Assembly: GCF_003111665.1 (NCBI RefSeq)
Contig: NZ_CP022188.1
Span: 1-64,000 of the forward strand
DNA from: Parazoarcus communis
GTDB taxonomy: Bacteria; Pseudomonadota; Gammaproteobacteria; Burkholderiales; Rhodocyclaceae
Direction: 5' to 3'
DNA length: 64,000 nucleotides
Within the stretch, counting starts at the first letter, position 1. Each line of letters opens with the position of its first letter. The position numbers and the translations under genes are program-made. The notes under the pieces were generated by a model that saw only the letters and a list, made by a program, of their open reading frames with translations, was not told the DNA's origin and ran no database searches. Positions 1 to 64,000 of this stretch are shown here, one piece after another.

Positions 1-835
1 TATCAAACGGTGCAACCAGCTGACCTGCAGCAATTTCTGCTGCGACCAGCGGCCGCGACAGCAGCGCAACGCCGAACCCACCCAGGGCCGCCGCAATCGC
101 AAGACCCGAGTCGGTAAAGTGCGGCCCCGCCGTCGTATCCACCCCCTTCACACCCGCCACCTTCAGCCACTCGGCCCAGTTCGGCCGCTCCTGCAGATCC
201 TGAATGGTGTCGTCATGGATCAGCGTCTGATAGCGCATGTCTGTCGGCTTGCGCAATGGCAGCTTGCCACGCAGCAGTTGCGGACTGCAGACCGCGGTGT
301 AGTCCGGTTCGAGCACCAGATCGACGCGGCAGCCAGGATAGCGACCATAGCCGTTGCGAATCCAGATTTCAGGCGCAGTACTGAGTGCCGCCTCGACGTC
401 CGGCAAGCGCTGGGTCGCTGCATCGCCGCGGTCGATCATTGCCGCCGACCCTGACAGGTGCAGTTCGACTTCGGGATACATGCTGGTAAAGCGCTGCAGC
501 CGCGGCAGCAGCCAGCGCAGCGCGAGCGATGGTGGGGCCAGCACGACCAGCCGGGGGTCAGGGGCGAACGCGCGCACGGCTGCAACCGCCGCGCTGAAAC
601 AGTCCATCCCCTCGCGCAACTTGGGCAGCATCGCCTCGCCTTCCGGCGTCAGCTCCAGCGCGCGGGTCAGGCGACGAAACAGCGAAACCCCAAGATGCTC
701 CTCGAGACTGCGAATCTGGTGACTGATCGCAGTCGGCGTGACCGACAACTCCTCCGCCGCACGGCGGAAGCTGAGGTGGCGGGCAGCCACCTCAAAAGCA
801 CGCAGGGCATTGAGCGGGGGAAGGCGTTCGGCCAT
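1..835 (-). CDS. LysR-family transcriptional regulator (GcvA-like), C-terminus cut by window edge
   Basis: The reading frame is open from the ATG at 835 to the first base, so about 278 residues are visible and the C-terminal end is missing. The N-terminus (MAERLPPLNALRAFEVAARH) and the following winged helix-turn-helix with FRRAAEELSVTPTAISHQI are typical of LysR regulators of the GcvA/AmpR type. The effector-binding domain follows from about residue 90. It is transcribed away from the small ORF at 950, and the 114-nt gap contains a perfect 15-bp palindrome that could be its own operator. The target cannot be named from the sequence. Family assignment is certain; the function is not. Confidence 0.9.
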   Translation of the reverse strand, partial: MAERLPPLNALRAFEVAARHLSFRRAAEELSVTPTAISHQIRSLEEHLGVSLFRRLTRALELTPEGEAMLPKLREGMDCFSAAVAAVRAFAPDPRLVVLAPPSLALRWLLPRLQRFTSMYPEVELHLSGSAAMIDRGDAATQRLPDVEAALSTAPEIWIRNGYGRYPGCRVDLVLEPDYTAVCSPQLLRGKLPLRKPTDMRYQTLIHDDTIQDLQERPNWAEWLKVAGVKGVDTTAGPHFTDSGLAIAAALGGFGVALLSRPLVAAEIAAGQLVAPFD

Positions 836-876
836 ACAGATGAGTTTTTCTAATCCGTCGGATGACAATTCATCGT

Positions 877-905
877 TTGTTGCGTCGCAACATACGCGCT
901 AAGTT
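877..905 (+). promoter_or_regulatory. 15-bp palindrome overlapping a sigma-70-like promoter for the small ORF
   Basis: TGTTGCGTCGCAACA (878-892) is a perfect dyad around T885 and contains a T-N11-A LysR-type core. It overlaps a possible promoter: TTGTTG (877-882), 17-nt spacer, TAAGTT (900-905). A LysR operator is the natural reading because a LysR gene diverges from here. Binding is inference. Confidence 0.4.
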
Positions 906-949
906 TACATCGTTCCCACACGACGGGAACACGTAAAAGGAGCGTCAAA

Positions 950-1114
950 ATGGAATACAAGCCCGAACAGATCGACTCAATCGTCCGTGAGGCCAACCGC
1001 CTCCGCAGCGAGGAGCTCGGCCGCCTGATCGCGGCCGGCCGCACCAGTGCTCAGCACCTGGTTGCCACTGTCATGCATAAACTGAACCTGTCTTCGCGTC
1101 ACGCCCATCACTGA
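950..1114 (+). CDS. small basic 54-aa protein of unknown function
   Basis: A short frame starts at ATG 950, 8 nt after a strong AAGGAG-type ribosome site, and ends at TGA 1112-1114. The 54-residue product begins MEYKPEQIDSIVREANRLRS and continues with EELGRLIAAGRTSAQH; it is predicted to be helical and basic with a histidine-rich end. The I-x-x-I-x-x-E-A-x-x-L-R-x-E pattern recalls the small alphaproteobacterial RSP_7527-type proteins, but I cannot confirm membership. It sits alone between a divergent LysR gene and a convergent aminotransferase. The ribosome site, promoter match and following hairpin support a real gene. Confidence 0.6.
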   Translation: MEYKPEQIDSIVREANRLRSEELGRLIAAGRTSAQHLVATVMHKLNLSSRHAHH

Positions 1115-1125
1115 GCCTGACCCAT

Positions 1126-1154
1126 CGCTGCCCTCGAGTCACCCTCGGGCAGCG
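1126..1154 (+). terminator. hairpin after the small ORF
   Basis: CGCTGCCC (1126-1133) pairs with GGGCAGCG (1147-1154), with further GAG/CTC pairing inside after a 2-nt bulge. It begins 12 nt after the stop of the small ORF. There is no clear T-tract, so termination efficiency is uncertain. Confidence 0.4.
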
Positions 1155-1179
1155 AGTATCTGATCGAAAACAACGAACT

Positions 1180-1216
1180 GGCACATCAGCCGCGTCCTTG
1201 CGCAAGCTGACGTGCC
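1180..1216 (-). terminator. probable terminator of the class V aminotransferase gene
   Basis: GGCACATCAGC (1180-1190) and GCTGACGTGCC (1206-1216) form an 11-bp inverted repeat with one mismatch around an inner CTTGCGCAAG palindrome. On the minus strand it lies 25 nt beyond the aminotransferase stop and is followed by a moderately T-rich stretch. Confidence 0.45.
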
Positions 1217-1241
1217 GGTTTCGTTGACGGCTGCAACAGCC

Positions 1242-2369
1242 TTACTGCAACTGATCCAGCGCCTGCTGCAGGCTGGCCACAGTACGCTCGACGTTGTGCA
1301 GCTTGTCGAGACCGAACAGACCAAGGCGGAAGGTCTTGAAATCTGCCGGTTCGTCACACTGCAGTGGCACACCTGCTGCGCTCTGCACCCCGACTGCAGC
1401 AAACTTGCTGCCGGTACGGATACCGTCGTCCTCGGTATAGCTCACCACCACACCGGGCGCCTTGAACCCATCGGCCGCCACACTCCGGATACCCCGGCTT
1501 TCAAGCAGTTCACGTACCCTCGCACCCAGTTCGATCTGTTCGGCGCGAACCTTCTCCAGGCCATAGGCTTCGGTTTCCTGCATCACATCGCGCAGCTTGA
1601 CCAGTGCATCGGTCGGCATCGTGGCGTGATACGCATGCGCGCCGCCTTCGTAAGCCTCCATGATCTGCAGCCACTTCTTGAGGTCGCAGGCAAAGCTGGT
1701 GCTGGCCGTATTCTCGATGCGCTCGCGCGCCAGCTTGCTGAACATGACCATCGCGCAGCACGGCGATGCCGTCCAGCCCTTCTGCGGCGCGCTGATCAGA
1801 ATATCCACACCGGTTTCGGCCATATCGACCCACATGGCACCGGATGCGATGCAGTCGAGCACGAAGAGGCCGCCCTCCGCATGGACGGCGTCGGCCACCG
1901 CCTTGAGGTAATCGTCCGGCAGGATCATGCCGGACGAGGTTTCGACATGCGGCGCAAACACGACGTCAGGTTTGTGCTGACGGATCGCGGCGACCACATC
2001 CTCGACCGGCACCGGCGCAAAAGGCGCCTGCGGGCCGGAGTTCACCGGGCGGGCCTTGAGCACGACAGCGGTCTCGGGAATGCGACCCATGTCGAAGATC
2101 TGCGTCCAGCGGTAGCTGAACCAGCCATTACGGATCACCAGCGCACGCTTGCCGGTGGCGAACTGACGGGCCACGGCTTCCATGCCGAAAGTGCCGCTAC
2201 CTGGCACGATTGCCACGGCATCGGCATTGTAGGCGCGCTTGAGCATGGCCGACAGGTCGCGCATGACGCCCTGGAAAGCCTTGGACATGTGGTTGAGCGC
2301 GCGGTCGGTGTAGACCACCGAGTATTCGAGCAGGCCGTCGGGATCGACGTTATTTAGCAAAGCGGGCAT
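1242..2369 (-). CDS. class V aminotransferase (serine/alanine-glyoxylate aminotransferase family)
   Basis: This 375-residue PLP enzyme has the class V fold. A phosphate-binding GSGT lies at about residues 57-60, the cofactor-ring Asp in LDCIASG near 172, and the Schiff-base lysine is K197 in SAPQKGW. Family members transfer the amino group of alanine or serine to glyoxylate or a related oxo acid, or act on 2-aminoethylphosphonate. The sequence alone does not choose between these. The gene stands alone, convergent with the small ORF at 950 and followed by a hairpin. Length is normal for the family and no motif is missing. Family is secure; substrate unknown. Confidence 0.85.
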   Translation of the reverse strand: MPALLNNVDPDGLLEYSVVYTDRALNHMSKAFQGVMRDLSAMLKRAYNADAVAIVPGSGTFGMEAVARQFATGKRALVIRNGWFSYRWTQIFDMGRIPETAVVLKARPVNSGPQAPFAPVPVEDVVAAIRQHKPDVVFAPHVETSSGMILPDDYLKAVADAVHAEGGLFVLDCIASGAMWVDMAETGVDILISAPQKGWTASPCCAMVMFSKLARERIENTASTSFACDLKKWLQIMEAYEGGAHAYHATMPTDALVKLRDVMQETEAYGLEKVRAEQIELGARVRELLESRGIRSVAADGFKAPGVVVSYTEDDGIRTGSKFAAVGVQSAAGVPLQCDEPADFKTFRLGLFGLDKLHNVERTVASLQQALDQLQ

Positions 2370-2509
2370 CGTGCCTCCTTATTGATATCCTGGCCGCCCG
2401 GTGGCACACGGGCCCTGCCGGGGCGGGTGAAATGCGGTCATTGCAACTGCCGTTAGCCGATGATTGTAACCACTCCTGTCGCAGCCGTGGTTTCAACCTC
2501 TACGCGACC

Positions 2510-3880
2510 TCAGCCGATCATGGATCTGGCAGCGAGCCCCAGCAGCGCACAGCCCGCAATGACGTGGATCACGTTCATCCTGAAGCGGAACAGTGCCAGC
2601 GTGGCGACAAGCGCAATCAGCGCCGAGGGCCAGTCGAACGCGCCCTCGAAGCCGGCCGGCCACAGCACGTGATAGCCGAAGAAGAGCGCGAGGTTCAGGA
2701 TCACCCCCACGACCGCTGCGGTAATCGCGGTGAGCGGCGCGGTGAACTTCAGGTCGTCATGGGTGGATTCCACCAGCGGCCCGCCCGCCAGGATGAAGAG
2801 AAAGGAGGGCAAAAAGGTGAACCAGGTCACCAGCGCCGCGGCCACGGCGCCCGCCAGAAAGCGCGTTTCGGGGCCGAACAGCTCAGCGACGTAGCCGCCG
2901 ACGAAGCCGACGAAGGCGACCACCATGATCAGCGGACCGGGCGTGGTTTCGCCCAGGGCAAGGCCGTCGATCATCTGCGTCGGACTCAGCCAGCCGTAGT
3001 GCCCGACCGCCCCCTGATACACATAGGGCAGCACCGCATACGCGCCGCCGAAGGTCAGCAGGGCCGCCTTGGTGAAGAACCAACCCATCTGCGTGAGCGT
3101 GTCATTCCAGCCGAAGGACGCCGTCAGCAGCCCCATCGGCACCACCCACAGCAAGGCGCCACAGGTGAGCACCATCGCCAGCCGGCGCCAGCTGAAACGG
3201 GCGTGCGCAGGTGTCGGCGTGTCATCGCCGATCAGCGCAGCGGTGGCCGGGCTTGCCGCGCCTGCATGCCCGCCACCTGCGCTGAACCGGGCCGGGGCAA
3301 TGCGCCCACCGATGAAGCCCGCCAGCGCCGCGCCAGCCACAATGGCGGGAAACGGCAGATGCAAGGCAAAGATGGCGACGAAGGACGCCCCCGCGATTCC
3401 CCACAAGGCCGAGTTCTTCAGCGCGCGCGAACCGATGCGGTGCGCGGCCTGCAGCACGATCGCGGTCACGGCAGGCTTGATGCCGTAAAACAGGCCGGCC
3501 ACCAGGGGCACATTGCCGAAAGCGATGTAGATCCAGGACAGCCCGATCAGAATGAACAGCGAAGGCAGCACGAACAGCGCGCCGGCCATGACTCCGCCCC
3601 AGGTCCGGTGCAGCAGCCAGCCGATGTAGGTCGCCAACTGCTGGGCCTCGGGGCCGGGCAGCAGCATGCAGTAGTTGAGCGCATGCAGGAAGCGCTTCTC
3701 GCTGATCCAGCGCCGGCGCTCGACCAGCTCGGCGTGCATGATCGAGATCTGCCCGGCGGGACCACCAAAGCTGATGAAGCCGAGCCTGAGCCAGAACAGG
3801 AAGGCCTCACCCAGGCTGACGCTGGCGGGCGGCTCGCAATCAGTTACCGGCACAGCCGCGGAAGCACGATCGGACATCAT
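2510..3880 (-). CDS. chrA: ChrA-type chromate efflux transporter
   Basis: The product (about 456 residues) is a hydrophobic long-chain CHR transporter with two homologous halves. The first half shows FGGPAGQISIMHAELVERRR and the LLPGPEAQQLATYIGW signature; the second repeats FGGAYAVLPYVYQGAV and the LALGETTPGPLIMV motif. These are hallmarks of ChrA chromate/sulfate antiporters of the inner membrane. Two adjacent ATGs (3880 and 3877) are possible starts; an upstream GTG at 3895 is also in frame. No ChrB regulator or chromate reductase is next to it, so it may act alone in chromate resistance. Family assignment is strong; chromate as substrate is inferred. Confidence 0.88.
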   Translation of the reverse strand: MMSDRASAAVPVTDCEPPASVSLGEAFLFWLRLGFISFGGPAGQISIMHAELVERRRWISEKRFLHALNYCMLLPGPEAQQLATYIGWLLHRTWGGVMAGALFVLPSLFILIGLSWIYIAFGNVPLVAGLFYGIKPAVTAIVLQAAHRIGSRALKNSALWGIAGASFVAIFALHLPFPAIVAGAALAGFIGGRIAPARFSAGGGHAGAASPATAALIGDDTPTPAHARFSWRRLAMVLTCGALLWVVPMGLLTASFGWNDTLTQMGWFFTKAALLTFGGAYAVLPYVYQGAVGHYGWLSPTQMIDGLALGETTPGPLIMVVAFVGFVGGYVAELFGPETRFLAGAVAAALVTWFTFLPSFLFILAGGPLVESTHDDLKFTAPLTAITAAVVGVILNLALFFGYHVLWPAGFEGAFDWPSALIALVATLALFRFRMNVIHVIAGCALLGLAARSMIG

Positions 3881-4033
3881 CGCTCGACAAATCACTGAAA
3901 GGCGGCGAGCTTAGCGTGCACAGGCTTCAATCAATAGCGTTTCAGGACCGTGGCATGAGCGCGCGCGCAACACCGGGCAGGAACTCGCCGCCCGCCAGAG
4001 GCTCTACCCACTTTCCCCCAGGGCGTCTTCCTC

Positions 4034-5278
4034 ATGCGCAATCAAGCACTCTGCACGCTCCTGCTCGCATGCGCTGCCATCAGCGGCGTCCCCACGGTTG
4101 CGGCAGCGCCCGCCGCCCCTGTCGGTGAGCGCGCGCCCGGCTGCATTGGACCGGCCACCTGGGCCGCCCCCCAGGCCAGCGGCATCCGTGCCACGCCCGG
4201 ACCCGCAACCGTGGCCTCGATGGCACTGCGGGATGTGGTCCTGCTCGGCGAACAACACGACAACGCCGACCACCATCGCTGGCAGCTGCAGACCCTCGCA
4301 GCCCTGCACGCCCAGCGCCCGGACATGGTGATCGGATTCGAGATGTTTCCCCGCCGCCTGCAGTCGGTGCTGGATCAGTGGGTCGGGGGCAGCCTGAGCG
4401 AAGCACGCTTTCTTGAACTGAGCGAGTGGGAGACGATCTGGCGCATGCCGGCCGAACTCTACATGCCGCTGTTCCAGTTCGCGCGCCTCAACCGTATCCC
4501 GATGGTGGCGCTCAATGTCGAGCCGCAACTGATCCGCGACACCTCTGCGGGCGGCTGGGCGTCTGTACCGGAATCAAAGCGCGAGGGCGTTGGCCGGGCA
4601 GCTGCGGCCCCGCCCGCCTATGTGGAGGAGCTGTTCGAGGTGCACAAGGCACATGCGGACATGCGAGGCCAGATGCGCGGACACGGCACTGGCGGCGCAC
4701 GGGGCGCGGCCGGCCGCAACGACCCTGCCTTCCGCAACTTCGTCGAGGCGCAGCAGGTATGGGACCGCGCAATGGCCGAGGCACTTGCGAGCCGCTCGCG
4801 CGCCACCGCCGACGACGGCAGCAAGCCCCTTGTGGTCGGCATCATGGGCGGCGGACACATCCGGGGCGGGCACGGCGTGCCCCACCAGCTGCGGGATCTC
4901 GGCATCGACAACATCGGCACGCTGCTGCCGATCGCGGCCTCGACCCCCTGCAACGACATCCCCGGCGGCCTCGCCGACGCGGTATTCGCCATTCCCGAGC
5001 AGACGCTCGACGCCCCACCGCCGCCCCGCCTGGGTGTCGGGCTCGAGGCCCACCGCGAAGGCGTGAGGGTTGCCACGGTATCGCCGGCCAGTCTCGCCGA
5101 GCGCTCGGGCTTTGTCGCCAGTGACATCATCATCGAAGCCGCGGGCGAGAAGACGCCAACGCTGGGTAAGTTGATCGCCACCATTCGCACGCAGCCTGCC
5201 GGCACCTGGCTGCCGATGACGGTGAAGCGCGGCGGTGAAACCCTGGAGCTGGTTGTGCGGTTTCCGGCGAAGTCATGA
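4034..5278 (+). CDS. ChaN-family (Tiki/haem-uptake fold) protein with C-terminal PDZ domain
   Basis: The 414-residue product has an N-terminal signal-like segment (LLLACAAISGVPTVAAA). A ChaN/DUF399 domain follows with the characteristic LLGEQHDNADHH (about 70-81) and VIGFEMFPRRLQ motifs, then a C-terminal PDZ domain (about 330-414, with LGVGLEA and SGFVASDIIIEAAG). ChaN proteins are periplasmic or outer-membrane lipoproteins reported to bind haem, related to Tiki metalloproteases. Fusion to PDZ suggests peptide recognition. The stop overlaps the start of the M1-like peptidase in an ATGA, so the two are translationally coupled. No lipobox is evident at the cleavage region. Role in the cell is not known. 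Confidence 0.82.
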   Translation: MRNQALCTLLLACAAISGVPTVAAAPAAPVGERAPGCIGPATWAAPQASGIRATPGPATVASMALRDVVLLGEQHDNADHHRWQLQTLAALHAQRPDMVIGFEMFPRRLQSVLDQWVGGSLSEARFLELSEWETIWRMPAELYMPLFQFARLNRIPMVALNVEPQLIRDTSAGGWASVPESKREGVGRAAAAPPAYVEELFEVHKAHADMRGQMRGHGTGGARGAAGRNDPAFRNFVEAQQVWDRAMAEALASRSRATADDGSKPLVVGIMGGGHIRGGHGVPHQLRDLGIDNIGTLLPIAASTPCNDIPGGLADAVFAIPEQTLDAPPPPRLGVGLEAHREGVRVATVSPASLAERSGFVASDIIIEAAGEKTPTLGKLIATIRTQPAGTWLPMTVKRGGETLELVVRFPAKS

Positions 5279-7362
5279 CGGCAGCGCTCGCCTGCGTGCT
5301 GCGGACGGGAGCCTGGCTCCGGGCCTTGTTGCTCGCGTTCGTCGTGCTGCATTCAGGCCTCGCCAGCGCAGAGGCGGAAGACCGGCTGCCCTCGATCGCC
5401 CTGAAACTTAGCCTCAACCCCGACACCCGTGCCTTCGACGCCGTGGCCGAGATCCGGCCGCAGTCGGCAGACTTCAGTTTCGCGCTGCATCAGTCGCTCA
5501 GCGTCACCTCGGCCAGTGTCGACGGCCGTCCGCTTCGCGTCGAGCCGGGCGGGCGCCGGGGCGAGATCCGGGGCTGGCGCGTCGTCCTGCCGGCTACCGG
5601 GACACTGCAGCTGCACTATGGCGGGACCCTGCCGGCGCTCGACGCGCGACTCGATCACCGCGACGTCCTTCAACGCCTGATGCCTGCTGCCTCGGCTGCC
5701 GGCAGCTTCCTGCCCGCCGGCAGCGGCTGGTACCCGCACCCCGGCGCCATGTTCACCTACCGGGTCGAGCTGTCCGTGCCAGCCACACAGCGTGCGCTCG
5801 TGGCCGGCAGCCTGATTTCCGAAACGCTGCCTCTGCGCGACGACGACCGCTACCGCGCAAGTTTCGAGTTTGCCCACCCTGCAGACGGAATCGACCTGAT
5901 GGCCGGTCCCTGGCGAATCAGGGAGCAGCAGGTGCCACGCACCGACGCCAGCCCATTGCGGCTGCGCACCTACTTTCCCGCCGACCTTGACGCGATCGAC
6001 GGCCTGCCAGCCGCCTATCTTGACGACACCCGGCGCTACATCGAGCGCTACAGCCAGGCCATCGGCCCCTACCCGTTCGACGGCTTCTCCATCGTGGCCA
6101 GCCCACTGCCCACCGGCTTCGGCATGCCCACGCTCACCTACATGGGCGCGCAGGTGCTAAAGCTGCCCTTCATCCGCGCTACCTCACTCGGTCACGAGGT
6201 CCTGCACAGCTGGTGGGGCAACGGCGTGTTCGTCGATTATCAGCGCGGCAACTGGTCCGAAGGCCTCACCACCTTCATGGCCGATCATGCCTACAAGGAA
6301 GAGGAATCCGCCGATGCCGCGAGCGCAATGCGCATGGGCTGGTTGCGCGACTTCGCCGCCACCCCCGAAGCGGACCAGCCCACGCTGGCCTCGTTTCGCT
6401 CGCGCACGCATGGCGCGGCCGCAGTGGTGGGCTACGGCAAGTCGGCGATGCTGTTCCTGATGCTGCGCGACCTCATCGGCGAAGAGGCCTTCAAGCGTGG
6501 CATCCAGCTGTTCTGGACACAGCACCGCTTCAGGGTGGCAGATTGGGACGCGCTTCGCAGCAGCTTCGAGACCGCCTCGGGGCGATCACTAGCGACCTTC
6601 TTCGAGCAGTGGCTGACGCGCCCCGGCGGACCAGCGCTCACCCTCGACACGGCCAGCGCAACGCAGCACGGGAGCAGCGTCCGGCTTACGCTCGAACTCA
6701 GTCAGTCGTCCCCCGCCTATGCGCTCGAGGTACCGCTCAGCCTGAGCTATGCCGATCATCATGAAACACGCCGGGTCAGTCTCGATCAGCGCCGGCAGCG
6801 CCTGACGCTTGAACTTCCGGCGCTGCCTGAGCGGGTCGCACTCGACCCCGAGCTGCGACTGTGGCGGGTGCTGTCCGCGAACCAGTTGCCGCCCATCCTG
6901 CGCCAGTGGATCAGCGCCCGCTCCCCACGCCTGATCATCGCCGACAACCAGGGCGGACCGGATGCATCAGGATTCACGGTATCGGCGCAGGCGCTGGCAG
7001 ATGCGGTGTTCGAGAACCCTGCCCGGCGCACATCCATTGCAGACCTGAAGACCGGCACGGCCCCCGTGCTCCTGATCGGGCGCCATGCTGCAGTCGACGC
7101 CGCACTTGCCACAGCCGGCCTGCCGCCCCGCCCTGACAGCCCGGGTGCGCGCGGCAGTGCGCAGGTGTGGACCACTGCAGACCAGGCTCATGCACCACTG
7201 GCCATCGTTTCGGTCGCGGATACCGATGCACTGCGTGCCTTGCTGCGCCCGCTGCCGCATTACGGGGCCCGCAGCTGGCTGGTGTTCGATGGTCGGCGCG
7301 CAATCGAACAGGGGGTGTGGCCTGCGTCGGGGATGGAGGTCCCGGTTCGAACCGGCCACTGA
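5275..7362 (+). CDS. M1-family zinc metallopeptidase, exported
   Basis: This 695-residue protein begins with a signal peptide (residues about 5-30, LLLAFVVLHSGLASAEA). An M1 aminopeptidase-like N-terminal beta domain leads to the gluzincin site: HEVLH at 307-311 supplies two zinc histidines and the catalytic Glu. The third ligand is E329 in NWSEGLTTF, 17 residues after the second His; the classical spacing is 18. The C-terminal 200 residues are less conserved. It overlaps the ChaN-PDZ gene by 4 nt and is probably co-expressed with it, pointing to a periplasmic proteolysis or peptide-processing pair. Catalytic residues are intact. Substrate is unknown. Confidence 0.85.
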   Translation: MTAALACVLRTGAWLRALLLAFVVLHSGLASAEAEDRLPSIALKLSLNPDTRAFDAVAEIRPQSADFSFALHQSLSVTSASVDGRPLRVEPGGRRGEIRGWRVVLPATGTLQLHYGGTLPALDARLDHRDVLQRLMPAASAAGSFLPAGSGWYPHPGAMFTYRVELSVPATQRALVAGSLISETLPLRDDDRYRASFEFAHPADGIDLMAGPWRIREQQVPRTDASPLRLRTYFPADLDAIDGLPAAYLDDTRRYIERYSQAIGPYPFDGFSIVASPLPTGFGMPTLTYMGAQVLKLPFIRATSLGHEVLHSWWGNGVFVDYQRGNWSEGLTTFMADHAYKEEESADAASAMRMGWLRDFAATPEADQPTLASFRSRTHGAAAVVGYGKSAMLFLMLRDLIGEEAFKRGIQLFWTQHRFRVADWDALRSSFETASGRSLATFFEQWLTRPGGPALTLDTASATQHGSSVRLTLELSQSSPAYALEVPLSLSYADHHETRRVSLDQRRQRLTLELPALPERVALDPELRLWRVLSANQLPPILRQWISARSPRLIIADNQGGPDASGFTVSAQALADAVFENPARRTSIADLKTGTAPVLLIGRHAAVDAALATAGLPPRPDSPGARGSAQVWTTADQAHAPLAIVSVADTDALRALLRPLPHYGARSWLVFDGRRAIEQGVWPASGMEVPVRTGH

Positions 7363-7463
7363 GCCCGGGCACGAATCACGCTGGCAGGCACACAGGGAGA
7401 ACCACACTATGCAGTGAGCCTTGTCCGTCTACAATCTTCAAAACAGGATGGAGACAGCAGCCC

Positions 7464-8303
7464 ATGAGCCAGCACACCCCAGGCGCCAGCGATAACGCCA
7501 CCCGCGTCGCCCCGCCACCCCCCGCGCCGCGAAGCTATCCGGCGCAGAAGCCGACCGACGTGTACCTGTTCGGCACCTGCGTGCTCGACCTGTTCTACCC
7601 GGATGCGGGCATGGATGCGATTCACCTGCTTGAGCGTGAAGGGATCCGGGTGCACTTTCCGCAGGGGCAATCCTGCTGCGGGCAGCCTGCCTACACCTCC
7701 GGCTACACTACGGAAGCGCGCGCGGTTGCGCGTTCCCAGCTCGCACTCTTTGCGCGCGACTGGCCGGTCGTCGTGCCCTCCGGTTCGTGCGCCGGGATGT
7801 TCCGGCATCACTATCCCGACTTGTTCAGCGAGGAACCCGACACCCTGAAGCAGGTGGGCGCACTGGCCGAACGCACCTATGAACTGGCCGAGTTCCTGCT
7901 CGAAGTGTGCAAGGTCAAACTCGAGGACAGCGGCGAGCCGGTGAAGGTGGCGTTGCATACCTCGTGTTCGGCACGGCGCGAGATGGGCACGCACCTGCAT
8001 GGTCGCGCCCTGCTCGCACAGCTTGAACAGGTCGAGCGGGTGGATCACGACCACGAGAGCGAATGCTGCGGTTTCGGTGGCACCTTCAGCGTGCGCATGC
8101 CGGACATCTCCGGCGCCATGGTGCGCGACAAGACGGCGGCCCTCAAGGACTCCGGCGCAGCCGAGGTGGTCAGCGCAGACTGCGGCTGTCTGCTCAACAT
8201 CAACGGTGCCTTCGAGAAACAGTACGACCGCCTGCGCGGCGAGCATCTTGCCAGCTTCCTGCTGCGCCGTTCCGGCGGCAAGAACACAGGAGGTCAATCA
8301 TGA
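7464..8303 (+). CDS. lutA: LutA-type (Fe-S)-binding subunit of L-lactate utilisation complex
   Basis: The 279-residue protein carries two CCG-domain repeats (QSCCGQPAYTSG, then SECCGFGGTFS) and DCGCLLNI, the cysteine-rich motifs of LutA/LldE and heterodisulfide reductase subunits. LutABC oxidises L-lactate to pyruvate at the cytoplasmic side of the membrane. The start at 7464 (MSQHTPG) is chosen because an upstream in-frame ATG at 7167 would run deep into the preceding peptidase gene, and GGATGGAGAC just upstream can act as ribosome site. The stop overlaps the lutB ATG. Order and overlaps match the lutABC operon. No lactate permease lies beside it here. Confidence 0.9.
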   Translation: MSQHTPGASDNATRVAPPPPAPRSYPAQKPTDVYLFGTCVLDLFYPDAGMDAIHLLEREGIRVHFPQGQSCCGQPAYTSGYTTEARAVARSQLALFARDWPVVVPSGSCAGMFRHHYPDLFSEEPDTLKQVGALAERTYELAEFLLEVCKVKLEDSGEPVKVALHTSCSARREMGTHLHGRALLAQLEQVERVDHDHESECCGFGGTFSVRMPDISGAMVRDKTAALKDSGAAEVVSADCGCLLNINGAFEKQYDRLRGEHLASFLLRRSGGKNTGGQS

Positions 8304-9772
8304 ACGCACCAGCCCCCACTCAGGCCACTGCCACGGCTGCGGCGGCTCACGCTCCCGCCATCCCGATGACGTTCAAGCAACGTGCGCACGACGCAGTGCA
8401 CGACAAGCAGTTGCGCAAGAACTTCCGCGGTGCGATGGACTTCCTGATGGCCAAGCGTGCCGCGCAGTTCCCCGACGGTGACGAGCTCGAACGCCTGCGC
8501 ACCTTCGGCAATGCGGTGCGCGCGCGAGCCCTGTCGAAACTGCCCGATCTGCTCGAGCGTCTCGAGGCCAACCTGACGCGCAACGGCGTCAAGGTGCATT
8601 GGGCCGAAACGGTGGATGAAGCCAATGCCATCGTGCATGACATCGTCCGCGCTCACGAGGCCAAGCAGGTGATCAAGGGCAAGTCGATGGTCAGCGAGGA
8701 AATGGAGATGAACCATTACCTCGAAGGCCACGGTGTCGATTGCCTGGAATCGGACATGGGCGAATTCATCGTCCAGCTCGGCAACGAGAAGCCCTCGCAC
8801 ATCATCATGCCGGCCATTCACCTCAACGCCGGCCAGGTGGCCTCGCTGTTTCATGACAAGCTCGAAGTCGATTACACAGAGGACGTCGACAAACTCATCC
8901 AGATTGGACGCGAGACCCTGCGGCGCAAGTTCTTCGAGGCCGATATCGGCGTGTCGGGCGTGAACTTCGCCATCGCCGAGACCGGCTCGCTGCTGCTGGT
9001 GGAAAACGAAGGTAACGGCCGCATGTCGACCACGGTGCCGCCGGTACACATCGCCGTGACCGGCATCGAGAAGGTCGTGGAAAATCTGCGCGACGTGGTG
9101 CCACTGCTGTCGCTGCTCACCCGCTCCGCCACCGGCCAGCCGATCACCACCTATGTGAACGTGATCTCCGGCCCGCGCAAGGCCGAAGAGCTCGACGGCC
9201 CGCAGGAAGTGCACCTGGTACTCCTCGACAATGGCCGCAGCCAGGCTTTCGCCGACAGCGAGCTGCGTCAGACCCTGAACTGCATCCGCTGCGGCGCCTG
9301 CATGAACCACTGCCCGGTCTATACCCGCATTGGCGGCCATGCCTACGGCACGGTGTATCCCGGCCCCATCGGCAAGATCATCACCCCGCACATGCTCGGG
9401 CTGGAAGAAACAAAGGACCTGCCCAGCGCGTCCTCGCTGTGCGGCGCCTGCGGCGAAGTGTGCCCAGTCAGGATTCCGATTCCGGCCATCCTGCGGCGGC
9501 TGCGCGAAGAGAATGTGCGTGCGCCAGACGAGGCACCAAACCACATGCGCGGCCAAGGCAGCAAGTATTCGCGCACCGAAGGCATGGTGTGGAAAGGCTG
9601 GCGCCTGCTCAACACCTCGCCCCGCCTGTACCGTGTGTTCAACCTGGCCGCCACCCGGCTAAGTGCGCTGACGCCGCCCAGGATCGGCCCCTGGACAGAG
9701 AACCACAGCGCCCCGAAAGCGGCCCCGCGCACGCTGCACGAACTGGCCCGCGACCACCTGGGAGAAGACTGA
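8300..9772 (+). CDS. lutB: LutB-type iron-sulfur protein of L-lactate utilisation complex
   Basis: The 490-residue protein has the LutB layout: an N-terminal LUD domain (about 60-300) followed by a ferredoxin-like pair of 4Fe-4S motifs, CIRCGACMNHCPVY and CGACGEVCPVRIPI, and a C-terminal tail. It passes electrons within the lactate oxidation complex with LutA and LutC. The ATG at 8300 lies in an ATGA overlap with lutA and follows an AGGAGG ribosome site. A frame extending further upstream is open only because it overlaps lutA. The lutC ATG follows the stop with no gap. All cluster cysteines are present. Confidence 0.92.
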   Translation: MNAPAPTQATATAAAAHAPAIPMTFKQRAHDAVHDKQLRKNFRGAMDFLMAKRAAQFPDGDELERLRTFGNAVRARALSKLPDLLERLEANLTRNGVKVHWAETVDEANAIVHDIVRAHEAKQVIKGKSMVSEEMEMNHYLEGHGVDCLESDMGEFIVQLGNEKPSHIIMPAIHLNAGQVASLFHDKLEVDYTEDVDKLIQIGRETLRRKFFEADIGVSGVNFAIAETGSLLLVENEGNGRMSTTVPPVHIAVTGIEKVVENLRDVVPLLSLLTRSATGQPITTYVNVISGPRKAEELDGPQEVHLVLLDNGRSQAFADSELRQTLNCIRCGACMNHCPVYTRIGGHAYGTVYPGPIGKIITPHMLGLEETKDLPSASSLCGACGEVCPVRIPIPAILRRLREENVRAPDEAPNHMRGQGSKYSRTEGMVWKGWRLLNTSPRLYRVFNLAATRLSALTPPRIGPWTENHSAPKAAPRTLHELARDHLGED

Positions 9773-10444
9773 ATGAGTGCCAAGGAACGCATTCTCGCCA
9801 AGCTCGGGCGCAGCCTCGCCGGCACCACGCCGCTGGCTGACGACTACGACGAGGCACTTGTCACCACGCCGTGGACCTATCCGCCCGAGCAGCGCATTCC
9901 GCGCCTGCGCGAGCTGCTCGAAGCCGTCCACGGCGAAACGCAACTGACCACCGCCGCCGACTGGCCTGCGCGGGTCGTCGAAGCGCTGACCGCGCGGGGC
10001 ATCGACGAATTGCTGATCTCGCCCGACACCCCGCATGGCCAGCAGTTCGCCAGCCACCTTGCGGATCAGGCCAAGGCAATCCGGCTCAAGGCCTACGACC
10101 GCCCGGTGGAAGAATGGAAGGACGAACTCTTCTTCAACACCGCGGCCAGTCTCACTGGCACACTCGGCGGCATTGCCGCCACCGGCAGCCTGATCATGTG
10201 GCCGACCACGGCCGAGCCGCGGCTCATGAGCCTGGTGCCGCCCCTGCACATCGCCCTGCTCAAGGCGAGCGAGGTCTACGACAATCTGCACACCGTGCTG
10301 CAGGCGCAGTCCTGGGCAGCAGGCCTGCCCACCAACGCCCTGCTGGTGTCCGGCCCGTCCAAGACCGCAGATATCCAGCAGACACTCGCCTATGGCGCGC
10401 ACGGGCCGAAAGAGCTGATCGTGCTGATTCTCGAAGACGCCTGA
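9773..10444 (+). CDS. lutC: LutC-type LUD-domain protein of L-lactate utilisation complex
   Basis: The 223-residue product is a single LUD domain protein (start MSAKERILAKLGRSL; later TLGGIAATGSLIMWPTTAEP and LVPPLHIALLKASEVYDNL). It is the third component of LutABC and is abutted directly to lutB. The C-terminal half contains the conserved LVSGPSKTADIQQTLAYGAHGP segment typical of LutC. A 9-bp GC-rich hairpin follows the stop. Function follows from family and operon; confidence is high. Confidence 0.92.
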   Translation: MSAKERILAKLGRSLAGTTPLADDYDEALVTTPWTYPPEQRIPRLRELLEAVHGETQLTTAADWPARVVEALTARGIDELLISPDTPHGQQFASHLADQAKAIRLKAYDRPVEEWKDELFFNTAASLTGTLGGIAATGSLIMWPTTAEPRLMSLVPPLHIALLKASEVYDNLHTVLQAQSWAAGLPTNALLVSGPSKTADIQQTLAYGAHGPKELIVLILEDA

Positions 10445-10454
10445 TTCACGCTCT

Positions 10455-10481
10455 CCGCAGGCGGGGCAGCCTCGCCTGCGG
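10455..10481 (+). terminator. hairpin after lutABC
   Basis: CCGCAGGCG (10455-10463) and CGCCTGCGG (10473-10481) are perfect 9-bp arms around a 9-nt loop, starting 11 nt after the lutC stop. No T-run follows, so it may be a 3'-end stabiliser or a Rho-assisted terminator. Confidence 0.5.
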
Positions 10482-10583
10482 GGGCCATTGGCACTGACTG
10501 GGACCAAGCGGCACCGAATCCCTTGAACACTTGTCGTCCTGGCGGCGAAAATGTCCCCCATTCACGCCATTGAGCCAGCCCCC

Positions 10584-11477
10584 ATGAGCATCCCCATCCG
10601 TTACGTCGAACCCGTGTTCCGCCCGCCAAGCGAGGCGGATTCGCTGATCCTGCCAGTCACCGACGGCTGCTCGTGGAACAAATGCACCTTCTGTGAGATG
10701 TACACCGCGCCGCAAAAGGCGTTTCGTGCGCGCAGCGAGGACGAAGTGCTGGAGAGCATTCGCCAGACCGGCGCGCGCTACGGCGACGGCATCCGGCGCA
10801 TCTTTCTCGCCGACGGTGACGCGCTGGTACTGCCGACGCGGCGCCTGCTGAACATTCTCGAGACCATCCGGCGCGAGATGCCTGCCGTGCGCCGGGTGTC
10901 GAGCTACTGCCTGGCCCGTAACCTGGCAAAGAAAACCGTCGAGGAATTGCGCGCGCTGCGCGAGGCCGGGCTCTCGCTGGCCTATCTCGGTGCCGAATCG
11001 GGCGACGACGAAGTGCTGGCACGGGTCAACAAGGGCGAAACCTTCGACTCCACCTGCGAGGCACTGGACAAGCTCGGCTCAGCCGGCATCACGCGCTCGG
11101 TAATGATCCTCAACGGCCTCGGCGGTCAGGTGTTCAGCGCCCAGCATGCCGACAATTCGGCACGCCTCGCCAACGCCACCCAACCCGAGTATCTGGCCAC
11201 CCTGGTGGTGAGTTTCCCCACCGGCGAAGCCCGCTTCCGCGCCGACTTCCCCGAGTGGGAGCCGCTGGAGCAGCACGGGCTGATCGCCGAGATGGAGCGC
11301 TTCCTGTCGCAGCTCGAATTGCGCCGCACGGTGTTCCGCTCCGACCATGCCAGCAACTGGCTGGTGCTGAAGGGCACGCTGGGCGCAGAAAAAGACCGTC
11401 TGCTGGCGCAGGTCCGCGCCGCCCTCGCAGATCCGGAACATGCCCGCCTGCGTCCGGCCTGGGCGCGCGGGCTGTGA
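10584..11477 (+). CDS. radical SAM protein
   Basis: The 297-residue product has the radical SAM cluster motif C-x3-C-x2-C in DGCSWNKCTFCEMY (about residues 25-38), followed by the partial TIM-barrel features IRRIFLADGDALVLPTRRL and GLSLAYLGAESGDDEVL. It belongs to the generic Elp3/MiaB-like radical SAM group; no auxiliary Fe-S domain is visible, so the reaction cannot be named. The start at MSIPIRY (10584) fits the family; an ATG at 10551 is an alternative adding 11 residues. The gene follows lutABC after a hairpin and is probably transcribed separately. Confidence 0.8.
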   Translation: MSIPIRYVEPVFRPPSEADSLILPVTDGCSWNKCTFCEMYTAPQKAFRARSEDEVLESIRQTGARYGDGIRRIFLADGDALVLPTRRLLNILETIRREMPAVRRVSSYCLARNLAKKTVEELRALREAGLSLAYLGAESGDDEVLARVNKGETFDSTCEALDKLGSAGITRSVMILNGLGGQVFSAQHADNSARLANATQPEYLATLVVSFPTGEARFRADFPEWEPLEQHGLIAEMERFLSQLELRRTVFRSDHASNWLVLKGTLGAEKDRLLAQVRAALADPEHARLRPAWARGL

Positions 11478-11601
11478 TCTGCAGGCTTACCCAAATCGGG
11501 ATCACGAAACCCCACGACAAGGTCTATGCTTGATAAGATCGCGGGTTCGCGCACGACCCCAAGTGCCTGATCGCAGTGCGATTTAGTGGCAGGAGCTTCT
11601 C

Positions 11602-12255
11602 ATGTTCTACGGCATCACCGACCTGACGACCTTCATCCTCGGCACCATCTTCATCGTGCTGCTGCCGGGGCCGAACTCTCTTTATGTGATGTCAGTTGCC
11701 TCGCGCCTTGGCGTGGCAGCGGGCTACCGCGGCGCCTGTGGCATATTCCTCGGTGATCTGATCCTGATGATTCTGGCCACGACCGGCGCGGCCTCCCTGC
11801 TGCGGGCAACGCCCGAGCTGTTTCTGGTCATCAAGTATGCCGGTGCGGGCTACCTCGCCTGGCTGGGCTTGAGCCTGCTGCGCAGCTCGTTTGCCAACTG
11901 GAAACAGCGCGGCGACGAATCCGGCGAAGCCACGCCGCCCGTCACCAACGCATCCCGCCCCTTCCGCACCGCGCTGATGATCAGCCTGATGAACCCGAAG
12001 GCGATCCTGTTCTTTGTTTCCTTCTTCATCCAGTTCGTCGACCCGGGCTACGCCTGGCCGGGCCTGTCCTTCATCATCCTCGGCATCATCGTGCAGATCT
12101 GCAGCGCGCTCTACCTGTCGGCGCTGATCTTCGGCGGCGTGCATCTGGCGCGGCAGTTCCGCCGCCGTCGCCGCCTCGCCGCCACAGCAACCGGTGGCGT
12201 CGGCGGACTGTTCATCGGTTTCGGTCTCAAACTGGCCAACGCCACCCTGGGCTGA
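11602..12255 (+). CDS. leuE: LysE/RhtB-family amino acid exporter, LeuE-like
   Basis: This is a 217-residue inner-membrane protein with about six hydrophobic segments. It shows the family signature LPGPNSLYVMSVASRLG near residue 24 and the conserved NPKAILFFVSFFIQFVDPG near 133. LeuE exports leucine and other neutral amino acids. A GGCAGGAG ribosome site precedes ATG 11602. The gene is convergent with the TRAP operon at 12280, only 24 nt away. The assignment to LeuE rather than another LysE branch rests on the overall resemblance and is moderately sure. Confidence 0.75.
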   Translation: MFYGITDLTTFILGTIFIVLLPGPNSLYVMSVASRLGVAAGYRGACGIFLGDLILMILATTGAASLLRATPELFLVIKYAGAGYLAWLGLSLLRSSFANWKQRGDESGEATPPVTNASRPFRTALMISLMNPKAILFFVSFFIQFVDPGYAWPGLSFIILGIIVQICSALYLSALIFGGVHLARQFRRRRRLAATATGGVGGLFIGFGLKLANATLG

Positions 12256-12279
12256 GCGGGTCGCGTTGGCGCAAGGGGC

Positions 12280-13251
12280 TCAGCGCCCGTTACTGAACAA
12301 TGTCTTCAGCTTTGCCGCGTGCTGCGGGCTGGCCTGCTCGATACCGGCCCATCCGGCCTCATAGGCCTTGGCGCGGAACAGATTGACCTGCCCTTCCGGA
12401 AGCGCGTAGGTCTCGATGCCCGCCTTGGCCTGCTTTGCCTTCTCCTCGGTCGCGGTCACCAGATCCTTCTCGTTCTGAGCTTCGGCCCACGCCAGCTGCT
12501 TGTCGAGGAAGGCGCGCTGGGCCGCGTCGAGCTTCTTCCAGGTGTTCTGGTTCATGAAGAAGCTGACTTCGACGTTGTAGAAGCCAGGCTCCACGCGATA
12601 CTTGGTTTTCTCCTGCCAGCCGAGATCGAACATCCCGATCGAAGGCCAGCCATAGCCGTCCACCACCCCGCGCTCGAGCGCCGTGTAGACCTCGCCCGGC
12701 GGCACCTGCAGCGGCGCGGCACCCACCGCCTGGAAGAAGGCGCGATAAACGGGCACGCTGCGCAGTTTGAAGCCCGAGAAGTCACTCCCGCTCGGCTTCT
12801 TCGTGGTGTAGATGTGGTAATCGAGCCCGTCCGACACCCGCGCCAGCCAGACCATGTTCGCCTTCTGGCGGTGGATGCTGTCCAGCAGCGCGTAACCACC
12901 GTTGGCGCGGATCTCCGACATCGGCTTCTCGGCCAGCGTCATTGCCAGCGCCTCGGGCACGAGATTGGCGTGGAACACCCCCGTGCTGTTGGCGAGGTCC
13001 ACCACCCCGGCACGCACTGCGTTGCCCACCTCGAACGGCGGCATGGACTCTGGACCGCCCACCACCCGGATCTGCATGATGCCCTTGCCCTCGGCGTTCA
13101 CCTTGTCGACGAAGGCGTTGAAGCGCTGCGAGAAGAAGGTGTCCTTGCCAAAGGCGCTGACCGCCTTGAGCGTGATTTCCGCAGCCTGTGCGGAGGTGGC
13201 GAGCAGCGAGAGCAGCACACTGGCTGTGAGTATTCCGTATTTTTTCTGCAT
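12280..13251 (-). CDS. TRAP transporter periplasmic substrate-binding protein (DctP family), system 1
   Basis: The 323-residue protein starts with a Sec signal peptide (MQKKYGILTASVLLSLLATSAQA) and matures at AEITLKAV. The DctP fold features include the LRSVPVYRAFFQAVGAAP region, which contains the usual carboxylate-binding Arg, and the VPPGEVYTALERGVVDGYG motif. The start at 13251 is preferred over an upstream frame extension because it begins the signal peptide and follows a GGAG ribosome site. It is the last gene of a leftward QMP operon, 41 nt after the large permease. The ligand is unknown but likely an organic acid. Confidence 0.88.
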   Translation of the reverse strand: MQKKYGILTASVLLSLLATSAQAAEITLKAVSAFGKDTFFSQRFNAFVDKVNAEGKGIMQIRVVGGPESMPPFEVGNAVRAGVVDLANSTGVFHANLVPEALAMTLAEKPMSEIRANGGYALLDSIHRQKANMVWLARVSDGLDYHIYTTKKPSGSDFSGFKLRSVPVYRAFFQAVGAAPLQVPPGEVYTALERGVVDGYGWPSIGMFDLGWQEKTKYRVEPGFYNVEVSFFMNQNTWKKLDAAQRAFLDKQLAWAEAQNEKDLVTATEEKAKQAKAGIETYALPEGQVNLFRAKAYEAGWAGIEQASPQHAAKLKTLFSNGR

Positions 13252-13292
13252 GGTAGATCTCCGTTGGGTTGGTGCAGTCAGGTGGGGGACGC

Positions 13293-14612
13293 TCAGCTCA
13301 TCAGGCGTGGCAGGCCGACAGCCAGCCACGGCACGGTGAAGATGAGGCCGAGGACAAGCAACTCGATCACAAGGAAAGGGGTCGCTGCCGCATAGATCTG
13401 CGGCAGACGGATGTGCGCCGGGGCTACGCTCTGCATCACCATCAGCAGCAGGCCGAAGGGCGGCGTGAGCAGCCCCATCTCCATCGCGATCAGCATCATC
13501 ACCCCAAGCCAGACGGGGTCGATGCCGGCCGCGCTGGCCAGGGGCATGAAAAAGGGCAGCGTGATCATCATCATGCTGACCTGGTCGATGACGCAGCCCA
13601 GAACCAGCAGCAGGAGCAGCATGCCGACGACCAGCATCACCGGCGACAGCTCGAGTTCGGTGATCAGCCCGAGCAGGCCCGACGTTGCGCCCGAGAAGCT
13701 GAGCAGCTGCGAGAAGGTGGTCGAGGCCACGAGCACGAACAGGATGATGACCGAGATGCGGGCCGTTTCCATCAGCGCCTTGAACAGCGCATGCAGCGTC
13801 AGCGCGCGATAGGCCATGGTCGCCACCACCGACGCCAGCGCACCGATTGCAGCCGATTCGGTCGGAGATGCCCAGCCTGCCAGCATGCTGCCCACGACGG
13901 CGACGAAAATGCCGAGCAGCGGCACCACATCACGCAGGAAGGGCCACCAGCGCGCCCAACCCACAATGGCCGGCCCGTCCTGTGCGTCGACCGGTGCCAG
14001 TTCGGGGTGAGCGCGGCAGCGCAGGATCACGTAGCCGAGAAAGCCGATCGACATCACGAGGCCCGGCAGAATGCCGCCGATCAGCAGCTGGCCGATGGAG
14101 ATCCCGGCCAAGCTGCCCAGCATCACCGCCAGCGCCGAGGGCGGAATCAGCATCGCAATGCCGCCCACGGCCATGATCGGCCCCATGGCCAGCGTCGGGT
14201 GATAGCCGCGTCGCAGCATCTCGGGCAGCAGCGTGCCGCCCATCATTGCCGTGTTGGCAATGGTCGAACCAGACAGGGAAGCGAAGGTCGTGCCACCCAG
14301 CACCGCCACCACCGACAGGCGTCCCGGCAGGCGGGTGATCAGGCGTTCGATGGCCTCAATCGCACGGTAGGCGAGGCCGGTATGGAACAGCACCTCGCCC
14401 ATCAGCACAAAGAGCGGAATCGGGGTCAGCGAGAAACTGCTGATCGAGCCCACCGAGTTACGTACCAGTTGCCCGAGTCCGGCCTCTCCGCCCAGGAAGA
14501 TCCAGGCGCCGAGCAGATTGACGCCGAGAAAGCCGAATGCGACCGGCACGCCGATCAGCATCAGCGCAAACAGGGTGCCCAGCATCAGGGCAAGTGCTGC
14601 CTGCCATTCCAT
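13293..14612 (-). CDS. TRAP transporter large permease (DctM), system 1
   Basis: The 439-residue polytopic membrane protein has the DctM pattern of about 12 segments, with NLLGAWIFLGGE near the start and GSIANTAMMGGTLLPEMLRRGYHPTLAMGP-type permease motifs (GSTIANTAMMGG) in the first half. It is the sodium-coupled translocation subunit partnering with the small DctQ subunit. The start at 14612 lies one base after the dctQ stop, so translation is coupled. An upstream in-frame ATG at 14666 lies inside dctQ and is rejected. Confidence 0.88.
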   Translation of the reverse strand: MEWQAALALMLGTLFALMLIGVPVAFGFLGVNLLGAWIFLGGEAGLGQLVRNSVGSISSFSLTPIPLFVLMGEVLFHTGLAYRAIEAIERLITRLPGRLSVVAVLGGTTFASLSGSTIANTAMMGGTLLPEMLRRGYHPTLAMGPIMAVGGIAMLIPPSALAVMLGSLAGISIGQLLIGGILPGLVMSIGFLGYVILRCRAHPELAPVDAQDGPAIVGWARWWPFLRDVVPLLGIFVAVVGSMLAGWASPTESAAIGALASVVATMAYRALTLHALFKALMETARISVIILFVLVASTTFSQLLSFSGATSGLLGLITELELSPVMLVVGMLLLLLVLGCVIDQVSMMMITLPFFMPLASAAGIDPVWLGVMMLIAMEMGLLTPPFGLLLMVMQSVAPAHIRLPQIYAAATPFLVIELLVLGLIFTVPWLAVGLPRLMS

Positions 14613-14613
14613 C

Positions 14614-15135
14614 TCAGCGCCCTCCGCGGCGACGCGTCGCCACATGCAGCCGGCGTGCGAATTCAACCGTCAGCAGGATGAAGGCGAAGCCCATGGGCAG
14701 GTTCAGCCACCACTCGGGAAAGATCAGGACCTTGAACACCATGCCGCCCTGCTGCGCGGAGTCGAGCGCCACCACGACGCACTGCCACGCAAGCACCGCA
14801 CTGATGAACAAGCCAAGCGCATCGGTCAGCAGTTCGAGCCACCAGCGACCGACGGCAGACGAGGCCCGCAGCAGGATATCGATGCGGATGTGGTCGCCCA
14901 CGTAGAGCAGCCAGGGGGCTGCGATGAAGGTGGCGATCATGAGCATGTACTCGGTGACCTCGACACTCCAGGTCAGCGAACCAAGACCGAGGTTGCGCAT
15001 GAGCACGTCGGCACAGACGAGCAGACCCATGGCGCCGAAGAGCAGCGCCGAGACCAGTCCGCAGCCCGACATCAGGGCGTGGTATGCGCGGTTTGCGGGG
15101 GAGCGGAAGGCAGACGGTGGATGCTGAGCAGTCAT
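14614..15135 (-). CDS. TRAP transporter small permease (DctQ), system 1
   Basis: The 173-residue protein has four predicted transmembrane segments and the DctQ landmarks DVLMRNLG and the GDHIRIDILL motif in the second half. It stabilises the large permease in the inner membrane. It is the first gene of the operon, which then runs to the large permease and the binding protein. Its promoter must lie in the 462-nt gap to the right, shared with the divergent CBS protein gene. Confidence 0.85.
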   Translation of the reverse strand: MTAQHPPSAFRSPANRAYHALMSGCGLVSALLFGAMGLLVCADVLMRNLGLGSLTWSVEVTEYMLMIATFIAAPWLLYVGDHIRIDILLRASSAVGRWWLELLTDALGLFISAVLAWQCVVVALDSAQQGGMVFKVLIFPEWWLNLPMGFAFILLTVEFARRLHVATRRRGGR

Positions 15136-15597
15136 ACGTTGACACCTGCCGTAGAAGTAATTTAGGCATCAACATATCAGCAGTAAATCTTTATGTCCAC
15201 GCGCTTTCACCGCGACTCGCCCACAAACCTTGCGACGCCACGCAGCGCCCTGCCGCCACAGGAAAACCACAATCAAATCATGGCGATAGCCCCGCACCAC
15301 GGGGGTGCGAAGAACACCCGCATGCACCTGAACGGATCACGTTTTCGCAGCGCGTCAGCACGCATGCTGCATAGCACAAAGACTTATTTCATTGCGAAAC
15401 AAAGCCTTGTCGAATTCCTTCGTCACGTTACGAAACTGGCACGAATGCCGCTTGACTGTAAAGGCGCAGTCACACATGAACCGGCAGTTCCGAACGCGCT
15501 TCTACGGCGTTTGCATGGCTTTCGCAGCATGCCTGAGGGGCCGGTGCAGTGACGAGCAGATCTTTGAACGCCCTACAAAAAGTAAAGGAGACAGATC
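15136..15597. other. 462-nt non-coding gap between divergent TRAP operon and CBS gene
   Basis: I see no convincing gene here. The stretch is less GC-rich than its surroundings and must contain promoters for both flanking genes. A small TTTC-N5-GAAA dyad lies near 15387-15399. No tRNA, strong terminator or sigma-54 element was found. Confidence 0.6.
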
Positions 15598-16032
15598 ATG
15601 CCGAGCCGCCCTATCCACCACGTCCTTAACGACCGCAAATTCGTCTGCGTACCATTTGACATGCCCGTGCGGGAGGTCACCCGCCTGATGCTTCAGCACA
15701 ACGAGAGCGCTGCACTCGTCACCGAGCATGGCATCCTGACCGGCATCTTCACCGAGCGCGACGCCACCTTCCGCGTGCTGGCCACCGGCATCGACGCCGA
15801 CCTCACGCCGGTTGGCGCAGTGCTCACGCACAATCCTCAGGTCATCACCGAAGACCGTCCCTTCGGTCACGCCCTGCACATGATGTATGAGGGCGGATTC
15901 CGCCACGTGCCGGTGGTGACGGCGACCGGGCGACCGACCGGCATCGTGACCGCGCGCGACGCGCTCGGCCTCGAAGCCGAGGCCTTTGGCGCCGAACTCA
16001 TCCGACGGGAAGAGATCACCGTCATTCTGTAA
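15598..16032 (+). CDS. CBS-domain pair protein
   Basis: The 144-residue cytoplasmic protein is made of two CBS motifs, roughly 8-65 (ending GIFTERDATFRVL) and 75-135 (ending GIVTARDALGLE), which form a Bateman module binding adenine nucleotides. No catalytic domain is attached, so it probably regulates a partner or senses energy charge. A strong AAAGGAGA ribosome site precedes ATG 15598. A hairpin follows the stop. The partner cannot be read from the neighbourhood. Confidence 0.85.
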   Translation: MPSRPIHHVLNDRKFVCVPFDMPVREVTRLMLQHNESAALVTEHGILTGIFTERDATFRVLATGIDADLTPVGAVLTHNPQVITEDRPFGHALHMMYEGGFRHVPVVTATGRPTGIVTARDALGLEAEAFGAELIRREEITVIL

Positions 16033-16039
16033 GCAAGGA

Positions 16040-16068
16040 CGCCCTGTTTCCGCAACGGAGACAGGGCG
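16040..16068 (+). terminator. hairpin after CBS gene
   Basis: CGCCCTGT (16040-16047) pairs with ACAGGGCG (16061-16068); inside it TCCG and CGGA extend the stem across one mismatch. It begins 7 nt after the stop; the T-tract is weak. Confidence 0.5.
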
Positions 16069-16148
16069 CGTTCTGTATCATTTCCGGGAGCAGGCCGGCC
16101 GGCAGGCGCATATCGCGATCATCTGCGTCGCCGGCACAAGGCCGTGGC

Positions 16149-16532
16149 TTACCTTCCCAGCGCCAGAATCCAGTCGACGAGACGACGCGCGTTACCTTCA
16201 GTGATCGCAACCGCGTTTGGCGGCATCGACAATCCGCTGACCTTGCCCTTCCAGTGGCTGCTGTAGGGGCTGGAGCCCTCAAGAACGATACGGGTCAGGA
16301 ACTCGCCCGCGCCGGGCTTGCCTGCGTACTGCTTGCCCACGTCCTGCCAGGCCGGCCCGATGGGCGCCATGCCGTTCGGCCCCGGCTTGCCCGATTCGAT
16401 GCTGTGACAGGTCAGGCATCCGCTTGAGGACGCGAGCTTCGTCATCTCGGCGTCGGCCATCGGGTCGGCTGCATGCGAACTGGCAGCAAGGGCGAACACT
16501 GCAATACCTGCAAATGATCGAATGGAAATCAC
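16149..16532 (-). CDS. class I c-type cytochrome of the quinoprotein locus
   Basis: The 127-residue product has a signal peptide (ISIRSFAGIAVFALAASSHA), a single haem site CLTCH near residue 52 and an axial-Met segment GLSMPPN near 100. It is a small periplasmic monohaem cytochrome and lies 130 nt after the PQQ dehydrogenase stop on the same strand, so it is the likely electron acceptor of that enzyme. The start is taken as GTG 16532 because AGAAGGAG stands 8 nt upstream and the signal peptide begins there; an ATG at 16619 would add 29 unlikely residues. Confidence 0.85.
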   Translation of the reverse strand: MISIRSFAGIAVFALAASSHAADPMADAEMTKLASSSGCLTCHSIESGKPGPNGMAPIGPAWQDVGKQYAGKPGAGEFLTRIVLEGSSPYSSHWKGKVSGLSMPPNAVAITEGNARRLVDWILALGR

Positions 16533-16626
16533 GTTAACAACTCCTTCTGGATGAATGCTGGTTGTTCCGGGGCAGAGACGGCGCATGAACCACCCGCGCC
16601 AGGGCACGGAAGCCGCCACCGCCCGC

Positions 16627-16657
16627 GTGCTGCCCGGTCATGCGGACCGGGCAGCAC
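16627..16657 (-). repeat. perfect 13-bp hairpin between dehydrogenase and cytochrome genes
   Basis: GTGCTGCCCGGTC (16627-16639) and GACCGGGCAGCAC (16645-16657) are perfect arms around a 5-nt loop, 5 nt beyond the dehydrogenase stop. No T-run follows on the minus strand. It may protect the dehydrogenase mRNA 3' end or attenuate the cytochrome gene. Confidence 0.7.
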
Positions 16658-16662
16658 TCACA

Positions 16663-18462
16663 TCAGGACTTGTGCAGCTTGAACACCCACACCGAGCCAC
16701 CCTGCTCGAGCGTGTTGATGCGGCGGGCAACATCGCCCCCCCACAGCGGCACCGCACCGCCCCAGCCGGAAACGACAGCAATGTACTGCTCGCCATTCTC
16801 TTCCCAGGTCACCGGGGGCGCGATCACGCCGGAACCGGTCTGGAACTGCCACACTTCCTCACCCGTCGTGGCGTTGATCGCCTTCAGGTAACCCTCCGGC
16901 GTACCGTAGAACACGAGGTTGCCTGCGGTGGTCATTACGCCACCCCACAGCGGTGCGCTGTTCTTGACCTCCCACACGATCTTTCCGGACACCGGATCGA
17001 GTGCGCGCAGCGAGCCGATGTAATCCTCGTACAGCGGCTTGATGGTAAAGCCGGCACCCAGATACGCCGCGCCGCGCTTGTAAGACACGGGCTCATTCCA
17101 GATGTCCATGCCCCACTCGTTGGCCGGTACGTAGAACAAGCCGGTCTTCGGGCTGAAAGCCATCGGCATCTGGTTCTTGCCACCGAGGAAGGACGGTGCT
17201 GCAAACACCACTTCGCCCTTCTTGCCGTCGCCACCCGCTTCGGTGAAGGGGTTGCCCGGACGCTTGTCGTCGTTGTACATCGGACGGCCGGTCTTGAGGT
17301 CGTAACCCTTTGCCCAGTCGATGCGGCTCACGAAGGGGAAGGCATTGATCAGCTTGCCGTTGGTGCGGTCATTGACGAGGAAGAAGCCGTTCCGGTCGGC
17401 CTTGCCACCGGCCTTCACCATCTTGCCGGTCGTCGGGTCACTGTACTCGAAGGAGATGAATTCGTTCACCCCGTCGAAGTCCCAGCCGTCATGCGGCGTG
17501 CCCTGGAAGTGCCACACGATCTTGCCGGTGTCGGGATTGATCGCGAGCGTGGAGGACGAGTACAGGTTGTCGCCCGGACGCAGCCAGCTGTTCCACGGTG
17601 AGGGGTTGCCGGTGCCGATGTAGATCAGGTCGGTATCCGGATCATAGTAGGCCGCCTGCCAGGGTGCCGCGCCGCCGGTCTTCCACAGATCGCCAGGCCA
17701 GGTCGCGTTGGTCTTGCCGGAGATGCCGTTATCGACCGGCTTGCCGTCCTTGTCGAACCTGTGGCCCATGTGGCCTTCGACCGTCGGGCGACTCCAGACC
17801 AGCTTGCCCGTCTTGGCATCACGCGCATCCACCCGGCCGACAACGCCGAACTCGCCCCCGGAGTTGCCGGTAATGACCATGCCCTTGACGATCTGCGGCG
17901 CAGCGGTGAAGGAGTAACCCGCCTTGTAGTCCTCGATCGTCTCGCGCCACACCACCTTGCCGGTGTCCTTGTCCAGTGCCACGAGCTTGGCATCGAGCGT
18001 GCCGAAGATCACCAGGTTGTCGTAGATCGCGGCGCCGCGATTGATCACGTCGCAGCACGGCATGATGCCGTCAGGCAGGCGGGCCTCGTACTTCCACAAC
18101 TTCTCGCCGGTCTTGGCATCGAGCGCGAACAGACGGCTATAGGAAGCGGTTACGTACATCTTGCCGTCGAAGATGAGGGGCTGGGACTGCTGACCGCGCT
18201 GCTTCTCGCCGCCGAACGAGAACGACCAGGCCGGAACGAGATCCTTCACCGTGTCGGTATTGACCTGCGTCAGCGGGCTGTAGCGCTGGCCCTTGGTCCC
18301 CAGACCGTGAGTGACCACCTGGGTGGTGATCGTGGCGTCGTTGACGATGTCGTCATTGGTGACTTCTTTCGCGGTGGCCTGCGTCGCGCCCAGCACCAGC
18401 AGCGCGCCGGCAATGACGCTCAGCCGGCGTGGTACGGCAGACATCCTTGATCTTGTACTCAT
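16663..18462 (-). CDS. PQQ-dependent alcohol dehydrogenase with lanthanide-type active-site Asp
   Basis: This 599-residue periplasmic quinoprotein has a signal peptide (about 1-32, ending QATAKE) and the eight-bladed propeller of methanol/ethanol dehydrogenases. Visible active-site features are the vicinal cysteine pair C136-C137 ([10 protein letters not shown]), the metal ligand E204 in [10 protein letters not shown]286 in GTGNPSPW, and WDFDGVNE with the catalytic D328. D330, two residues later, is the extra acid that marks lanthanide-using enzymes (XoxF, PedH/ExaF types); calcium enzymes have Ala or Ser there. It oxidises primary alcohols or aldehydes and hands electrons to cytochrome c. 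A sigma-54 element lies 87-102 nt upstream. The start MSTRSRM follows a GGAGGAG-type site. Whether it is XoxF-like or ExaF-like is not resolved. Confidence 0.9.
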
Positions 18463-18548
18463 CGTGCTCCTCCTTGGTCTCTCGGTATTTGTCTCAGGCA
18501 AGCTCCTGCGGATCGTGCAGACGCCGCAGACCTCCTGCCCTCCCTGTC

Positions 18549-18564
18549 TGCAAGCGTCATGCCA
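18549..18564 (-). promoter_or_regulatory. sigma-54 (-24/-12) promoter for the PQQ dehydrogenase
   Basis: On the minus strand the sequence TGGCATGACGCTTGCA matches the sigma-54 consensus, with GG and GC separated by exactly 10 nt. It points at the dehydrogenase gene starting at 18462. The 311-nt intergenic region (18463-18773) holds no gene. Confidence 0.7.
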
Positions 18565-18707
18565 TCCCGCAAGCACTGCCCGCCGGTTCCACCCGGCGCC
18601 GGTGCCTGTATCAAATCAAGGCAAGTGCTCCAAAACGGAACACGAAACAACACATGACACACCTGTGAAGCGTGCACGCCCCGCGCCAGACTGCTGGGCA
18701 AGGCGAC

Positions 18708-18723
18708 TGGCACAGGCATTGCA
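18708..18723 (+). promoter_or_regulatory. sigma-54 (-24/-12) promoter for the SoxYZ-like operon
   Basis: TGGCACAGGCATTGCA matches the sigma-54 consensus with the invariant GG-N10-GC spacing and lies 50 nt before the carrier gene start. It faces away from the equivalent element on the other strand, leaving about 143 nt between them for an activator site. Confidence 0.72.
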
Positions 18724-18773
18724 TGTAGAGAGCAAGAACGGCGTGGCACGAACCGCGCCCCGGAGGAGACACG

Positions 18774-19556
18774 ATGCGTCTGATCACACTGATCGCCGGC
18801 GCGGCCCTGGCATTTGCCCTGGCGCCGCTTGCGTCCGCAGCAGCTGAAAGCCCCACCCAGGACCCGCTCGGTTCCTCGCGCTGGGGCGACATGAAGCGCG
18901 AGTTCTTTCGCGACGAGCGGGTCGTCTTCGACGAGCGCGTGAAGGTGTCCGCACCTGCCACGGCAGAAGACGCCATGAACGTGCCGGTCAAGGTGGATGC
19001 CAGCGCCCTCGCCGGGGTTGAGGAAGTTCTGGTCTTCGCCGACTTCAACCCGATCGTGAAGGCGCTCAGCTTTGAACCCGGACAGGCACGCAGCGTCCTC
19101 GGCTTCCGCCTCAAGCTGCAGCAATCAACCCCGGTCCGCGCTGCGGCGCGCACGGCGGATGGCGTCTGGCATGTTGGCGGCACCTGGGTCAATACCACCG
19201 GTGGCGGCTGTACCCTGCCCTCGACCGGCGCCGGCTCGCCGGAGTGGGAGCAACGCCTGAACGAGGTCAGCGCACGCCTGTGGCCACGAATCGATGGCGG
19301 CACCCGGTTGCGCCTGCAGGTGATCCATCCGATGGATACCGGCCTGGCCCCGGGCATTCCGGTGTTTCACATCGATGAACTGGGCGTGCTGCTGGCCGGC
19401 GGCGGGCAGTTGATGATGATCCGTCCGGCCGAACCCGTTTCCGAGAATCCGCTGTTCACCATCGACATCCCCCCCGGCGTCCTCGGCACCGGCGCAGTGA
19501 AGGTGAGCGGGCGCGACAACAACGGCAACCGCATCGACGCGGAGGTGACGCAATGA
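18774..19556 (+). CDS. quinoprotein-associated fused SoxYZ-like carrier protein
   Basis: The 260-residue protein has a signal peptide (about 1-23, ending PLASAAA) and resembles SoxY (about 35-150) fused to SoxZ (about 165-258). It matches the carrier described beside PQQ dehydrogenases in the proposed quinoprotein relay system. SoxY carries substrate on a C-terminal GGC; here the corresponding cysteine is in TGGGCTLP near residue 146, between the halves. It overlaps the zinc hydrolase gene by 4 nt. A GGAGGAG site precedes the ATG. Its biochemical role, perhaps carrying a covalent intermediate or PQQ-related ligand, is not established. Confidence 0.82.
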   Translation: MRLITLIAGAALAFALAPLASAAAESPTQDPLGSSRWGDMKREFFRDERVVFDERVKVSAPATAEDAMNVPVKVDASALAGVEEVLVFADFNPIVKALSFEPGQARSVLGFRLKLQQSTPVRAAARTADGVWHVGGTWVNTTGGGCTLPSTGAGSPEWEQRLNEVSARLWPRIDGGTRLRLQVIHPMDTGLAPGIPVFHIDELGVLLAGGGQLMMIRPAEPVSENPLFTIDIPPGVLGTGAVKVSGRDNNGNRIDAEVTQ

Positions 19557-20527
19557 GCAGGCGGCATATCGTGACCCGTGTCCCGAAACTGATTGCGGCC
19601 CTCGCGCTCGGCCTGCATGCCCTGCTGTTCTCTCCCGCCACGCTCGCCGCAGCCTTCGACTACGAACTCGCACCACAGAAGATTGCCGACGGGGTCTACG
19701 TGCTGCTCGGCCTCAAGGAGGACTTCTCCTTCGACAACGGCGGCAACATCGTGAATACCGGCTTCATCGTCGGCCCCAGCGGCATCACCGTGATCGACAC
19801 CGGCTCCTCGAAGCGCTACGGCGAGCAGTTGCGCGCCGCCATCGCCCGCATCAGCCCCTTGCCGATCGTGAAGGTGATCAACACCCACCATCATCCGGAC
19901 CATTTCCTCGGCAATCAGGCCTTCCCTGCGGACACGCTGTCGGCCACCGCGGTGACCATGCAGGGGATCGGCGACGAAGGCCCGGCCTTTCTCGACAACA
20001 TGTACCGCCTCAACGGCGACTGGATGCTCGAAACCGAGATCGCCGCGCCGCACGCCACGCTCGCCGCGGGCCGGGTCGACGCGGGCGGGCGCACACTCGA
20101 ACTCATTGCCTTGAGCGGCCACACCCCGGCGGACCTTGCCGTGCTCGACATCGCCAGCGGCACCCTGTTCGCCTCCGATCTGGTGTTCAACGGCCGCGCG
20201 CCCACCACGCCGCATGCCAGCATCGACCAGTGGCTGAAGGCGCTCGACCAGCTGCAGCAGATCGACTTCCGCCACATCGTTCCCGGACACGGCGATCCTG
20301 CCACGGACAAGGCGCCCATCGAGCAGACCCGCCGCTACCTGCAATGGCTGCAGCACTCCATCCGCGAAGGCGCCGAACAGGGGCTGGACATGACCGAGAT
20401 GCTGGCGCGCCCCGTGCCCGCCGAGTTCTCCGGACTCGCCGAGGTCTCCAGGGAGTACCAGCGCTCGGTAACCCATCTGTACCCGGAGGCGGAGCGGGCC
20501 GCCCTGAGCGCAGGAGGTCGAAAGTGA
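19553..20527 (+). CDS. quinoprotein relay zinc metallohydrolase (metallo-beta-lactamase fold)
   Basis: The 324-residue exported protein (signal peptide ending SPATLAAA) has the full metallo-beta-lactamase zinc set: NTHHHPDHFLGN, the SGHTPADLAV histidine, the FASDLVFNG aspartate and the VPGHGDP histidine. It resembles SoxH-like hydrolases associated with PQQ dehydrogenases. It overlaps the SoxYZ-like carrier upstream (ATGA) and is followed 43 nt later by a sensor kinase. Together they form an operon driven from the sigma-54 element at 18708. Substrate is unknown; release of something bound to the carrier is a reasonable guess. Confidence 0.83.
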   Translation: MSRRHIVTRVPKLIAALALGLHALLFSPATLAAAFDYELAPQKIADGVYVLLGLKEDFSFDNGGNIVNTGFIVGPSGITVIDTGSSKRYGEQLRAAIARISPLPIVKVINTHHHPDHFLGNQAFPADTLSATAVTMQGIGDEGPAFLDNMYRLNGDWMLETEIAAPHATLAAGRVDAGGRTLELIALSGHTPADLAVLDIASGTLFASDLVFNGRAPTTPHASIDQWLKALDQLQQIDFRHIVPGHGDPATDKAPIEQTRRYLQWLQHSIREGAEQGLDMTEMLARPVPAEFSGLAEVSREYQRSVTHLYPEAERAALSAGGRK

Positions 20528-20570
20528 ACCTCCCCGTCCACCGAATGCTTGCAATGGAGGCGCACCCGCG

Positions 20571-21974
20571 ATGAAGATCGATACCGCCAACCTGCTCCGA
20601 TATCGGCTGGGCAGCAGTACCCCCATCAGCCTGCACGCGCGCCTCAGCCTGATCATCACTGCCCTGTTCGCCCTTGCGCTGATGGCGGGTACGGCCGTGT
20701 GGACAAGTGAAGCACGCAACACCATCCATGAGGAAACCGAGGCGGCCAATCGCGTCGCAGCACAGTGGCTCAGTGTGCTGGTGACCGAAACCCGGCGTGA
20801 CCCGATGCGCGCCGAGACAAGCCTGGTAACCGCACTGCAAGAGATCGGCCGCATCCGCGCCCATGTGATCGAGGCAAGCACGACCCGCGGCGAAGTCGTC
20901 TATCGCTCGCCCGGCCCCACCTACAAGGCAGGGCGCAGCGCCCCGGAATGGTTTGCGGCACGCCTCACGCCGCAACTGCCGCTGCGCCATTTCGCCACCG
21001 GAGACCTGCAGCTGAGCCTGATCCCCGACCCGTCGCGCTCGGTGCTCGACGCCTGGGACGACCTCCGCGCCCTGTCCGGCTGGTGCCTGGCCCTGCTCCT
21101 GCTGGCCTGGCTCGGCAGTCATGCCGCACTCAACCGTGCGCTGCAGCCGCTGCGGGCAATTGACGACGCCTTCGCGCGGGGCGCAGCAGGCAGTTTCGAC
21201 CGTCGCCTTGCCGTGGGCGGTGTGCCCGAGCTCGATCGCCTCGCGCATAGCTACAACCTGCTGGCCGAACGGCTCGACCACAGCCTGGCCGACAACACCC
21301 GGCTGGAAGCGGACCAGCGTTTCGCACACGCGCTGCAAAGCCGTCTGGAGGAGGATCGCCGGGCCATCGCCCGCGAACTCCATGATGAACTCGCGCAGGG
21401 CATCACCGCCGTACGCGCCATCGCAGGCGCGATTCAGCAGCGCAGTACCGACCAGCCCGGCATCCATGGCAGCGCCCAGGCCATCGTATCCATGGCGGGT
21501 CAGATGCATGACGGGGTGCGCGCAATCCTGCAGCGCCTGCGCCCGCCCAGTCTTGGCCGCGGCGGCGTCGACGCGGCGGTGAAGACGCTGTGTGAGCAAT
21601 GGTCCACGCTGCATCCCGACATCCGCCTCAAGTGCAGCACCGAGACGCCGGGGCGCGAAGTCGACGATGCGCTGCAGCTCACGGTGCAGCGCCTGCTGCA
21701 GGAGGGGCTGACCAACGTGGTACGCCACGCCGGGGCCAGCGAGGTCGACGTCGCGCTGCACTGCGCGGACAGCAGCATCGAGCTGCGCATCACCGACAAC
21801 GGCTGCGGCCTCGGTGCGCCCTGCACTGACGACCGCCCGCGTTACGGCCTGACCGGCATGCAGGAACGCACGCTGGCACTCGGCGGCGAACTGCGCTTCG
21901 AGCCCGCGCCCCGGGGCGGGCTGAGCGTTTGCGCCACCCTGCCCCTCGACACACCCACGGAGACCACGATATGA
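20571..21974 (+). CDS. NarL-type membrane sensor histidine kinase
   Basis: The 467-residue kinase has a first transmembrane helix at about 25-45 and a periplasmic sensor region of about 130 residues. A second helix (about 165-185, WCLALLLLAWLGSHAAL) leads to a HAMP-like linker, a HisKA_3 dimerisation domain and an HATPase domain. H271 in ARELHDELAQ is the phospho-acceptor. N- and G-boxes are in LTNVVRHAG and ITDNGCGLG. Its stop overlaps the response regulator start (ATGA). Its position suggests that it senses the alcohol, the metal or the redox state of the quinoprotein system. Confidence 0.88.
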   Translation: MKIDTANLLRYRLGSSTPISLHARLSLIITALFALALMAGTAVWTSEARNTIHEETEAANRVAAQWLSVLVTETRRDPMRAETSLVTALQEIGRIRAHVIEASTTRGEVVYRSPGPTYKAGRSAPEWFAARLTPQLPLRHFATGDLQLSLIPDPSRSVLDAWDDLRALSGWCLALLLLAWLGSHAALNRALQPLRAIDDAFARGAAGSFDRRLAVGGVPELDRLAHSYNLLAERLDHSLADNTRLEADQRFAHALQSRLEEDRRAIARELHDELAQGITAVRAIAGAIQQRSTDQPGIHGSAQAIVSMAGQMHDGVRAILQRLRPPSLGRGGVDAAVKTLCEQWSTLHPDIRLKCSTETPGREVDDALQLTVQRLLQEGLTNVVRHAGASEVDVALHCADSSIELRITDNGCGLGAPCTDDRPRYGLTGMQERTLALGGELRFEPAPRGGLSVCATLPLDTPTETTI

Positions 21975-22615
21975 CATCGCTGAACGGACTGCGCATCCTG
22001 CTCGCCGACGATCACGCCATCGTCCGCATGGGCTTCCGCCTGCTGATCGAAGGCGCCGGTGCCACCGTTGTCGCCGAAGCCAATAGCGGCGAAACCGCGC
22101 TTGCCCTGCATGCCGAACACCGACCCAACGCGCTGGTGATGGATGTATCCATGCCCGGCATGGGCGGGCTCGCCGCGCTCGAACGCCTGCTGGCCCGCGA
22201 CCGCGACGCCAGGGTACTGATGCTGTCGGCGCATGAGGACACGCAGATTCCCTCGCGCGCGCTGCAGGCCGGTGCCACCGGCTATCTTTCCAAGCGTGCC
22301 GACCCGACCGAGCTGATCAGGGCAATCGGCGCGGTGGCGGGTGGTCAGCGCTACATCGACACCGATCTCGCGCCGCGCCTCGCCCTCGCCTGCCTGGGCA
22401 GCAGCAGTGATCCCGCGGACACGCTGACCGGCAAGGAATTCAGCGTCTTCCTGCAGCTCGCCCGCGGACACTCGGTAACCGAAGTCGCCAGCACGCTCAA
22501 GCTCAGCACCAGCACCGTAGGCACCCACCTGTATCACATCAAGCAGAAGCTCAACGCCGCAAACGCGGCCGAACTCGCACTGATCGCAGTGCGTTCAGGC
22601 CTGGTGGAAGCCTGA
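21971..22615 (+). CDS. LuxR/NarL-family response regulator
   Basis: The 214-residue protein has a receiver domain with the acidic pair in LLADDHAIVRMGF and phospho-acceptor D58 in VMDVSMPGMGG. A C-terminal LuxR helix-turn-helix (about 148-205) contains VTEVASTLKLSTSTVGTHL. It is translationally coupled to the kinase. It lacks the AAA+ domain required to activate sigma-54, so it cannot itself drive the sigma-54 promoters at this locus. It may act on another promoter or an activator gene elsewhere. The convergent TRAP gene ends 12 nt after its stop. Confidence 0.9.
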   Translation: MTSLNGLRILLADDHAIVRMGFRLLIEGAGATVVAEANSGETALALHAEHRPNALVMDVSMPGMGGLAALERLLARDRDARVLMLSAHEDTQIPSRALQAGATGYLSKRADPTELIRAIGAVAGGQRYIDTDLAPRLALACLGSSSDPADTLTGKEFSVFLQLARGHSVTEVASTLKLSTSTVGTHLYHIKQKLNAANAAELALIAVRSGLVEA

Positions 22616-22626
22616 ACGGAAGCGCC

Positions 22627-23901
22627 TCAGCGGTAGACCAGGTCGCGCAGGGCCAGGCTCAGCTGCGGCACATAGGTAATCAGCAGCAGGCAGGCGACGA
22701 CCGTGCCGACAAAGGGCAGCAGGGGACGGATCAGCCGCTCGAGCGGAACCCTGGCAATGGAGCCGGCAGCGAACAGGTTCACCCCGAACGGCGGGGTGAT
22801 CATGCCCAGTGCCAGGTTGATCACCATGATGATGCCGAAGTGCACCGGATCGATGCCAAAGGCCACTGCCACCGGCAGCAGCAGCGGCGCCAGCACGACG
22901 ATCGAGGCCGAAGTCTCGATGAACATGCCGATCACGAACAGCGCCGCATTCACGCCCAGCAGGAAACTGACCTTGTCGCTGAACACCTGCGCCAGCCACT
23001 GGCCAAGCGCATCCGGCACGCCGGCGCGATTGAGCAGAAAGCCGAACACGCCCGCGTTGGCGATGATGAACATGATGGTCGCTGTCGACACCACCGAGCG
23101 ATGCAGGGTGGCCGACAGGGTGGAAAAACTGATGCGGCGGTAGATCAGCATGCCCACCACCACCGCGTACACCACCGCAACCACCGACGCCTCGGTCGGC
23201 GTGAAGATGCCGCCGTAGATGCCGCCCAGAATGATGGCCGGCATCAGCAAGGCCAGCCACGCGCGCTTGAACGCCGGCCACAGTGCGAGCCGGCCCTCGC
23301 CGTCTTCGAGCCCCAGGCCATTGCGACGGGCGTACAGCCACACGTAGGCCATCAGCGCACCGGCAATCAGGATGCCCGGCACCACGCCGGCAATGAACAG
23401 CTCGCCGGTGGAGGTATCGGTGGAGACCGCAAACAGGATCATCGGAATCGAGGGCGGAATGATCACGCCCAGCTCGGCCGCCGTCGCCTGCAGCGAGGCG
23501 GCAAAGGGCGCGGGGTAGCCGTGACGCACCATGGCCGGGATCAGGATCGCGCCGACCGCAAACGTGGTGGCGACGCTGGAGCCCGCGACCGCGGCGAAGA
23601 TCATGCAGGTGACAACACAGGCCATCGCCAGCCCGCCCTGCACGCCGCCAACCAGGCTCTTGGCGAACTCGACCATGCGTTCGGAGATACCGCCGGCCTC
23701 CATCAGGTTACCCGCCAGGATGAAGAAGGGAATCGCGACCAGCGGATACTTGTCGAGCGCGGCGTAGAGCTGCTGCGCCACCACCAGCGAGGGCAGGTTT
23801 GCCGCACTCACGCCCGCCATGGCGCCCAGGCCGATCGACACCGCAATCGGCACCGTCAGGCCGAAAAACACGAGCATCGAGACAATCATCAGCTGGGACA
23901 T
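22627..23901 (-). CDS. TRAP transporter large permease (DctM), system 2
   Basis: The 424-residue multi-spanning protein has DctM features: IPFFILAGNLMEAGGISERM near residue 57, the GSSVATTFAVGAILIPAM stretch and IPPSIPMILFAVSTDTS. It belongs to the C4-dicarboxylate-type subfamily. It is the last gene of a leftward PQM operon, 50 nt after the small subunit, and ends 12 nt from the convergent response regulator. Confidence 0.88.
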   Translation of the reverse strand: MSQLMIVSMLVFFGLTVPIAVSIGLGAMAGVSAANLPSLVVAQQLYAALDKYPLVAIPFFILAGNLMEAGGISERMVEFAKSLVGGVQGGLAMACVVTCMIFAAVAGSSVATTFAVGAILIPAMVRHGYPAPFAASLQATAAELGVIIPPSIPMILFAVSTDTSTGELFIAGVVPGILIAGALMAYVWLYARRNGLGLEDGEGRLALWPAFKRAWLALLMPAIILGGIYGGIFTPTEASVVAVVYAVVVGMLIYRRISFSTLSATLHRSVVSTATIMFIIANAGVFGFLLNRAGVPDALGQWLAQVFSDKVSFLLGVNAALFVIGMFIETSASIVVLAPLLLPVAVAFGIDPVHFGIIMVINLALGMITPPFGVNLFAAGSIARVPLERLIRPLLPFVGTVVACLLLITYVPQLSLALRDLVYR

Positions 23902-23951
23902 GGTGGGGCTACCGCATTGTTCGTGAAAGAATGGACCGGGTCGGGCTGGCG

Positions 23952-24449
23952 TCAGCCCTGCGCGTCGTTACGCAAGGCCGGGGTCTCGGCGCTGTCGCCG
24001 AGCCGGGCCAGGACGGCGATCGCAGCCAGCGTGGCGCCAATCGGGATGGCGATGTAGACCCAGGAGATCGAAATGTCGAGACTGGGCACGGTCTGAAAGC
24101 GCACCCGCCAGGTCATCTGGCCGCCGATCCAGGCAAGGAAGCCGAGGAAGCCGGCGCAGATGAGGCTCACCAGCAGATCGAGCCAGCGCCGGTAGAACGT
24201 ACCGAGCAGATTGCGCAGCAACTCCACCCCCAGCATCATGCCCTGACGAAAGGCCAGCGCGACGCCGAGCAGGACGGTCCAGATCAGCAGCGCACGGGTG
24301 AGGACCTCGCTCCAGTCTGCCGGTGCTTCGAGCACGAAGCGCGCGATGACCTGCCAGAAGCCGGCCGCGACCGCGGCGACCAGAAACAGCTGGGCCAGGA
24401 TGGACACGCTCTTGAACAGAATGCGGTCCAGACGACGAATCAGAGTCAT
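23952..24449 (-). CDS. TRAP transporter small permease (DctQ), system 2
   Basis: The 165-residue membrane protein has four hydrophobic segments with VIARFVLEAPADWSEVLTRA and the FRQGMMLGVELL motif typical of DctQ. The ATG at 24449 (MTLIRRL) is chosen; a TTG at 24470 would add seven residues. It lies between the binding protein and the large permease. Confidence 0.83.
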   Translation of the reverse strand: MTLIRRLDRILFKSVSILAQLFLVAAVAAGFWQVIARFVLEAPADWSEVLTRALLIWTVLLGVALAFRQGMMLGVELLRNLLGTFYRRWLDLLVSLICAGFLGFLAWIGGQMTWRVRFQTVPSLDISISWVYIAIPIGATLAAIAVLARLGDSAETPALRNDAQG

Positions 24450-24550
24450 TTTGCTGCCCGGAAAAAACAATGTCGGCCCTCAGGCCGACAGATGCACGGG
24501 GCATGCGGCGGACCCGCGAGGGCCGACCGCATGCGTCTGCCGCACGGGAC

Positions 24551-25537
24551 TCAGCGGGTGTTCCTGATCGATTCGATCAGCGCCTTGTCGAATTTCTTGT
24601 AGTACTCGGGGTACACCGGTGCCATCGCGTCCTCGAAGGACTTGCGATCAACCTTGGTCACGATTTCCATGCCTTCAGCCTTGAGCTGCTCCACGCCGGT
24701 CTTCTCGACATTGTCGACGAAGTCGCGCATGGCCTGCGAAGCCTTCTTGGCGGCTTCGAGGAATTGCTGCTTCTCGGCATCCGACAGGCCTTCGTAGACC
24801 GTCGGCGAAACCATGATCACGGTCGGCGCGTAGACGTGGCCGGTCAGCGACAGGTATTTCTGCAGCTGCGACAGCTTGGCCGAGGTAATGACCGACAGCG
24901 GATTTTCCTGGCCGTCGATGGTGCCCTGCTGCAGCGCAGTGGCCACTTCCGGCCAGGCCATCGGCGTCGGCAGGATGCCGATCTGGCGGAACGCGAGGAT
25001 GTGGATCTGGTTCTCGGTGGTGCGGATCTTCAGCCCCTTGGCATCGGCCGCGCTGGTCACCGGGCGCTTGCTGTTGGTGAGGTGACGGAAGCCCTGCTCA
25101 CCCCAGGCCAGTGCAACCAGACCGCGCTTCGAGAACTCGGACAGCATGTCCTGACCGATCTTGCCGTCCAGCACCTTGCGTGCGTGCGTGAGGTCGCGCA
25201 TCAGGAAGGGAATGTCGAACACGCCGGTCTGCGGCACGAAGTTGAGCGTCGCACCGGTCGACAGGATGGCCGCATCAATCGTACCCAGCTGCAGGCCTTC
25301 GATGACTTCACGCTCACCGCCCAGCGCACTGTTCGGGAATTGCTGCACCTTGAACTTGCCCTTGCTGGACGCCTCGAGTGACTTCGAAAACGCTTCGCCG
25401 CCCGCACCGTAGTGCGAACTGGCCGACAGCGCATAGGCCATCTTCAGGGTGGTTTCCGCTGCTGCGGGCGCTGCGGCGCCGACACCGGCGATGGCGGTAA
25501 AGGCTGCAAGAATGGGGGCAAGCCAGGGTTTGCGCAT
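24551..25537 (-). CDS. TRAP transporter substrate-binding protein (DctP), system 2
   Basis: The 328-residue exported protein has a signal peptide (ending GVGAAAPAAAE) and DctP motifs: ALGGEREVIEGLQLGTID, then LKIRTTENQIHILAF with the conserved ligand Arg, and the QQGTIDGQENPL segment. It is a C4-dicarboxylate-type binding protein. The start at 25537 follows a CCGGAG ribosome site; an upstream ATG at 25567 is less well placed. A 17-bp dyad sits 30 nt upstream. Confidence 0.88.
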   Translation of the reverse strand: MRKPWLAPILAAFTAIAGVGAAAPAAAETTLKMAYALSASSHYGAGGEAFSKSLEASSKGKFKVQQFPNSALGGEREVIEGLQLGTIDAAILSTGATLNFVPQTGVFDIPFLMRDLTHARKVLDGKIGQDMLSEFSKRGLVALAWGEQGFRHLTNSKRPVTSAADAKGLKIRTTENQIHILAFRQIGILPTPMAWPEVATALQQGTIDGQENPLSVITSAKLSQLQKYLSLTGHVYAPTVIMVSPTVYEGLSDAEKQQFLEAAKKASQAMRDFVDNVEKTGVEQLKAEGMEIVTKVDRKSFEDAMAPVYPEYYKKFDKALIESIRNTR

Positions 25538-25566
25538 CGAATATCTCCGGGGAATTTCTGAAAACA

Positions 25567-25583
25567 TGCCGATCAGATCGGCA
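25567..25583. promoter_or_regulatory. 17-bp dyad upstream of TRAP system 2; rest of the 438-nt gap empty
   Basis: TGCCGAT-CAG-ATCGGCA is a perfect inverted repeat 30 nt before the binding-protein start, a plausible operator. The rest of the gap 25538-25975 shows no supportable gene; the promoter of the glutathione S-transferase gene must lie in its right half. Confidence 0.5.
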
Positions 25584-25975
25584 CAGAATCTGCTGCAATG
25601 CGAAGGGAATCAGGCACCCGTCGCCGCGCGAAGCCGGCAATGCTACCCCCCTCGTGACCGCGCTTCAACAACGCATTGAAAAACAGACCTGTACGCCACG
25701 CCCACGGGAGCGCCATCGGGGCGAAACCGGAAATGCAAATGTCTTTCACGACCGCGCCAGGGCAAGGGCGTCAGGGCGAACATCCGCACGCTCAGCGTGG
25801 CGGTCTGCGAGCACCGCATCGGAACCATCGTGGCTCGGTGCCCGCACCATTCTCCTCATCGATCACCGCCCTCTGGCGCATCACGCATAATGGGACCCAG
25901 TTCCGCGATGGCCTTGGCGCCGCGGGCGAAGCAGAGCCGCAAACGGCCACAGCCCTTACCTCACAGGAAGACACA

Positions 25976-26662
25976 ATGATCAGGTTCTATTACTCCCCCG
26001 CCCCCAACCCGGTGAAGGTTGCCCTTTTCCTCGAAGAGGCCGGACTCGAGTACGAAGTGCTGCCGGTCGACACCCGCAAGGGCGAGCAGCACGATGCCGC
26101 ATTCAAGGCCCTCAACCCCAACGCCAAGGTCCCGGTGATCGTAGATGGCGAGGCCGTGGTGTTCGACAGCAATGCGATCCTGCTGTATCTCGCGCAGAAG
26201 ACGGGCAAGTTCCTCCCGGCGGACACGCCCGCGGCACGCGGCCAGATGAATTCCTGGCTGATGTTCGTCGCCAGTGGCATCGGCCCCTTCTGCGGCCAGG
26301 CAGTGCATTTCAAGCACTACGCACCGGGTGAGCATCCATATGCGGTGAACCGCTACGACTTCGAAGCATGGCGCCACTGGCGCATCGTGAACGAGCACCT
26401 CGCGACCCGCCGCTACATGCTGGGTGACGACTACACCCTGGTCGACATGGCGCTGTGGGGCTGGGCGCGCGTCGCGCCCTTCGTGCTGGGTGACGCGGCC
26501 TGGAACGAGTTGCCCAACGTCAAGCGCCTGCTCGACGAGATCAATGCACGTCCGGCGGCACAGCGCGCCGAAGCGCTCAAGGCACGATTCACTTTCAAGG
26601 CCGACATGGACGACGAGGCCAACAAGGCGATGTTCCCGCAGAACACCCGGTTGCAGGGCTGA
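25976..26662 (+). CDS. glutathione S-transferase
   Basis: The 228-residue protein has an N-terminal thioredoxin-like domain (MIRFYYSPAPNPVKVALFLE to about 80, with the cis-Pro in KVPVIV and the glutathione-contacting DSNAILLYLA) and an all-helical C-terminal domain. Longer upstream frames are open but the family N-terminus and the CAGGAAG ribosome site fix the start at 25976. It resembles the YghU/Ure2-like cytosolic enzymes. The natural substrate is not indicated by neighbours. Confidence 0.87.
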   Translation: MIRFYYSPAPNPVKVALFLEEAGLEYEVLPVDTRKGEQHDAAFKALNPNAKVPVIVDGEAVVFDSNAILLYLAQKTGKFLPADTPAARGQMNSWLMFVASGIGPFCGQAVHFKHYAPGEHPYAVNRYDFEAWRHWRIVNEHLATRRYMLGDDYTLVDMALWGWARVAPFVLGDAAWNELPNVKRLLDEINARPAAQRAEALKARFTFKADMDDEANKAMFPQNTRLQG

Positions 26663-26711
26663 TCAGTCCGCGCTTGCGGGGCGACAGCGGCAGGCGCCGT
26701 CGCCCCGGCGC

Positions 26712-28322
26712 TCAAGCCCTGACCGGCTCGAAGCTGTCCGACCGTGCCATCGCCCACATGCGCTCGTAGAATCGCCCCTCGACCTGGCCGGCAAGCAGTT
26801 CCCCCGGCTTCAGGAACACGTGCAGTTGCGAGTACAGGCGTACCTCCGTCGGCGAGATACGCTGCACCAGGTGACTGGCGTCGATCTGCGACGGATGCGT
26901 GAGCCCGGCCGCAGACAGCATCTCGGCAAGCGCCTCCATCGTGTTGCGGTGGAAATTGTGCACCCGCTGCCCTTTGTCCTCGACCACCAGCGCACGCTGA
27001 CGCAGCGGGTCCTGGGTGGCGACGCCGGTGGGGCATTTGTTAGTGTGGCACGAGCGGCTCTGGATGCAACCGATGGCGAACATGAAGCCGCGCGCCGAGT
27101 TCGCCCAGTCCGCACCCATCGCCAGCGCACGCGCGATATCGAAGGCGCTGACGATCTTGCCGCTGGCGCCGATCCTGATCCTGTCGCGCAGATTGAGCCC
27201 GACCAGGGTGTTGTGAACGAACAGCAGCCCCTCTCGCATCGGCACGCCGAAATGGTCGGCGAACTCAAGCGGCGCCGCCCCTGTGCCCCCTTCCTTGCCA
27301 TCGATAACGATGAAGTCAGGCAGGATGCCGGTCTCGATCATTGCCTTGGCGATGCCCATGAACTCCCAGGCATGACCGAGGCAGAATTTGAAGCCGACCG
27401 GCTTGCCACCGGACAGCTCGCGCAGTCGTGCGATGAACTGCAGCAACTCAACCGGGGTCGAGAAGGCGCTGTGGGCTGCGGGCGAAATGCAGTCCTGCCC
27501 CATCGGCACACCACGCGTGGCCGCAATCTCCGGCGTGATCTTGCCTTTCGGCAGCACCCCGCCATGACCGGGCTTGGCGCCCTGGCTGAGCTTGATCTCG
27601 ATCATCTTCACCTGGGGCTGCTGCGCCTGCGCGGCAAAAGCCACCGGATCGAAGCTGCCGTCGGTCGTCCGGCAGCCAAAGTACCCGCTGCCGATCTCCC
27701 ACACCAGATCCCCGCCATGTTCGCGATGGTAGGGGCTGACACTGCCCTCTCCGGTGTCGTGTGCGAAGCCGCCCAGGCGCGCGCCCTTGTTGAGCGCACG
27801 GATCGCATTTGCACTGAGTGAGCCGAAGCTCATCGCCGAGATATTGAAGATCGAGGCCGAATAAGGCTGGGTGCATTGCGGTCCGCCGATCTCCACCCGG
27901 AAATGCGCCGGATCCGCCTTGGGCGCGGGGCAGATCGAATGGTTGATGAACTCGAAGTCGCTCTGATACACATCGACCAGGGTGCCGAAGGCCTTGGACG
28001 CATTCTCGTTCTTGGCCCGGGCGTACACCAGCGAACGCTGTGCGCGGGAAAACGGCAGCTGCTCACGATCGCCCTCAAGCAGGTACTGACGGATCTCGGG
28101 GCGGATGGCCTCGACCAGGTAGCGGATGTTCCCGATCACCGGATAGTTTCGCCGGACGGCCTGGCGTGTCTGCGTCAGATCGACGATGCCAACCACGCTC
28201 AGCGCACCGGCCACGAGCGCGACCGGCCACGCCCATTCATGGTGCAGAAACGGCAGGCTGCTCAGGGCAAGCAACACGCAAAGCGCAAAAAATGCGTAAC
28301 GACTGAGTAGCGACAGACTCAT
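26712..28322 (-). CDS. membrane-anchored FMN-binding glutamate synthase-like protein
   Basis: The 536-residue protein begins with two hydrophobic helices (about 5-50) followed by a domain resembling the central/FMN barrel of glutamate synthase: INISAMSFGSLSANAIRALN, GAKPGHGGVLPKGKI, DGKEGGTGAAPLEF. The cysteine cluster near CIQSRSCHTNKCPTG can hold an iron-sulfur centre. It lacks the glutaminase domain, so ammonia-independent transfer from glutamine is unlikely. Its cellular reaction is unknown. It is transcribed away from the iron alcohol dehydrogenase. Confidence 0.83.
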   Translation of the reverse strand: MSLSLLSRYAFFALCVLLALSSLPFLHHEWAWPVALVAGALSVVGIVDLTQTRQAVRRNYPVIGNIRYLVEAIRPEIRQYLLEGDREQLPFSRAQRSLVYARAKNENASKAFGTLVDVYQSDFEFINHSICPAPKADPAHFRVEIGGPQCTQPYSASIFNISAMSFGSLSANAIRALNKGARLGGFAHDTGEGSVSPYHREHGGDLVWEIGSGYFGCRTTDGSFDPVAFAAQAQQPQVKMIEIKLSQGAKPGHGGVLPKGKITPEIAATRGVPMGQDCISPAAHSAFSTPVELLQFIARLRELSGGKPVGFKFCLGHAWEFMGIAKAMIETGILPDFIVIDGKEGGTGAAPLEFADHFGVPMREGLLFVHNTLVGLNLRDRIRIGASGKIVSAFDIARALAMGADWANSARGFMFAIGCIQSRSCHTNKCPTGVATQDPLRQRALVVEDKGQRVHNFHRNTMEALAEMLSAAGLTHPSQIDASHLVQRISPTEVRLYSQLHVFLKPGELLAGQVEGRFYERMWAMARSDSFEPVRA

Positions 28323-28599
28323 TAGGGCTCCCGTACAGGCCTATGCGGATGTATCGAATATAGCGCCGACGGCCGTGGTCGACAGCAACGACCGACAAAG
28401 AAAGTTCTGCGCGGCGGGATGGGACGGTCCCGTTTCAAGCGCCGGCAAACGACAGGAATCCACACGCGATGATTGCAGGCAGAAGCGGTTGCGCTCATCG
28501 CCGGACGCCAACTTGCCTTGCGTCAAGACGTGGGCAAAGGAAGCCGCGTAGGCTGGAGGCATTGCTTTTCCCACTCTCTCTTTCATTCGGGGCAACATC

Positions 28600-29751
28600 A
28601 TGACGACCAGCATTTTTTTCATCCCCAGCGTCAACCTGATGGGCAGCGGCTGCCTCAAGGATGCCGCGCTCGCCATTCAGTCGCACGGCTGGAAAAAGGC
28701 GCTCGTCGTGACCGACGCGCCTTTGGTGCGCACCGGTCTCGTCGGACGCGTAACCGAACTGCTCGGCGAACACGGCGTGGCTTCGGTGGTTTACGACCAG
28801 GTCAAACCCAATCCGAACGTCGACAACGTCGACAACGGCCTGGCAGTGCTGCGTGCCAATGACTGTGACTTCGTCATTTCGCTCGGCGGCGGCTCCCCGC
28901 ACGACTGTGCCAAAGGCATCGCGCTGGTGGCGACCAATGGCGGCGCAATCGCCGACTACGAGGGCGTCGACAAGTCTGCCAAACCGCAGCTGCCGCTGGT
29001 GGCCATCAACACCACCGCCGGCACGGCCAGCGAAATGACGCGCTTCTGCATCATTACCGACGACAGCCGCCACGTGAAAATGGCGATCGTGGACAAGAAC
29101 ACCACGCCCGTGCTGTCGGTGAATGATCCCGACCTGATGCTCGGCATGCCCGCCTCACTGACGGCCGCTACCGGCATGGACGCACTGACCCATGCCATCG
29201 AGGCCTACGTCTCCACCGCGGCAACGCCGATCACCGATGCCTGCGCCTTGCAGGCCGTCAGCCTGATCAGCCAGTACCTGCGCGCGGCAGTGAAGCAAGG
29301 CAGCGACCTTGAGGCACGGGAAAAGATGGCCTATGCGCAGTTCCTCGCCGGCATGGCCTTCAACAACGCCTCGCTGGGTTATGTACATGCCATGGCACAC
29401 CAGCTTGGCGGCTTCTACGACCTGCCCCATGGTGTGTGCAACGCGATCCTGCTGCCCCATGTGCAGGCGTTCAACGCCCGCGTCGCTTCCCCCCGCCTCG
29501 CCGACGTGGCGCGTGCGATGGGCTGCGACGTGCAGGGGCTCGATGCAGACGCGGCGGCACAGCGCTGTCTGCAGGCCATCCGGGATCTGGCCGCGGACGT
29601 GAACATTCCGGCGGGAGTGGGCGAACTCGGCGCCAAGGAGGCCGACATCCCGACCCTCGCCGCCAACGCAATGAAAGACGCCTGCGGCCTCACCAATCCG
29701 GTTCAGCCGAGTTTCGAAGAGGTCTGCGCAATCTATCGCGCTGCCCTGTAA
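28600..29751 (+). CDS. iron-containing (group III) alcohol dehydrogenase
   Basis: The 383-residue enzyme is of the YiaY/ZmADHII type. Metal ligands D194, H198, H263 and H277 are all present ([10 protein letters not shown] and [16 protein letters not shown]), and the NAD-binding [15 protein letters not shown] lies near 96-110. It interconverts alcohols and aldehydes in the cytoplasm with NAD(H). It stands alone with a strong GC-rich hairpin after it. Link to the quinoprotein locus is possible but 10 kb away. Confidence 0.9.
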
Positions 29752-29758
29752 GCGAAAA

Positions 29759-29792
29759 CGCCGCGCCGCCGGATCTCTGCGGCGGCGCGGCG
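29759..29792. terminator. bidirectional terminator between convergent genes
   Basis: CGCCGCGCCGCCG (29759-29771) and CGGCGGCGCGGCG (29780-29792) are perfect 13-bp arms with an 8-nt loop. Read leftward the stem is followed by GTTTTCGC, fitting termination of the DUF3334 gene; rightward it ends the alcohol dehydrogenase message. Confidence 0.7.
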
Positions 29793-29831
29793 CTTGCCTG
29801 ACTACCCTGAACGAAACTGCACGGAACGAAA

Positions 29832-30521
29832 CTACATTCCGAGTGAATTCAACAGTTCGTCATGCTCGCTGGTGCCAGACGCGGCTGGCGCAGCCCGCGT
29901 GGTCGTTGCACCATGGACCTGCTCCATCAGTGCGTCCGGGTCGGGCACTTCGCTGGCATCGAAATCATTGAGCTTGATGAACTCGGTGCGGTCGATGGCC
30001 AGTTCGAGGTAGAAGATGTTGTTGCGCCCGGTGAAGAAGGTGACGCGCCGCGCCTCGGGCTTCTCCAGATGGGTATCCACGCTCAGGATCACCTGCTTGC
30101 TGAGCGCCATCATCTTGGGCTGGTTCTGGGTAATGTGAGTCTGCAACTCGCGTGCGACCTTGGCGGTGAAGTCGCCGACGCTCTGGTTCATCAGTTCGCC
30201 CATGACGTTGCTGACTTCATCCGAGGTGTGACTGGTGGTCAGGTCGTCCTTGGACATGCCCATGTTCAGCATGTACTGCTCGTACAGTTCCATCGCCGCC
30301 TGCGCGGAAAAGTTGATGACGACCAGCCCGGAAAAGCCACCATCGAACAGCACAAAGCAGCCGATATCGGGTTTGAGACACGTTTTCGATATGCGTTGAA
30401 CCATGCCGGAATAGCGGATCTGGCTCTGAGTGCTGACGGTCAGCACCCGGCTCACCGAGTCGCACAAGCTCCTGAGGACGTCTTCAGTGCCAAAGACAAC
30501 GGGATAGTTTTCGGTGCTCAT
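29832..30521 (-). CDS. DUF3334-family protein
   Basis: The 229-residue cytoplasmic protein strongly resembles the DUF3334 family: GTEDVLRSLCDSVSRVL, KTCLKPDIGCFVLFDGGFSG, TSDEVSNVMGELMNQSVGDF and HITQNQPKMMALSKQVILS. The E-x2-x-N-type pattern around NVMGELMNQSVGDF recalls the CheC/CheX phosphatase fold, which is inference. The start MSTENYPVV at 30521 matches family length; an upstream frame to 30644 is ignored. It diverges from the nitroreductase gene. No function is known. Confidence 0.8.
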   Translation of the reverse strand: MSTENYPVVFGTEDVLRSLCDSVSRVLTVSTQSQIRYSGMVQRISKTCLKPDIGCFVLFDGGFSGLVVINFSAQAAMELYEQYMLNMGMSKDDLTTSHTSDEVSNVMGELMNQSVGDFTAKVARELQTHITQNQPKMMALSKQVILSVDTHLEKPEARRVTFFTGRNNIFYLELAIDRTEFIKLNDFDASEVPDPDALMEQVHGATTTRAAPAASGTSEHDELLNSLGM

Positions 30522-30705
30522 CGTTCTGCTGCAGCCTTGCCGAAGAAGTGTGGGCCAATATATAGCACGCTCCCGGTCGATACCCACAGCCCTGATGATG
30601 TCATTATGCAAACAGCGCCGCGCATGAGCGCAGATATCCGGCACGCAGCGTCGTGGCGGACAAGCCGGTCACATCACCTTGGCCCGACTCACCGAGGAGA
30701 CACAC

Positions 30706-31800
30706 ATGCTGACGAGAAGACGTTTCCTGACCACATCGGTAACCGCGTGCGGGCTGCTTGGTCTGCAGGCATGCAGCGGAGAAACGGACTACGCTGAAGC
30801 CGTCGCCCGGATCTGGCGGCACTCCGCCACCACACTCGACGATGCCGCTGCCCGCACGCTGGAACTGGTGCGATATGCGACGCTGGCGCCCTCCAGCCAC
30901 AACACCCAGTGCTGGAAGTTTCGCCCCGGCGGCGACGGGATCTCGATCCTGCCCGACTTCGACCGACGCTGCCCGGTCGTCGATCCGGACGATCACCACC
31001 TTTTCGTCAGCCTCGGCTGCGCCGCCGAAAACCTGATCCAGGCCGCGGCAGCATTCGGACAGCATGGCGAGGCCCGATTTGTGTCCGCGGCAGGCGGGTC
31101 GGTCGATATCGCGCTCACTCCGGCCACGGCGCAGCGCTCGCCCCTGTTCGAAGCCATCCCGAACCGGCAAACGACCCGCGGCGATTTCGACGGTCAGCCC
31201 CTTGATCGCGAGGAGCTTGGCCTGCTCGCACAAGCAGGCCGCGGCGAGGGCGTTCAGTTACTGCTGCTCACCGAGCGTCAGGCCATGGAAGCCATGCTTG
31301 AACTCGTCATTCAGGGCAACACGGCACAGATACGCGATCCCGCCTTCATACGCGAACTGAAGACCTGGATCCGTTTCGGGGAGGCAGAGGCAGTGGCCCT
31401 CGGCGACGGCCTGTTCGCACGCTCTTCCGGCAATCCGGCCCTGCCGCGCTGGCTGGGCAGCAGGATGTTCGACCTGTTCTTCTCCGAACAGGCCGAGAAC
31501 GACAAATACGCACGCCAGGTGCGTAATTCCGCAGGTATCGCGGTGTTTGTCTCCGCCGTGAATGACGCTGCACACTGGATGGCAGTGGGGCGTGCGTTCG
31601 AGCGTTTTGCACTGCAAGCCACTGCACTCGGCGTCCGTACGGCTCATCTCAACCAGCCTGTCGAGCTCCCCGGCTTGCGGGCGCAGGTTTCTGACTATCT
31701 CGGCCTGAAGCCGGGGCGCCCGGACCTTGTGATCCGCTTCGGCAGGGGCGCGGAAATGCCACGCGCCTTGCGCCGCCCTGTCGCCGCCGTGATTGCCTGA
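30706..31800 (+). CDS. Acg-type nitroreductase-fold FMN oxidoreductase with Tat-like signal
   Basis: The 364-residue protein begins MLTRRRFLTTSVTACGLLGL with a twin-arginine pattern and a possible lipobox (LQAC), suggesting export as a folded flavoprotein or membrane anchoring. The body has nitroreductase-family features: LAPSSHNTQCWKF near 50 and NRQTTRGDFDG near 150, as in Acg/Rv3131-like proteins. Start at 30706 follows GAGGAGAC. Substrate is unknown; the fold often reduces or binds flavin without known catalysis. Confidence 0.8.
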   Translation: MLTRRRFLTTSVTACGLLGLQACSGETDYAEAVARIWRHSATTLDDAAARTLELVRYATLAPSSHNTQCWKFRPGGDGISILPDFDRRCPVVDPDDHHLFVSLGCAAENLIQAAAAFGQHGEARFVSAAGGSVDIALTPATAQRSPLFEAIPNRQTTRGDFDGQPLDREELGLLAQAGRGEGVQLLLLTERQAMEAMLELVIQGNTAQIRDPAFIRELKTWIRFGEAEAVALGDGLFARSSGNPALPRWLGSRMFDLFFSEQAENDKYARQVRNSAGIAVFVSAVNDAAHWMAVGRAFERFALQATALGVRTAHLNQPVELPGLRAQVSDYLGLKPGRPDLVIRFGRGAEMPRALRRPVAAVIA

Positions 31801-31927
31801 CGCCCCTTGGCCGCGCCGCCACCCATCCGGCGGCCCCGAAGCACGCATTCCAGCGTCGGGGACGTGAATACCCGGCGACACGCGGGCCCCTGGCCATCGA
31901 AAATGGCCGTTCACATGCGCAAGCCGG

Positions 31928-31956
31928 TTTCGATACGCGTGCGTGAGGGGCATAAT
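31928..31956 (+). promoter_or_regulatory. possible sigma-70 promoter for icd
   Basis: TTTCGA (31928-31933), 17-nt spacer, CATAAT (31951-31956), giving a leader of about 90 nt before the icd start. The remainder of the gap after the nitroreductase has only a GGCCGC/GCGGCC stem just after that gene. Confidence 0.35.
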
Positions 31957-32055
31957 ATGGGGTAGTCGACTGCAGAAGCGTTGTCAGCCGTCGTCTGTGG
32001 CGACAGGGGGTCGCCATGGGTTCATGGTTAAAAAATCAATATTGAGGGAAGCAAT

Positions 32056-34293
32056 ATGGTTGCAGGGAAATCGAAGATCATCTACACGCTCACGGACGAA
32101 GCGCCGATGCTGGCCACGTGTGCTTTCCTACCCATTATCCGGACCTTCACCGGCCCCGCAGGCATCGAGATCGCCAAGAGCGACATCTCCGTGTCGGCTC
32201 GCATCCTGTCTGAATTTTCCGACTATCTGACCGAAGAGCAGAAGGTGCCGAACGCACTGGCGGAACTGGCTCGACTGACGCAGGATCCGGACACCAACAT
32301 CATCAAGCTGCCGAACATCAGTGCCTCGGTGTCGCAGCTGAGCGCAGCCATCAAGGAGCTGCAGACGCGCGGCTTCAAGATTCCCGACTTTCCCGAAAAC
32401 CCGAAGACCGACGAAGACAAGGCGATCAAGGCGCGCTACGGCAAGTGCCTCGGCTCGGCGGTGAACCCGGTACTGCGTGAAGGCAACTCCGATCGTCGTG
32501 CACCGGCTGCGGTCAAGAACTACGCGCGCAAGAATCCGCATTCGATGCAGCCCTGGAGCCAGGCTTCGCGCACCCACGTGTCGCACATGAAGCACGGCGA
32601 CTTCTATCACGGCGAAAAGTCCATGACCTTGGACCGCGCCCGCGATGTGAAGATGGAGCTGACGACCAAGAGCGGCAAGAACATCGTGCTCAAGCCGAAG
32701 ATTTCGCTGCTCGACGGCGAGATCATCGACAGCATGTTCATGAGCAAGAAGGCGCTGTGCGACTTCTACGAAGAGCAGATCGAGGATGCGCGCAAGACCG
32801 GCGTCCTGTTCTCGCTGCACGTCAAGGCAACGATGATGAAGGTCTCGCACCCGATCGTCTTTGGCCACTGCGTGCGGATCTACTACCGTGACGCTTTCGA
32901 GAAGCACGCCGCGCTGTTCGAACAGCTGGGCGTGAACGTGAACAACGGCATGGTCAATCTGTACGACAAGATTGCCACCCTGCCCGAGTCCAAGCGCGAC
33001 GAGATCATCCAGGATCTGCATGCCTGCCACGAGCACCGCCCCGAGCTGGCGATGGTCGATTCGGCCAAGGGCATTACCAACTTCCACTCGCCGAACGACA
33101 TCATCGTCGACGCGTCGATGCCGGCTATGATCCGCTCCGGCGGCAAGATGTGGGGCACTGACGGCAAGCAGTACGACTGCAAGGCCGTGATGCCGGAATC
33201 CACCTTCGCCCGCATCTACCAAGAGATGATCAACTTCTGCAAGACCAACGGCAACTTCGATCCGACCACCATGGGCACCGTGCCCAACGTCGGCCTGATG
33301 GCCCAGCAGGCCGAAGAATATGGTTCGCACGACAAGACCTTCGAGATCGCCGAAGCAGGCGTTGCCAACATCGTCGACCTCGAAACCGGTGAAGTGCTGC
33401 TGTCGCAGGACGTCGAAGAGGGCGACATCTGGCGCATGTGCCAGGTCAAGGACGCGCCGATCCGCGACTGGGTGAAGCTGGCCGTGACCCGCGCGCGCAA
33501 CTCCGGCATGCCGGCGATCTTCTGGCTCGACCCCTATCGTCCGCACGAGAACGAGCTGATCAAGAAGGTCGAAAAGTACCTGAAGGATCACGACACCACC
33601 GGTCTCGACATCCAGCACATGTCGCAGGTCCGCGCCATGCGCTACACGCTGGAGCGCGTCGTCCGCGGCCTGGACACCATCTCGGTGACCGGCAACATCC
33701 TGCGCGACTACCTGACCGACCTGTTCCCGATCATGGAACTCGGCACCAGCGCCAAGATGCTGTCCATCGTCCCGCTGATGGCTGGCGGCGGCATGTACGA
33801 AACCGGTGCCGGCGGTTCCGCGCCGAAGCACGTCAAGCAACTGGTCGAAGAAAACCACCTGCGCTGGGATTCGCTGGGCGAGTTTCTGGCGCTGGCCGTG
33901 TCGCTTGAAGAACTGGGCATCAAGACCGGCAACGACAAGGCCAAGGTCCTCGCCAAGACGCTCGACGCAGCGACTGGCAAGCTGCTCGACAACAACAAGT
34001 CGCCCTCGCCCCGTACCGGCGAACTCGACAACCGCGGCAGCCAGTTCTACCTCGCGATGTTCTGGGCACAGGCGCTGGCCGAACAGAACGACAATGCCGA
34101 GCTGAAGGCCCACTTTGGCCCGATCGCGAAGTCGATGACCGAGAACGAACAGAAGATCATCGACGAGCTGAAGGCCGTTCAGGGCAAGCCGGTCGACATC
34201 GGCGGCTACTACCTTGCCGAGTCGGAGAAGTGCAAGGCCGTCATGCGCCCGAGCGCAACTCTCAACGAACTGTTGAAGGCAGCGCGCGTGTAA
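32056..34293 (+). CDS. icd: NADP-dependent isocitrate dehydrogenase, monomeric type
   Basis: The 745-residue product is the large monomeric isocitrate dehydrogenase (IDH-II type), of normal length (about 740). Recognisable are [20 protein letters not shown] at the start, the substrate-binding [20 protein letters not shown] region near 135 and the C-terminal [12 protein letters not shown] motif. It makes 2-oxoglutarate and NADPH in the TCA cycle. It has a strong own terminator and appears monocistronic. Codon usage is heavily biased to preferred codons, in keeping with high expression. A large antisense open frame across this gene is a composition artefact. Confidence 0.95.
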
Positions 34294-34344
34294 GGCACGA
34301 CACCGGACGCCGGGTGACCGGTGTCCGGACCGCGCAAATGAAGA

Positions 34345-34377
34345 GGGGCTGTGCGATGAGCACAGCCCCTTTTTTTT
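34345..34377 (+). terminator. intrinsic terminator of icd
   Basis: GGGGCTGTGC (34345-34354) and GCACAGCCCC (34360-34369) form a perfect 10-bp stem with a 5-nt loop, followed by eight T (34370-34377). It is a textbook Rho-independent terminator. Confidence 0.93.
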
Positions 34378-34469
34378 GCATCTACGGGCGCCATCGACCG
34401 CCCCTTGCTCCGGCATTCAAGCAGGCCATGTCCGCCCACGCCAGGCGTCCAGCCAGTGCCAGCGCGCGA

Positions 34470-34488
34470 TCTCATGATTTTCATGAGA
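34470..34488 (+). promoter_or_regulatory. Fur-box-like 19-bp dyad upstream of the TonB receptor
   Basis: TCTCATGA-TTT-TCATGAGA is a perfect dyad; its core ATGATTTTCAT resembles the Fur core ATGATwATCAT. It lies 112 nt before the receptor start, in the otherwise empty 306-nt gap after icd. Fur control is inference. Confidence 0.45.
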
Positions 34489-34599
34489 CGGTTTCGGCGA
34501 ACGTACTGAGGCCGCTCGACGCGAAACCCAATAAAGTGGGGAGCATCGGCGGATGGCGAGGTGCCAGACCGCGATACACAATCGATCAGGATCCGGACC

Positions 34600-36687
34600 A
34601 TGGACCACCGCCAACTCCGCACGACCCCGCTTCGGCTGGCCGCCATCCTTTCACTCGGCCTCGCTGCCGGCGCTGCCGGGGCCGAAGAGCAGACCCTGAG
34701 CACGATCGTCATCACCGGCAGCCGGGTGGAGGTTTCACCATTCGACGTGCCCTATTCGGTCGAAGGTGTACCGTTGTCGGAGAACGCGGCCGAGGGGTTG
34801 CGGGTGAACGTTTCTGAAGTGCTTGCAGGCGTGCCCGGGGTGGTGGTGCAGAACCGGCAGAACTATGCGCAGGATCTGCAGATCTCGGTTCGCGGCTTTG
34901 GTGCCCGCGCCGCCTTCGGTGTGCGCGGGGTGAAGCTGATCGCGGACGGCATCCCGGCGTCCAACCCCGACGGCCAGGGCCAGGCGGCCACCTTCAACCT
35001 CGATACCGCGGAACGGATCGAAGTGCTGCGCGGCCCGTTTTCAAGCATCTACGGCAACCATGCAGGCGGTGTCATTCAACTGTTTTCGCGCGACGGCAAA
35101 GGCACGCCGCGCGTGAGTGGCGGCATCGCCGGCGGCGATCACGGCACGCTGAAGATCGACATCGGCGCCGAAGGCGAGAAGAACGGGATTGGCTACGTGC
35201 TCGACGCCTCGCACTTCGAGACCGATGGCGAGCGCCGCTACAGCGCGGCAACGCGCGACCAGGGCTTTGCCAAGCTGACGCTGAACCCGGACGAGGACAG
35301 CAAGCTGACCCTGATCGCCAGCGGCCTGCGCCAGCCCGACACCGAGGACCCGCTCGGCCTCACCTGGAACACCTGGAAGCGTGACGACACCGCGGTTGAG
35401 GACATCGCACTGCAGTATCAGACACGAAAGAGCATCGAACACATGCAGGGCGGCGCCGTGTACGAACGCCGCTTCGGCGAGGACAGACTGCAGTTGCAGG
35501 CCTACGCCGGGCAACGCAGCGTGATCCAGTATCAATCCATTCCGAAAGTGGCGCAGAGCGCCATCACCCAGGCCGGCGGCATCATCGATTTCGATCGCGA
35601 CTTCCATGGTTTCGGCGCGCGCTGGATCGCACAGCGCACGCTGGAGCACGGCAAGCTGACGGTCACCACCGGTTTCGACTACGACCGTTCGCAGGACGAC
35701 CGCCAGGGCTACCAGAACTTCATCGGCAACACGCTGGGGGTAAAGGGTGAGTTGCGCCGCGACGAGATCGACACCGTCACCAGTCTCGACCCCTACGTGC
35801 AGGCCAGCTGGCAGCAGGGCGACTGGGACTGGTCGCTGGGCGTGCGTCACAGCAACGTGAAGTTCGACGTGGACGACAACTTCATCGTCGGCGCCAATGG
35901 CGACGACAGCGGCACGGTGCGCTACCGCAAGACCACGCCGGCGTTCGGCGTGCTGTGGCGGGCGACACCGCTGCTCAACGTGTACGCCAGCATCGGCACC
36001 GGCTTCGAGACCCCGACCCTGACCGAGCTCTCGTATTCAGCCGCCGGTGGCTTCAACTTCGACCTCAAGCCCTCGCGCAGCCGCCAGATGGAGCTGGGCC
36101 TCAAGGCCTACGTGGGCGAAACCGGCCGCATCAACGCAGCCCTGTTCCAGATCCGTACGGAGGATGAAATCGTGGTCGCGGGTTCGAGCGGTGGCAGAAC
36201 CGACTACACCAATGCGGGGCAGACCCTGCGTCATGGGCTTGAACTGGCGGCTGAGAGCGGGCTGACCCGCACCCTGAGCGTGCGTGGTGCGCTGACCTTC
36301 ATGCGCGCGGTGTATGACGAAGCCTTCGGCACGGTGGAATCTGGCAATCGCATTCCCGGCGTGCCTGCGGTTTCGGCCTATGCCGAACTGGCGTGGAAAC
36401 CCTTTGCCGGCCTGAGCAGCGCCATTGAGGCAGTGCATCGGAGCAAGGTGCAGGTCAATGACGACAATGACGATCACCCCGCGCCCGCCTACACCCTGGT
36501 CAACCTGCGCCTTGGCACAGAGCAGCAGTCCGGCCCCTGGACCTTCAACCAGTTGCTGCGACTGGACAACGTCTTCGACCGCAAGTACGTCGGCTCGGTG
36601 ATCGTCGGCGACCGCAACGGCCGCTATTACGAACCGGGCCCCGGGCGCAGCGTGTATGGCGGGGTTCGCGCCACCTACCGCTTCTGA
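34600..36687 (+). CDS. TonB-dependent outer-membrane receptor
   Basis: The 695-residue protein has a signal peptide (ending GLAAGAAGAE), a TonB-box-like TLSTIVITGS at about 32-41 and a plug domain (about 50-165, with VRGFGARAAFGVRG and ERIEVLRGPFSSIYGNHAGGV). A 22-strand barrel ends in the aromatic C-terminus (YGGVRATYRF). It resembles siderophore/catecholate-type receptors. The start at MDHRQLR is preferred to an in-frame ATG 13 codons earlier. It is followed after 13 nt by a small exported protein, and a Fur-like dyad lies upstream. The ligand is not identifiable. Confidence 0.88.
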   Translation: MDHRQLRTTPLRLAAILSLGLAAGAAGAEEQTLSTIVITGSRVEVSPFDVPYSVEGVPLSENAAEGLRVNVSEVLAGVPGVVVQNRQNYAQDLQISVRGFGARAAFGVRGVKLIADGIPASNPDGQGQAATFNLDTAERIEVLRGPFSSIYGNHAGGVIQLFSRDGKGTPRVSGGIAGGDHGTLKIDIGAEGEKNGIGYVLDASHFETDGERRYSAATRDQGFAKLTLNPDEDSKLTLIASGLRQPDTEDPLGLTWNTWKRDDTAVEDIALQYQTRKSIEHMQGGAVYERRFGEDRLQLQAYAGQRSVIQYQSIPKVAQSAITQAGGIIDFDRDFHGFGARWIAQRTLEHGKLTVTTGFDYDRSQDDRQGYQNFIGNTLGVKGELRRDEIDTVTSLDPYVQASWQQGDWDWSLGVRHSNVKFDVDDNFIVGANGDDSGTVRYRKTTPAFGVLWRATPLLNVYASIGTGFETPTLTELSYSAAGGFNFDLKPSRSRQMELGLKAYVGETGRINAALFQIRTEDEIVVAGSSGGRTDYTNAGQTLRHGLELAAESGLTRTLSVRGALTFMRAVYDEAFGTVESGNRIPGVPAVSAYAELAWKPFAGLSSAIEAVHRSKVQVNDDNDDHPAPAYTLVNLRLGTEQQSGPWTFNQLLRLDNVFDRKYVGSVIVGDRNGRYYEPGPGRSVYGGVRATYRF

Positions 36688-36700
36688 ACCGTCGCCCCCC

Positions 36701-37204
36701 ATGAGCACGCCACAGCGCTACCGCAAGACCCTGCTTGCCATCAGCATGGCCTGTGCCCTGGTGGCAGCGCCCTGCACCCGGGCCGCCGACGCGGTCACCC
36801 TCGCCATCGAGAACGCCGCTGTCGACGATGTCAGCATTGCGCTCACCGACGCGATTGCGGAAGAAGGCATCACGGCACCGTCCGAAAGCCACTTCGGCGA
36901 CATGCTGGCGCGCACCGCACCCGAACTCGGCCACCGCGCCGACCTCTACGCCGAAGCCCGGATCTACACCTTCTGCAGCGCAGTCATTGCCGCGAAACTG
37001 GCGACCGAGTCGGCGCACAACATCGCCCACTGTCCGTTGTCGATCGCGGTCTACAGCCTTCCAGCCGACAGGCGCACCGTGTATCTCGGCTACCGCCGCA
37101 GTATCGATTCAGCGGGCGGCGGTGCCGCCGATGCACTGCTGGCCCGGATTGCAACACGCACCGCAGCACAATTTCAGCATGCGGCCTCCCCCGCAGGGCG
37201 CTGA
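36701..37204 (+). CDS. small exported protein, DUF302-like
   Basis: The 167-residue protein has a signal peptide (ISMACALVAAPCTRA, about 10-28) and a mature part ending in FSIAVYSLP-like LSIAVYSLPADRRTVYLGYRR, resembling the DUF302 fold. It lies 13 nt after the TonB receptor and is probably co-transcribed. The two cysteines (YTFCSAV, IAHCPLS) may pair in the periplasm. Similarity to DUF302 is moderate and the function unknown. Confidence 0.6.
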   Translation: MSTPQRYRKTLLAISMACALVAAPCTRAADAVTLAIENAAVDDVSIALTDAIAEEGITAPSESHFGDMLARTAPELGHRADLYAEARIYTFCSAVIAAKLATESAHNIAHCPLSIAVYSLPADRRTVYLGYRRSIDSAGGGAADALLARIATRTAAQFQHAASPAGR

Positions 37205-37492
37205 TCGCGCCGCCCGGCGTCGTCTTTCGCGCAGCGGACGCGCACCTACCCCCTAAGCCATACCCCCCGCTCAGGCGATCTGCGCCAGACAGCGCCCGGC
37301 CAAGGCCTTTGAATGAGCCTGAATATGCCGAAACTGGTGCGCGAAACGACCCATTTGTGCGATAGTACCCGCCCGCTATCCGGTGGCCCATGGCCCGATC
37401 GGCGAAACCGCCCGAGAAAGAGAAGCACGCGGCAGTCTCTGCGCCCGACCGGTCCTCTGACAGCGGACATCACGCCAACAACGGAGATGAAG

Positions 37493-38449
37493 ATGAAGCT
37501 TCGAAGCATTGCAACCCTCGGCGCAAGCCTGGCACTCGCGTTCGCAACCACGGTCGCGTCCGCAGAAACCCGCGTCACCTTCAAGGCGGCCAAGGCCGGC
37601 ACCTCGTACTATCAGATGGCCGTGCAGATCGGCGAGACCGTCAAGAAGACCAGCGCGGGCGACATCATCGTCACCGTCGAGGAAAGCCAGGGTTCGGTGC
37701 AGAACGTGATGGAGTCCGCCGCACGAGGCAAGCACTACATGTTCACCTCGCCGCCCTCGCTCATCGACAAGGCGGTCGCCGGCGAAAAGCCCTTTGACCC
37801 GGAAGAGGCCACGTTCAAGAAGATCCGCGCGCTGTTCCCGATCCCCTCGCTGACCATGCACTACGTGGTACGCGACGATGCCGGCGTCAAGACCTTTGCC
37901 GATCTCGCCGGCAAGCGCTTCGTCACCGGCAAGGGCTCGTTCGGCGCTGCCGAGGCCACCCGCAACTTCAAGCAGTTTGGCCTCGAAGGCAAGCTCGACG
38001 TCATCGACATCGAACTCTCCGGCGCCGGTGCAGCGATGAAGAACCGCCAGGTCGACGGTTTTGCCACTGCCGGCTCCTGGCCGGCCCCCAACGTGGTCGA
38101 AGTGGCGGCGAGCTCGCCGGTGCACCTGCTGTCGATGAGCGACGAACAGATCAAGACCACCGGGCACAGCCGCATGGTGATCCCGAAGGGCACCTACCCG
38201 GGCATGACCGAGGACGTGGTCACCACCTCCTTGCCGGTGATCTCCTACGCCCTGACGGACATGGACGACGCCACGGCGTATCAGCTGACGCGCAGCTACT
38301 GGCAGGGGCTCGCCGACATGGCGAAGACCAACCCGTGGTGGAAGGGCGTCGTGCCGGATCTGCTCGACAACATCACCGTGAAGCTTCATCCGGGTGCGCT
38401 CAAGTACTACACCGAAGCCGGCATTGCCGTGCCGGATCGGCTGAAGTAA
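37493..38449 (+). CDS. TAXI-family TRAP substrate-binding protein
   Basis: The 318-residue protein has a signal peptide (MKLRSIATLGASLALAFATT, mature at AETRVTFKAA) and the TAXI-type binding fold: KAGTSYYQMAVQIGETVKK, GKRFVTGKGSFGAAEATRNF and a conserved ATAGSWPAP loop. It delivers ligand to the fused TRAP permease downstream. ATG 37493 is chosen because GGAG lies 7 nt before it; 37487 is an alternative. The 288-nt gap upstream contains a GATAG-N10-CTATC dyad (37361-37380). Confidence 0.87.
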   Translation: MKLRSIATLGASLALAFATTVASAETRVTFKAAKAGTSYYQMAVQIGETVKKTSAGDIIVTVEESQGSVQNVMESAARGKHYMFTSPPSLIDKAVAGEKPFDPEEATFKKIRALFPIPSLTMHYVVRDDAGVKTFADLAGKRFVTGKGSFGAAEATRNFKQFGLEGKLDVIDIELSGAGAAMKNRQVDGFATAGSWPAPNVVEVAASSPVHLLSMSDEQIKTTGHSRMVIPKGTYPGMTEDVVTTSLPVISYALTDMDDATAYQLTRSYWQGLADMAKTNPWWKGVVPDLLDNITVKLHPGALKYYTEAGIAVPDRLK

Positions 38450-38463
38450 CACTGCCCGAGTGT

Positions 38464-38524
38464 GCAGCGTCTGCGGACGCTGCCCTGCTTTGTTCCATTC
38501 AACGCCCGCACTTCATGCGGGCGT
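38464..38524 (+). repeat. tandem perfect hairpins between TAXI binding protein and permease
   Basis: GCAGCGTC-TGCG-GACGCTGC (38464-38483) and ACGCCCGCA-CTTCA-TGCGGGCGT (38502-38524) are two perfect stems in the 90-nt gap. Neither has a T-run. They probably protect the binding-protein mRNA or reduce permease expression. Confidence 0.7.
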
Positions 38525-38539
38525 CACTTCTTCCAGACC

Positions 38540-40357
38540 ATGACTGACACCTCACCGGCTGCAGCCGCCGCAGCGCCCCGGCACCCATTCCTGTCCCTGC
38601 ATTCCGTAATGGTGCTGCTCGCCTTTGCCTCGGTGGCCTATCACCTGTGGCTGGTCACGGCCGGCCTGATCCCCCACCTGGTGAGCCGGCCGCTACACAT
38701 CATTGCGGTGCTGCCCTTCGTCTTCATCTTTACCGCGCAGCCTGCCACTGGCTGGCGCCGGGTCGTCGATGTAGCCCTGTGCGCCTTCGGTCTCGCCGCC
38801 TGCATCTATGTGCTGGTTCAGTACGAAGTGCTGGACGAACAGTACGGACGCCTGCGCGGCACGATGCAGTTCGTGGTGGCCTGGGGACTGATCCTGCTGG
38901 CACTCGAGATGGCGCGACGGCAGGTGAAATGGGCCATGCCCTCAACCGCGGCGCTGGCCCTGCTCTACGGCCTTTTCGGGCAGTACCTTCCGGGCGAACT
39001 CGGCCATGCGGGCATTCCGCTGGCCAGCTTCCTGGGTACGCTGACGATTACCGAAGGCGGCTTGTGGGGCAGCCTGACCGGCACCTCGGCCGAAGTCGTC
39101 GCGGTGTTCGTCATCCTGGGGGCGGTGATCGGCGCAGGCGAAGGCGGCCAGGGCTTCATGGCCGCGTCAATCGCGCTCGCAGGCCGCCTGCGCGCGGGCG
39201 CAGCCAAGGTTTCGGTGCTCTCGTCCGCACTGTTCGGTTCGATCTCCGGTTCGGCATCGGCCAACGTGGCGTCCACCGGTGCGATCACGCTGCCGACGAT
39301 GAAGCGCCTCGGTTACCCGCCCGCGCTCGCTGCCGCCGTGGAAGCGGTGGCCTCGTCCGGCGGCCAGATCATGCCGCCGGTAATGGGCGCTGGCGCCTTC
39401 ATCATGGTCGAGTTACTGCGCACCACCTACAACGAAATCCTGATGGCGGCCCTGCTGCCGGCGGTGCTGTTCTTCTGGGGCGTGTGGGCAGGCTGTGACC
39501 TGTATGGTCGTCGCTATGGCCTCGAGCCAATGCGTGCCGAAGACATTCCGCCCTTTGCCCGCGTGGCGAAGCTGGTCCTGTTCTTCCTCGTTCCTTTCGG
39601 GCTGCTGCTGGGCATCCTTTTTCTGTCCGGCAATACGCCGCAGTACGCGGGGGCCGCCGCCACGGGTGCCAGCGCCGCACTGCTCCTGTTCAACGACAAA
39701 CTGCGTCCATCACTGACACGCTGGGCCAGCCGACTGGTGGAGGCCGCGGTCAATGCCGCGCGCCAGATCGCCACCATCGCCGCCATCATCCTGTGTGCAG
39801 GCCTGATCATCGGCGTGCTCAACATGACCGGCCTCGGGGTCAAGATCACGTCGCTGATCCTGGGCCTGTCGGGCGGCAACCTGTGGGGGGCCTTGCTGCT
39901 GACCGGCCTGGCCTGCCTGATTCTGGGCATGGAAGTCCCGACTACCGCCGCCTATGTCATCTGCGTGGCCGTTGCAGGCCCGGCGCTGATGGAGATCGGG
40001 CTGCCGCCGCTTCAGGCCCACCTGTTCATCTTCTGGTTTGCGCTGCTGTCGACGATTACCCCGCCAGTGTGCGGCGCGGTCTTCATCGCGGCGGGCATGG
40101 CAGGCGCCCCGTGGCTGAAGGTTGCGTGGCATGCCATGACGCTCGGCGTCGGCCTTTACATCGTGCCGCTTGCCTTCGTCGCCAACCCCTCGCTGACCGC
40201 CCTCGGCTCGACCCCATGGCTGGCGCTCGCAGCATGCGTGAAGATCGGCATCGGTGTGTGGATGGTGAGCCGTGGCCTGATCCACCGCGAAGCCATGACC
40301 GTGCGTGCGCTGTGGGTGGCCGCGGGCATGGTGGTGATCTTCGCCTTCGGCATCTGA
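38540..40357 (+). CDS. TRAP transporter fused permease (4TM/12TM, TAXI type)
   Basis: The 605-residue inner-membrane protein joins a DctQ-like four-helix N-terminal part (about 20-130) to a DctM-like part. Motifs include the SLTGTSAEVVAVFVILGAVI segment, GSISGSASANVASTGAITLP and IMPPVMGAGAFIMVELL, typical of TAXI-TRAP permeases. The start at MTDTSPA is preferred over an in-frame ATG 26 codons earlier. It uses the TAXI protein encoded just upstream. Substrates of the class include glutamate, oxoglutarate and other organic acids. Confidence 0.88.
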   Translation: MTDTSPAAAAAAPRHPFLSLHSVMVLLAFASVAYHLWLVTAGLIPHLVSRPLHIIAVLPFVFIFTAQPATGWRRVVDVALCAFGLAACIYVLVQYEVLDEQYGRLRGTMQFVVAWGLILLALEMARRQVKWAMPSTAALALLYGLFGQYLPGELGHAGIPLASFLGTLTITEGGLWGSLTGTSAEVVAVFVILGAVIGAGEGGQGFMAASIALAGRLRAGAAKVSVLSSALFGSISGSASANVASTGAITLPTMKRLGYPPALAAAVEAVASSGGQIMPPVMGAGAFIMVELLRTTYNEILMAALLPAVLFFWGVWAGCDLYGRRYGLEPMRAEDIPPFARVAKLVLFFLVPFGLLLGILFLSGNTPQYAGAAATGASAALLLFNDKLRPSLTRWASRLVEAAVNAARQIATIAAIILCAGLIIGVLNMTGLGVKITSLILGLSGGNLWGALLLTGLACLILGMEVPTTAAYVICVAVAGPALMEIGLPPLQAHLFIFWFALLSTITPPVCGAVFIAAGMAGAPWLKVAWHAMTLGVGLYIVPLAFVANPSLTALGSTPWLALAACVKIGIGVWMVSRGLIHREAMTVRALWVAAGMVVIFAFGI

Positions 40358-40491
40358 AACAGCGCCGGCGAGCGTTTGATGTCGCCGGGCGCAGCCCGGC
40401 GGCTGTCCTGGCCGCTCCCGGGTGTTCCGGCACCATTTCGGCACCATGATGTCCCACCCTGAAGCAGGTCAATGCCTGCAGGGAGGACGCC

Positions 40492-41622
40492 ATGAAGCAG
40501 ATCCTGATCGTCGGGGCTGGCAAGATCGGTGCAGTGATTGCAGACTTGCTGAGTGCCTGCGGAGACTATGAGGTCACCGTGGCAGATCGCGATAGCGACG
40601 CACTCGGCCGCCTTTCCGCAGCCCTCCCGGCGCTGACGGTGGAAACGCTCGACGCCCATGACGACGCTGCACTGTCCCCGATCCTTGCCAACAAGTACGC
40701 GCTGATCAACGCCAGCCCCTTCGGCATGAGCGCACGCCTGGCGCAGGCGGCGGTCGGTGCCGGCGTGCACTACTTCGACCTCACCGAAGACGTCGCCAGC
40801 GCACACAGCATTCGCGACCTGGCTCAGGATGCCAGCACGGTGCTGATGCCGCAGTGTGGTCTCGCCCCCGGTTTCATCTCGATCGCGGCCCATGATCTGT
40901 GCACCCGCTTCGACACCCTGCACAACGTGCACATGCGGGTCGGCGCCCTGCCCCGCTTTCCGTCGAACGCGCTCAAGTACAACCTCACCTGGAGCACTGA
41001 CGGGCTGATCAACGAGTATCTCAACCCGTGCGAAGCCATCGTCAACGGCGAGCGCCGCGAGATGCCCGCGCTCGAGGAACTGGAGCACTTCTCGCTCGAC
41101 GGCGACAGCTACGAAGCCTTCAACACCTCGGGCGGACTCGGCACGCTGTGCGACACCCTCAAGGGCCGGGTGAGAAACCTCAACTACCGCACGGTGCGCT
41201 ACCACGGACACCGCGACGTGATGAAGCTGCTGCTCCACGACCTGCGCCTGGGCGAGCGCCGGGACCTGCTCAAGGACATTCTCGAAGCGGCGATTCCGGT
41301 GACGATGCAGGACGTGGTGCTGGTGTTCGTCAACGTCAGCGGCATGCGCGAAGGCCGCCTGATGCAGGAGACCTTCGCCCGCAAGATCTACAGCTGCAGC
41401 ATCAACGGCACCCTGCGCAGCGCGATCCAGATCACCACTGCCAGCGCCCTGTGCGCCGCCCTGGACCTGCTCGTCGAAGGCCGCTTGCCCGAACGCGGAT
41501 TCGTGCGCCAGGAGGACATCCGCTTCGACGATTTCATGTGCAATCGATTCGGACGCAATTTCATGATCGATGGCGTCGAACCCGACTCGGCTTCGACCGG
41601 CGGCGAGTGCAGGACGATGTAG
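40492..41622 (+). CDS. saccharopine dehydrogenase-family oxidoreductase (probable lysine 6-dehydrogenase type)
   Basis: The 376-residue protein starts with a Rossmann motif ILIVGAGKIGAVIADLL and has the saccharopine dehydrogenase family middle region (MPQCGLAPGFISIAAHDL). It lies 31 nt upstream of an ALDH7-like aldehyde dehydrogenase, which oxidises aminoadipate semialdehyde, so lysine oxidation to that semialdehyde is the natural inference. It follows the TAXI-TRAP genes after 134 nt, so transport of an amino acid or oxo acid is possible. Family secure, reaction inferred. Confidence 0.8.
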   Translation: MKQILIVGAGKIGAVIADLLSACGDYEVTVADRDSDALGRLSAALPALTVETLDAHDDAALSPILANKYALINASPFGMSARLAQAAVGAGVHYFDLTEDVASAHSIRDLAQDASTVLMPQCGLAPGFISIAAHDLCTRFDTLHNVHMRVGALPRFPSNALKYNLTWSTDGLINEYLNPCEAIVNGERREMPALEELEHFSLDGDSYEAFNTSGGLGTLCDTLKGRVRNLNYRTVRYHGHRDVMKLLLHDLRLGERRDLLKDILEAAIPVTMQDVVLVFVNVSGMREGRLMQETFARKIYSCSINGTLRSAIQITTASALCAALDLLVEGRLPERGFVRQEDIRFDDFMCNRFGRNFMIDGVEPDSASTGGECRTM

Positions 41623-41653
41623 CCCGGCCGCGCCCATGCTCAAGGAGAACAGG

Positions 41654-43156
41654 ATGAATACGCACGATATCTTTCGTCATCTCGGCATCGACACCTCGGT
41701 GCTCCGCGCCGGCGACGTGTGGGTGGTCTCTCCCATCGACGGAACACGACTGGCCCAGCTCGCCCCCGACACGGCGGACATCGTCGACACCAAGATCGCC
41801 CTCGCCAGCCGCGCCTTCGATAGCTGGCGCCGTGTGCCCGCGCCGCGCAGGGGAGAGCTGATCCGCCGCTTCGGCCTGCTGCTGCGTGAGCACAAACCCG
41901 TGCTCGGGGCGCTGATCACGCTTGAGTGCGGCAAGATCATCGCCGAAGGTGAAGGCGAGGTGCAGGAGATGATCGACATCTGCGATTTCGCGGTCGGCCT
42001 GTCGCGTCAGCTCTACGGCCGCACCATCGCCTCCGAGCGCCCGCTGCACGCCCTGCGCGAAACCTGGCACCCGCTCGGGCCGGTGGGCATCATCAGCGCC
42101 TTCAACTTCCCGATGGCAGTGTGGTCGTGGAATGCCGCACTCGCGCTGGTGTGCGGTGACAGCATCATCTGGAAACCTTCGATCAAGACGCCCCTGTGCG
42201 CGCTGGCCTGCCAGCACCTGCTCGAGCGGGCCGCGAGCGACATGGACGACGTGCCGCCGGGGCTCTCATGCGTGCTGATCGGCAACAACGACACCGGCAG
42301 CCTGCTGGTGGACGATCCTCGCGTGCCCCTGATCAGCGCCACGGGCAGCTGCAACATGGGGCGACAGGTCGGGCCGCGGGTGGCGCAGCGCTTCGGGCGC
42401 ACCATTCTCGAGCTCGGCGGCAACAACGCCATCATCGTTGCGCCAAGCGCCGATCTCGAACTCGCACTGCAGGCGATCACCTTTGGCGCGGTCGGCACCG
42501 CCGGACAGCGCTGCACCAGCACGCGCAGGGTCTTCCTTCACCAGCAGGTGCGCGACGAAGTGCTTGCGCGACTGAAGAAGGCCTGGACCGGCCTCGTGAT
42601 TGGCGACCCGCGCGAGCCCGACACCCTGATCGGCCCGCTGATCGACCGTCAGGCCTTCGAGAGCATGACCTTTGCCCTGCAAGCGGCGCGCGCGCAGGGC
42701 GCAGCGATCACCGGTGGCGAACGCGTACTGAGCGATCGCTACCCCCAGGCCTGGTACGCAAGGCCGGCCATCGTGGAAGGCACGGACAGCCTGCGCAACA
42801 GCCTGGAGGAGACCTTCGCGCCCATTCTGTACTGCTTCGAATACACCGATCTCGACGAAGCGATCGAACGCCACAATGCCGTACCTCAGGGCCTGTCGTC
42901 GGCGATTTTCACCCGCGACCTGCTCGAGGCCGAGCAGTTCCTGTCGGCAGTGGGCAGCGACTGCGGCATTGCCAATGTGAACGTGGGCACCAGCGGCGCC
43001 GAAATCGGGGGCGCCTTCGGCGGCGAGAAAGAGACCGGTGGCGGGCGCGAGTCGGGCTCCGACGCCTGGCGCGGCTACATGCGGCGCTCGACCGCCACCA
43101 TCAACTTCTCGACGCAGTTGCCGCTGGCCCAGGGCGTGAACTTCGGGACTTCCTGA
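41654..43156 (+). CDS. aldehyde dehydrogenase, ALDH7/AmaB-like (aminoadipate semialdehyde type)
   Basis: The 500-residue enzyme has ALDH features: SAFNFPMAVWSWN, the catalytic Glu in ILELGGNNAII, and the nucleophilic Cys in GTAGQRCTSTRR. GGAFGGEKETGGGRESGSDAW is the ALDH7-type C-terminal signature. ALDH7 enzymes convert aminoadipate semialdehyde (piperideine-6-carboxylate) to 2-aminoadipate in lysine breakdown. The start at MNTHDIF follows AAGGAGA. With the preceding dehydrogenase it forms a two-step pathway. Confidence 0.87.
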   Translation: MNTHDIFRHLGIDTSVLRAGDVWVVSPIDGTRLAQLAPDTADIVDTKIALASRAFDSWRRVPAPRRGELIRRFGLLLREHKPVLGALITLECGKIIAEGEGEVQEMIDICDFAVGLSRQLYGRTIASERPLHALRETWHPLGPVGIISAFNFPMAVWSWNAALALVCGDSIIWKPSIKTPLCALACQHLLERAASDMDDVPPGLSCVLIGNNDTGSLLVDDPRVPLISATGSCNMGRQVGPRVAQRFGRTILELGGNNAIIVAPSADLELALQAITFGAVGTAGQRCTSTRRVFLHQQVRDEVLARLKKAWTGLVIGDPREPDTLIGPLIDRQAFESMTFALQAARAQGAAITGGERVLSDRYPQAWYARPAIVEGTDSLRNSLEETFAPILYCFEYTDLDEAIERHNAVPQGLSSAIFTRDLLEAEQFLSAVGSDCGIANVNVGTSGAEIGGAFGGEKETGGGRESGSDAWRGYMRRSTATINFSTQLPLAQGVNFGTS

Positions 43157-43321
43157 GGGCCGTGTCTGCGCCGTGAGCACGGAGCATGGGGACGCGCGGA
43201 CGTCACAACCGGATACCACCCCGGGCGCAGGCAATTCGCCCAGACTTTGCCTGCCGATGCACGGCCACCTGCAGTGGCCTGCATCGCTGACACAATCGGC
43301 AAATAATTCGAGGAGACGACA

Positions 43322-43900
43322 ATGGGCAAGAAAATCCTGATGATCTGCGGCGATTTCTGCGAAGACTATGAAACCATGGTGCCCTTCCAGACCCTGCTCG
43401 CAGTCGGCCATACGGTGCATGCCGTGTGTCCGGGCAAGAAGGCGGGCGAAACCATCGCCACCGCAATTCACGACTTCGAGGGCGACCAGACCTACACCGA
43501 AAAGCGTGGCCACAACTTCAGCCTCAACGCGAGCTTCGACGAGATCGACCCCGCAAGCTACGACGCACTGGTGATTCCCGGCGGTCGCGGCCCCGAGTAC
43601 CTGCGCCTCAACGACAAGGTCGTCGCTGCCGTGCGCCACTTCTTCACCGCCAACAAGCCGGTCGCCGCCGTGTGTCACGGCGCTCAGCTGCTGGCCGGCG
43701 CGCGCGTGCTCGAGGGTCGCACCTGCTCGGCCTACCCGGCCTGCCGGCATGATGTCGAGCTTGGCGGCGGCACCTATGCCGACATCCCCATCGACCAGGC
43801 CGTCACCGACGGCAACCTGGTCACCGCTCCGGCGTGGCCTGCACATCCGGCATGGCTCGCCCAGTTCCTGACCCTGCTCGGCACCCGCATCACCCATTAA
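43322..43900 (+). CDS. DJ-1/PfpI-family protein
   Basis: The 192-residue protein has the nucleophile-elbow cysteine in [12 protein letters not shown] near residue 115 and an acid in the first strand region ([11 protein letters not shown]), as in the DJ-1/PfpI superfamily (glyoxalase III, protease or chaperone activities reported). It lies 165 nt beyond the ALDH gene with its own GAGGAGA site. The exact activity is not predictable. Confidence 0.85.
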
Positions 43901-43984
43901 GCGATGTCCGGCGCGGCCCGGTGTCGCAACACACCGGGCCTGCGCCTACAATGCCATGGAGAATACTGCCCGGCGGACCAGCAC

Positions 43985-44368
43985 ATGTGCCAGATCTTCA
44001 CCCACGCAGAACCCGACCTCTACGCCTGCCGCGCCCGCTCGATCAGGCTGCGCGGCGTCGCCACGAGCATCCGTCTGGAGAACATCTTCTGGCAGGTGCT
44101 GGAGGAAATCGGCCAGCGCGACGGGCTCACCGTGCCGCAACTGGTCACCCGCCTGCACGACGAACTGACGGCCGCAGGCAAGCTGCAGGATCGAAGCAAC
44201 TTCACCTCCTTCCTGCGCGTGAGCTGCACCCGTTACCTCGAACTCGAAGTCACCGGCCTGATTCCGGCCGACCGCGCAGTACCCATCGGCTCGCTCGACG
44301 CCGACGCGGTGCTGGCCGGCGAACAGCGAGCGCCACTGCCACTCGCGCGCGTGCGCAGCGTGGCCTGA
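43985..44368 (+). CDS. ribbon-helix-helix domain protein
   Basis: The 127-residue protein contains an N-terminal RHH_4-type domain (RSIRLRGVATSIRLENIFWQ, then LVTRLHDELT and FTSFLRVSCTRYLE), a small DNA-binding or regulatory fold often found alone in proteobacteria. The start at MCQIFTH matches the family; an in-frame ATG at 43904 is less likely. It is convergent with ETF-QO. Confidence 0.75.
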   Translation: MCQIFTHAEPDLYACRARSIRLRGVATSIRLENIFWQVLEEIGQRDGLTVPQLVTRLHDELTAAGKLQDRSNFTSFLRVSCTRYLELEVTGLIPADRAVPIGSLDADAVLAGEQRAPLPLARVRSVA

Positions 44369-44392
44369 CGCCAGGCGGCCCCGTGGGCCCGG

Positions 44393-46036
44393 TTACATGC
44401 CCTGATAGATCGGCCCCTCTCCGCCCTGCGGCACGACCCAGTTGATGTTCTGCGTGGGGTCCTTGATGTCGCAGGTTTTGCAATGCACGCAATTCTGGGC
44501 ATTGATCTGGAGCCGGGGTGAGCTGCCCTCGGCTTCACGCACGATTTCATACACCCCCGCAGGGCAGTAGCGCTGCTCGGGAGCATCGTAGGTGGCGAGA
44601 TTGATCGCGATCGGGACCGTGCCATCCTTCAGTTGCAGGTGGCACGGCTGCGACTCCTCATGGTTGGTGTTGGACAGAAACACCGAAGACAGACGATCGA
44701 ACGAAAGCTTTCCGTCCGGCTTTGGATAGTCGATCGGCCGACATTCCGCAGCAGGCCTGAGCGCGGTGTGATCTGCGGAGTTGCGCAGTGTCCACGGCAC
44801 CTTACCCTTGAACAGCATCTGCTCGGCGCCAAACAGCAGGGAGCCCAGATACAGGCCCTTCTTCATGTAGGGCTTGAAATTGCGCGTCTTGTGCAACTCC
44901 TCGTGCAGCCAGCTCTGACGAAACGCCTGCGGGTAGGCGGCAAGGTCGGCATCGGCGCGCTCGTCGGCAAGCGCCTCGAACGCAGCGTCTGCGGCCAGCA
45001 TGCCACTCTTGATGGCAGCGTGACTGCCCTTGATGCGCGCTGCGTTCAGAAAACCGGCGTCGTCGCCGATCAGGGCCCCGCCTGCGAAAGTCAGTTTTGG
45101 AAGACTCTGCAGCCCGCCCGCAGCAATCGCGCGCGCACCGTAGGACAGCCGTTTTCCGCCCTCGAGGAAACGGCGAATCTCGGGATGGGTCTTGTAGCGC
45201 TGGAACTCTTCAAAAGGTGCCAGGTAGGGATTCGTATAGCCCAGCCCCACGACGTAGCCAACTGCAACCAGGTTGTCCTCAAGGTGATAGACGAAGCCTC
45301 CGCCGTAAGTCGCATTGTCCATCGGCCAGCCCGCCGTATGCACCACCAGACCCGGCTGGTGCTGGCCCGCGGGCACCTCCCACAACTCCTTGATCCCGAT
45401 ACCGTAGGTCTGGGGATCGGCTTCCCGGCGAAGGTCGAAGTGCGCCTCCAGCTGCTTGCCGAGGTGTCCGCGGCAACCTTCTGCAAACAGGGTGTAGCGG
45501 GCGTGCAACTCCATTCCAGGCTGATAGTTTGGCCCTTGTTCGCCTTCACGCGTCAGCCCCATGTCTCCGGTCGCAACGCCCTTGACCCGCCCCTGCTCGT
45601 CGAACAGCAGTTCGGCACCGGCAAACCCGGGATAGACCTCAACACCCAGCGCCTCCGCCTGCTCACCAAGCCATTTGACGACATTCCCCAGGCGCACGAT
45701 GTAGTTGCCGTGGTTTACGAAGCAGTCGGGCAGCAAGGCGTTTGGCATCGCACGTGCACCGCTCTCGGACAGAAAGAGCACGCGATCCTCGGTGACTTCG
45801 GTCTTGAGCGGAGCACCCTGCTCTTTCCAGTCCGGAATCAGTTCGGTCAGCGCCCTGGTGTCCATTACCGCACCCGAGAGCGTATGCGCACCGATTTCGG
45901 CCGCCTTCTCGATGAGGCAAACCGAGAGATCGAGCGACTTGGCGACGGCCAGTTGCTTGAGCCGGATCGCTGCGGCCAGACCGGCGGGACCGCCACCGAC
46001 GATCAGTACATCGAACTCCATTGATTCACGTTGCAT
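44393..46036 (-). CDS. electron transfer flavoprotein-ubiquinone oxidoreductase (ETF-QO)
   Basis: The 547-residue membrane-associated enzyme has the FAD motif VLIVGGGPAGLAAAIRL near the N-terminus, ETF-QO features such as GAHTLSGAVMD and FAEGCRGHLGKQLEAHF, and a C-terminal 4Fe-4S site using RYCPAGVYE and CVHCKTCDIKDP. It passes electrons from ETF, reduced by acyl-CoA dehydrogenases, into the quinone pool. Placed beside the beta-oxidation genes it completes their electron route. It follows the IclR gene after 145 nt containing a hairpin. etfAB are not in the window. Confidence 0.93.
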   Translation of the reverse strand: MQRESMEFDVLIVGGGPAGLAAAIRLKQLAVAKSLDLSVCLIEKAAEIGAHTLSGAVMDTRALTELIPDWKEQGAPLKTEVTEDRVLFLSESGARAMPNALLPDCFVNHGNYIVRLGNVVKWLGEQAEALGVEVYPGFAGAELLFDEQGRVKGVATGDMGLTREGEQGPNYQPGMELHARYTLFAEGCRGHLGKQLEAHFDLRREADPQTYGIGIKELWEVPAGQHQPGLVVHTAGWPMDNATYGGGFVYHLEDNLVAVGYVVGLGYTNPYLAPFEEFQRYKTHPEIRRFLEGGKRLSYGARAIAAGGLQSLPKLTFAGGALIGDDAGFLNAARIKGSHAAIKSGMLAADAAFEALADERADADLAAYPQAFRQSWLHEELHKTRNFKPYMKKGLYLGSLLFGAEQMLFKGKVPWTLRNSADHTALRPAAECRPIDYPKPDGKLSFDRLSSVFLSNTNHEESQPCHLQLKDGTVPIAINLATYDAPEQRYCPAGVYEIVREAEGSSPRLQINAQNCVHCKTCDIKDPTQNINWVVPQGGEGPIYQGM

Positions 46037-46132
46037 GACGATATTCCTCTGCTTTTTTTTGCCGTCGGGCGCGCGCAGGCGCGCGTACGCCTCGGGCCAA
46101 GCCCGACACGATGGGGGTTCAGTTCAGGGAAA

Positions 46133-46173
46133 CTGCCGGGGGCGGAGCATGGCGCGCCACCCATCCCCGGCAG
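46133..46173 (-). terminator. hairpin between iclR and ETF-QO genes
   Basis: CTGCCGGGG (46133-46141) and CCCCGGCAG (46165-46173) are perfect 9-bp arms around a loop that itself contains a GGCGCGCC palindrome. On the minus strand TTT follows. It could end the long operon or reduce read-through into ETF-QO. Confidence 0.45.
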
Positions 46174-46181
46174 CCGGACGA

Positions 46182-47003
46182 TCAGCGCCCGAGGCGGGCC
46201 TCGAGGAGTCGTACCATCTCGACCAGACGCGGCCTGACCTCATTCAGGAGGAACTCGGGCGCGAGCTTGAAGGACGGACCACCGCAGTTGATCGACATCG
46301 GTGGCAGCCCTTCACCGGGGCTGAATGCCATGGCAATCGCATTCACGTCCCGTTGCCAGTCCCCAAAAGAGGTGCAGCAACCGATATCGCGAAATTCGGC
46401 CAGCCCCTTGTCCACGCCTTCGCGAATCCGCGGCCAGGCAAGCTCGTCGAGTTCGCGAACGCTCCCCAGGACCTCGCGCCGTTCGGATTCGGAGCACATC
46501 GCCAGGTAGGCGCGTCCCATCGCAGTGGTCGCGATCGGAATACGCGACCCGACATCGAGGCTCAAGGTCAGGGCGGAGTGGCTCCGGCAGTTCTCCACAT
46601 AGATCATGCTCAGCTTGTCGCGTACGCCGAGGGAGACCATGGTCTTGGAAAAATCCGCCAGTTCCTGCATCAAGGGGCGCGCGATCTGGCGCACATCGAG
46701 CTTGGACAGCATGGCGCTACCGAGCGCGAGGGTCGCCGTACCAAGACGATATTTGCCGGCACTCGGGACGTAGTGAAGGTAACCGAGCTTCGTCAGCGTG
46801 TAGGTCAGCCGCGTTGCGGTGGAGCGCGGCAATCCGCAGGCCTCCGCAATTTCGTTATTGCCCATCAGGCGCTCGCCTGACCGGAAACTGGACAGGACCT
46901 CCAGCCCGCGCGCGAGCGCCGTCACAAAATGGCGATCCTCCTTGGCGTTACTCTTGCGTTCGCCTTCATCGACCATCATGTCGTCCTTTGTCTCCAGCGT
47001 CAT
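46182..47003 (-). CDS. IclR-family transcriptional regulator
   Basis: The 273-residue protein has an N-terminal winged helix (about 25-90, with NNEIAEACGLPRSTATRLTY) and a C-terminal effector domain (IPIATTAMGRAYLAM and the SINCGGPSFKL region). The start at 47003 has an almost perfect GAGAGGAGG ribosome site; an upstream ATG at 47084 overlaps the preceding gene. It is embedded in the catabolic operon 34 nt after the hydratase and is the only regulator of the island, so it probably controls the CTGCA-dyad promoters in response to a CoA intermediate. Confidence 0.87.
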   Translation of the reverse strand: MTLETKDDMMVDEGERKSNAKEDRHFVTALARGLEVLSSFRSGERLMGNNEIAEACGLPRSTATRLTYTLTKLGYLHYVPSAGKYRLGTATLALGSAMLSKLDVRQIARPLMQELADFSKTMVSLGVRDKLSMIYVENCRSHSALTLSLDVGSRIPIATTAMGRAYLAMCSESERREVLGSVRELDELAWPRIREGVDKGLAEFRDIGCCTSFGDWQRDVNAIAMAFSPGEGLPPMSINCGGPSFKLAPEFLLNEVRPRLVEMVRLLEARLGR

Positions 47004-47037
47004 GAAACCTCCTCTCCTCCGTCCCCGGTTCGTGATT

Positions 47038-47811
47038 TTATGTCGTCGCGTCGGTTTGCGGCGAAGGGACTTCACGCGCAGCAAAGAATCCTGCGAACGC
47101 GGCCTGTGCTTCGGCGCTGTGCAGGCGTGCGGAGAAGATGACGAACTCCTCGGCGAGGGTGTCGCTCAGGTCGCTCCGCTCCCGGCCGTGCAGCATGGCC
47201 TTGGTCAGGCGCACCGCTTCGGCAGGCAATCCAGCCAGTTCCTGTGCGACCTTTTCTGCCTCTGCAAGCGCAGTGCCGGCGGCCACAGCCCCGGTCAGCA
47301 ATCCCGCATCGAGCGCTTCGACAGTATCGAATGCCCGCCCGCGCAGCAGCCAGTCCCTCGCCTTGCGCACGCCAACGAGCTTTGGCAACAGCAGGCTGGA
47401 GCCGCCCTCCGGCGTCAGCCCCAAGGGGACGAAGGGCATCCTGAAGCGCGCCGTGTCGCCGGCATAGACGAAATCGCAGTGCAGCAGCAGCGTCACCCCG
47501 ATACCGACCGCCGAGCCTTCCACCGCGGCGATGAGCGGTTTGCCGAACGCTGCAAGCTGACGCAGAAAGGCCGCAGCCGGGCGGTCCTCGCCCTCACGTG
47601 GCTGCTGAAAATCCTTGAGGTCGTTCCCGGCAGTGAAATGCCCCCCTGCTCCGGTCAGCACCACCGCAGCGATCTCGGCATCGGCATCCGCGGCGGCCAG
47701 CGCTGCCGTCAGCCCACGATAGGTCGCGCCATCGAGCGCATTGCGCACCTCGGGCCGGTTAATGGTGAGGCGCAGTACGCCACCGGTGCGCGTTTCCAGA
47801 ACCCTTGTCAT
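47038..47811 (-). CDS. enoyl-CoA hydratase/isomerase family protein
   Basis: The 257-residue crotonase-fold protein has oxyanion-hole features in HFTAGNDLKDFQ and AVEGSAVGIGVTLLLHCDFV. The second active-site acid is at GLTPEGGSSLLLPKLVG. GNDLKDF is typical of a subgroup resembling PaaB/G-like hydratases or isomerases. It starts in an ATGA overlap with the flavoprotein gene upstream. It is shorter than and different from the second hydratase-like protein at 59891. Confidence 0.85.
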   Translation of the reverse strand: MTRVLETRTGGVLRLTINRPEVRNALDGATYRGLTAALAAADADAEIAAVVLTGAGGHFTAGNDLKDFQQPREGEDRPAAAFLRQLAAFGKPLIAAVEGSAVGIGVTLLLHCDFVYAGDTARFRMPFVPLGLTPEGGSSLLLPKLVGVRKARDWLLRGRAFDTVEALDAGLLTGAVAAGTALAEAEKVAQELAGLPAEAVRLTKAMLHGRERSDLSDTLAEEFVIFSARLHSAEAQAAFAGFFAAREVPSPQTDATT

Positions 47812-48782
47812 ACGTTCCACTCCTGAGCCAATACACTGCTGCGTGCCTGATGAAACTCCTGCTTCAGCTGTGCCACGATTTCCCGCGTAGGCTGAATCCG
47901 GTCGATGCTCCCCACCCCTTGCCCGGCACCCCACACGTCCTTCCAGGGCTTGACCCGATTACTGCCAAAATTCATGGAGGTCTTGTCTGCGTGGGGAAGG
48001 TCGTCCGGATCAAGCCCGGAGGCAACGATGCTGGGCTTGAGATAATTGCCATGCACCCCGGTGAAATACGGGGTGTAGACGATGTCGGCGGCACTGCTGT
48101 CGACCAGCATCCGCTTGTACTCGTCGACCGCATTCGCCTCTTCGCTGGCGATGAAGCGGGTGCCGATATACGCGAAATCCGCCCCCATCGAACGCGCAGC
48201 AAGTATGGCGCCGCCGTTTGCGATCGCCCCGGAGAGCGCGATCGGACCATCGAAGAAGCGCCGCACCTCACGCACCAGCGCAAACGGGCTCAGCGTACCG
48301 GCATGGCCACCCGCGCCGGCACAGACCAGAATCAAACCATCGACGCCGGCTTCGACCGCTTTCTCTGCGTGGCGCACGCTCGTGACGTCGTGAAACACCT
48401 TGCCACCGTATGAATGTGCCGCAGAAACCACATCGCCCGGCGCGCGCAGGCTGGTGATGATCAGCGGTACCCGATGACGCACGCAGCTCTCCATGTCGGC
48501 ATCGAGTCGTTCGTTCGACTGATGCACGATCTGGTTCACCGCGAAGGGTGCGACCCGGGCGCCCGGGTTGTCCCGGCGGAAGCCTTCGAGCCCGCTGCCG
48601 ATCTCGTCCAGCCACTCGTCAAGCTGCGACTGGGGACGCGCATTCAGGGCAGGAAAGGAGCCGATCACGCCACTGGTGCACTGGGCAATGACCAGCGCCG
48701 GGTTGGAGATGATGAACATCGGCGAGCAGATCACCGGAAGGCTCATCTGATCGTATAGACCAGCAACAACGGGGTGAGTCAT
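47808..48782 (-). CDS. nitronate monooxygenase-like flavoprotein
   Basis: The 324-residue TIM-barrel FMN protein has the family landmarks ICSPMFIISNPAL, the phosphate-binding and catalytic CAGAGGHAG, and AIANGGAILAARSMGADFAYIG. Nitronate monooxygenases oxidise alkyl nitronates, but the same fold includes FabK-type enoyl reductases. In a CoA-thioester cluster a reductase or an isomer-handling role is as likely as nitronate oxidation. It overlaps the hydratase start by 4 nt and follows the MFS gene after 24 nt. Confidence 0.82.
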   Translation of the reverse strand: MTHPVVAGLYDQMSLPVICSPMFIISNPALVIAQCTSGVIGSFPALNARPQSQLDEWLDEIGSGLEGFRRDNPGARVAPFAVNQIVHQSNERLDADMESCVRHRVPLIITSLRAPGDVVSAAHSYGGKVFHDVTSVRHAEKAVEAGVDGLILVCAGAGGHAGTLSPFALVREVRRFFDGPIALSGAIANGGAILAARSMGADFAYIGTRFIASEEANAVDEYKRMLVDSSAADIVYTPYFTGVHGNYLKPSIVASGLDPDDLPHADKTSMNFGSNRVKPWKDVWGAGQGVGSIDRIQPTREIVAQLKQEFHQARSSVLAQEWNV

Positions 48783-48806
48783 TCAAAAAGTCTCCAGAAC
48801 ATGTTC

Positions 48807-50204
48807 CTAAACGGGCGCATCCACCCGCCTGATTCGACAGGCCGGAATCGCACCGAGAACGAAGAGCCCGGCCACCATCGCAAAGCCGAGGGTGAAGCCC
48901 CACGCGATGTCATAGCGGGCCGAGGAAAACTCCAGCCACGCCGCGAGCAGGACGATGCCAAGCGCACCACCCAACTGGCGACTGAAATTCATTGCAGCGG
49001 TGACCGCATTCAGGTCATCGGGGTCAGCCAGTCGCATCACGCCACCGTTGAGCGACGGAATGAGCAGCCCGAGCCCGATCCGCCCCAGCACCACCCATGT
49101 CGCCACCCAGATCAAAGCGGTGGAGCTGCCCGAAAGGGCAAGCGCACCGCTGCCGCCGGCAAAGCACAGTAAGCCGGCCACCACCACCTTGCGTACCTCG
49201 ATGCGGTCGGCAAGTGTTCCGCCCAACGGCAGGATTGCAGCGAGCGCAGCTCCGCCCGGCAATAAAAGCAGCCCTGCGGCAAACGCCGACGCATTGAGCT
49301 GATGCTGAGCGAACAGCGGAATCAGATAGGTCGAGCCGTACAGGCCCGCGCCATACACCAGCGCCACACCCAGGCCAGCGCCAACCCCCGGCGCGGAGAA
49401 CAGCCGCGGATTGAGCAGGGGATCGGCCAGGCGCCGCTGACGCAGCACGAAGCAGACACCGGCGACAAGCCCTGCCAGCAGAAGCGGCAGCGCCGACTCG
49501 CTCCCGAAGGTGGGCACGCTGGTGAGCACCGCCACCAGCGCGAAAGAAATCAGCGCAAGACTGGGCAGATCGGGCAAGCGGACGCTCGCCTCCTCTCCAC
49601 GGCCTTCGTAAAGATAACGGCGACAGCCGTACCACGCCGCCGCACTCGGCGGCACCGCGACGAGGAAGACCCCGCTCCAGCCCAGGGAATCCACCAGCAG
49701 ACCGCCGACGACCGGTCCGATTGCCGGCGCCAGCACGATGCCCAGGCCATACACCGCCATTGCCCGGCCGTGTGCATTGGGCGGAAACAGCGGCAGCAAG
49801 CCCACCATCGCAATCGGCTGAATCAGACCGGCGGCAGCGCCCTGAAGTATCCGGCACACAACCAGAATGGAAAAATGCAGATGACCCACCAGTGCGGCCA
49901 TCAGCGAGGCCAGCAACAGGCAGCCCACCGCCACGCCGTAAGCACGGCGCAAACCGAAGCGGCGGATGGTCCACGGCGCCATCAGCATCGTAACCGTCGT
50001 AGCCGCAAGAAAGGCGGTCGCAAGCACCTGCGCAGTCGCATAGCCGATGCCGAATTCGCGCTGAATGGCGGGCAGCGCAACGTTCACCACCGTCCCTTCC
50101 ATCACCGCGACGAAGGTGCCGAGCAACAAGGTGGCGATCGCGCGCCAGCGGAAGCTCGTGCCCTCCGCGGCAATGCGTGCGTCCACCTCGGCCCGCCATA
50201 TCAC
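48807..50204 (-). CDS. MFS transporter, DHA2/EmrB-like
   Basis: The 465-residue protein has 14 predicted membrane segments and DHA2 motifs including VVNVALPAIQREFGIGYATAQ, the A-motif-like loop after segment 2 (APWTIRRFGLRRAYG) and GPVVGGLLVDSLGWSGVF (motif C). It may export the substrate, a toxic intermediate or a drug. GTG at 50204 is the only suitable start and overlaps the livF stop by one base, so it belongs to the ABC transporter operon. Confidence 0.83.
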   Translation of the reverse strand: MIWRAEVDARIAAEGTSFRWRAIATLLLGTFVAVMEGTVVNVALPAIQREFGIGYATAQVLATAFLAATTVTMLMAPWTIRRFGLRRAYGVAVGCLLLASLMAALVGHLHFSILVVCRILQGAAAGLIQPIAMVGLLPLFPPNAHGRAMAVYGLGIVLAPAIGPVVGGLLVDSLGWSGVFLVAVPPSAAAWYGCRRYLYEGRGEEASVRLPDLPSLALISFALVAVLTSVPTFGSESALPLLLAGLVAGVCFVLRQRRLADPLLNPRLFSAPGVGAGLGVALVYGAGLYGSTYLIPLFAQHQLNASAFAAGLLLLPGGAALAAILPLGGTLADRIEVRKVVVAGLLCFAGGSGALALSGSSTALIWVATWVVLGRIGLGLLIPSLNGGVMRLADPDDLNAVTAAMNFSRQLGGALGIVLLAAWLEFSSARYDIAWGFTLGFAMVAGLFVLGAIPACRIRRVDAPV

Positions 50205-50911
50205 TAGTGCTCCAGCGAAAAGTAGAGGTCGTGAAGATCACTCTGGCTGACGTCGCTCGCAGGCTGATCGAGCACCACCTTGCCGCTGCGCATCAGGAAC
50301 ACACGGTCGGCCACGCCCAGCGCGAGATGGGTGTTCTGCTCTACGAGGACGATAGTCACCCCCTCTTCCTTGAGCTTGCGCAGAATGCCCAGAATCTCAT
50401 GCACGATGACCGGCGCCAGACCAAGCGAGGGTTCATCCACGAGCAGCACTCGCGGCTCTGCCATCAAGCCGCGCCCGATGGCCAGCATCTGCGCCTCACC
50501 ACCCGAGAGCGACCCTGCCAGCTGAGAGCGGCGCTCCTTGAGCCGGGGAAAGAACGTGTACGCACGCTCGATGTTGCGCTGGACGGCTGCCCGGCGCGCG
50601 GTGGGGAATGCCCCCATCGCGAGGTTCTCCTCGACCGACATGTCGCGAAAGACCATGCGCCCCTCGGGAATGAGAACCAGCCCTCGGTCCGGCATCTCCC
50701 AGGTCGGCGTGCCGCCAATGCTCTGTCCATTGAGCACGATCTCGCCGCGGGTTGGCGCGACCAGCCCCATCACCGCCTTCAGCATCGTGCTCTTGCCCGC
50801 GCCATTGGGGCCAACCACGGTTGTCAGCTCGCCTTCGCGAAAGTCGAGAGAGGCATCCCACAGCACGTTGATCGCGCCATACCCTGCGCGAATACCCTTT
50901 ACCTCAAGCAT
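50204..50911 (-). CDS. livF: Liv-type ABC transporter ATPase (LivF)
   Basis: The 235-residue ATPase has Walker A GPNGAGKST, signature LSGGEAQ and Walker B RVLLVDEPSLGLAP. It matches LivF of branched-chain amino acid type importers, used in this group for aromatic or other carboxylates as well. The start at MLEVKGIR overlaps the livG stop by 8 nt (ATGCTTGA); an ATG at 50965 is rejected. Confidence 0.92.
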   Translation of the reverse strand: MLEVKGIRAGYGAINVLWDASLDFREGELTTVVGPNGAGKSTMLKAVMGLVAPTRGEIVLNGQSIGGTPTWEMPDRGLVLIPEGRMVFRDMSVEENLAMGAFPTARRAAVQRNIERAYTFFPRLKERRSQLAGSLSGGEAQMLAIGRGLMAEPRVLLVDEPSLGLAPVIVHEILGILRKLKEEGVTIVLVEQNTHLALGVADRVFLMRSGKVVLDQPASDVSQSDLHDLYFSLEH

Positions 50912-51620
50912 CTTCGCCACCTCCGGTATAACTGCGCACCACTTCCGGATCGCGGAAAACGGCATCCGGGGTTCCGTCGGCGAGAATCTCGCCGAAATTC
51001 AGCACCACCACCCGGTGGCACAGACTGGAGACGGTCTCAATGTCGTGCTCGATGATGAGGATGCCGATCTTGAAGCGCTTGTGCATATCCTGCAGGCGCG
51101 CGGTGAAGTGTCGCTTGCCGTTGGTCTCGAGACCCGCGAGCACTTCGTCCAGGAGCAGCATGCGCGGCTCGGTCGCCATTGCCTTGGCCACCTCCAGGCG
51201 CTTGAGCTCCTGCAGCGCGAGCTCGGTCGCGGCATTGCGATCAGCCTGGTCGGTCAGATCCATGAAGTCCATGATCTCGTCCAGACGCTTGTGATCGACC
51301 TTGCCTGCGCCGAAGCGCTGAGCCACCAGCAGGTTTTCACGCACCGTCAGCTCATGCATCGGCTGCGGAATCTGGAACGTGCGGCCGAGACCATGATGAG
51401 CACGCGCATGCAGCGGTTTTCGGGTCAGATCGACGCCGTTGAACATCACCCGGCCGCCGCCCGGCCGCACCAGGCCCGAGATCGCGTTGAACAGGGTGGT
51501 CTTGCCGGCACCATTGGGCCCCACCAGCCCCAGAACCTGATCGGTTCCCATCGAGAATGAAACGTCCTTGACGGCGGTGAGGCCACCGAAGCGAACGGTA
51601 ACGTTTTCAAGCGTGAGCAT
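50904..51620 (-). CDS. livG: Liv-type ABC transporter ATPase (LivG)
   Basis: The 238-residue protein has Walker A GPNGAGKTT and Walker B EPRMLLLDEVLAGL. The expected LSGG signature is replaced by an A-T-E-L-A-L-Q-E-L-K-R stretch, with ALQELKRLEVAKAM in its place, so the canonical ABC signature motif is degenerate. It overlaps livM by 14 nt. It pairs with LivF. The missing LSGGQ is a real oddity, since LivG usually keeps it. Confidence 0.88.
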   Translation of the reverse strand: MLTLENVTVRFGGLTAVKDVSFSMGTDQVLGLVGPNGAGKTTLFNAISGLVRPGGGRVMFNGVDLTRKPLHARAHHGLGRTFQIPQPMHELTVRENLLVAQRFGAGKVDHKRLDEIMDFMDLTDQADRNAATELALQELKRLEVAKAMATEPRMLLLDEVLAGLETNGKRHFTARLQDMHKRFKIGILIIEHDIETVSSLCHRVVVLNFGEILADGTPDAVFRDPEVVRSYTGGGEDA

Positions 51621-52557
51621 TGCGTGCCTCCCGCGGTTTGCGTTTGAAGAGCCTCATCAGGCCATCGGGGGCGAACAGGATCATCCCCGCCAGCACTGCG
51701 CCGAGAATGAGCTGGTGACCCGTGCTCATGATTTCCTTGAACACCAGCTGGTCGACCAGGTAGATCACCACTGCACCGATGGCAGGTCCATACACCGTGC
51801 GGTAGCCACCGAAGATGGCCGCCACGATCGGCAGCACGCTCCAGGCACTGTTGAAGGCGTAGTCCGGCTCGAGGAAGTTGATCACGTGCGCGTTGAACGC
51901 ACCGATCAGCCCCCCCATGAACGCGGACACGAACAGCATCCAGCTCTTGAGCATCAGGCTATTGACGCCAACCACCCGGGTTGCATCCTCGCTGTCATGC
52001 ATGGCGCGCAAGGCCGTGCCGTAGTCCGAGCGACGAATCCGGCCGTACACCCAGCAGAATACGAGCACCAGCGAGACCACCACGAAATACGCCCCCAGTC
52101 TCGACGACAGGTTGAAGCCGAAGATGTCGGGCAGGCCCGGAATCGAGGAAAGCCCGGCAGAGCCGCCGGTCAGCGATGAGAACTCGGTAGCAAGAATCTT
52201 GAAGATGTGTGCGTAGGCCAGGATCGCCAGAGCGAAGTAAGGTCCCGACAGGCGCAGCGCCGGCAACATGAACACCGAGGCCAGCACCGCGGCAACGCCG
52301 CCCGCGGGGATTGCCACCATGACCGGCAAACCGAGCTTGGTCACCAGCAGCGCGGAAGCATAGCCACCGATTCCGAAGAAGGCTGCGTGACCGAAGCTCA
52401 CCATGCCGCCGAGGTTACCCAGCAGCGCCCAAGATACCGCCATGCCGGCAACGATCAGCGACGACACCAGCAAGCTGAGGATGTAGTTGTTTCCATTGAG
52501 CAGGACGGGCACCACTACGTAGAGCAGTGCCAGCGCCACAATCATGCGTTTTTGCAT
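51607..52557 (-). CDS. livM: Liv-type ABC permease (LivM)
   Basis: The 316-residue permease has about ten segments with the LivM motif NLGGMVSFGHAAFFGIGGYA and the cytoplasmic coupling loop SDYGTALRAMHDSEDATRVVG. The start MQKRMIV at 52557 lies 4 nt after the livH stop; an in-frame ATG at 52608 falls inside livH. It forms the channel with LivH. Confidence 0.9.
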   Translation of the reverse strand: MQKRMIVALALLYVVVPVLLNGNNYILSLLVSSLIVAGMAVSWALLGNLGGMVSFGHAAFFGIGGYASALLVTKLGLPVMVAIPAGGVAAVLASVFMLPALRLSGPYFALAILAYAHIFKILATEFSSLTGGSAGLSSIPGLPDIFGFNLSSRLGAYFVVVSLVLVFCWVYGRIRRSDYGTALRAMHDSEDATRVVGVNSLMLKSWMLFVSAFMGGLIGAFNAHVINFLEPDYAFNSAWSVLPIVAAIFGGYRTVYGPAIGAVVIYLVDQLVFKEIMSTGHQLILGAVLAGMILFAPDGLMRLFKRKPREARNAHA

Positions 52558-52561
52558 TGCA

Positions 52562-53434
52562 TCACCCCCGTCTCTTCTGGCCACCGAACAGACCGTTCGG
52601 AAGCACAAACAGCACCACCAGGAAAAGCACCATGCCCGACAGTTCCTGCAACGCAGAGCTGAAGAAGGTCACGGTAAGCGCCTCGGCCACGCCCAGCAGC
52701 AATGCTGCAAGCAGGACTCCCGGAACCGACCCCACCCCTGCCAGCACGGTGATGATGAAGGCCTTCACAGTGAGGGCGTGGCCCAGCGGCGGCGAGATCA
52801 CACCACTCGAATAGATCGCGGTACCCGCCACGGCTGCGAGCAGACCGGCGACCAGGAAGGACACCACCTCGACCTTTGCCGGGTTGATGCCCATGAGCTT
52901 GGCAGCGTCACGGTTGGACGACACCGCACGCACCGCACGGCCATACCAGCTGCGCGACAGCCAGTACCACAACGCGATGGCGACAAAGACGCTGACCACA
53001 AAGGCGCCGAGCTCGCTGTTCATGCTGTATACCGACCCGAACTGGACTGCGTCCTGCATGAAGGACGTGGAGGTCGAACGGATATCGCTCTTCCAGATCA
53101 GCAGAATGCCGTTGGTCAGGATCACGCCAAGCGCAAAGGTCAGCATGAGCGAATTCAGCTCACGGTTTCGTCGAATCCGTGAAACCAGGAAATACACCGT
53201 TGCCGACGCCGCAGCGGTCACAATCGCCGCCACCGGCAAGGAGAGCAAGGGATTGAGCCCGTATGCGCTTTCCATCGTGTATGCCACATAGGCCGCCAGC
53301 AGCACGAGCTCGCCATGCGCAAGGTTGATCACCCGCATGGTGCCGAACGCCAGGGCCAGGCCGAGGCCGATGAGTGCGTAGATGCCGCCCACCAGCACGC
53401 CCGAATAGAGCGCTTGTAAAAGTAGTTCTTGCAT
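52562..53434 (-). CDS. livH: Liv-type ABC permease (LivH)
   Basis: The 290-residue permease has the LivH start MQELLLQALYSGVLVGGIYA and the MRVINLAHGELVLLAAYVA motif, with the coupling loop SWYGRAVRAVSSNRDAAKLMG. It follows livK after a GC-rich hairpin in the 97-nt gap, the usual place for down-regulation of permease relative to binding protein. Confidence 0.92.
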   Translation of the reverse strand: MQELLLQALYSGVLVGGIYALIGLGLALAFGTMRVINLAHGELVLLAAYVAYTMESAYGLNPLLSLPVAAIVTAAASATVYFLVSRIRRNRELNSLMLTFALGVILTNGILLIWKSDIRSTSTSFMQDAVQFGSVYSMNSELGAFVVSVFVAIALWYWLSRSWYGRAVRAVSSNRDAAKLMGINPAKVEVVSFLVAGLLAAVAGTAIYSSGVISPPLGHALTVKAFIITVLAGVGSVPGVLLAALLLGVAEALTVTFFSSALQELSGMVLFLVVLFVLPNGLFGGQKRRG

Positions 53435-53461
53435 GTCTCACCATTGCTTGCGGTCAGAGAC

Positions 53462-53481
53462 CCGGGCGCCAGCGCGCCCGG
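53462..53481 (-). repeat. perfect hairpin between livK and livH
   Basis: CCGGGCGC-CAGC-GCGCCCGG is an 8-bp perfect stem with a 4-nt loop and no T-run, probably a transcript-stabilising or attenuating element after the binding-protein gene. Confidence 0.65.
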
Positions 53482-53531
53482 CCTTGCTTACTGATTGATG
53501 CACACCGGCTTAAGGGCGTGCCTGGCCTTAC

Positions 53532-54695
53532 TTACCAGGGGACACCGGGGTAACGGATCGCACCGGTCGAATCATCCTTGGGCGAGACGATGACGATCTT
53601 GCCGTCCTGGTGCTGGCCCATCCGGTGCTGGAAGTTGGGGTTGTCGCCGGTCGCATCGAACACGAGCTTTCCGATCAGCGTGTCGCGATTGGTCTTGCGC
53701 AGAACCTCGCTCAACTGCCCCTTGGCCAGGCTGCCGTCATCTGCGGCCCGAGCCATCGCTTCGAACAGCACGGTCGCCTTCACGTAGCCAAACTGGGCCA
53801 GGTAATCGACGTCCTTGTTGAACAGCTTCTTGTAGGTTTCCGCGAAGCGCTTACCCTCGGGAGACTTGTACTCGACCGGGAACGGCAGCAGTGCAGTGCC
53901 GATCACGTTAGGCATCAGGTCGGAGAAGTCGGAAGCCATCTGCGGCGTAGCCAGCGACCACACACCGACCATGGCCTTGACGTTCGGCTTGAGCACCTTG
54001 GCCGCACGCAGGATGCCTACGTAGTCGTTCTCATAGGCGCTCATGACGATTACATCAGGCTTGTCGATCAGCTTGATCTTGTTGACGACCGGCTTGAAGT
54101 CGGTGATCGCGGGGTCGAAGGCGTGGGTGGCGACCGTAATGCCCTTCGCCTTCAATGCCTTTGCGACGCCTTCAGCAAGTCCGGAAGTGGCTTCCTTGGT
54201 GTTGAACACGATCGACACCGACTTTGCACCGACCTCGTCCAGAACAGTGGTGACTGCCTTCTCGTAGCCGGCGATGTTGTTGATCCGGAAGAAATGCTTG
54301 TAGCCACGCCCCACCAGGCTGTCGCTCACACCACCTGCGGTGATGTAGGTCAGGCCAATACGCTCGGCCGCATCGGAAGCGGGTCCGATCACGTTGGAGC
54401 CATAGCCGCCGATGATCGCCTGCACCTTCTCCGACGACAGCTTCTCGACCGCGGCAACCGCCTTCGCCGGTGCCGACTCGTCGTCGATCGTGACGAGTTT
54501 GACCGTGTGCTTGCCGTTGTTCCTGTTGAAGATATCCGCAGCAGTCTGGATACCCTCGTTGAAGCCGGCGCCCGAGCGCGCCAGCGCACCCGTCAGCGGC
54601 ATATGCAGACCAACAAGCAGTTCGTCTGCAACTGCGTTCAGGCTCAGTGCGGTCAAACCAGCCACCGCGAACATCTTCTGGATCATTCGTTGCAT
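53532..54695 (-). CDS. livK: ABC transporter periplasmic binding protein (LivK-like)
   Basis: The 387-residue protein has a signal peptide (MQRMIQKMFAVAGLTALSLN, mature at about ADELLVGLH) and the Peripla_BP_6 fold with PLTGALARSGAGFNEGIQTA and IIGGYGSNVIGPASDAAERI. An AGGAGG site lies 7 nt before ATG 54695; the ATG at 54737, overlapping the ligase stop, would add 14 residues before the signal peptide and is less likely. It presumably binds the carboxylate degraded by the island rather than an amino acid. Confidence 0.87.
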   Translation of the reverse strand: MQRMIQKMFAVAGLTALSLNAVADELLVGLHMPLTGALARSGAGFNEGIQTAADIFNRNNGKHTVKLVTIDDESAPAKAVAAVEKLSSEKVQAIIGGYGSNVIGPASDAAERIGLTYITAGGVSDSLVGRGYKHFFRINNIAGYEKAVTTVLDEVGAKSVSIVFNTKEATSGLAEGVAKALKAKGITVATHAFDPAITDFKPVVNKIKLIDKPDVIVMSAYENDYVGILRAAKVLKPNVKAMVGVWSLATPQMASDFSDLMPNVIGTALLPFPVEYKSPEGKRFAETYKKLFNKDVDYLAQFGYVKATVLFEAMARAADDGSLAKGQLSEVLRKTNRDTLIGKLVFDATGDNPNFQHRMGQHQDGKIVIVSPKDDSTGAIRYPGVPW

Positions 54696-54733
54696 GTGTC
54701 GTCCTCCTGTAGATATGGCTACTGTTTTTTGTT

Positions 54734-56275
54734 TCATACCGATGCCGCCTTACCAAGACCCTCGGCGATATGCCGAAGCTCGGTCTTGAGAATCTTTCCG
54801 GTCGCTGCAGCGGGCAGGTGCTCCAGCACCCTGATATGAGCAGGGACCTTGTAGGGAGAGAGATTGGCGCGCAGGTGGCGCGCAAGGTCATCGAGGTCGA
54901 GCGTGCGCCCGGAAACCGCCTCCACGAAGGCGATGACCTCTTCGTTGCCATCCACCTGGCGCCCCACCACCGCCGACTGAACCACGTCCGGGTGTGCGTT
55001 CAGAACCTGCTCGACTTCGACCGGATACACGTTGAAGCCCGAGCGGATGATCAACTCCTTGGCCCGACCAACGATGTGTACCGCACCATCTTCATCGATC
55101 CGTGCCAGATCGCCGGTACGCAGCCAGCCATCGGGCGTCAGCACTTGAGCGCTCAACTCGGGAGCGTGGAAATATCCCTTCATCACATTCGGGCCACGCA
55201 CCCACAACTCGCCCACGAACGCCTCGCCCTCGGGCTCATTGAGCTTCAATTCGATCCCCGGAATCCCCTGCCCGACCGAACAGTCGGTGCGCGGCGCATC
55301 CATCCGGGTCTGGCAGATCGACGGCGCAGCCTCGGTCATGCCATAACCGTTGTTCAGCACCAATCCGCTTGCCGCCTCGAAGGCCTGCTTGAGTGGCAGG
55401 GTGAGCGGAGAGCCGCCAGACTGCGCCACGCGCAGCGTCGGCACCGCGAGCGGCTTGCCATTCCGACGGCACCAGTCGAGCAGCCGCGCATACATTGCCG
55501 GCACGCCATGCAACACGGTGACACCTTCCTTCTCCAGCGCCACCGCGAGCGCATCCGGCGTAAAGAGCGGGACCAGGCGCAGGCAGGCGCCACTGATGAG
55601 CGATGCGATCAGCAACGCCGAAAGACCATAGACGTGTGACAGCGGCAGAACCCCATAGACCACGTCTTCCGGCACAACCCGCCGCAGGGACCGACTATTC
55701 GCACCAATGAAGGCGAGATTGCGATGGGTGAGCATCACGGCCTTGGGCGCTCCGGTCGTACCGGAGGTGTAGACCAATGCGGCAACTTGCTCGGCGCCGC
55801 TTTCGAAAACCGTTTCGGGCTCCGATTCCGCAAGCGGCCCGACCAGCACTTCACCAATCGTCGGAAAGCTCACCGCCGCTGCGTTCGCCGCAGCGCCATG
55901 CGCAGCCGCAGAAGTCGATGTTGCGCCAAAGTAGAGCACCCGCCGCGCACCGGAATGCGAAACGAAGTTATTGATCTCGCGTGAAGAAAGCCTCGGATTG
56001 ACGGTCGCAGACCAGGCGTCGAGGCTGCTCAGGGCGAGGACGGAAACCGCCAGTGCAACCGAATTCTCACCCACAAGCAAAACCCGGTCACCTGGGCGCA
56101 CACCCATTCCGGTCAGCACCGCTGCCACCGCAGAGAGCAATCCGGGCAGCTCACCGTAACAAATCGTGTGCATCGCATCCTCAAGCGCACGCCCCTCAGG
56201 TCGCTTCGCTACCCAAGGCATGCAGGCTTCGTGAATACGTTGCGGCAGCGCAGCCGTCAAAGCGCAGTCAAGCAT
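54734..56275 (-). CDS. acyl-CoA synthetase (AMP-binding ligase)
   Basis: The 513-residue enzyme has the adenylate-forming motifs: P-loop-like YTSGTTGAPKAVMLTH, the GYGMTEAAP A5 motif, GWLRTGDLARIDEDG, and the catalytic Lys in LPAAATGKILKTEL. It activates a free acid to its CoA thioester using ATP, the entry step of the island. It is the first gene of the leftward operon, and a CTGCA dyad lies about 115 nt upstream. Substrate is unknown. Confidence 0.88.
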   Translation of the reverse strand: MLDCALTAALPQRIHEACMPWVAKRPEGRALEDAMHTICYGELPGLLSAVAAVLTGMGVRPGDRVLLVGENSVALAVSVLALSSLDAWSATVNPRLSSREINNFVSHSGARRVLYFGATSTSAAAHGAAANAAAVSFPTIGEVLVGPLAESEPETVFESGAEQVAALVYTSGTTGAPKAVMLTHRNLAFIGANSRSLRRVVPEDVVYGVLPLSHVYGLSALLIASLISGACLRLVPLFTPDALAVALEKEGVTVLHGVPAMYARLLDWCRRNGKPLAVPTLRVAQSGGSPLTLPLKQAFEAASGLVLNNGYGMTEAAPSICQTRMDAPRTDCSVGQGIPGIELKLNEPEGEAFVGELWVRGPNVMKGYFHAPELSAQVLTPDGWLRTGDLARIDEDGAVHIVGRAKELIIRSGFNVYPVEVEQVLNAHPDVVQSAVVGRQVDGNEEVIAFVEAVSGRTLDLDDLARHLRANLSPYKVPAHIRVLEHLPAAATGKILKTELRHIAEGLGKAASV

Positions 56276-56675
56276 CTGTCCCCTCTCTGTGTCATTGATC
56301 CCGGCAACCGCATGGCAGCCAACTGATCCGTTTTTTGCATGTTTGCACAGCGATCATGAAAAGACAACATAAAAATGGACAAACAGCCTGCAGTGCAGAC
56401 ATTGTCATCCAACTGCCTGTCGCGCGCGTCACCTCCAAAGCACGGCAAGGGTCGAAGATCCCGCGCAAACAGCCGTGTTTACTGGCACATACGACAGACA
56501 TTCCTGACAGATGCAGCTCTCCGGAACCTCACTCCGTCGAACAGCGCCGGCATGCCCCGCTCACGAACAGGGCTTTGCAGCGATTGACTTTATCTGCATA
56601 GCGATCAATGATTGGATCATCTAGCAGTTCATTGTTCTGCACTGCAGACATTCAAACACAACAGGAGGAGACCCG
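56276..56675. promoter_or_regulatory. 400-nt divergent control region with two CTGCA dyads
   Basis: This gap between the ligase and 3-hydroxyacyl-CoA dehydrogenase genes holds no gene. CTGCAGTGCAG lies at 56388-56398 and TCTGCACTGCAGA at 56636-56648. A GATCAATGA element occurs at 56291-56300 (minus) and 56603-56613 (plus). A possible rightward promoter is TTGACT (56584-56589), 17-nt spacer, AATGAT (56607-56612), which would put the second dyad just after the transcription start, as expected for repression. Confidence 0.55.
56636..56648. promoter_or_regulatory. CTGCA-N-TGCAG operator candidate before the HAD/thiolase operon
   Basis: TCTGCACTGCAGA is a perfect 13-bp dyad centred on C56642, 27 nt before the dehydrogenase start. 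Confidence 0.55.
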
Positions 56676-58223
56676 ATGAGCGAGCACGGCAGTCAAGACG
56701 CCGCTGGCATGGACACACAAACCCGCCTTGGCGTGGTGGGTTGCGGCTTGATGGGGCGAGGAATTGCCCAGATTGCAGCGAGCGCAGGCGACAAGGTCGT
56801 CCTGGTCGACAACAGACCGGGCGCAGCAGAGGAAGCGCGCGAAGAACTGGCCGCCACACTGCAGAGACTGACAGCCCGGGGCAAGATGACATCTGCGCAG
56901 GCCGACGCAACCCTGGCCAACATCAGCACCGCGGACACGCTTGATGGCCTGGACGGATGCGAAGTGGTCATCGAGGCGATTGTCGAAAACCTTGCGGTCA
57001 AGAAGAGCCTCTTCGCCGACCTCGAGCACATCCTCGGGCCTGACACCATTCTCGCGTCAAACACCTCGTCCCTGTCCGTTACGGCGATCGCAGCAGAGCT
57101 CGAACACCCGGAGCGCGTGGCCGGCATGCATTTCTTCAGCCCGGTTCCGCTGATGAAGGTGGTCGAGGTCATCGACGGCCTGCTGAGCGATCGCCGCGTC
57201 GGCGACCGCCTGATGCAGCTCGGCCAGCGCTGGGGGCATACCGCGGTGCGCGCAAAGGACACCCCGGGGTTCATCGTCAATCACGCCGGACGCGGTTTCG
57301 GCACGGAAGGGATGCGCGTGCACGCCGAATCCGTCGCACCGCATCCAGTCATCGACCGCATCCTGCGCGATTGCGCGGGCTTCCGCCTTGGTCCGTTCGA
57401 ACTGCTCGACCTGACCGGGCTGGATGTCTCGACCCCGGTGATGGAGTCCATCTACCACCAGTACTATGAGGAGCCCCGTTACCGTCCTCAGCCCTTGCTG
57501 CGCACGATGCTGGCAGCCGGGCTGCTGGGACGGAAGGTCGGACGCGGTTTCTATACCTACGGACTCGACGGCAAGCCCGAGATAGCGCCCGAGCGGGCCG
57601 TTCCGCCGGTCCGCGCAGACCGGGTCTGGGTCAGCGAAGCCCGCCCGGAACTCGCAGCCACGGTAAAGGCGCTCCTGCAACGGCTGGGGGCGACGGTGTC
57701 GGACGCAGCACACCCTGACGAAGACGAGCTCATCGTCCTCACCCCGCTGGGCGAGGACGCCAGCACCTGTGCCGCCGCCCAGAACCTCGACGCCACGCGG
57801 ACCGTTGCCATCGACGCGGTATTCGGGCTGGATCGCAGACGCGTGCTGATGACCACCCCGGCGACAACGCCCGAATGGCGCGATCTCGCACTCGGCCTTC
57901 TTGGCGCCGATGGCGTGCCGGTCGACGCCGTGCGTGACAGCGCCGGCATCGTGGCCCAACGGGTCGTAGCGCATATCGTGAACATCGCCTGCGAGATCGC
58001 ACAGCAGGGCGTCGCCTCGCCGGCGGATATCGACCGCGCAGTCTCGCTCGGCCTGGGCTACCCGCATGGCCCACTGGCCTGGGGCGACACCCTGGGCGCC
58101 ACGGTAGTGCTGACCATGCTCGAAAACCTCGCGGCAGCCAGCGGCGACCCGCGCTACCGCCCGTCTCCCTGGCTGCGCCGACGCGCAGCCCTTGGCCTCT
58201 CCCTACTCTCACAGGACGACTGA
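56676..58223 (+). CDS. 3-hydroxyacyl-CoA dehydrogenase (PaaH/PaaC-like, two C-terminal domains)
   Basis: The 515-residue enzyme has a Rossmann domain (GVVGCGLMGRGIAQIAASAG, about 14-33) with the catalytic His in AGMHFFSPVPLMKVVEV, and the NHAGRGFGTEGM region. A second C-terminal helical domain is seen in DSAGIVAQRVVAHIVNIACE. This two-repeat form (about 500 aa) is typical of phenylacetate-type 3-hydroxyadipyl-CoA dehydrogenases. It supplies the NAD-dependent oxidation that the hydratase at 59891 seems to have lost. The thiolase gene starts 3 nt later. Confidence 0.88.
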   Translation: MSEHGSQDAAGMDTQTRLGVVGCGLMGRGIAQIAASAGDKVVLVDNRPGAAEEAREELAATLQRLTARGKMTSAQADATLANISTADTLDGLDGCEVVIEAIVENLAVKKSLFADLEHILGPDTILASNTSSLSVTAIAAELEHPERVAGMHFFSPVPLMKVVEVIDGLLSDRRVGDRLMQLGQRWGHTAVRAKDTPGFIVNHAGRGFGTEGMRVHAESVAPHPVIDRILRDCAGFRLGPFELLDLTGLDVSTPVMESIYHQYYEEPRYRPQPLLRTMLAAGLLGRKVGRGFYTYGLDGKPEIAPERAVPPVRADRVWVSEARPELAATVKALLQRLGATVSDAAHPDEDELIVLTPLGEDASTCAAAQNLDATRTVAIDAVFGLDRRRVLMTTPATTPEWRDLALGLLGADGVPVDAVRDSAGIVAQRVVAHIVNIACEIAQQGVASPADIDRAVSLGLGYPHGPLAWGDTLGATVVLTMLENLAAASGDPRYRPSPWLRRRAALGLSLLSQDD

Positions 58224-58226
58224 CCC

Positions 58227-59429
58227 ATGCTTGACGCCTATATCTACGACGGACTTAGAACGCCCTTCGGACGCCATGCCGGCGCGCTTGCCACAGTGCG
58301 CCCGGACGACCTCGCAGCCGATCTCGTCGCCGCCCTGATTTCACGCACGCCCGAAGCCGCCAACCTGATCGAGGACGTCATCCTCGGCAACACCAACCAG
58401 GCAGGCGAAGACTCGCGCAACGTAGCCCGCTTCGTCGCCCTGCTGGCCGGCCTGCCCGAGTCGGTGCCGGGCCAGACGGTGAACAGGTTGTGTGCGAGCG
58501 GCCTGGCCGCGATTGCGGATGCCGCCCGCGCCATCACCGCAGGTGAAGGCGAGCTCTACCTGGCCGGCGGTGTCGAAAGCATGAGTCGCGCGCCCTTTGT
58601 GATGGCCAAGGCGGAGACCCCCTTCAGTCGTGACTTCCGCATGTTCGACACCACCATCGGCACCCGTTTCCCCAACCCCCGCTTCGTGTCCAGCTTCGGC
58701 GGTCATTCGATGCCGGAGACTGGCGACAACGTCGCTCACGATTACAGCATCGACCGCGAAACTGCGGACAGTTTCGCGCTGACGTCGCAACAACGTTACG
58801 AAAAAGCACGTGCGGAAGGCTTTTTCGACGGCGAAATCCATCCCGTGTCCGTACCTACCGGACGCAAGACGCCACCGCGCGTCGTCAGCACCGACGAACA
58901 CCCCAGGCCGGAAACGACGGCAGAGTCGCTTGCCCGTCTGCGGGCCCTGTTCGAAGGCGGCGTGGTGACGGCGGGCAATGCCTCAGGCGTGAATGACGGG
59001 GCGGCCGCACTGCTCATCGGTTCGCGAGCAGTATCCGAGCGACTCGGCAAGGCACCAAGGGCGCGCATCCTGTCGTCCGCTGCGGCCGGCGTTGCGCCGC
59101 GTGTGATGGGTATCGGCCCGGCCTACGCAATCCCCAAGGCACTGGCCCGCGCCGGCCTCACACTGGCCGACATGGACCTCATTGAAATCAACGAGGCCTT
59201 TGCCAGCCAGGTACTCGGCTGCCTGCACCTGCTTGGTGTCAGCGCCGATGATCCGCGCGTCAACCCCAACGGTGGCGCCATTGCGCTCGGACATCCGCTG
59301 GGCGCCTCGGGCGCACGTCTCGCATTGACCGCCACGCGTGAGCTGGAGCGCAGGAATGGCCGCTACGCGGTCGTCAGCCTGTGCATCGGCATTGGGCAGG
59401 GCCTCGCAATGGTGATCGAACGCACTTGA
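58227..59429 (+). CDS. acetyl-CoA acyltransferase (thiolase, PaaJ/PcaF-like)
   Basis: The 400-residue thiolase has the acyl-binding Cys in VNRLCASGLAAI near residue 92, NEAFASQVLG, the GHPLGASGAR histidine loop and the second active Cys in LCIGIGQGLA. It cleaves a 3-oxoacyl-CoA with CoA; the best general resemblance is to beta-ketoadipyl-CoA thiolases, which suggests a dicarboxylyl intermediate but is not conclusive. It is coupled to the dehydrogenase. Confidence 0.9.
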   Translation: MLDAYIYDGLRTPFGRHAGALATVRPDDLAADLVAALISRTPEAANLIEDVILGNTNQAGEDSRNVARFVALLAGLPESVPGQTVNRLCASGLAAIADAARAITAGEGELYLAGGVESMSRAPFVMAKAETPFSRDFRMFDTTIGTRFPNPRFVSSFGGHSMPETGDNVAHDYSIDRETADSFALTSQQRYEKARAEGFFDGEIHPVSVPTGRKTPPRVVSTDEHPRPETTAESLARLRALFEGGVVTAGNASGVNDGAAALLIGSRAVSERLGKAPRARILSSAAAGVAPRVMGIGPAYAIPKALARAGLTLADMDLIEINEAFASQVLGCLHLLGVSADDPRVNPNGGAIALGHPLGASGARLALTATRELERRNGRYAVVSLCIGIGQGLAMVIERT

Positions 59430-59437
59430 GCCTCATC

Positions 59438-59473
59438 CCCGAGGCACCCTTGATGTCGTGAGGGCGCCTCGGG
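59438..59473. terminator. bidirectional hairpin between thiolase and PaaI genes
   Basis: CCCGAGGCACCC (59438-59449) and GGGCGCCTCGGG (59462-59473) pair with one mismatch, in the 54-nt gap between convergent genes. No T-run. Confidence 0.5.
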
Positions 59474-59483
59474 CACAACCGGC

Positions 59484-59894
59484 TCAGCCCTCGCTGCCCG
59501 GTTGCGCCTGTCCGTGGCGCAGCTTGAAAGTGCCCACGCCCTTGGCCACGATCTCTCCGTTGCCATCCCGTATCAGCGCCTCGCAAAACACCGTCCGTCC
59601 CATCTTGCGCAAGACATCGGCGCGACAGCGCAGCTGCCCCCGGGCCGGACCGATGAATGTCGTATGCAGGTCCACGGTAATCACGCCAACCGCCACGGGG
59701 TCCGTCAGACGCGATGCGCTGCCCATGGCCACATCTAGCAGCGTCATGATCAGGCCACCGTGCCCGTTGCCCATGCTGTTGCACAGTCCGGGCACGATAT
59801 CCACTCCCGACAGCGTCCAGCCCGGACCCGACTCCAGCCCCTTGATGCCGCAGTACTCGATGAAAGGAACATTCAGACCAAAGTAGCCACTCAC
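59484..59894 (-). CDS. PaaI-type hotdog thioesterase
   Basis: The 136-residue protein is a single hotdog domain with GNGHGGLIMTLLDVAMG (the conserved helix) and the VDLHTTFIGPARG strand. PaaI enzymes hydrolyse dead-end acyl-CoA intermediates to free CoA. The start overlaps the preceding gene stop by 4 nt. In this island it would rescue CoA from stalled hydroxy- or aryl-thioesters. Confidence 0.87.
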   Translation of the reverse strand: MSGYFGLNVPFIEYCGIKGLESGPGWTLSGVDIVPGLCNSMGNGHGGLIMTLLDVAMGSASRLTDPVAVGVITVDLHTTFIGPARGQLRCRADVLRKMGRTVFCEALIRDGNGEIVAKGVGTFKLRHGQAQPGSEG

Positions 59895-61324
59895 GACGAT
59901 ACCTCCTGCGCACTCGCCGAACTCAGGCGATGTTGATAAACCGGCCCGCCGAGATAGCGGGGCATCAATCCGAGGTGCACCGCGACCACGTCCGCATCGG
60001 ACAGGCGGTACAGACCACCATTGACCACGGCCGCCTCGGCCCCAAGGCGGAACGCCTCAAGCCCCGCACGTCCGTCAGCATTGCCGGCCTCCAGCAGCGG
60101 AACCAGTGTCGAGGCCCCCGTCGCAGCGCCGCTTGCCACCACGACCGGATTGATACGCCGCGCAATTGCAAACGCCTGCGCCAGTGCGGCAGCACCTGCA
60201 TCGCCCCCTACGCGTACTTCCACGCAGGCCGGCACACCCCCGCGCAGAAACACCGTCATGCCGACAGCCGCTACCTGATCCGCTGCGCGCAGAGCGCAAT
60301 CGAGCCAGCTCACGTCGCCCCGCCCACCTTTGGCAAGCGTCTCTAGCCGCACTGCATCGCTACCTGCCTGCACCGCGGTAGCGCCCGGAAGGTCCGAGTA
60401 GTGCGGGGCGTCCGCCGCCACCGGCACGCCGCCCTTCGTGCCAGCAGGCGGCAGCTTCACGCCTGGAATACGGGCGCAATCACGCTCGGCGAAGAAGACA
60501 TATCTCAGCGCCGAGGACTCTGGAGACTTCATCAGCTGCACAAACAGCGCCCGCTCTCGCAGTACGGCCTCATCGAATGGAAGCTCGAGCGCAAGCCCGA
60601 CCGCCTCGACGCCTGCCTGCGGCGCCGGGCATCCAGGAAAATCCTGAGCCAACTCCAAAGCGGCGCGCTGCATCCAGTCCGGCTGCAGCGCGCCGACATC
60701 GGGCGGAACCCGCAACCGCGTGTCGGGATGCGTGTCACGCCCCATCCGGGCTTCGACGAACGCCACGATGGACGAGTCCAGCTCATCGCTCGCCAACGCA
60801 TCGACGAGCCCCAATTCGGCTGCACTTGCGCCCGAAACAGCGTCGCCACGAGTCACCAGCCTCAATGCGTGCCCAACCCCGACCAGGCGCGGAGCGAGTT
60901 GCGTACCCCACGCGCCCGGAATCAGCCCCAGCTTTACCTCAGGCAGTGCCAGGCTGGCCCCAGGCACTGCCAGCCTGTAATTGCACGCCATGGCCAGCTC
61001 GAGCCCGCCACCCAGTGCAGCCCCGTTGATTACTGCCGTAGTCGGCTTCTCACACGCAAACACACGAGCCAGCACCTGCCGAAGGTCAGGCGAAGCGGTA
61101 GACGCTTCAGTACCGAATTCGCGGACGTCGGCTCCACCACAGAAGAGTTTGCCGGCACCGGTGAGCGCAATCGCATCCGTGTCGGACTCCGACTCTACCC
61201 GGTCAAGTGCAGCGACAAGTGCAGACCTGAGCGCGTGCCCCAGTCCGTTGACAGGCGGGTTGTGCATTTCCAGCACCGCAATCTGGACACTGCTGGGGCT
61301 GGACAGATATCTGACGTTGATCAC
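59891..61324 (-). CDS. enoyl-CoA hydratase fused to a degenerate hydroxyacyl-CoA dehydrogenase remnant
   Basis: The protein (about 477 residues) has a normal crotonase domain at about 1-190 (GKLFCGGADVREFG, INGAALGGGLELAMACNYR, LPEVKLGLIPGAWGTQ). A bridge helix follows with YVFFAERDCARIPGV, the linker seen in FadJ/FadB/PimF. The NAD-binding Rossmann core normally present (GxGxMG) is absent: the next 60 residues lack a glycine-rich motif. The last 120 residues still resemble the C-terminal HAD helices (SDADVVAVHLGLMPRYLGGPV). So this is a trifunctional-type protein reduced to a hydratase. GTG 61324 is chosen for its GGTGGA site; ATG 61339 is an alternative. Confidence 0.8.
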   Translation of the reverse strand: MINVRYLSSPSSVQIAVLEMHNPPVNGLGHALRSALVAALDRVESESDTDAIALTGAGKLFCGGADVREFGTEASTASPDLRQVLARVFACEKPTTAVINGAALGGGLELAMACNYRLAVPGASLALPEVKLGLIPGAWGTQLAPRLVGVGHALRLVTRGDAVSGASAAELGLVDALASDELDSSIVAFVEARMGRDTHPDTRLRVPPDVGALQPDWMQRAALELAQDFPGCPAPQAGVEAVGLALELPFDEAVLRERALFVQLMKSPESSALRYVFFAERDCARIPGVKLPPAGTKGGVPVAADAPHYSDLPGATAVQAGSDAVRLETLAKGGRGDVSWLDCALRAADQVAAVGMTVFLRGGVPACVEVRVGGDAGAAALAQAFAIARRINPVVVASGAATGASTLVPLLEAGNADGRAGLEAFRLGAEAAVVNGGLYRLSDADVVAVHLGLMPRYLGGPVYQHRLSSASAQEVSS

Positions 61325-61492
61325 AATACATTCCACCATGCAGTCAATGATTCTGCAAATTATCACTCATGCTTGAGGTCTTGAACAGCCTGAACGGCCT
61401 AATCAAGCACAACACTGCATATATCTGCGCGATTTGATGCCTTGCGGAATTCCCTCAGCTGAAATATGCTTTGTCTGCACATCAATCATTAC

Positions 61493-61507
61493 GTCTGCAG
61501 TGCAGAC
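61493..61507. promoter_or_regulatory. 15-bp perfect CTGCA dyad before the acyl-CoA dehydrogenase operon
   Basis: GTCTGCAGTGCAGAC is a perfect palindrome centred on G61500, ending 13 nt before the first acyl-CoA dehydrogenase start. A half site GTCTGCAC (61473-61480) and an ATCAATCATT element (61481-61490) precede it, and a TGCAG-N9-CTGCA repeat (61339-61357) covers the start of the opposing hydratase gene. Confidence 0.6.
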
Positions 61508-61520
61508 CAACGAGGTTTTT

Positions 61521-62717
61521 ATGGATCTGAACTTCACACCCGACGAGATCGCTTTTCGCGACGAGGTGCGGGACTTCATCCGCGACCACCTGCCCGCTAC
61601 GGTCCGCCACAAGGTTCTCAATGGCCTGCATCTGGAGCGAGACGACTACCTGTGCTGGCAAAAGGCCCTGCATGCACGCGGCTGGGGCGGTTCGTCGTGG
61701 CCCGAGGCGTTCGGCGGAACCGGCTGGAACGCCGTTCAGCAATACATCTTCGACGAGACCTGCGCTGCCGGCGGCGCACCACGCCTGGTGCCCTTCGGAC
61801 TGAAGATGGTGGCCCCGGTCATCATGGCTTTCGGCAATGCCGAGCAGCAGGCGCGCTTTCTGCCCCCGATCCTTGCCGGTGAAGAATGGTGGTGTCAGGG
61901 CTACTCGGAGCCCGGCTCGGGCTCTGACCTCGCTTCGGTCAAGACCCGCGCAGTTCGCGACGGCGAGCACTATGTGGTGAACGGGCAAAAGACATGGACC
62001 ACCCTGGGACAGTACGCCGACTGGATCTTCTGTCTGGTGCGCACCGACCCTGAGGCGAAGGCCCAGCGCGGTATCTCCTTCCTGCTGATCGACATGAAGA
62101 CGCCTGGCGTTACCGTGCGCCCGATCATCACCATGGACGGTCTGCATGAAGTCAATGAAGTGTGGCTGGAAGACGTCCGGGTTCCGGTAGCCAACCTGAT
62201 TGGCGAAGAGAACAAGGGCTGGACCTACGCGAAGTTCCTGCTGGGCCATGAACGCACCAACATCGCGGGCATCGGTATCGCCAAGCGCGAACTGGGACGC
62301 CTCAAGCGTATTGCGGCAGGCGAGTCACTTGATGGACGACCGCTCATCGAAGACGCACTGTTCGCCTCCCGTATCGCTCAACTTGAGATCGAACTGATGG
62401 CGCTGGAGATCACCAACCTGCGTGTGCTGTGCGCCGAAGCCGAGCGCCGCGCACCCGGCCCCGAGGCGTCGATCCTCAAGATCAAGGGCAGCGAGATCCA
62501 GCAAGGCATCGTCGAACTGATGACCGAGGCCATCGGCGCTTACGCTCTGCCCTATCGGCGAGAGGCCATGAGCGCCGGATATCAGGGCGAGGCCATCGGT
62601 CCGTTCCATGCCATCACCCCAACCGCCCAGTATCTCAATCTGCGCAAACTCTCCATTTACGGCGGGTCGAACGAGATTCAGCGCAACATCATTTCCCAGA
62701 TGATTCTGGGGCTGTAA
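61521..62717 (+). CDS. acyl-CoA dehydrogenase, large/PimC-like subunit
   Basis: The 398-residue flavoprotein has the ACAD fold with QGYSEPGSGSDLASVKTRA, the NGQKTWTT region and the C-terminal IYGGSNEIQRNIISQ. It lacks the Glu of the IYEGT motif used by medium-chain enzymes; a candidate base is the Glu of LLGHERTNIAG. It is 10 nt from a second, dissimilar ACAD gene. Such adjacent pairs (PimCD, FadE26-27 types) form heteromeric enzymes for bulky or dicarboxylic acyl-CoAs. The start at 61521 is fixed by the family N-terminus MDLNFTPDEIAFRDEV. Confidence 0.88.
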   Translation: MDLNFTPDEIAFRDEVRDFIRDHLPATVRHKVLNGLHLERDDYLCWQKALHARGWGGSSWPEAFGGTGWNAVQQYIFDETCAAGGAPRLVPFGLKMVAPVIMAFGNAEQQARFLPPILAGEEWWCQGYSEPGSGSDLASVKTRAVRDGEHYVVNGQKTWTTLGQYADWIFCLVRTDPEAKAQRGISFLLIDMKTPGVTVRPIITMDGLHEVNEVWLEDVRVPVANLIGEENKGWTYAKFLLGHERTNIAGIGIAKRELGRLKRIAAGESLDGRPLIEDALFASRIAQLEIELMALEITNLRVLCAEAERRAPGPEASILKIKGSEIQQGIVELMTEAIGAYALPYRREAMSAGYQGEAIGPFHAITPTAQYLNLRKLSIYGGSNEIQRNIISQMILGL

Positions 62718-62727
62718 GGAGCACGCC

Positions 62728-63846
62728 ATGGACTTTTCCTTCACCGAAGAACAGAACATGCTGCTGGAAACCACGCGTCGATTCGTATCACGCGAATATG
62801 GCTTCGAAGCACGCAAGCAGATCACCTCCAGCGAAACCGGCATGAGCCGCAAGACCTGGTCCTCACTGGCCGAGATCGGCTTGCTTGCCCTGCTGGTGCC
62901 AGAGGAAAACGGCGGTCTGGAAGCCGGTCCGGTTGAAACCATGCTCGTCATGTCCGCACTGGGCGAAGGCCTGGTGGTAGAGCCCTTCCTGACCAGCGCC
63001 GTCATGTCGACCTCAGCCATCGCCCGCCTCGGCAGCACCGTCCAGAAGGAGGCCTGGTTGCCCTTGCTGGCCGGTGGCGAAGTTATTGCAGTGTTTGCAC
63101 ACGAGGAGAAAGCAGCGTCCTCGGATCCCCTCCGGATCAATACCACCGCCACGCCGGCGGGCGGAGGCTATGTCATCTCCGGCAGCAAGCACGTGATCTA
63201 TCACGCGCCACAGGCAGATCTTCTGCTGGTCAGCGCGAAGCTTCCCGAAGGCCAGCTCGCGCTGTTCGCGATACCTGCAAACACCCCGGGGCTGCGCATG
63301 CAGGCCTATCCAACGGTTGACGGCAGGCGCGCCGCCGATCTTCATTTCCAGCAGATGTTCGTCCCTGCCGATACCCGCCTGTGCTCGGCCGATGCAAACG
63401 AGGTCATCGCCGACGTGCTCGACCTCGGACTTGCGGCCCTGTGCGCCGAGGCAACCGGCAGCCTCGACAAGCTGCTTGCAGCAACCATCGAGTATGCCGG
63501 CGCCCGCAAGCAGTTCGGCGTGCCGATCGGCAAGTTCCAGGCCCTGCAGCATCGCATGGCCGACATGCTGATCCATCGCGAGCAGGCCCGTTCAATGTCC
63601 TACCTGGCCGCCATTCGCGCAGGCGAGCAAGCTGGCGCCGAACGCAGCCGTGCGCTGTCCGCGGCAAAGGTGGTAATCGGCCAGGCCTGCCGCTTCGTCG
63701 GCCAGCAGGCGGTGCAGATTCATGGCGGCATGGGCGTCACGGACGAGCTCGACGTCAGTCACTACTTCAAGCGCCTGTTTGCGATCGAAAAGCTGTTTGG
63801 CACGACGGATAGCCACCTGCGACGCTTCAGCGCAGCGGCCAGCTAA
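62728..63846 (+). CDS. acyl-CoA dehydrogenase, small/PimD-like subunit
   Basis: The 372-residue protein has the ACAD N-terminus (MDFSFTEEQNMLLETTRRFV), a shortened middle domain, the FAD-contacting ARKQFGVPIGKFQALQ and the C-terminal QIHGGMGVTDELDVSHYFKR. It starts 10 nt after the preceding ACAD, and the pair ends in a strong terminator. It is more divergent in the substrate region than its partner, consistent with a structural or FAD-supplying role in a heteromer. That is inference. Confidence 0.88.
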   Translation: MDFSFTEEQNMLLETTRRFVSREYGFEARKQITSSETGMSRKTWSSLAEIGLLALLVPEENGGLEAGPVETMLVMSALGEGLVVEPFLTSAVMSTSAIARLGSTVQKEAWLPLLAGGEVIAVFAHEEKAASSDPLRINTTATPAGGGYVISGSKHVIYHAPQADLLLVSAKLPEGQLALFAIPANTPGLRMQAYPTVDGRRAADLHFQQMFVPADTRLCSADANEVIADVLDLGLAALCAEATGSLDKLLAATIEYAGARKQFGVPIGKFQALQHRMADMLIHREQARSMSYLAAIRAGEQAGAERSRALSAAKVVIGQACRFVGQQAVQIHGGMGVTDELDVSHYFKRLFAIEKLFGTTDSHLRRFSAAAS

Positions 63847-63880
63847 ACAGAACCAGCACTCCTCAGCCTTGCTCCCTCAT

Positions 63881-63914
63881 GCCCGTCCGCCAGCAGCGGA
63901 TGGGCATCTTTTTT
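63881..63914 (+). terminator. intrinsic terminator after the acyl-CoA dehydrogenase pair
   Basis: GCCCGTCCGC (63881-63890) and GCGGATGGGC (63896-63905) form a 10-bp stem with one G-T pair and a 5-nt loop, followed by ATC and six T. The last 86 nt of the window hold nothing I can support. Confidence 0.88.
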
Positions 63915-64000
63915 GGCAGCGTCCGCTCACGGTACCCGCGTGACCGACCCAGCACTCCAGGCAGTCCGGTAGCATCGGCCGCGCGCGGCCACATCCCCGG

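Follow-up and report, generated by a model that had tools for sequence, protein, structure and literature searches.

The DNA analysed here, a 64-kb stretch that we refer to as the window, contains an island of catabolic genes in which a short dyad, CTGCA-N-TGCAG, recurs upstream of separate gene runs, together with a gene for an IclR-family regulator. This raises the question of whether the dyads are the operators of that regulator and, if so, how far its regulon extends. Exact copies of CTGCANTGCAG lie at 56388-56398, 56637-56647 and 61495-61505, which bears out the three dyads of the initial annotation. These compare with a mean of 0.18 copies in dinucleotide shuffles of the window, where three or more occur in 0 of 100 shuffles. 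Of 1132 gapped-palindrome families in the window (5-bp arms, gap of 0-12), CTGCA-N-TGCAG is the only one with three copies in the intergenic DNA of the island. Looser searches of the window give numbers not clearly above chance: the dyad with one mismatch is found 7 times versus 4.8 in shuffles (21 of 100 shuffles reach 7), and a 13-mer dyad with two mismatches 7 times versus 3.7 (7 of 100 reach 7).

The regulator gene (46182..47003, minus strand) encodes a protein with HTH_IclR (PF09339, 57.5 bits, cutoff 22) and IclR_C (PF01614, 72 bits, cutoff 24) domains, which places it in the family. Its top NCBIfam model, PcaR/PcaU/PobR (TIGR02431), scores 120.1 bits, under the curated cutoff of 284.75. 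The gene lies near the end of a close-packed run on one strand, which begins with an acyl-CoA ligase (54734..56275, minus) and continues through 47038..54737 with a branched-chain-type ABC transporter (binding protein, two permeases, two ATPases), an MFS transporter, an NMO-like protein and an enoyl-CoA hydratase. Next after iclR comes an electron-transfer-flavoprotein:ubiquinone oxidoreductase (ETF-QO; 44393..46036, minus), an order shared with relative L021. It had been claimed that IclR is the sole regulator of the island; the IclR protein is indeed there, but an RHH_4 (ribbon-helix-helix) protein is encoded nearby, beyond ETF-QO and on the opposite strand (43904-44368), 1.8 kb from iclR.

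On the other side of the ligase, the plus strand encodes a 3-hydroxyacyl-CoA dehydrogenase (HADH) of the PRK08268 subfamily (56676..58223) and a thiolase (58227..59429) that scores 718.8 with the 3-oxoadipyl-CoA thiolase model NF006001, above the equivalog cutoff of 622. Further along are two acyl-CoA dehydrogenases, both below their equivalog cutoffs: the PimC-like ACD1 (61521..62717, plus; TIGR03204, 509.9 versus 623.85) and a PimD-like protein (62728..63846, plus; TIGR03203, 343.4 versus 652.7). We place the start of ACD1 at 61521 because the PimC model begins directly after that Met. Divergent from ACD1 are an enoyl-CoA hydratase-like protein (59891..61366, minus), for which 61366 may be too far upstream as the start, and then a hotdog-fold thioesterase (59484..59894, minus), slightly over the TIGR00369 domain cutoff. 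The closest solved chain to ACD1, 4x28, is listed only as acyl-CoA dehydrogenase, and the best solved relatives of the binding protein are mostly of the Leu/Ile/Val type. The pathway resembles dicarboxylate-type beta-oxidation.

Each dyad forms the centre of a longer site. Site 1, GCCTGCAGTGCAGAC (56386..56400), is centred 118 bp upstream of the start codon of the minus-strand ligase, the first gene of the run assigned to it. It is the weakest of the three, with a position weight matrix (PWM) score of 10.5; a ligase-proximal site is also present in two Azoarcus relatives, strong in L209 and degenerate in L210. Site 2, TTCTGCACTGCAGAC (56635..56649; PWM 22.4), has its centre 34 bp before the start codon of HADH and lies downstream of a promoter-like pair, TTGACT-17-AATGAT, at 56584-56612. 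A weak partner half-site, ending in AGCAGTT, is found 20 bp from site 2 (56615..56629); it is under the 5-of-6 threshold in the window and reaches 5/6 in both Azoarcus loci. Site 3, GTCTGCAGTGCAGAC (61493..61507; PWM 17.6), is a perfect 15-bp palindrome with its centre 21 bp before the start codon of ACD1, where a scan found no sigma-70-like promoter. Its partner half-site, GTCTGCA (CATCAATC, 61473..61487), is exactly 20 bp away and is kept in the two Azoarcus, which share the entire tandem block at ACD1. There is no dyad directly upstream of iclR in this genome.

The proposal that four control regions of the island share the dyad holds for the ligase, HADH and ACD1 sides and finds no support on the hydratase side. 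The element there, TGCAG-N9-CTGCA at 61339-61357, is present as described; part of it falls within the start of the hydratase frame, and its half-sites have the opposite polarity. At least one such match occurs in 16 of 100 shuffles, a chance-level frequency, and the element is absent in the two Azoarcus relatives; on these two grounds we reject it as an operator. In its place, L209 carries a regular GTCTGCAAAGCAGAC near the hydratase gene.

Comparison with relatives defines the conserved operator as TTCTGC-N3-GCAGAA, usually TTCTGCANTGCAGAA. In 40 loci with the same ligase, 26 exact cores fall in a total of 24 kb of ligase-upstream DNA versus 4 in the other 680 kb. When the 600 bp in front of the ligase are searched for gapped palindromes and these are ranked blind to the motif, TCTGC-N3-GCAGA comes first, in 22 of 40 loci; the best unrelated family is seen in 6 of 40, with nested and shifted versions of TCTGC-N3-GCAGA ranking between. 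By PWM, a strong site lies upstream in 16 of the 21 loci with IclR at least 60% and ligase at least 50% identical, and in 5 of 11 loci with IclR at 45-60% identity. These PWM counts are partly circular, since 26 of the sites counted went into the matrix; the counts by exact core and by motif-blind ranking are free of this circularity. Thus, a palindrome of about 15 bp is conserved upstream of the targets across orthologs, as is typical of IclR-family operators, with exceptions. Three of the five close loci under the PWM threshold have weaker candidates (13.5-14.1) and two (L029, L033) score at most 7.1. Some orthologs of about 70% identity from the same family have weak sites in the stretch examined (8.8 in L185; 11.2 in L211 and L213) or none above 7 (L186, L215, L217 and L220), the contigs of L186, L215 and L217 ending short of the ligase promoter.

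The initial annotation had tied the dyads to the IclR protein, and co-occurrence across 399 genomes of the same order gives comparative support to this link. The pattern KTCTGCANTGCAGAM is found in 5 of the 6 genomes with an IclR ortholog of at least 60% identity (our own included) versus 21 of 393 others (Fisher p = 4.6e-6; without our own genome 4/5, p = 5.9e-5), the identity cut and the pattern having been picked after inspection of the window and the first relatives. All five positive genomes carry the motif on the iclR contig, within about 0.1-17 kb of the gene, and in the sixth, TTCTGCATTGCAGGA occupies the gap that separates iclR from a divergent ACD1. At a looser cut for IclR (E ≤ 1e-50), the association vanishes (5/60 versus 21/339, p = 0.57). 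The four other genomes of the genus have neither an iclR ortholog nor the motif. The locus and genome sets share members and are to that extent not independent (L021 = G484, L025 = G431, L045 = G508, L048 = G301). Among 15 distinct IclR homologs at 45-48% identity (L187/L131 and L190/L134, being the same genes, were counted once), 9 carry, directly upstream of iclR, a site of the TTCYGCANTGCRGAA type (PWM at least 13.5). In six genomes from two genera of one family, two such sites stand 20 bp apart upstream of iclR. The remaining 6 of the 15 have no site upstream of iclR, and in two of these iclR follows the ligase.

Tandem arrangement at a fixed distance is a further feature of the motif. According to a published survey of the IclR family (PMC8222616), its sites are palindromic and frequently paired: the commonest position of the centre is -22 relative to the start codon, and a tandem spacing of 18-22 nt, though common, is not universal (94 of 181 groups). 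For 85 sites (PWM at least 13.5, plus the three window sites; a few chance matches are expected), a half-site lies exactly 20 bp away on 33 of 170 flanks, whereas other distances average 1.8 and never exceed 7. This peak and the conserved ACD1 block place the motif within the tandem range. The outer base of the site is C in 12 of 18 cases where the recognition helix reads LPRST, whereas with LPKST it is A in 76 of 88 and C in 5 of 88. It appears, within this single clade, that the outer base pair changes together with the Lys/Arg of the recognition helix.

How far does the regulon extend? Genome-wide, there are 17 exact dyad copies in 4.89 Mb. Outside the window trio, 12 of 14 copies are internal to frames of 286 aa or longer and one to a 125-aa frame, frames being judged by length and codon-position GC alone; the last sits 11 bp upstream of a gene. 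A reversed-pattern control gave 2 copies versus 17, but its dinucleotides differ and we do not rely on it. We also looked for a wider regulon at 18 places outside the island among exact and near matches, with three-mismatch sites covered in part, and discarded the idea: the better-scoring sites either fall within coding frames or precede unrelated genes, such as those for type II secretion F (287184), a ManC-type protein (4663995) and a helicase (1696678). A weaker candidate, TACTGCAGTGCACAA at 3732845, lies 97 bp before a CoA-ligase-like gene. Scan and comparison together agree with the earlier suggestion of a self-contained regulon, consisting essentially of the island.

Conservation, co-occurrence with iclR, the 20-bp half-site and the covariation of helix and base lead us to regard the dyads as the predicted operators of the IclR protein. 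That this protein is their binder is very likely, and they very probably make up the operator set of a self-contained regulon. A dimer would occupy the full palindrome TTCTGC-N3-GCAGAA, and a dimer of dimers could reach the half-site 20 bp, or two DNA turns, away. Since site 2 lies past a promoter-like pair and site 3 at -21, IclR bound to either should block transcription. Going by site positions and the habits of the family, we think that IclR probably acts mainly as a repressor and, somewhat less surely, that its ligand is an acid of the pathway or a CoA ester, which would release it from the sites. Because iclR belongs to the run assigned to site 1, with no dyad directly in front of the gene itself, the loop would be autoregulatory. 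Site 1, being weak and perhaps upstream of the promoter, is also compatible with activation. It is conceivable, if unlikely, that IclR is mainly an activator or acts with both signs, like PcaU and PobR, and brings polymerase to the ligase promoter from site 1: its best NCBIfam model is theirs, albeit at 120 bits and under cutoff, and besides the 118-bp distance to the ligase start, two Azoarcus preserve the spacing from site 1 to the TGTCCATTTT block. However, the position of site 2 between promoter-like pair and start codon, and the centring of site 3 at -21, suit blocking.

Binding by another regulator, with shared neighbourhood accounting for the link to iclR, seems very improbable. The nearby RHH_4 gene would be one source, and TetR or LysR proteins have dicarboxylate or fatty-acid phenotypes in beta-proteobacteria (PMC12543098). 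Yet the motif stands directly upstream of iclR in those 9 of 15 distant homologs, and the annotated three of the nine (L191, L192, L194) have no island ligase, HADH or transporter genes nearby; moreover, the sites covary with the IclR recognition helix in one clade and have the 20-bp geometry of IclR-family tandems. Even harder to credit is that the dyads work as RNA, in short hairpins or terminators, or are low-complexity palindromes that arose by chance. A simple scan does flag site 1, on the minus strand, as terminator-like, with 6 pairs and a loop of 3, but neither site 2 nor site 3 is flagged in this way, the sites lie in divergent intergenic DNA, primary sequence and not pairing alone is conserved, and the counts in relatives are far above chance.

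If IclR is the regulator, as we prefer, a motif and a regulon can be assigned to an IclR subfamily that various beta-proteobacteria encode next to an acyl-CoA ligase and a pair of acyl-CoA dehydrogenases. More tentatively, and with somewhat less than even confidence in the whole, one subfamily and the operator class TTCTGC-N3-GCAGAA with its 20-bp half-site may form a portable module, bound by a tetramer on three half-sites, that has travelled across beta-proteobacteria with varied acyl-CoA catabolic cargo and in which helix and outer base pair have changed together. The Lys/Arg change offers a simple test of specificity. The regulator could also serve as a sensor part for dicarboxylate-type acids, with a ready route to a ligand test; an IclR-family dicarboxylic-acid biosensor was reportedly described by Pham et al. 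in 2024. The general picture of IclR control is unchanged: judged from sequence, this is very probably an ordinary kind of control, in a gene group for which we found no earlier description.

Apart from a candidate site in Rhodococcus, we found no prior description of the motif in open-licence PMC papers (without supplements and RegPrecise). That exception, in Rhodococcus sp. TFB, has the same TTCTGC-N3-GCAGAA half-sites (TTCTGCACAGCAGAA, TTCTGCTGTGCAGAA); these sites are actinobacterial, belong to gentisate genes and were proposed from sequence for an IclR-like protein (PMC3937715). The layout of the dyad had been said to suit IclR-family operators, and the E. coli IclR operator, TGGAAATNATTTCCA, is likewise a 15-bp palindrome with a one-base centre in catabolic control, although its half-site is TGGAAAT where that of the island is TTCTGCA (PMC8222616, Table 1). 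The PcaR, PcaU and PobR sites in the same table are unlike the island dyad, and TTCTGCANTGCAGAA, compared by eye, does not match the group 1 and group 2 consensus letters published there. The group 2 motif, TGRAACA-N1-2-TGTTYCA, and the tandem sites of the same survey (Suvorova and Gelfand 2021, PMC8222616) nevertheless have in common with the island the one-base centre, a partner at two DNA turns and a centre near -22; the tandems there are two full palindromes, whereas here a full site is usually joined by a half-site. As for the genes, PimCD homologs in Ralstonia CL21 show strong fitness defects on C8-C12 diacids, and the IclR regulator mentioned in that work is PcaR of the beta-ketoadipate operon (PMC12543098). 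Like the island, these and the R. palustris PimCD dicarboxylate beta-oxidation genes combine a pair of acyl-CoA dehydrogenases with an ABC transporter, a thiolase and a 3-hydroxyacyl-CoA dehydrogenase; the PimC and PimD scores of the island, however, are under the equivalog cutoffs.

The catabolic island contains two divergent intergenic regions. One (56276-56675) separates the acyl-CoA ligase gene (minus strand) from the genes for 3-hydroxyacyl-CoA dehydrogenase (HADH) and thiolase (plus strand), and the other (61367-61520) separates a hydratase-like gene (minus strand) from the acyl-CoA dehydrogenase pair (plus strand), which begins with ACD1 (61521..62717, +). Downstream of the ligase, on the same strand, lie genes for a branched-chain-type ABC transporter, an MFS transporter, an NMO-like protein, a hydratase, the IclR-family regulator (iclR, 46182..47003, -) and ETF-QO. 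The hydratase-like protein encoded at 59891-61366 (minus strand) has 491 aa; Pfam crotonase models match only its first 200 residues or so, and the Pfam search gave no match in the remainder. Besides IclR, the vicinity of the island encodes a second DNA-binding protein, a ribbon-helix-helix protein (RHH_4, PF13467; 43904-44368, plus strand), whose gene lies close to iclR. The GC content of the island is unremarkable against the rest of the window.

The three dyads that the initial annotation placed at promoters of the island are indeed there. Together, the two divergent regions hold three exact copies of CTGCANTGCAG (starts 56388, 56637 and 61495), against a chance expectation of 0.18 in the window, and 0 of 100 shuffles get to three. 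We refer to the corresponding candidate operators as site 1 (56386..56400, ligase side), site 2 (56635..56649, HADH side) and site 3 (61493..61507, ACD1 side). The complete 4.89 Mb genome has 17 exact copies; besides the three in the window, 12 of 14 fall within frames of at least 286 aa. A fourth element, at 61339, had been proposed as an operator as well; we reject it, as matches occur in 16 of 100 shuffles, which is chance level, and the element is not conserved in two Azoarcus genomes. Outside the island, a weaker dyad, TACTGCAGTGCACAA (G000:C1:3732845-3732859, locus L117), lies 97 bp upstream of a CoA-ligase-like gene and is possibly a further target, or a chance occurrence.

A search of named genomes for the ligase gave 394 loci, of which the best 80 were taken, 40 of them with a ligase identity of at least 50%. 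When every palindrome with 5-bp arms and a gap of 0-12 was counted, blind to the motif, in the 600 bp upstream of these 40 ligases, TCTGC-N3-GCAGA ranked first (22 of 40 loci), and the top family neither nested in nor shifted from it reached 6 of 40. Exact matches to the CTGCANTGCAG core number 26 in the 24 kb upstream of the 40 ligases versus 4 in the remaining 680 kb, and two of those four (L021, L025) fall between dehydrogenase and hydratase genes. A matrix built from the 26 sites gives 38 matches upstream versus 2 elsewhere, a comparison with some circularity. Upstream of ligases below 50% identity (40 loci), no matrix site exceeds the threshold. The operator consensus is TTCTGCANTGCAGAA, and because the bases flanking the centre are sometimes changed, the general form is TTCTGC-N3-GCAGAA. 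A second conserved block, approximately AAATGGAACTGTATTTCTT, adjoins the HADH-proximal dyad (e.g. L017 at about 9700-9740; also L018, L019, L020 and L022-L024) and is perhaps a promoter. The Azoarcus locus L209 has a regular GTCTGCAAAGCAGAC near its hydratase gene (16135-16149), a further operator with no counterpart in the window.

Comparison across genomes also supports the proposed link between the dyads and the IclR protein of the island. Among loci with a ligase of at least 50% and an IclR of at least 60% identity, 16 of 21 have a strong site (top scores in the other five are 7.1, 7.1, 13.5, 13.7 and 14.1). The proportion is 5 of 11 where IclR is at 45-60%, and 3 of 8 where the stretch covered has the ligase without IclR. 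Among 399 genomes sampled from the order, KTCTGCANTGCAGAM is carried by 5 of the 6 genomes with IclR of at least 60% (own genome included) versus 21 of 393 others (Fisher p = 4.6e-6; 5.9e-5 with the own genome left out), a cut chosen afterwards. In those five, KTCTGCANTGCAGAM and iclR share a contig, ~0.1 to 17 kb apart; in the sixth (L178), a site with one mismatch lies between iclR and a divergently oriented acyl-CoA dehydrogenase gene. With a looser cut, taking in all 60 genomes above it, there is no association (5/60 versus 21/339, p = 0.57). This would be explained if more distant IclR proteins read changed sites, and it limits the co-occurrence test. Among distinct homologs at 45-48%, 9 of 15 have a TTCYGCANTGCRGAA-type site within 350 bp upstream of their own iclR, and in six of the nine (two genera, one family) paired sites lie 20 bp apart. 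The annotated neighbourhoods of three of the nine (L191, L192, L194) contain no island ligase, HADH or transporter genes. Neither in the window nor in its close relatives that have iclR downstream of the ligase does iclR possess a separate site. Four distant iclR homologs carry one in-frame stop each (G103:C1:275560, G186:C2:196217, G222:C7:199424 (TAG), G253:C1:4507767 (TGA)) and are possible pseudogenes.

Partner spacing and the pairing of recognition helix with outer base are two further marks of a predicted IclR site. In the flanks of 85 distinct sites (170 flanks; half-sites with at least 5/6 matches, distances 13 to 55), a half-site lies at exactly 20 bp in 33 flanks, and at other distances in 1.8 on average and 7 at most; six pairs are counted from both ends, which leaves 27 distinct cases, and the genomes include close relatives. 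The partner of site 3 is GTCTGCA, 20 bp before it, in a block largely conserved with the two Azoarcus genomes; that of site 2 is weaker, and that of site 1 is below threshold. A 2021 survey of the family reports that 94 of 181 ortholog groups have tandem sites spaced 18-22 nt and that site centres fall most often at -22 from the start codon, similar to the -21 of site 3 (PMC8222616). Where the recognition helix starts with LPKST, 76 of 88 outer bases are A and 5 are C; with LPRST, as in the window and the two Azoarcus genomes, they are mostly C (12 of 18). The Fisher value of 3.8e-8 is for non-independent bases from one clade, about one event. Judging from these sequence patterns, the dyads are real and conserved, and very probably the operator set of an IclR regulon.

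Close IclR orthologs (77-78%) are present in two Azoarcus genomes belonging to the same family. In the four other genomes of the genus, neither an IclR ortholog nor KTCTGCANTGCAGAM was found and the best ACD1 relative is at 46%, so the island looks accessory in this genus. As to mechanism, the last base of a promoter-like TTGACT-17-AATGAT is at 56612; site 2 begins 22 bp further on and would thus lie between this pair and the start codon. Site 3 would lie directly ahead of its start codon; a scan of its region gave no promoter-like pair. Both positions would suit blocking of transcription. Site 1, farther from the ligase, would be compatible with either sign of control, and since the ligase run includes iclR, the loop would be autoregulatory.

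The score for 3-oxoadipyl-CoA thiolase (above cutoff), the Pim-like dehydrogenase pair (scores below cutoffs) and the ABC transporter together suggest, by analogy, dicarboxylate-type beta-oxidation. In Ralstonia CL21, fitness defects of a PimCD-like pair are strong on C8-C12 diacids, and import of C7 and longer diacids is attributed by the authors to ABC transporters (PMC12543098). Within open-licence PMC literature, no description of the motif was found apart from that for Rhodococcus TFB. There, the candidate site proposed for the gentisate IclR has the same half-sites as the island dyads (PMC3937715).
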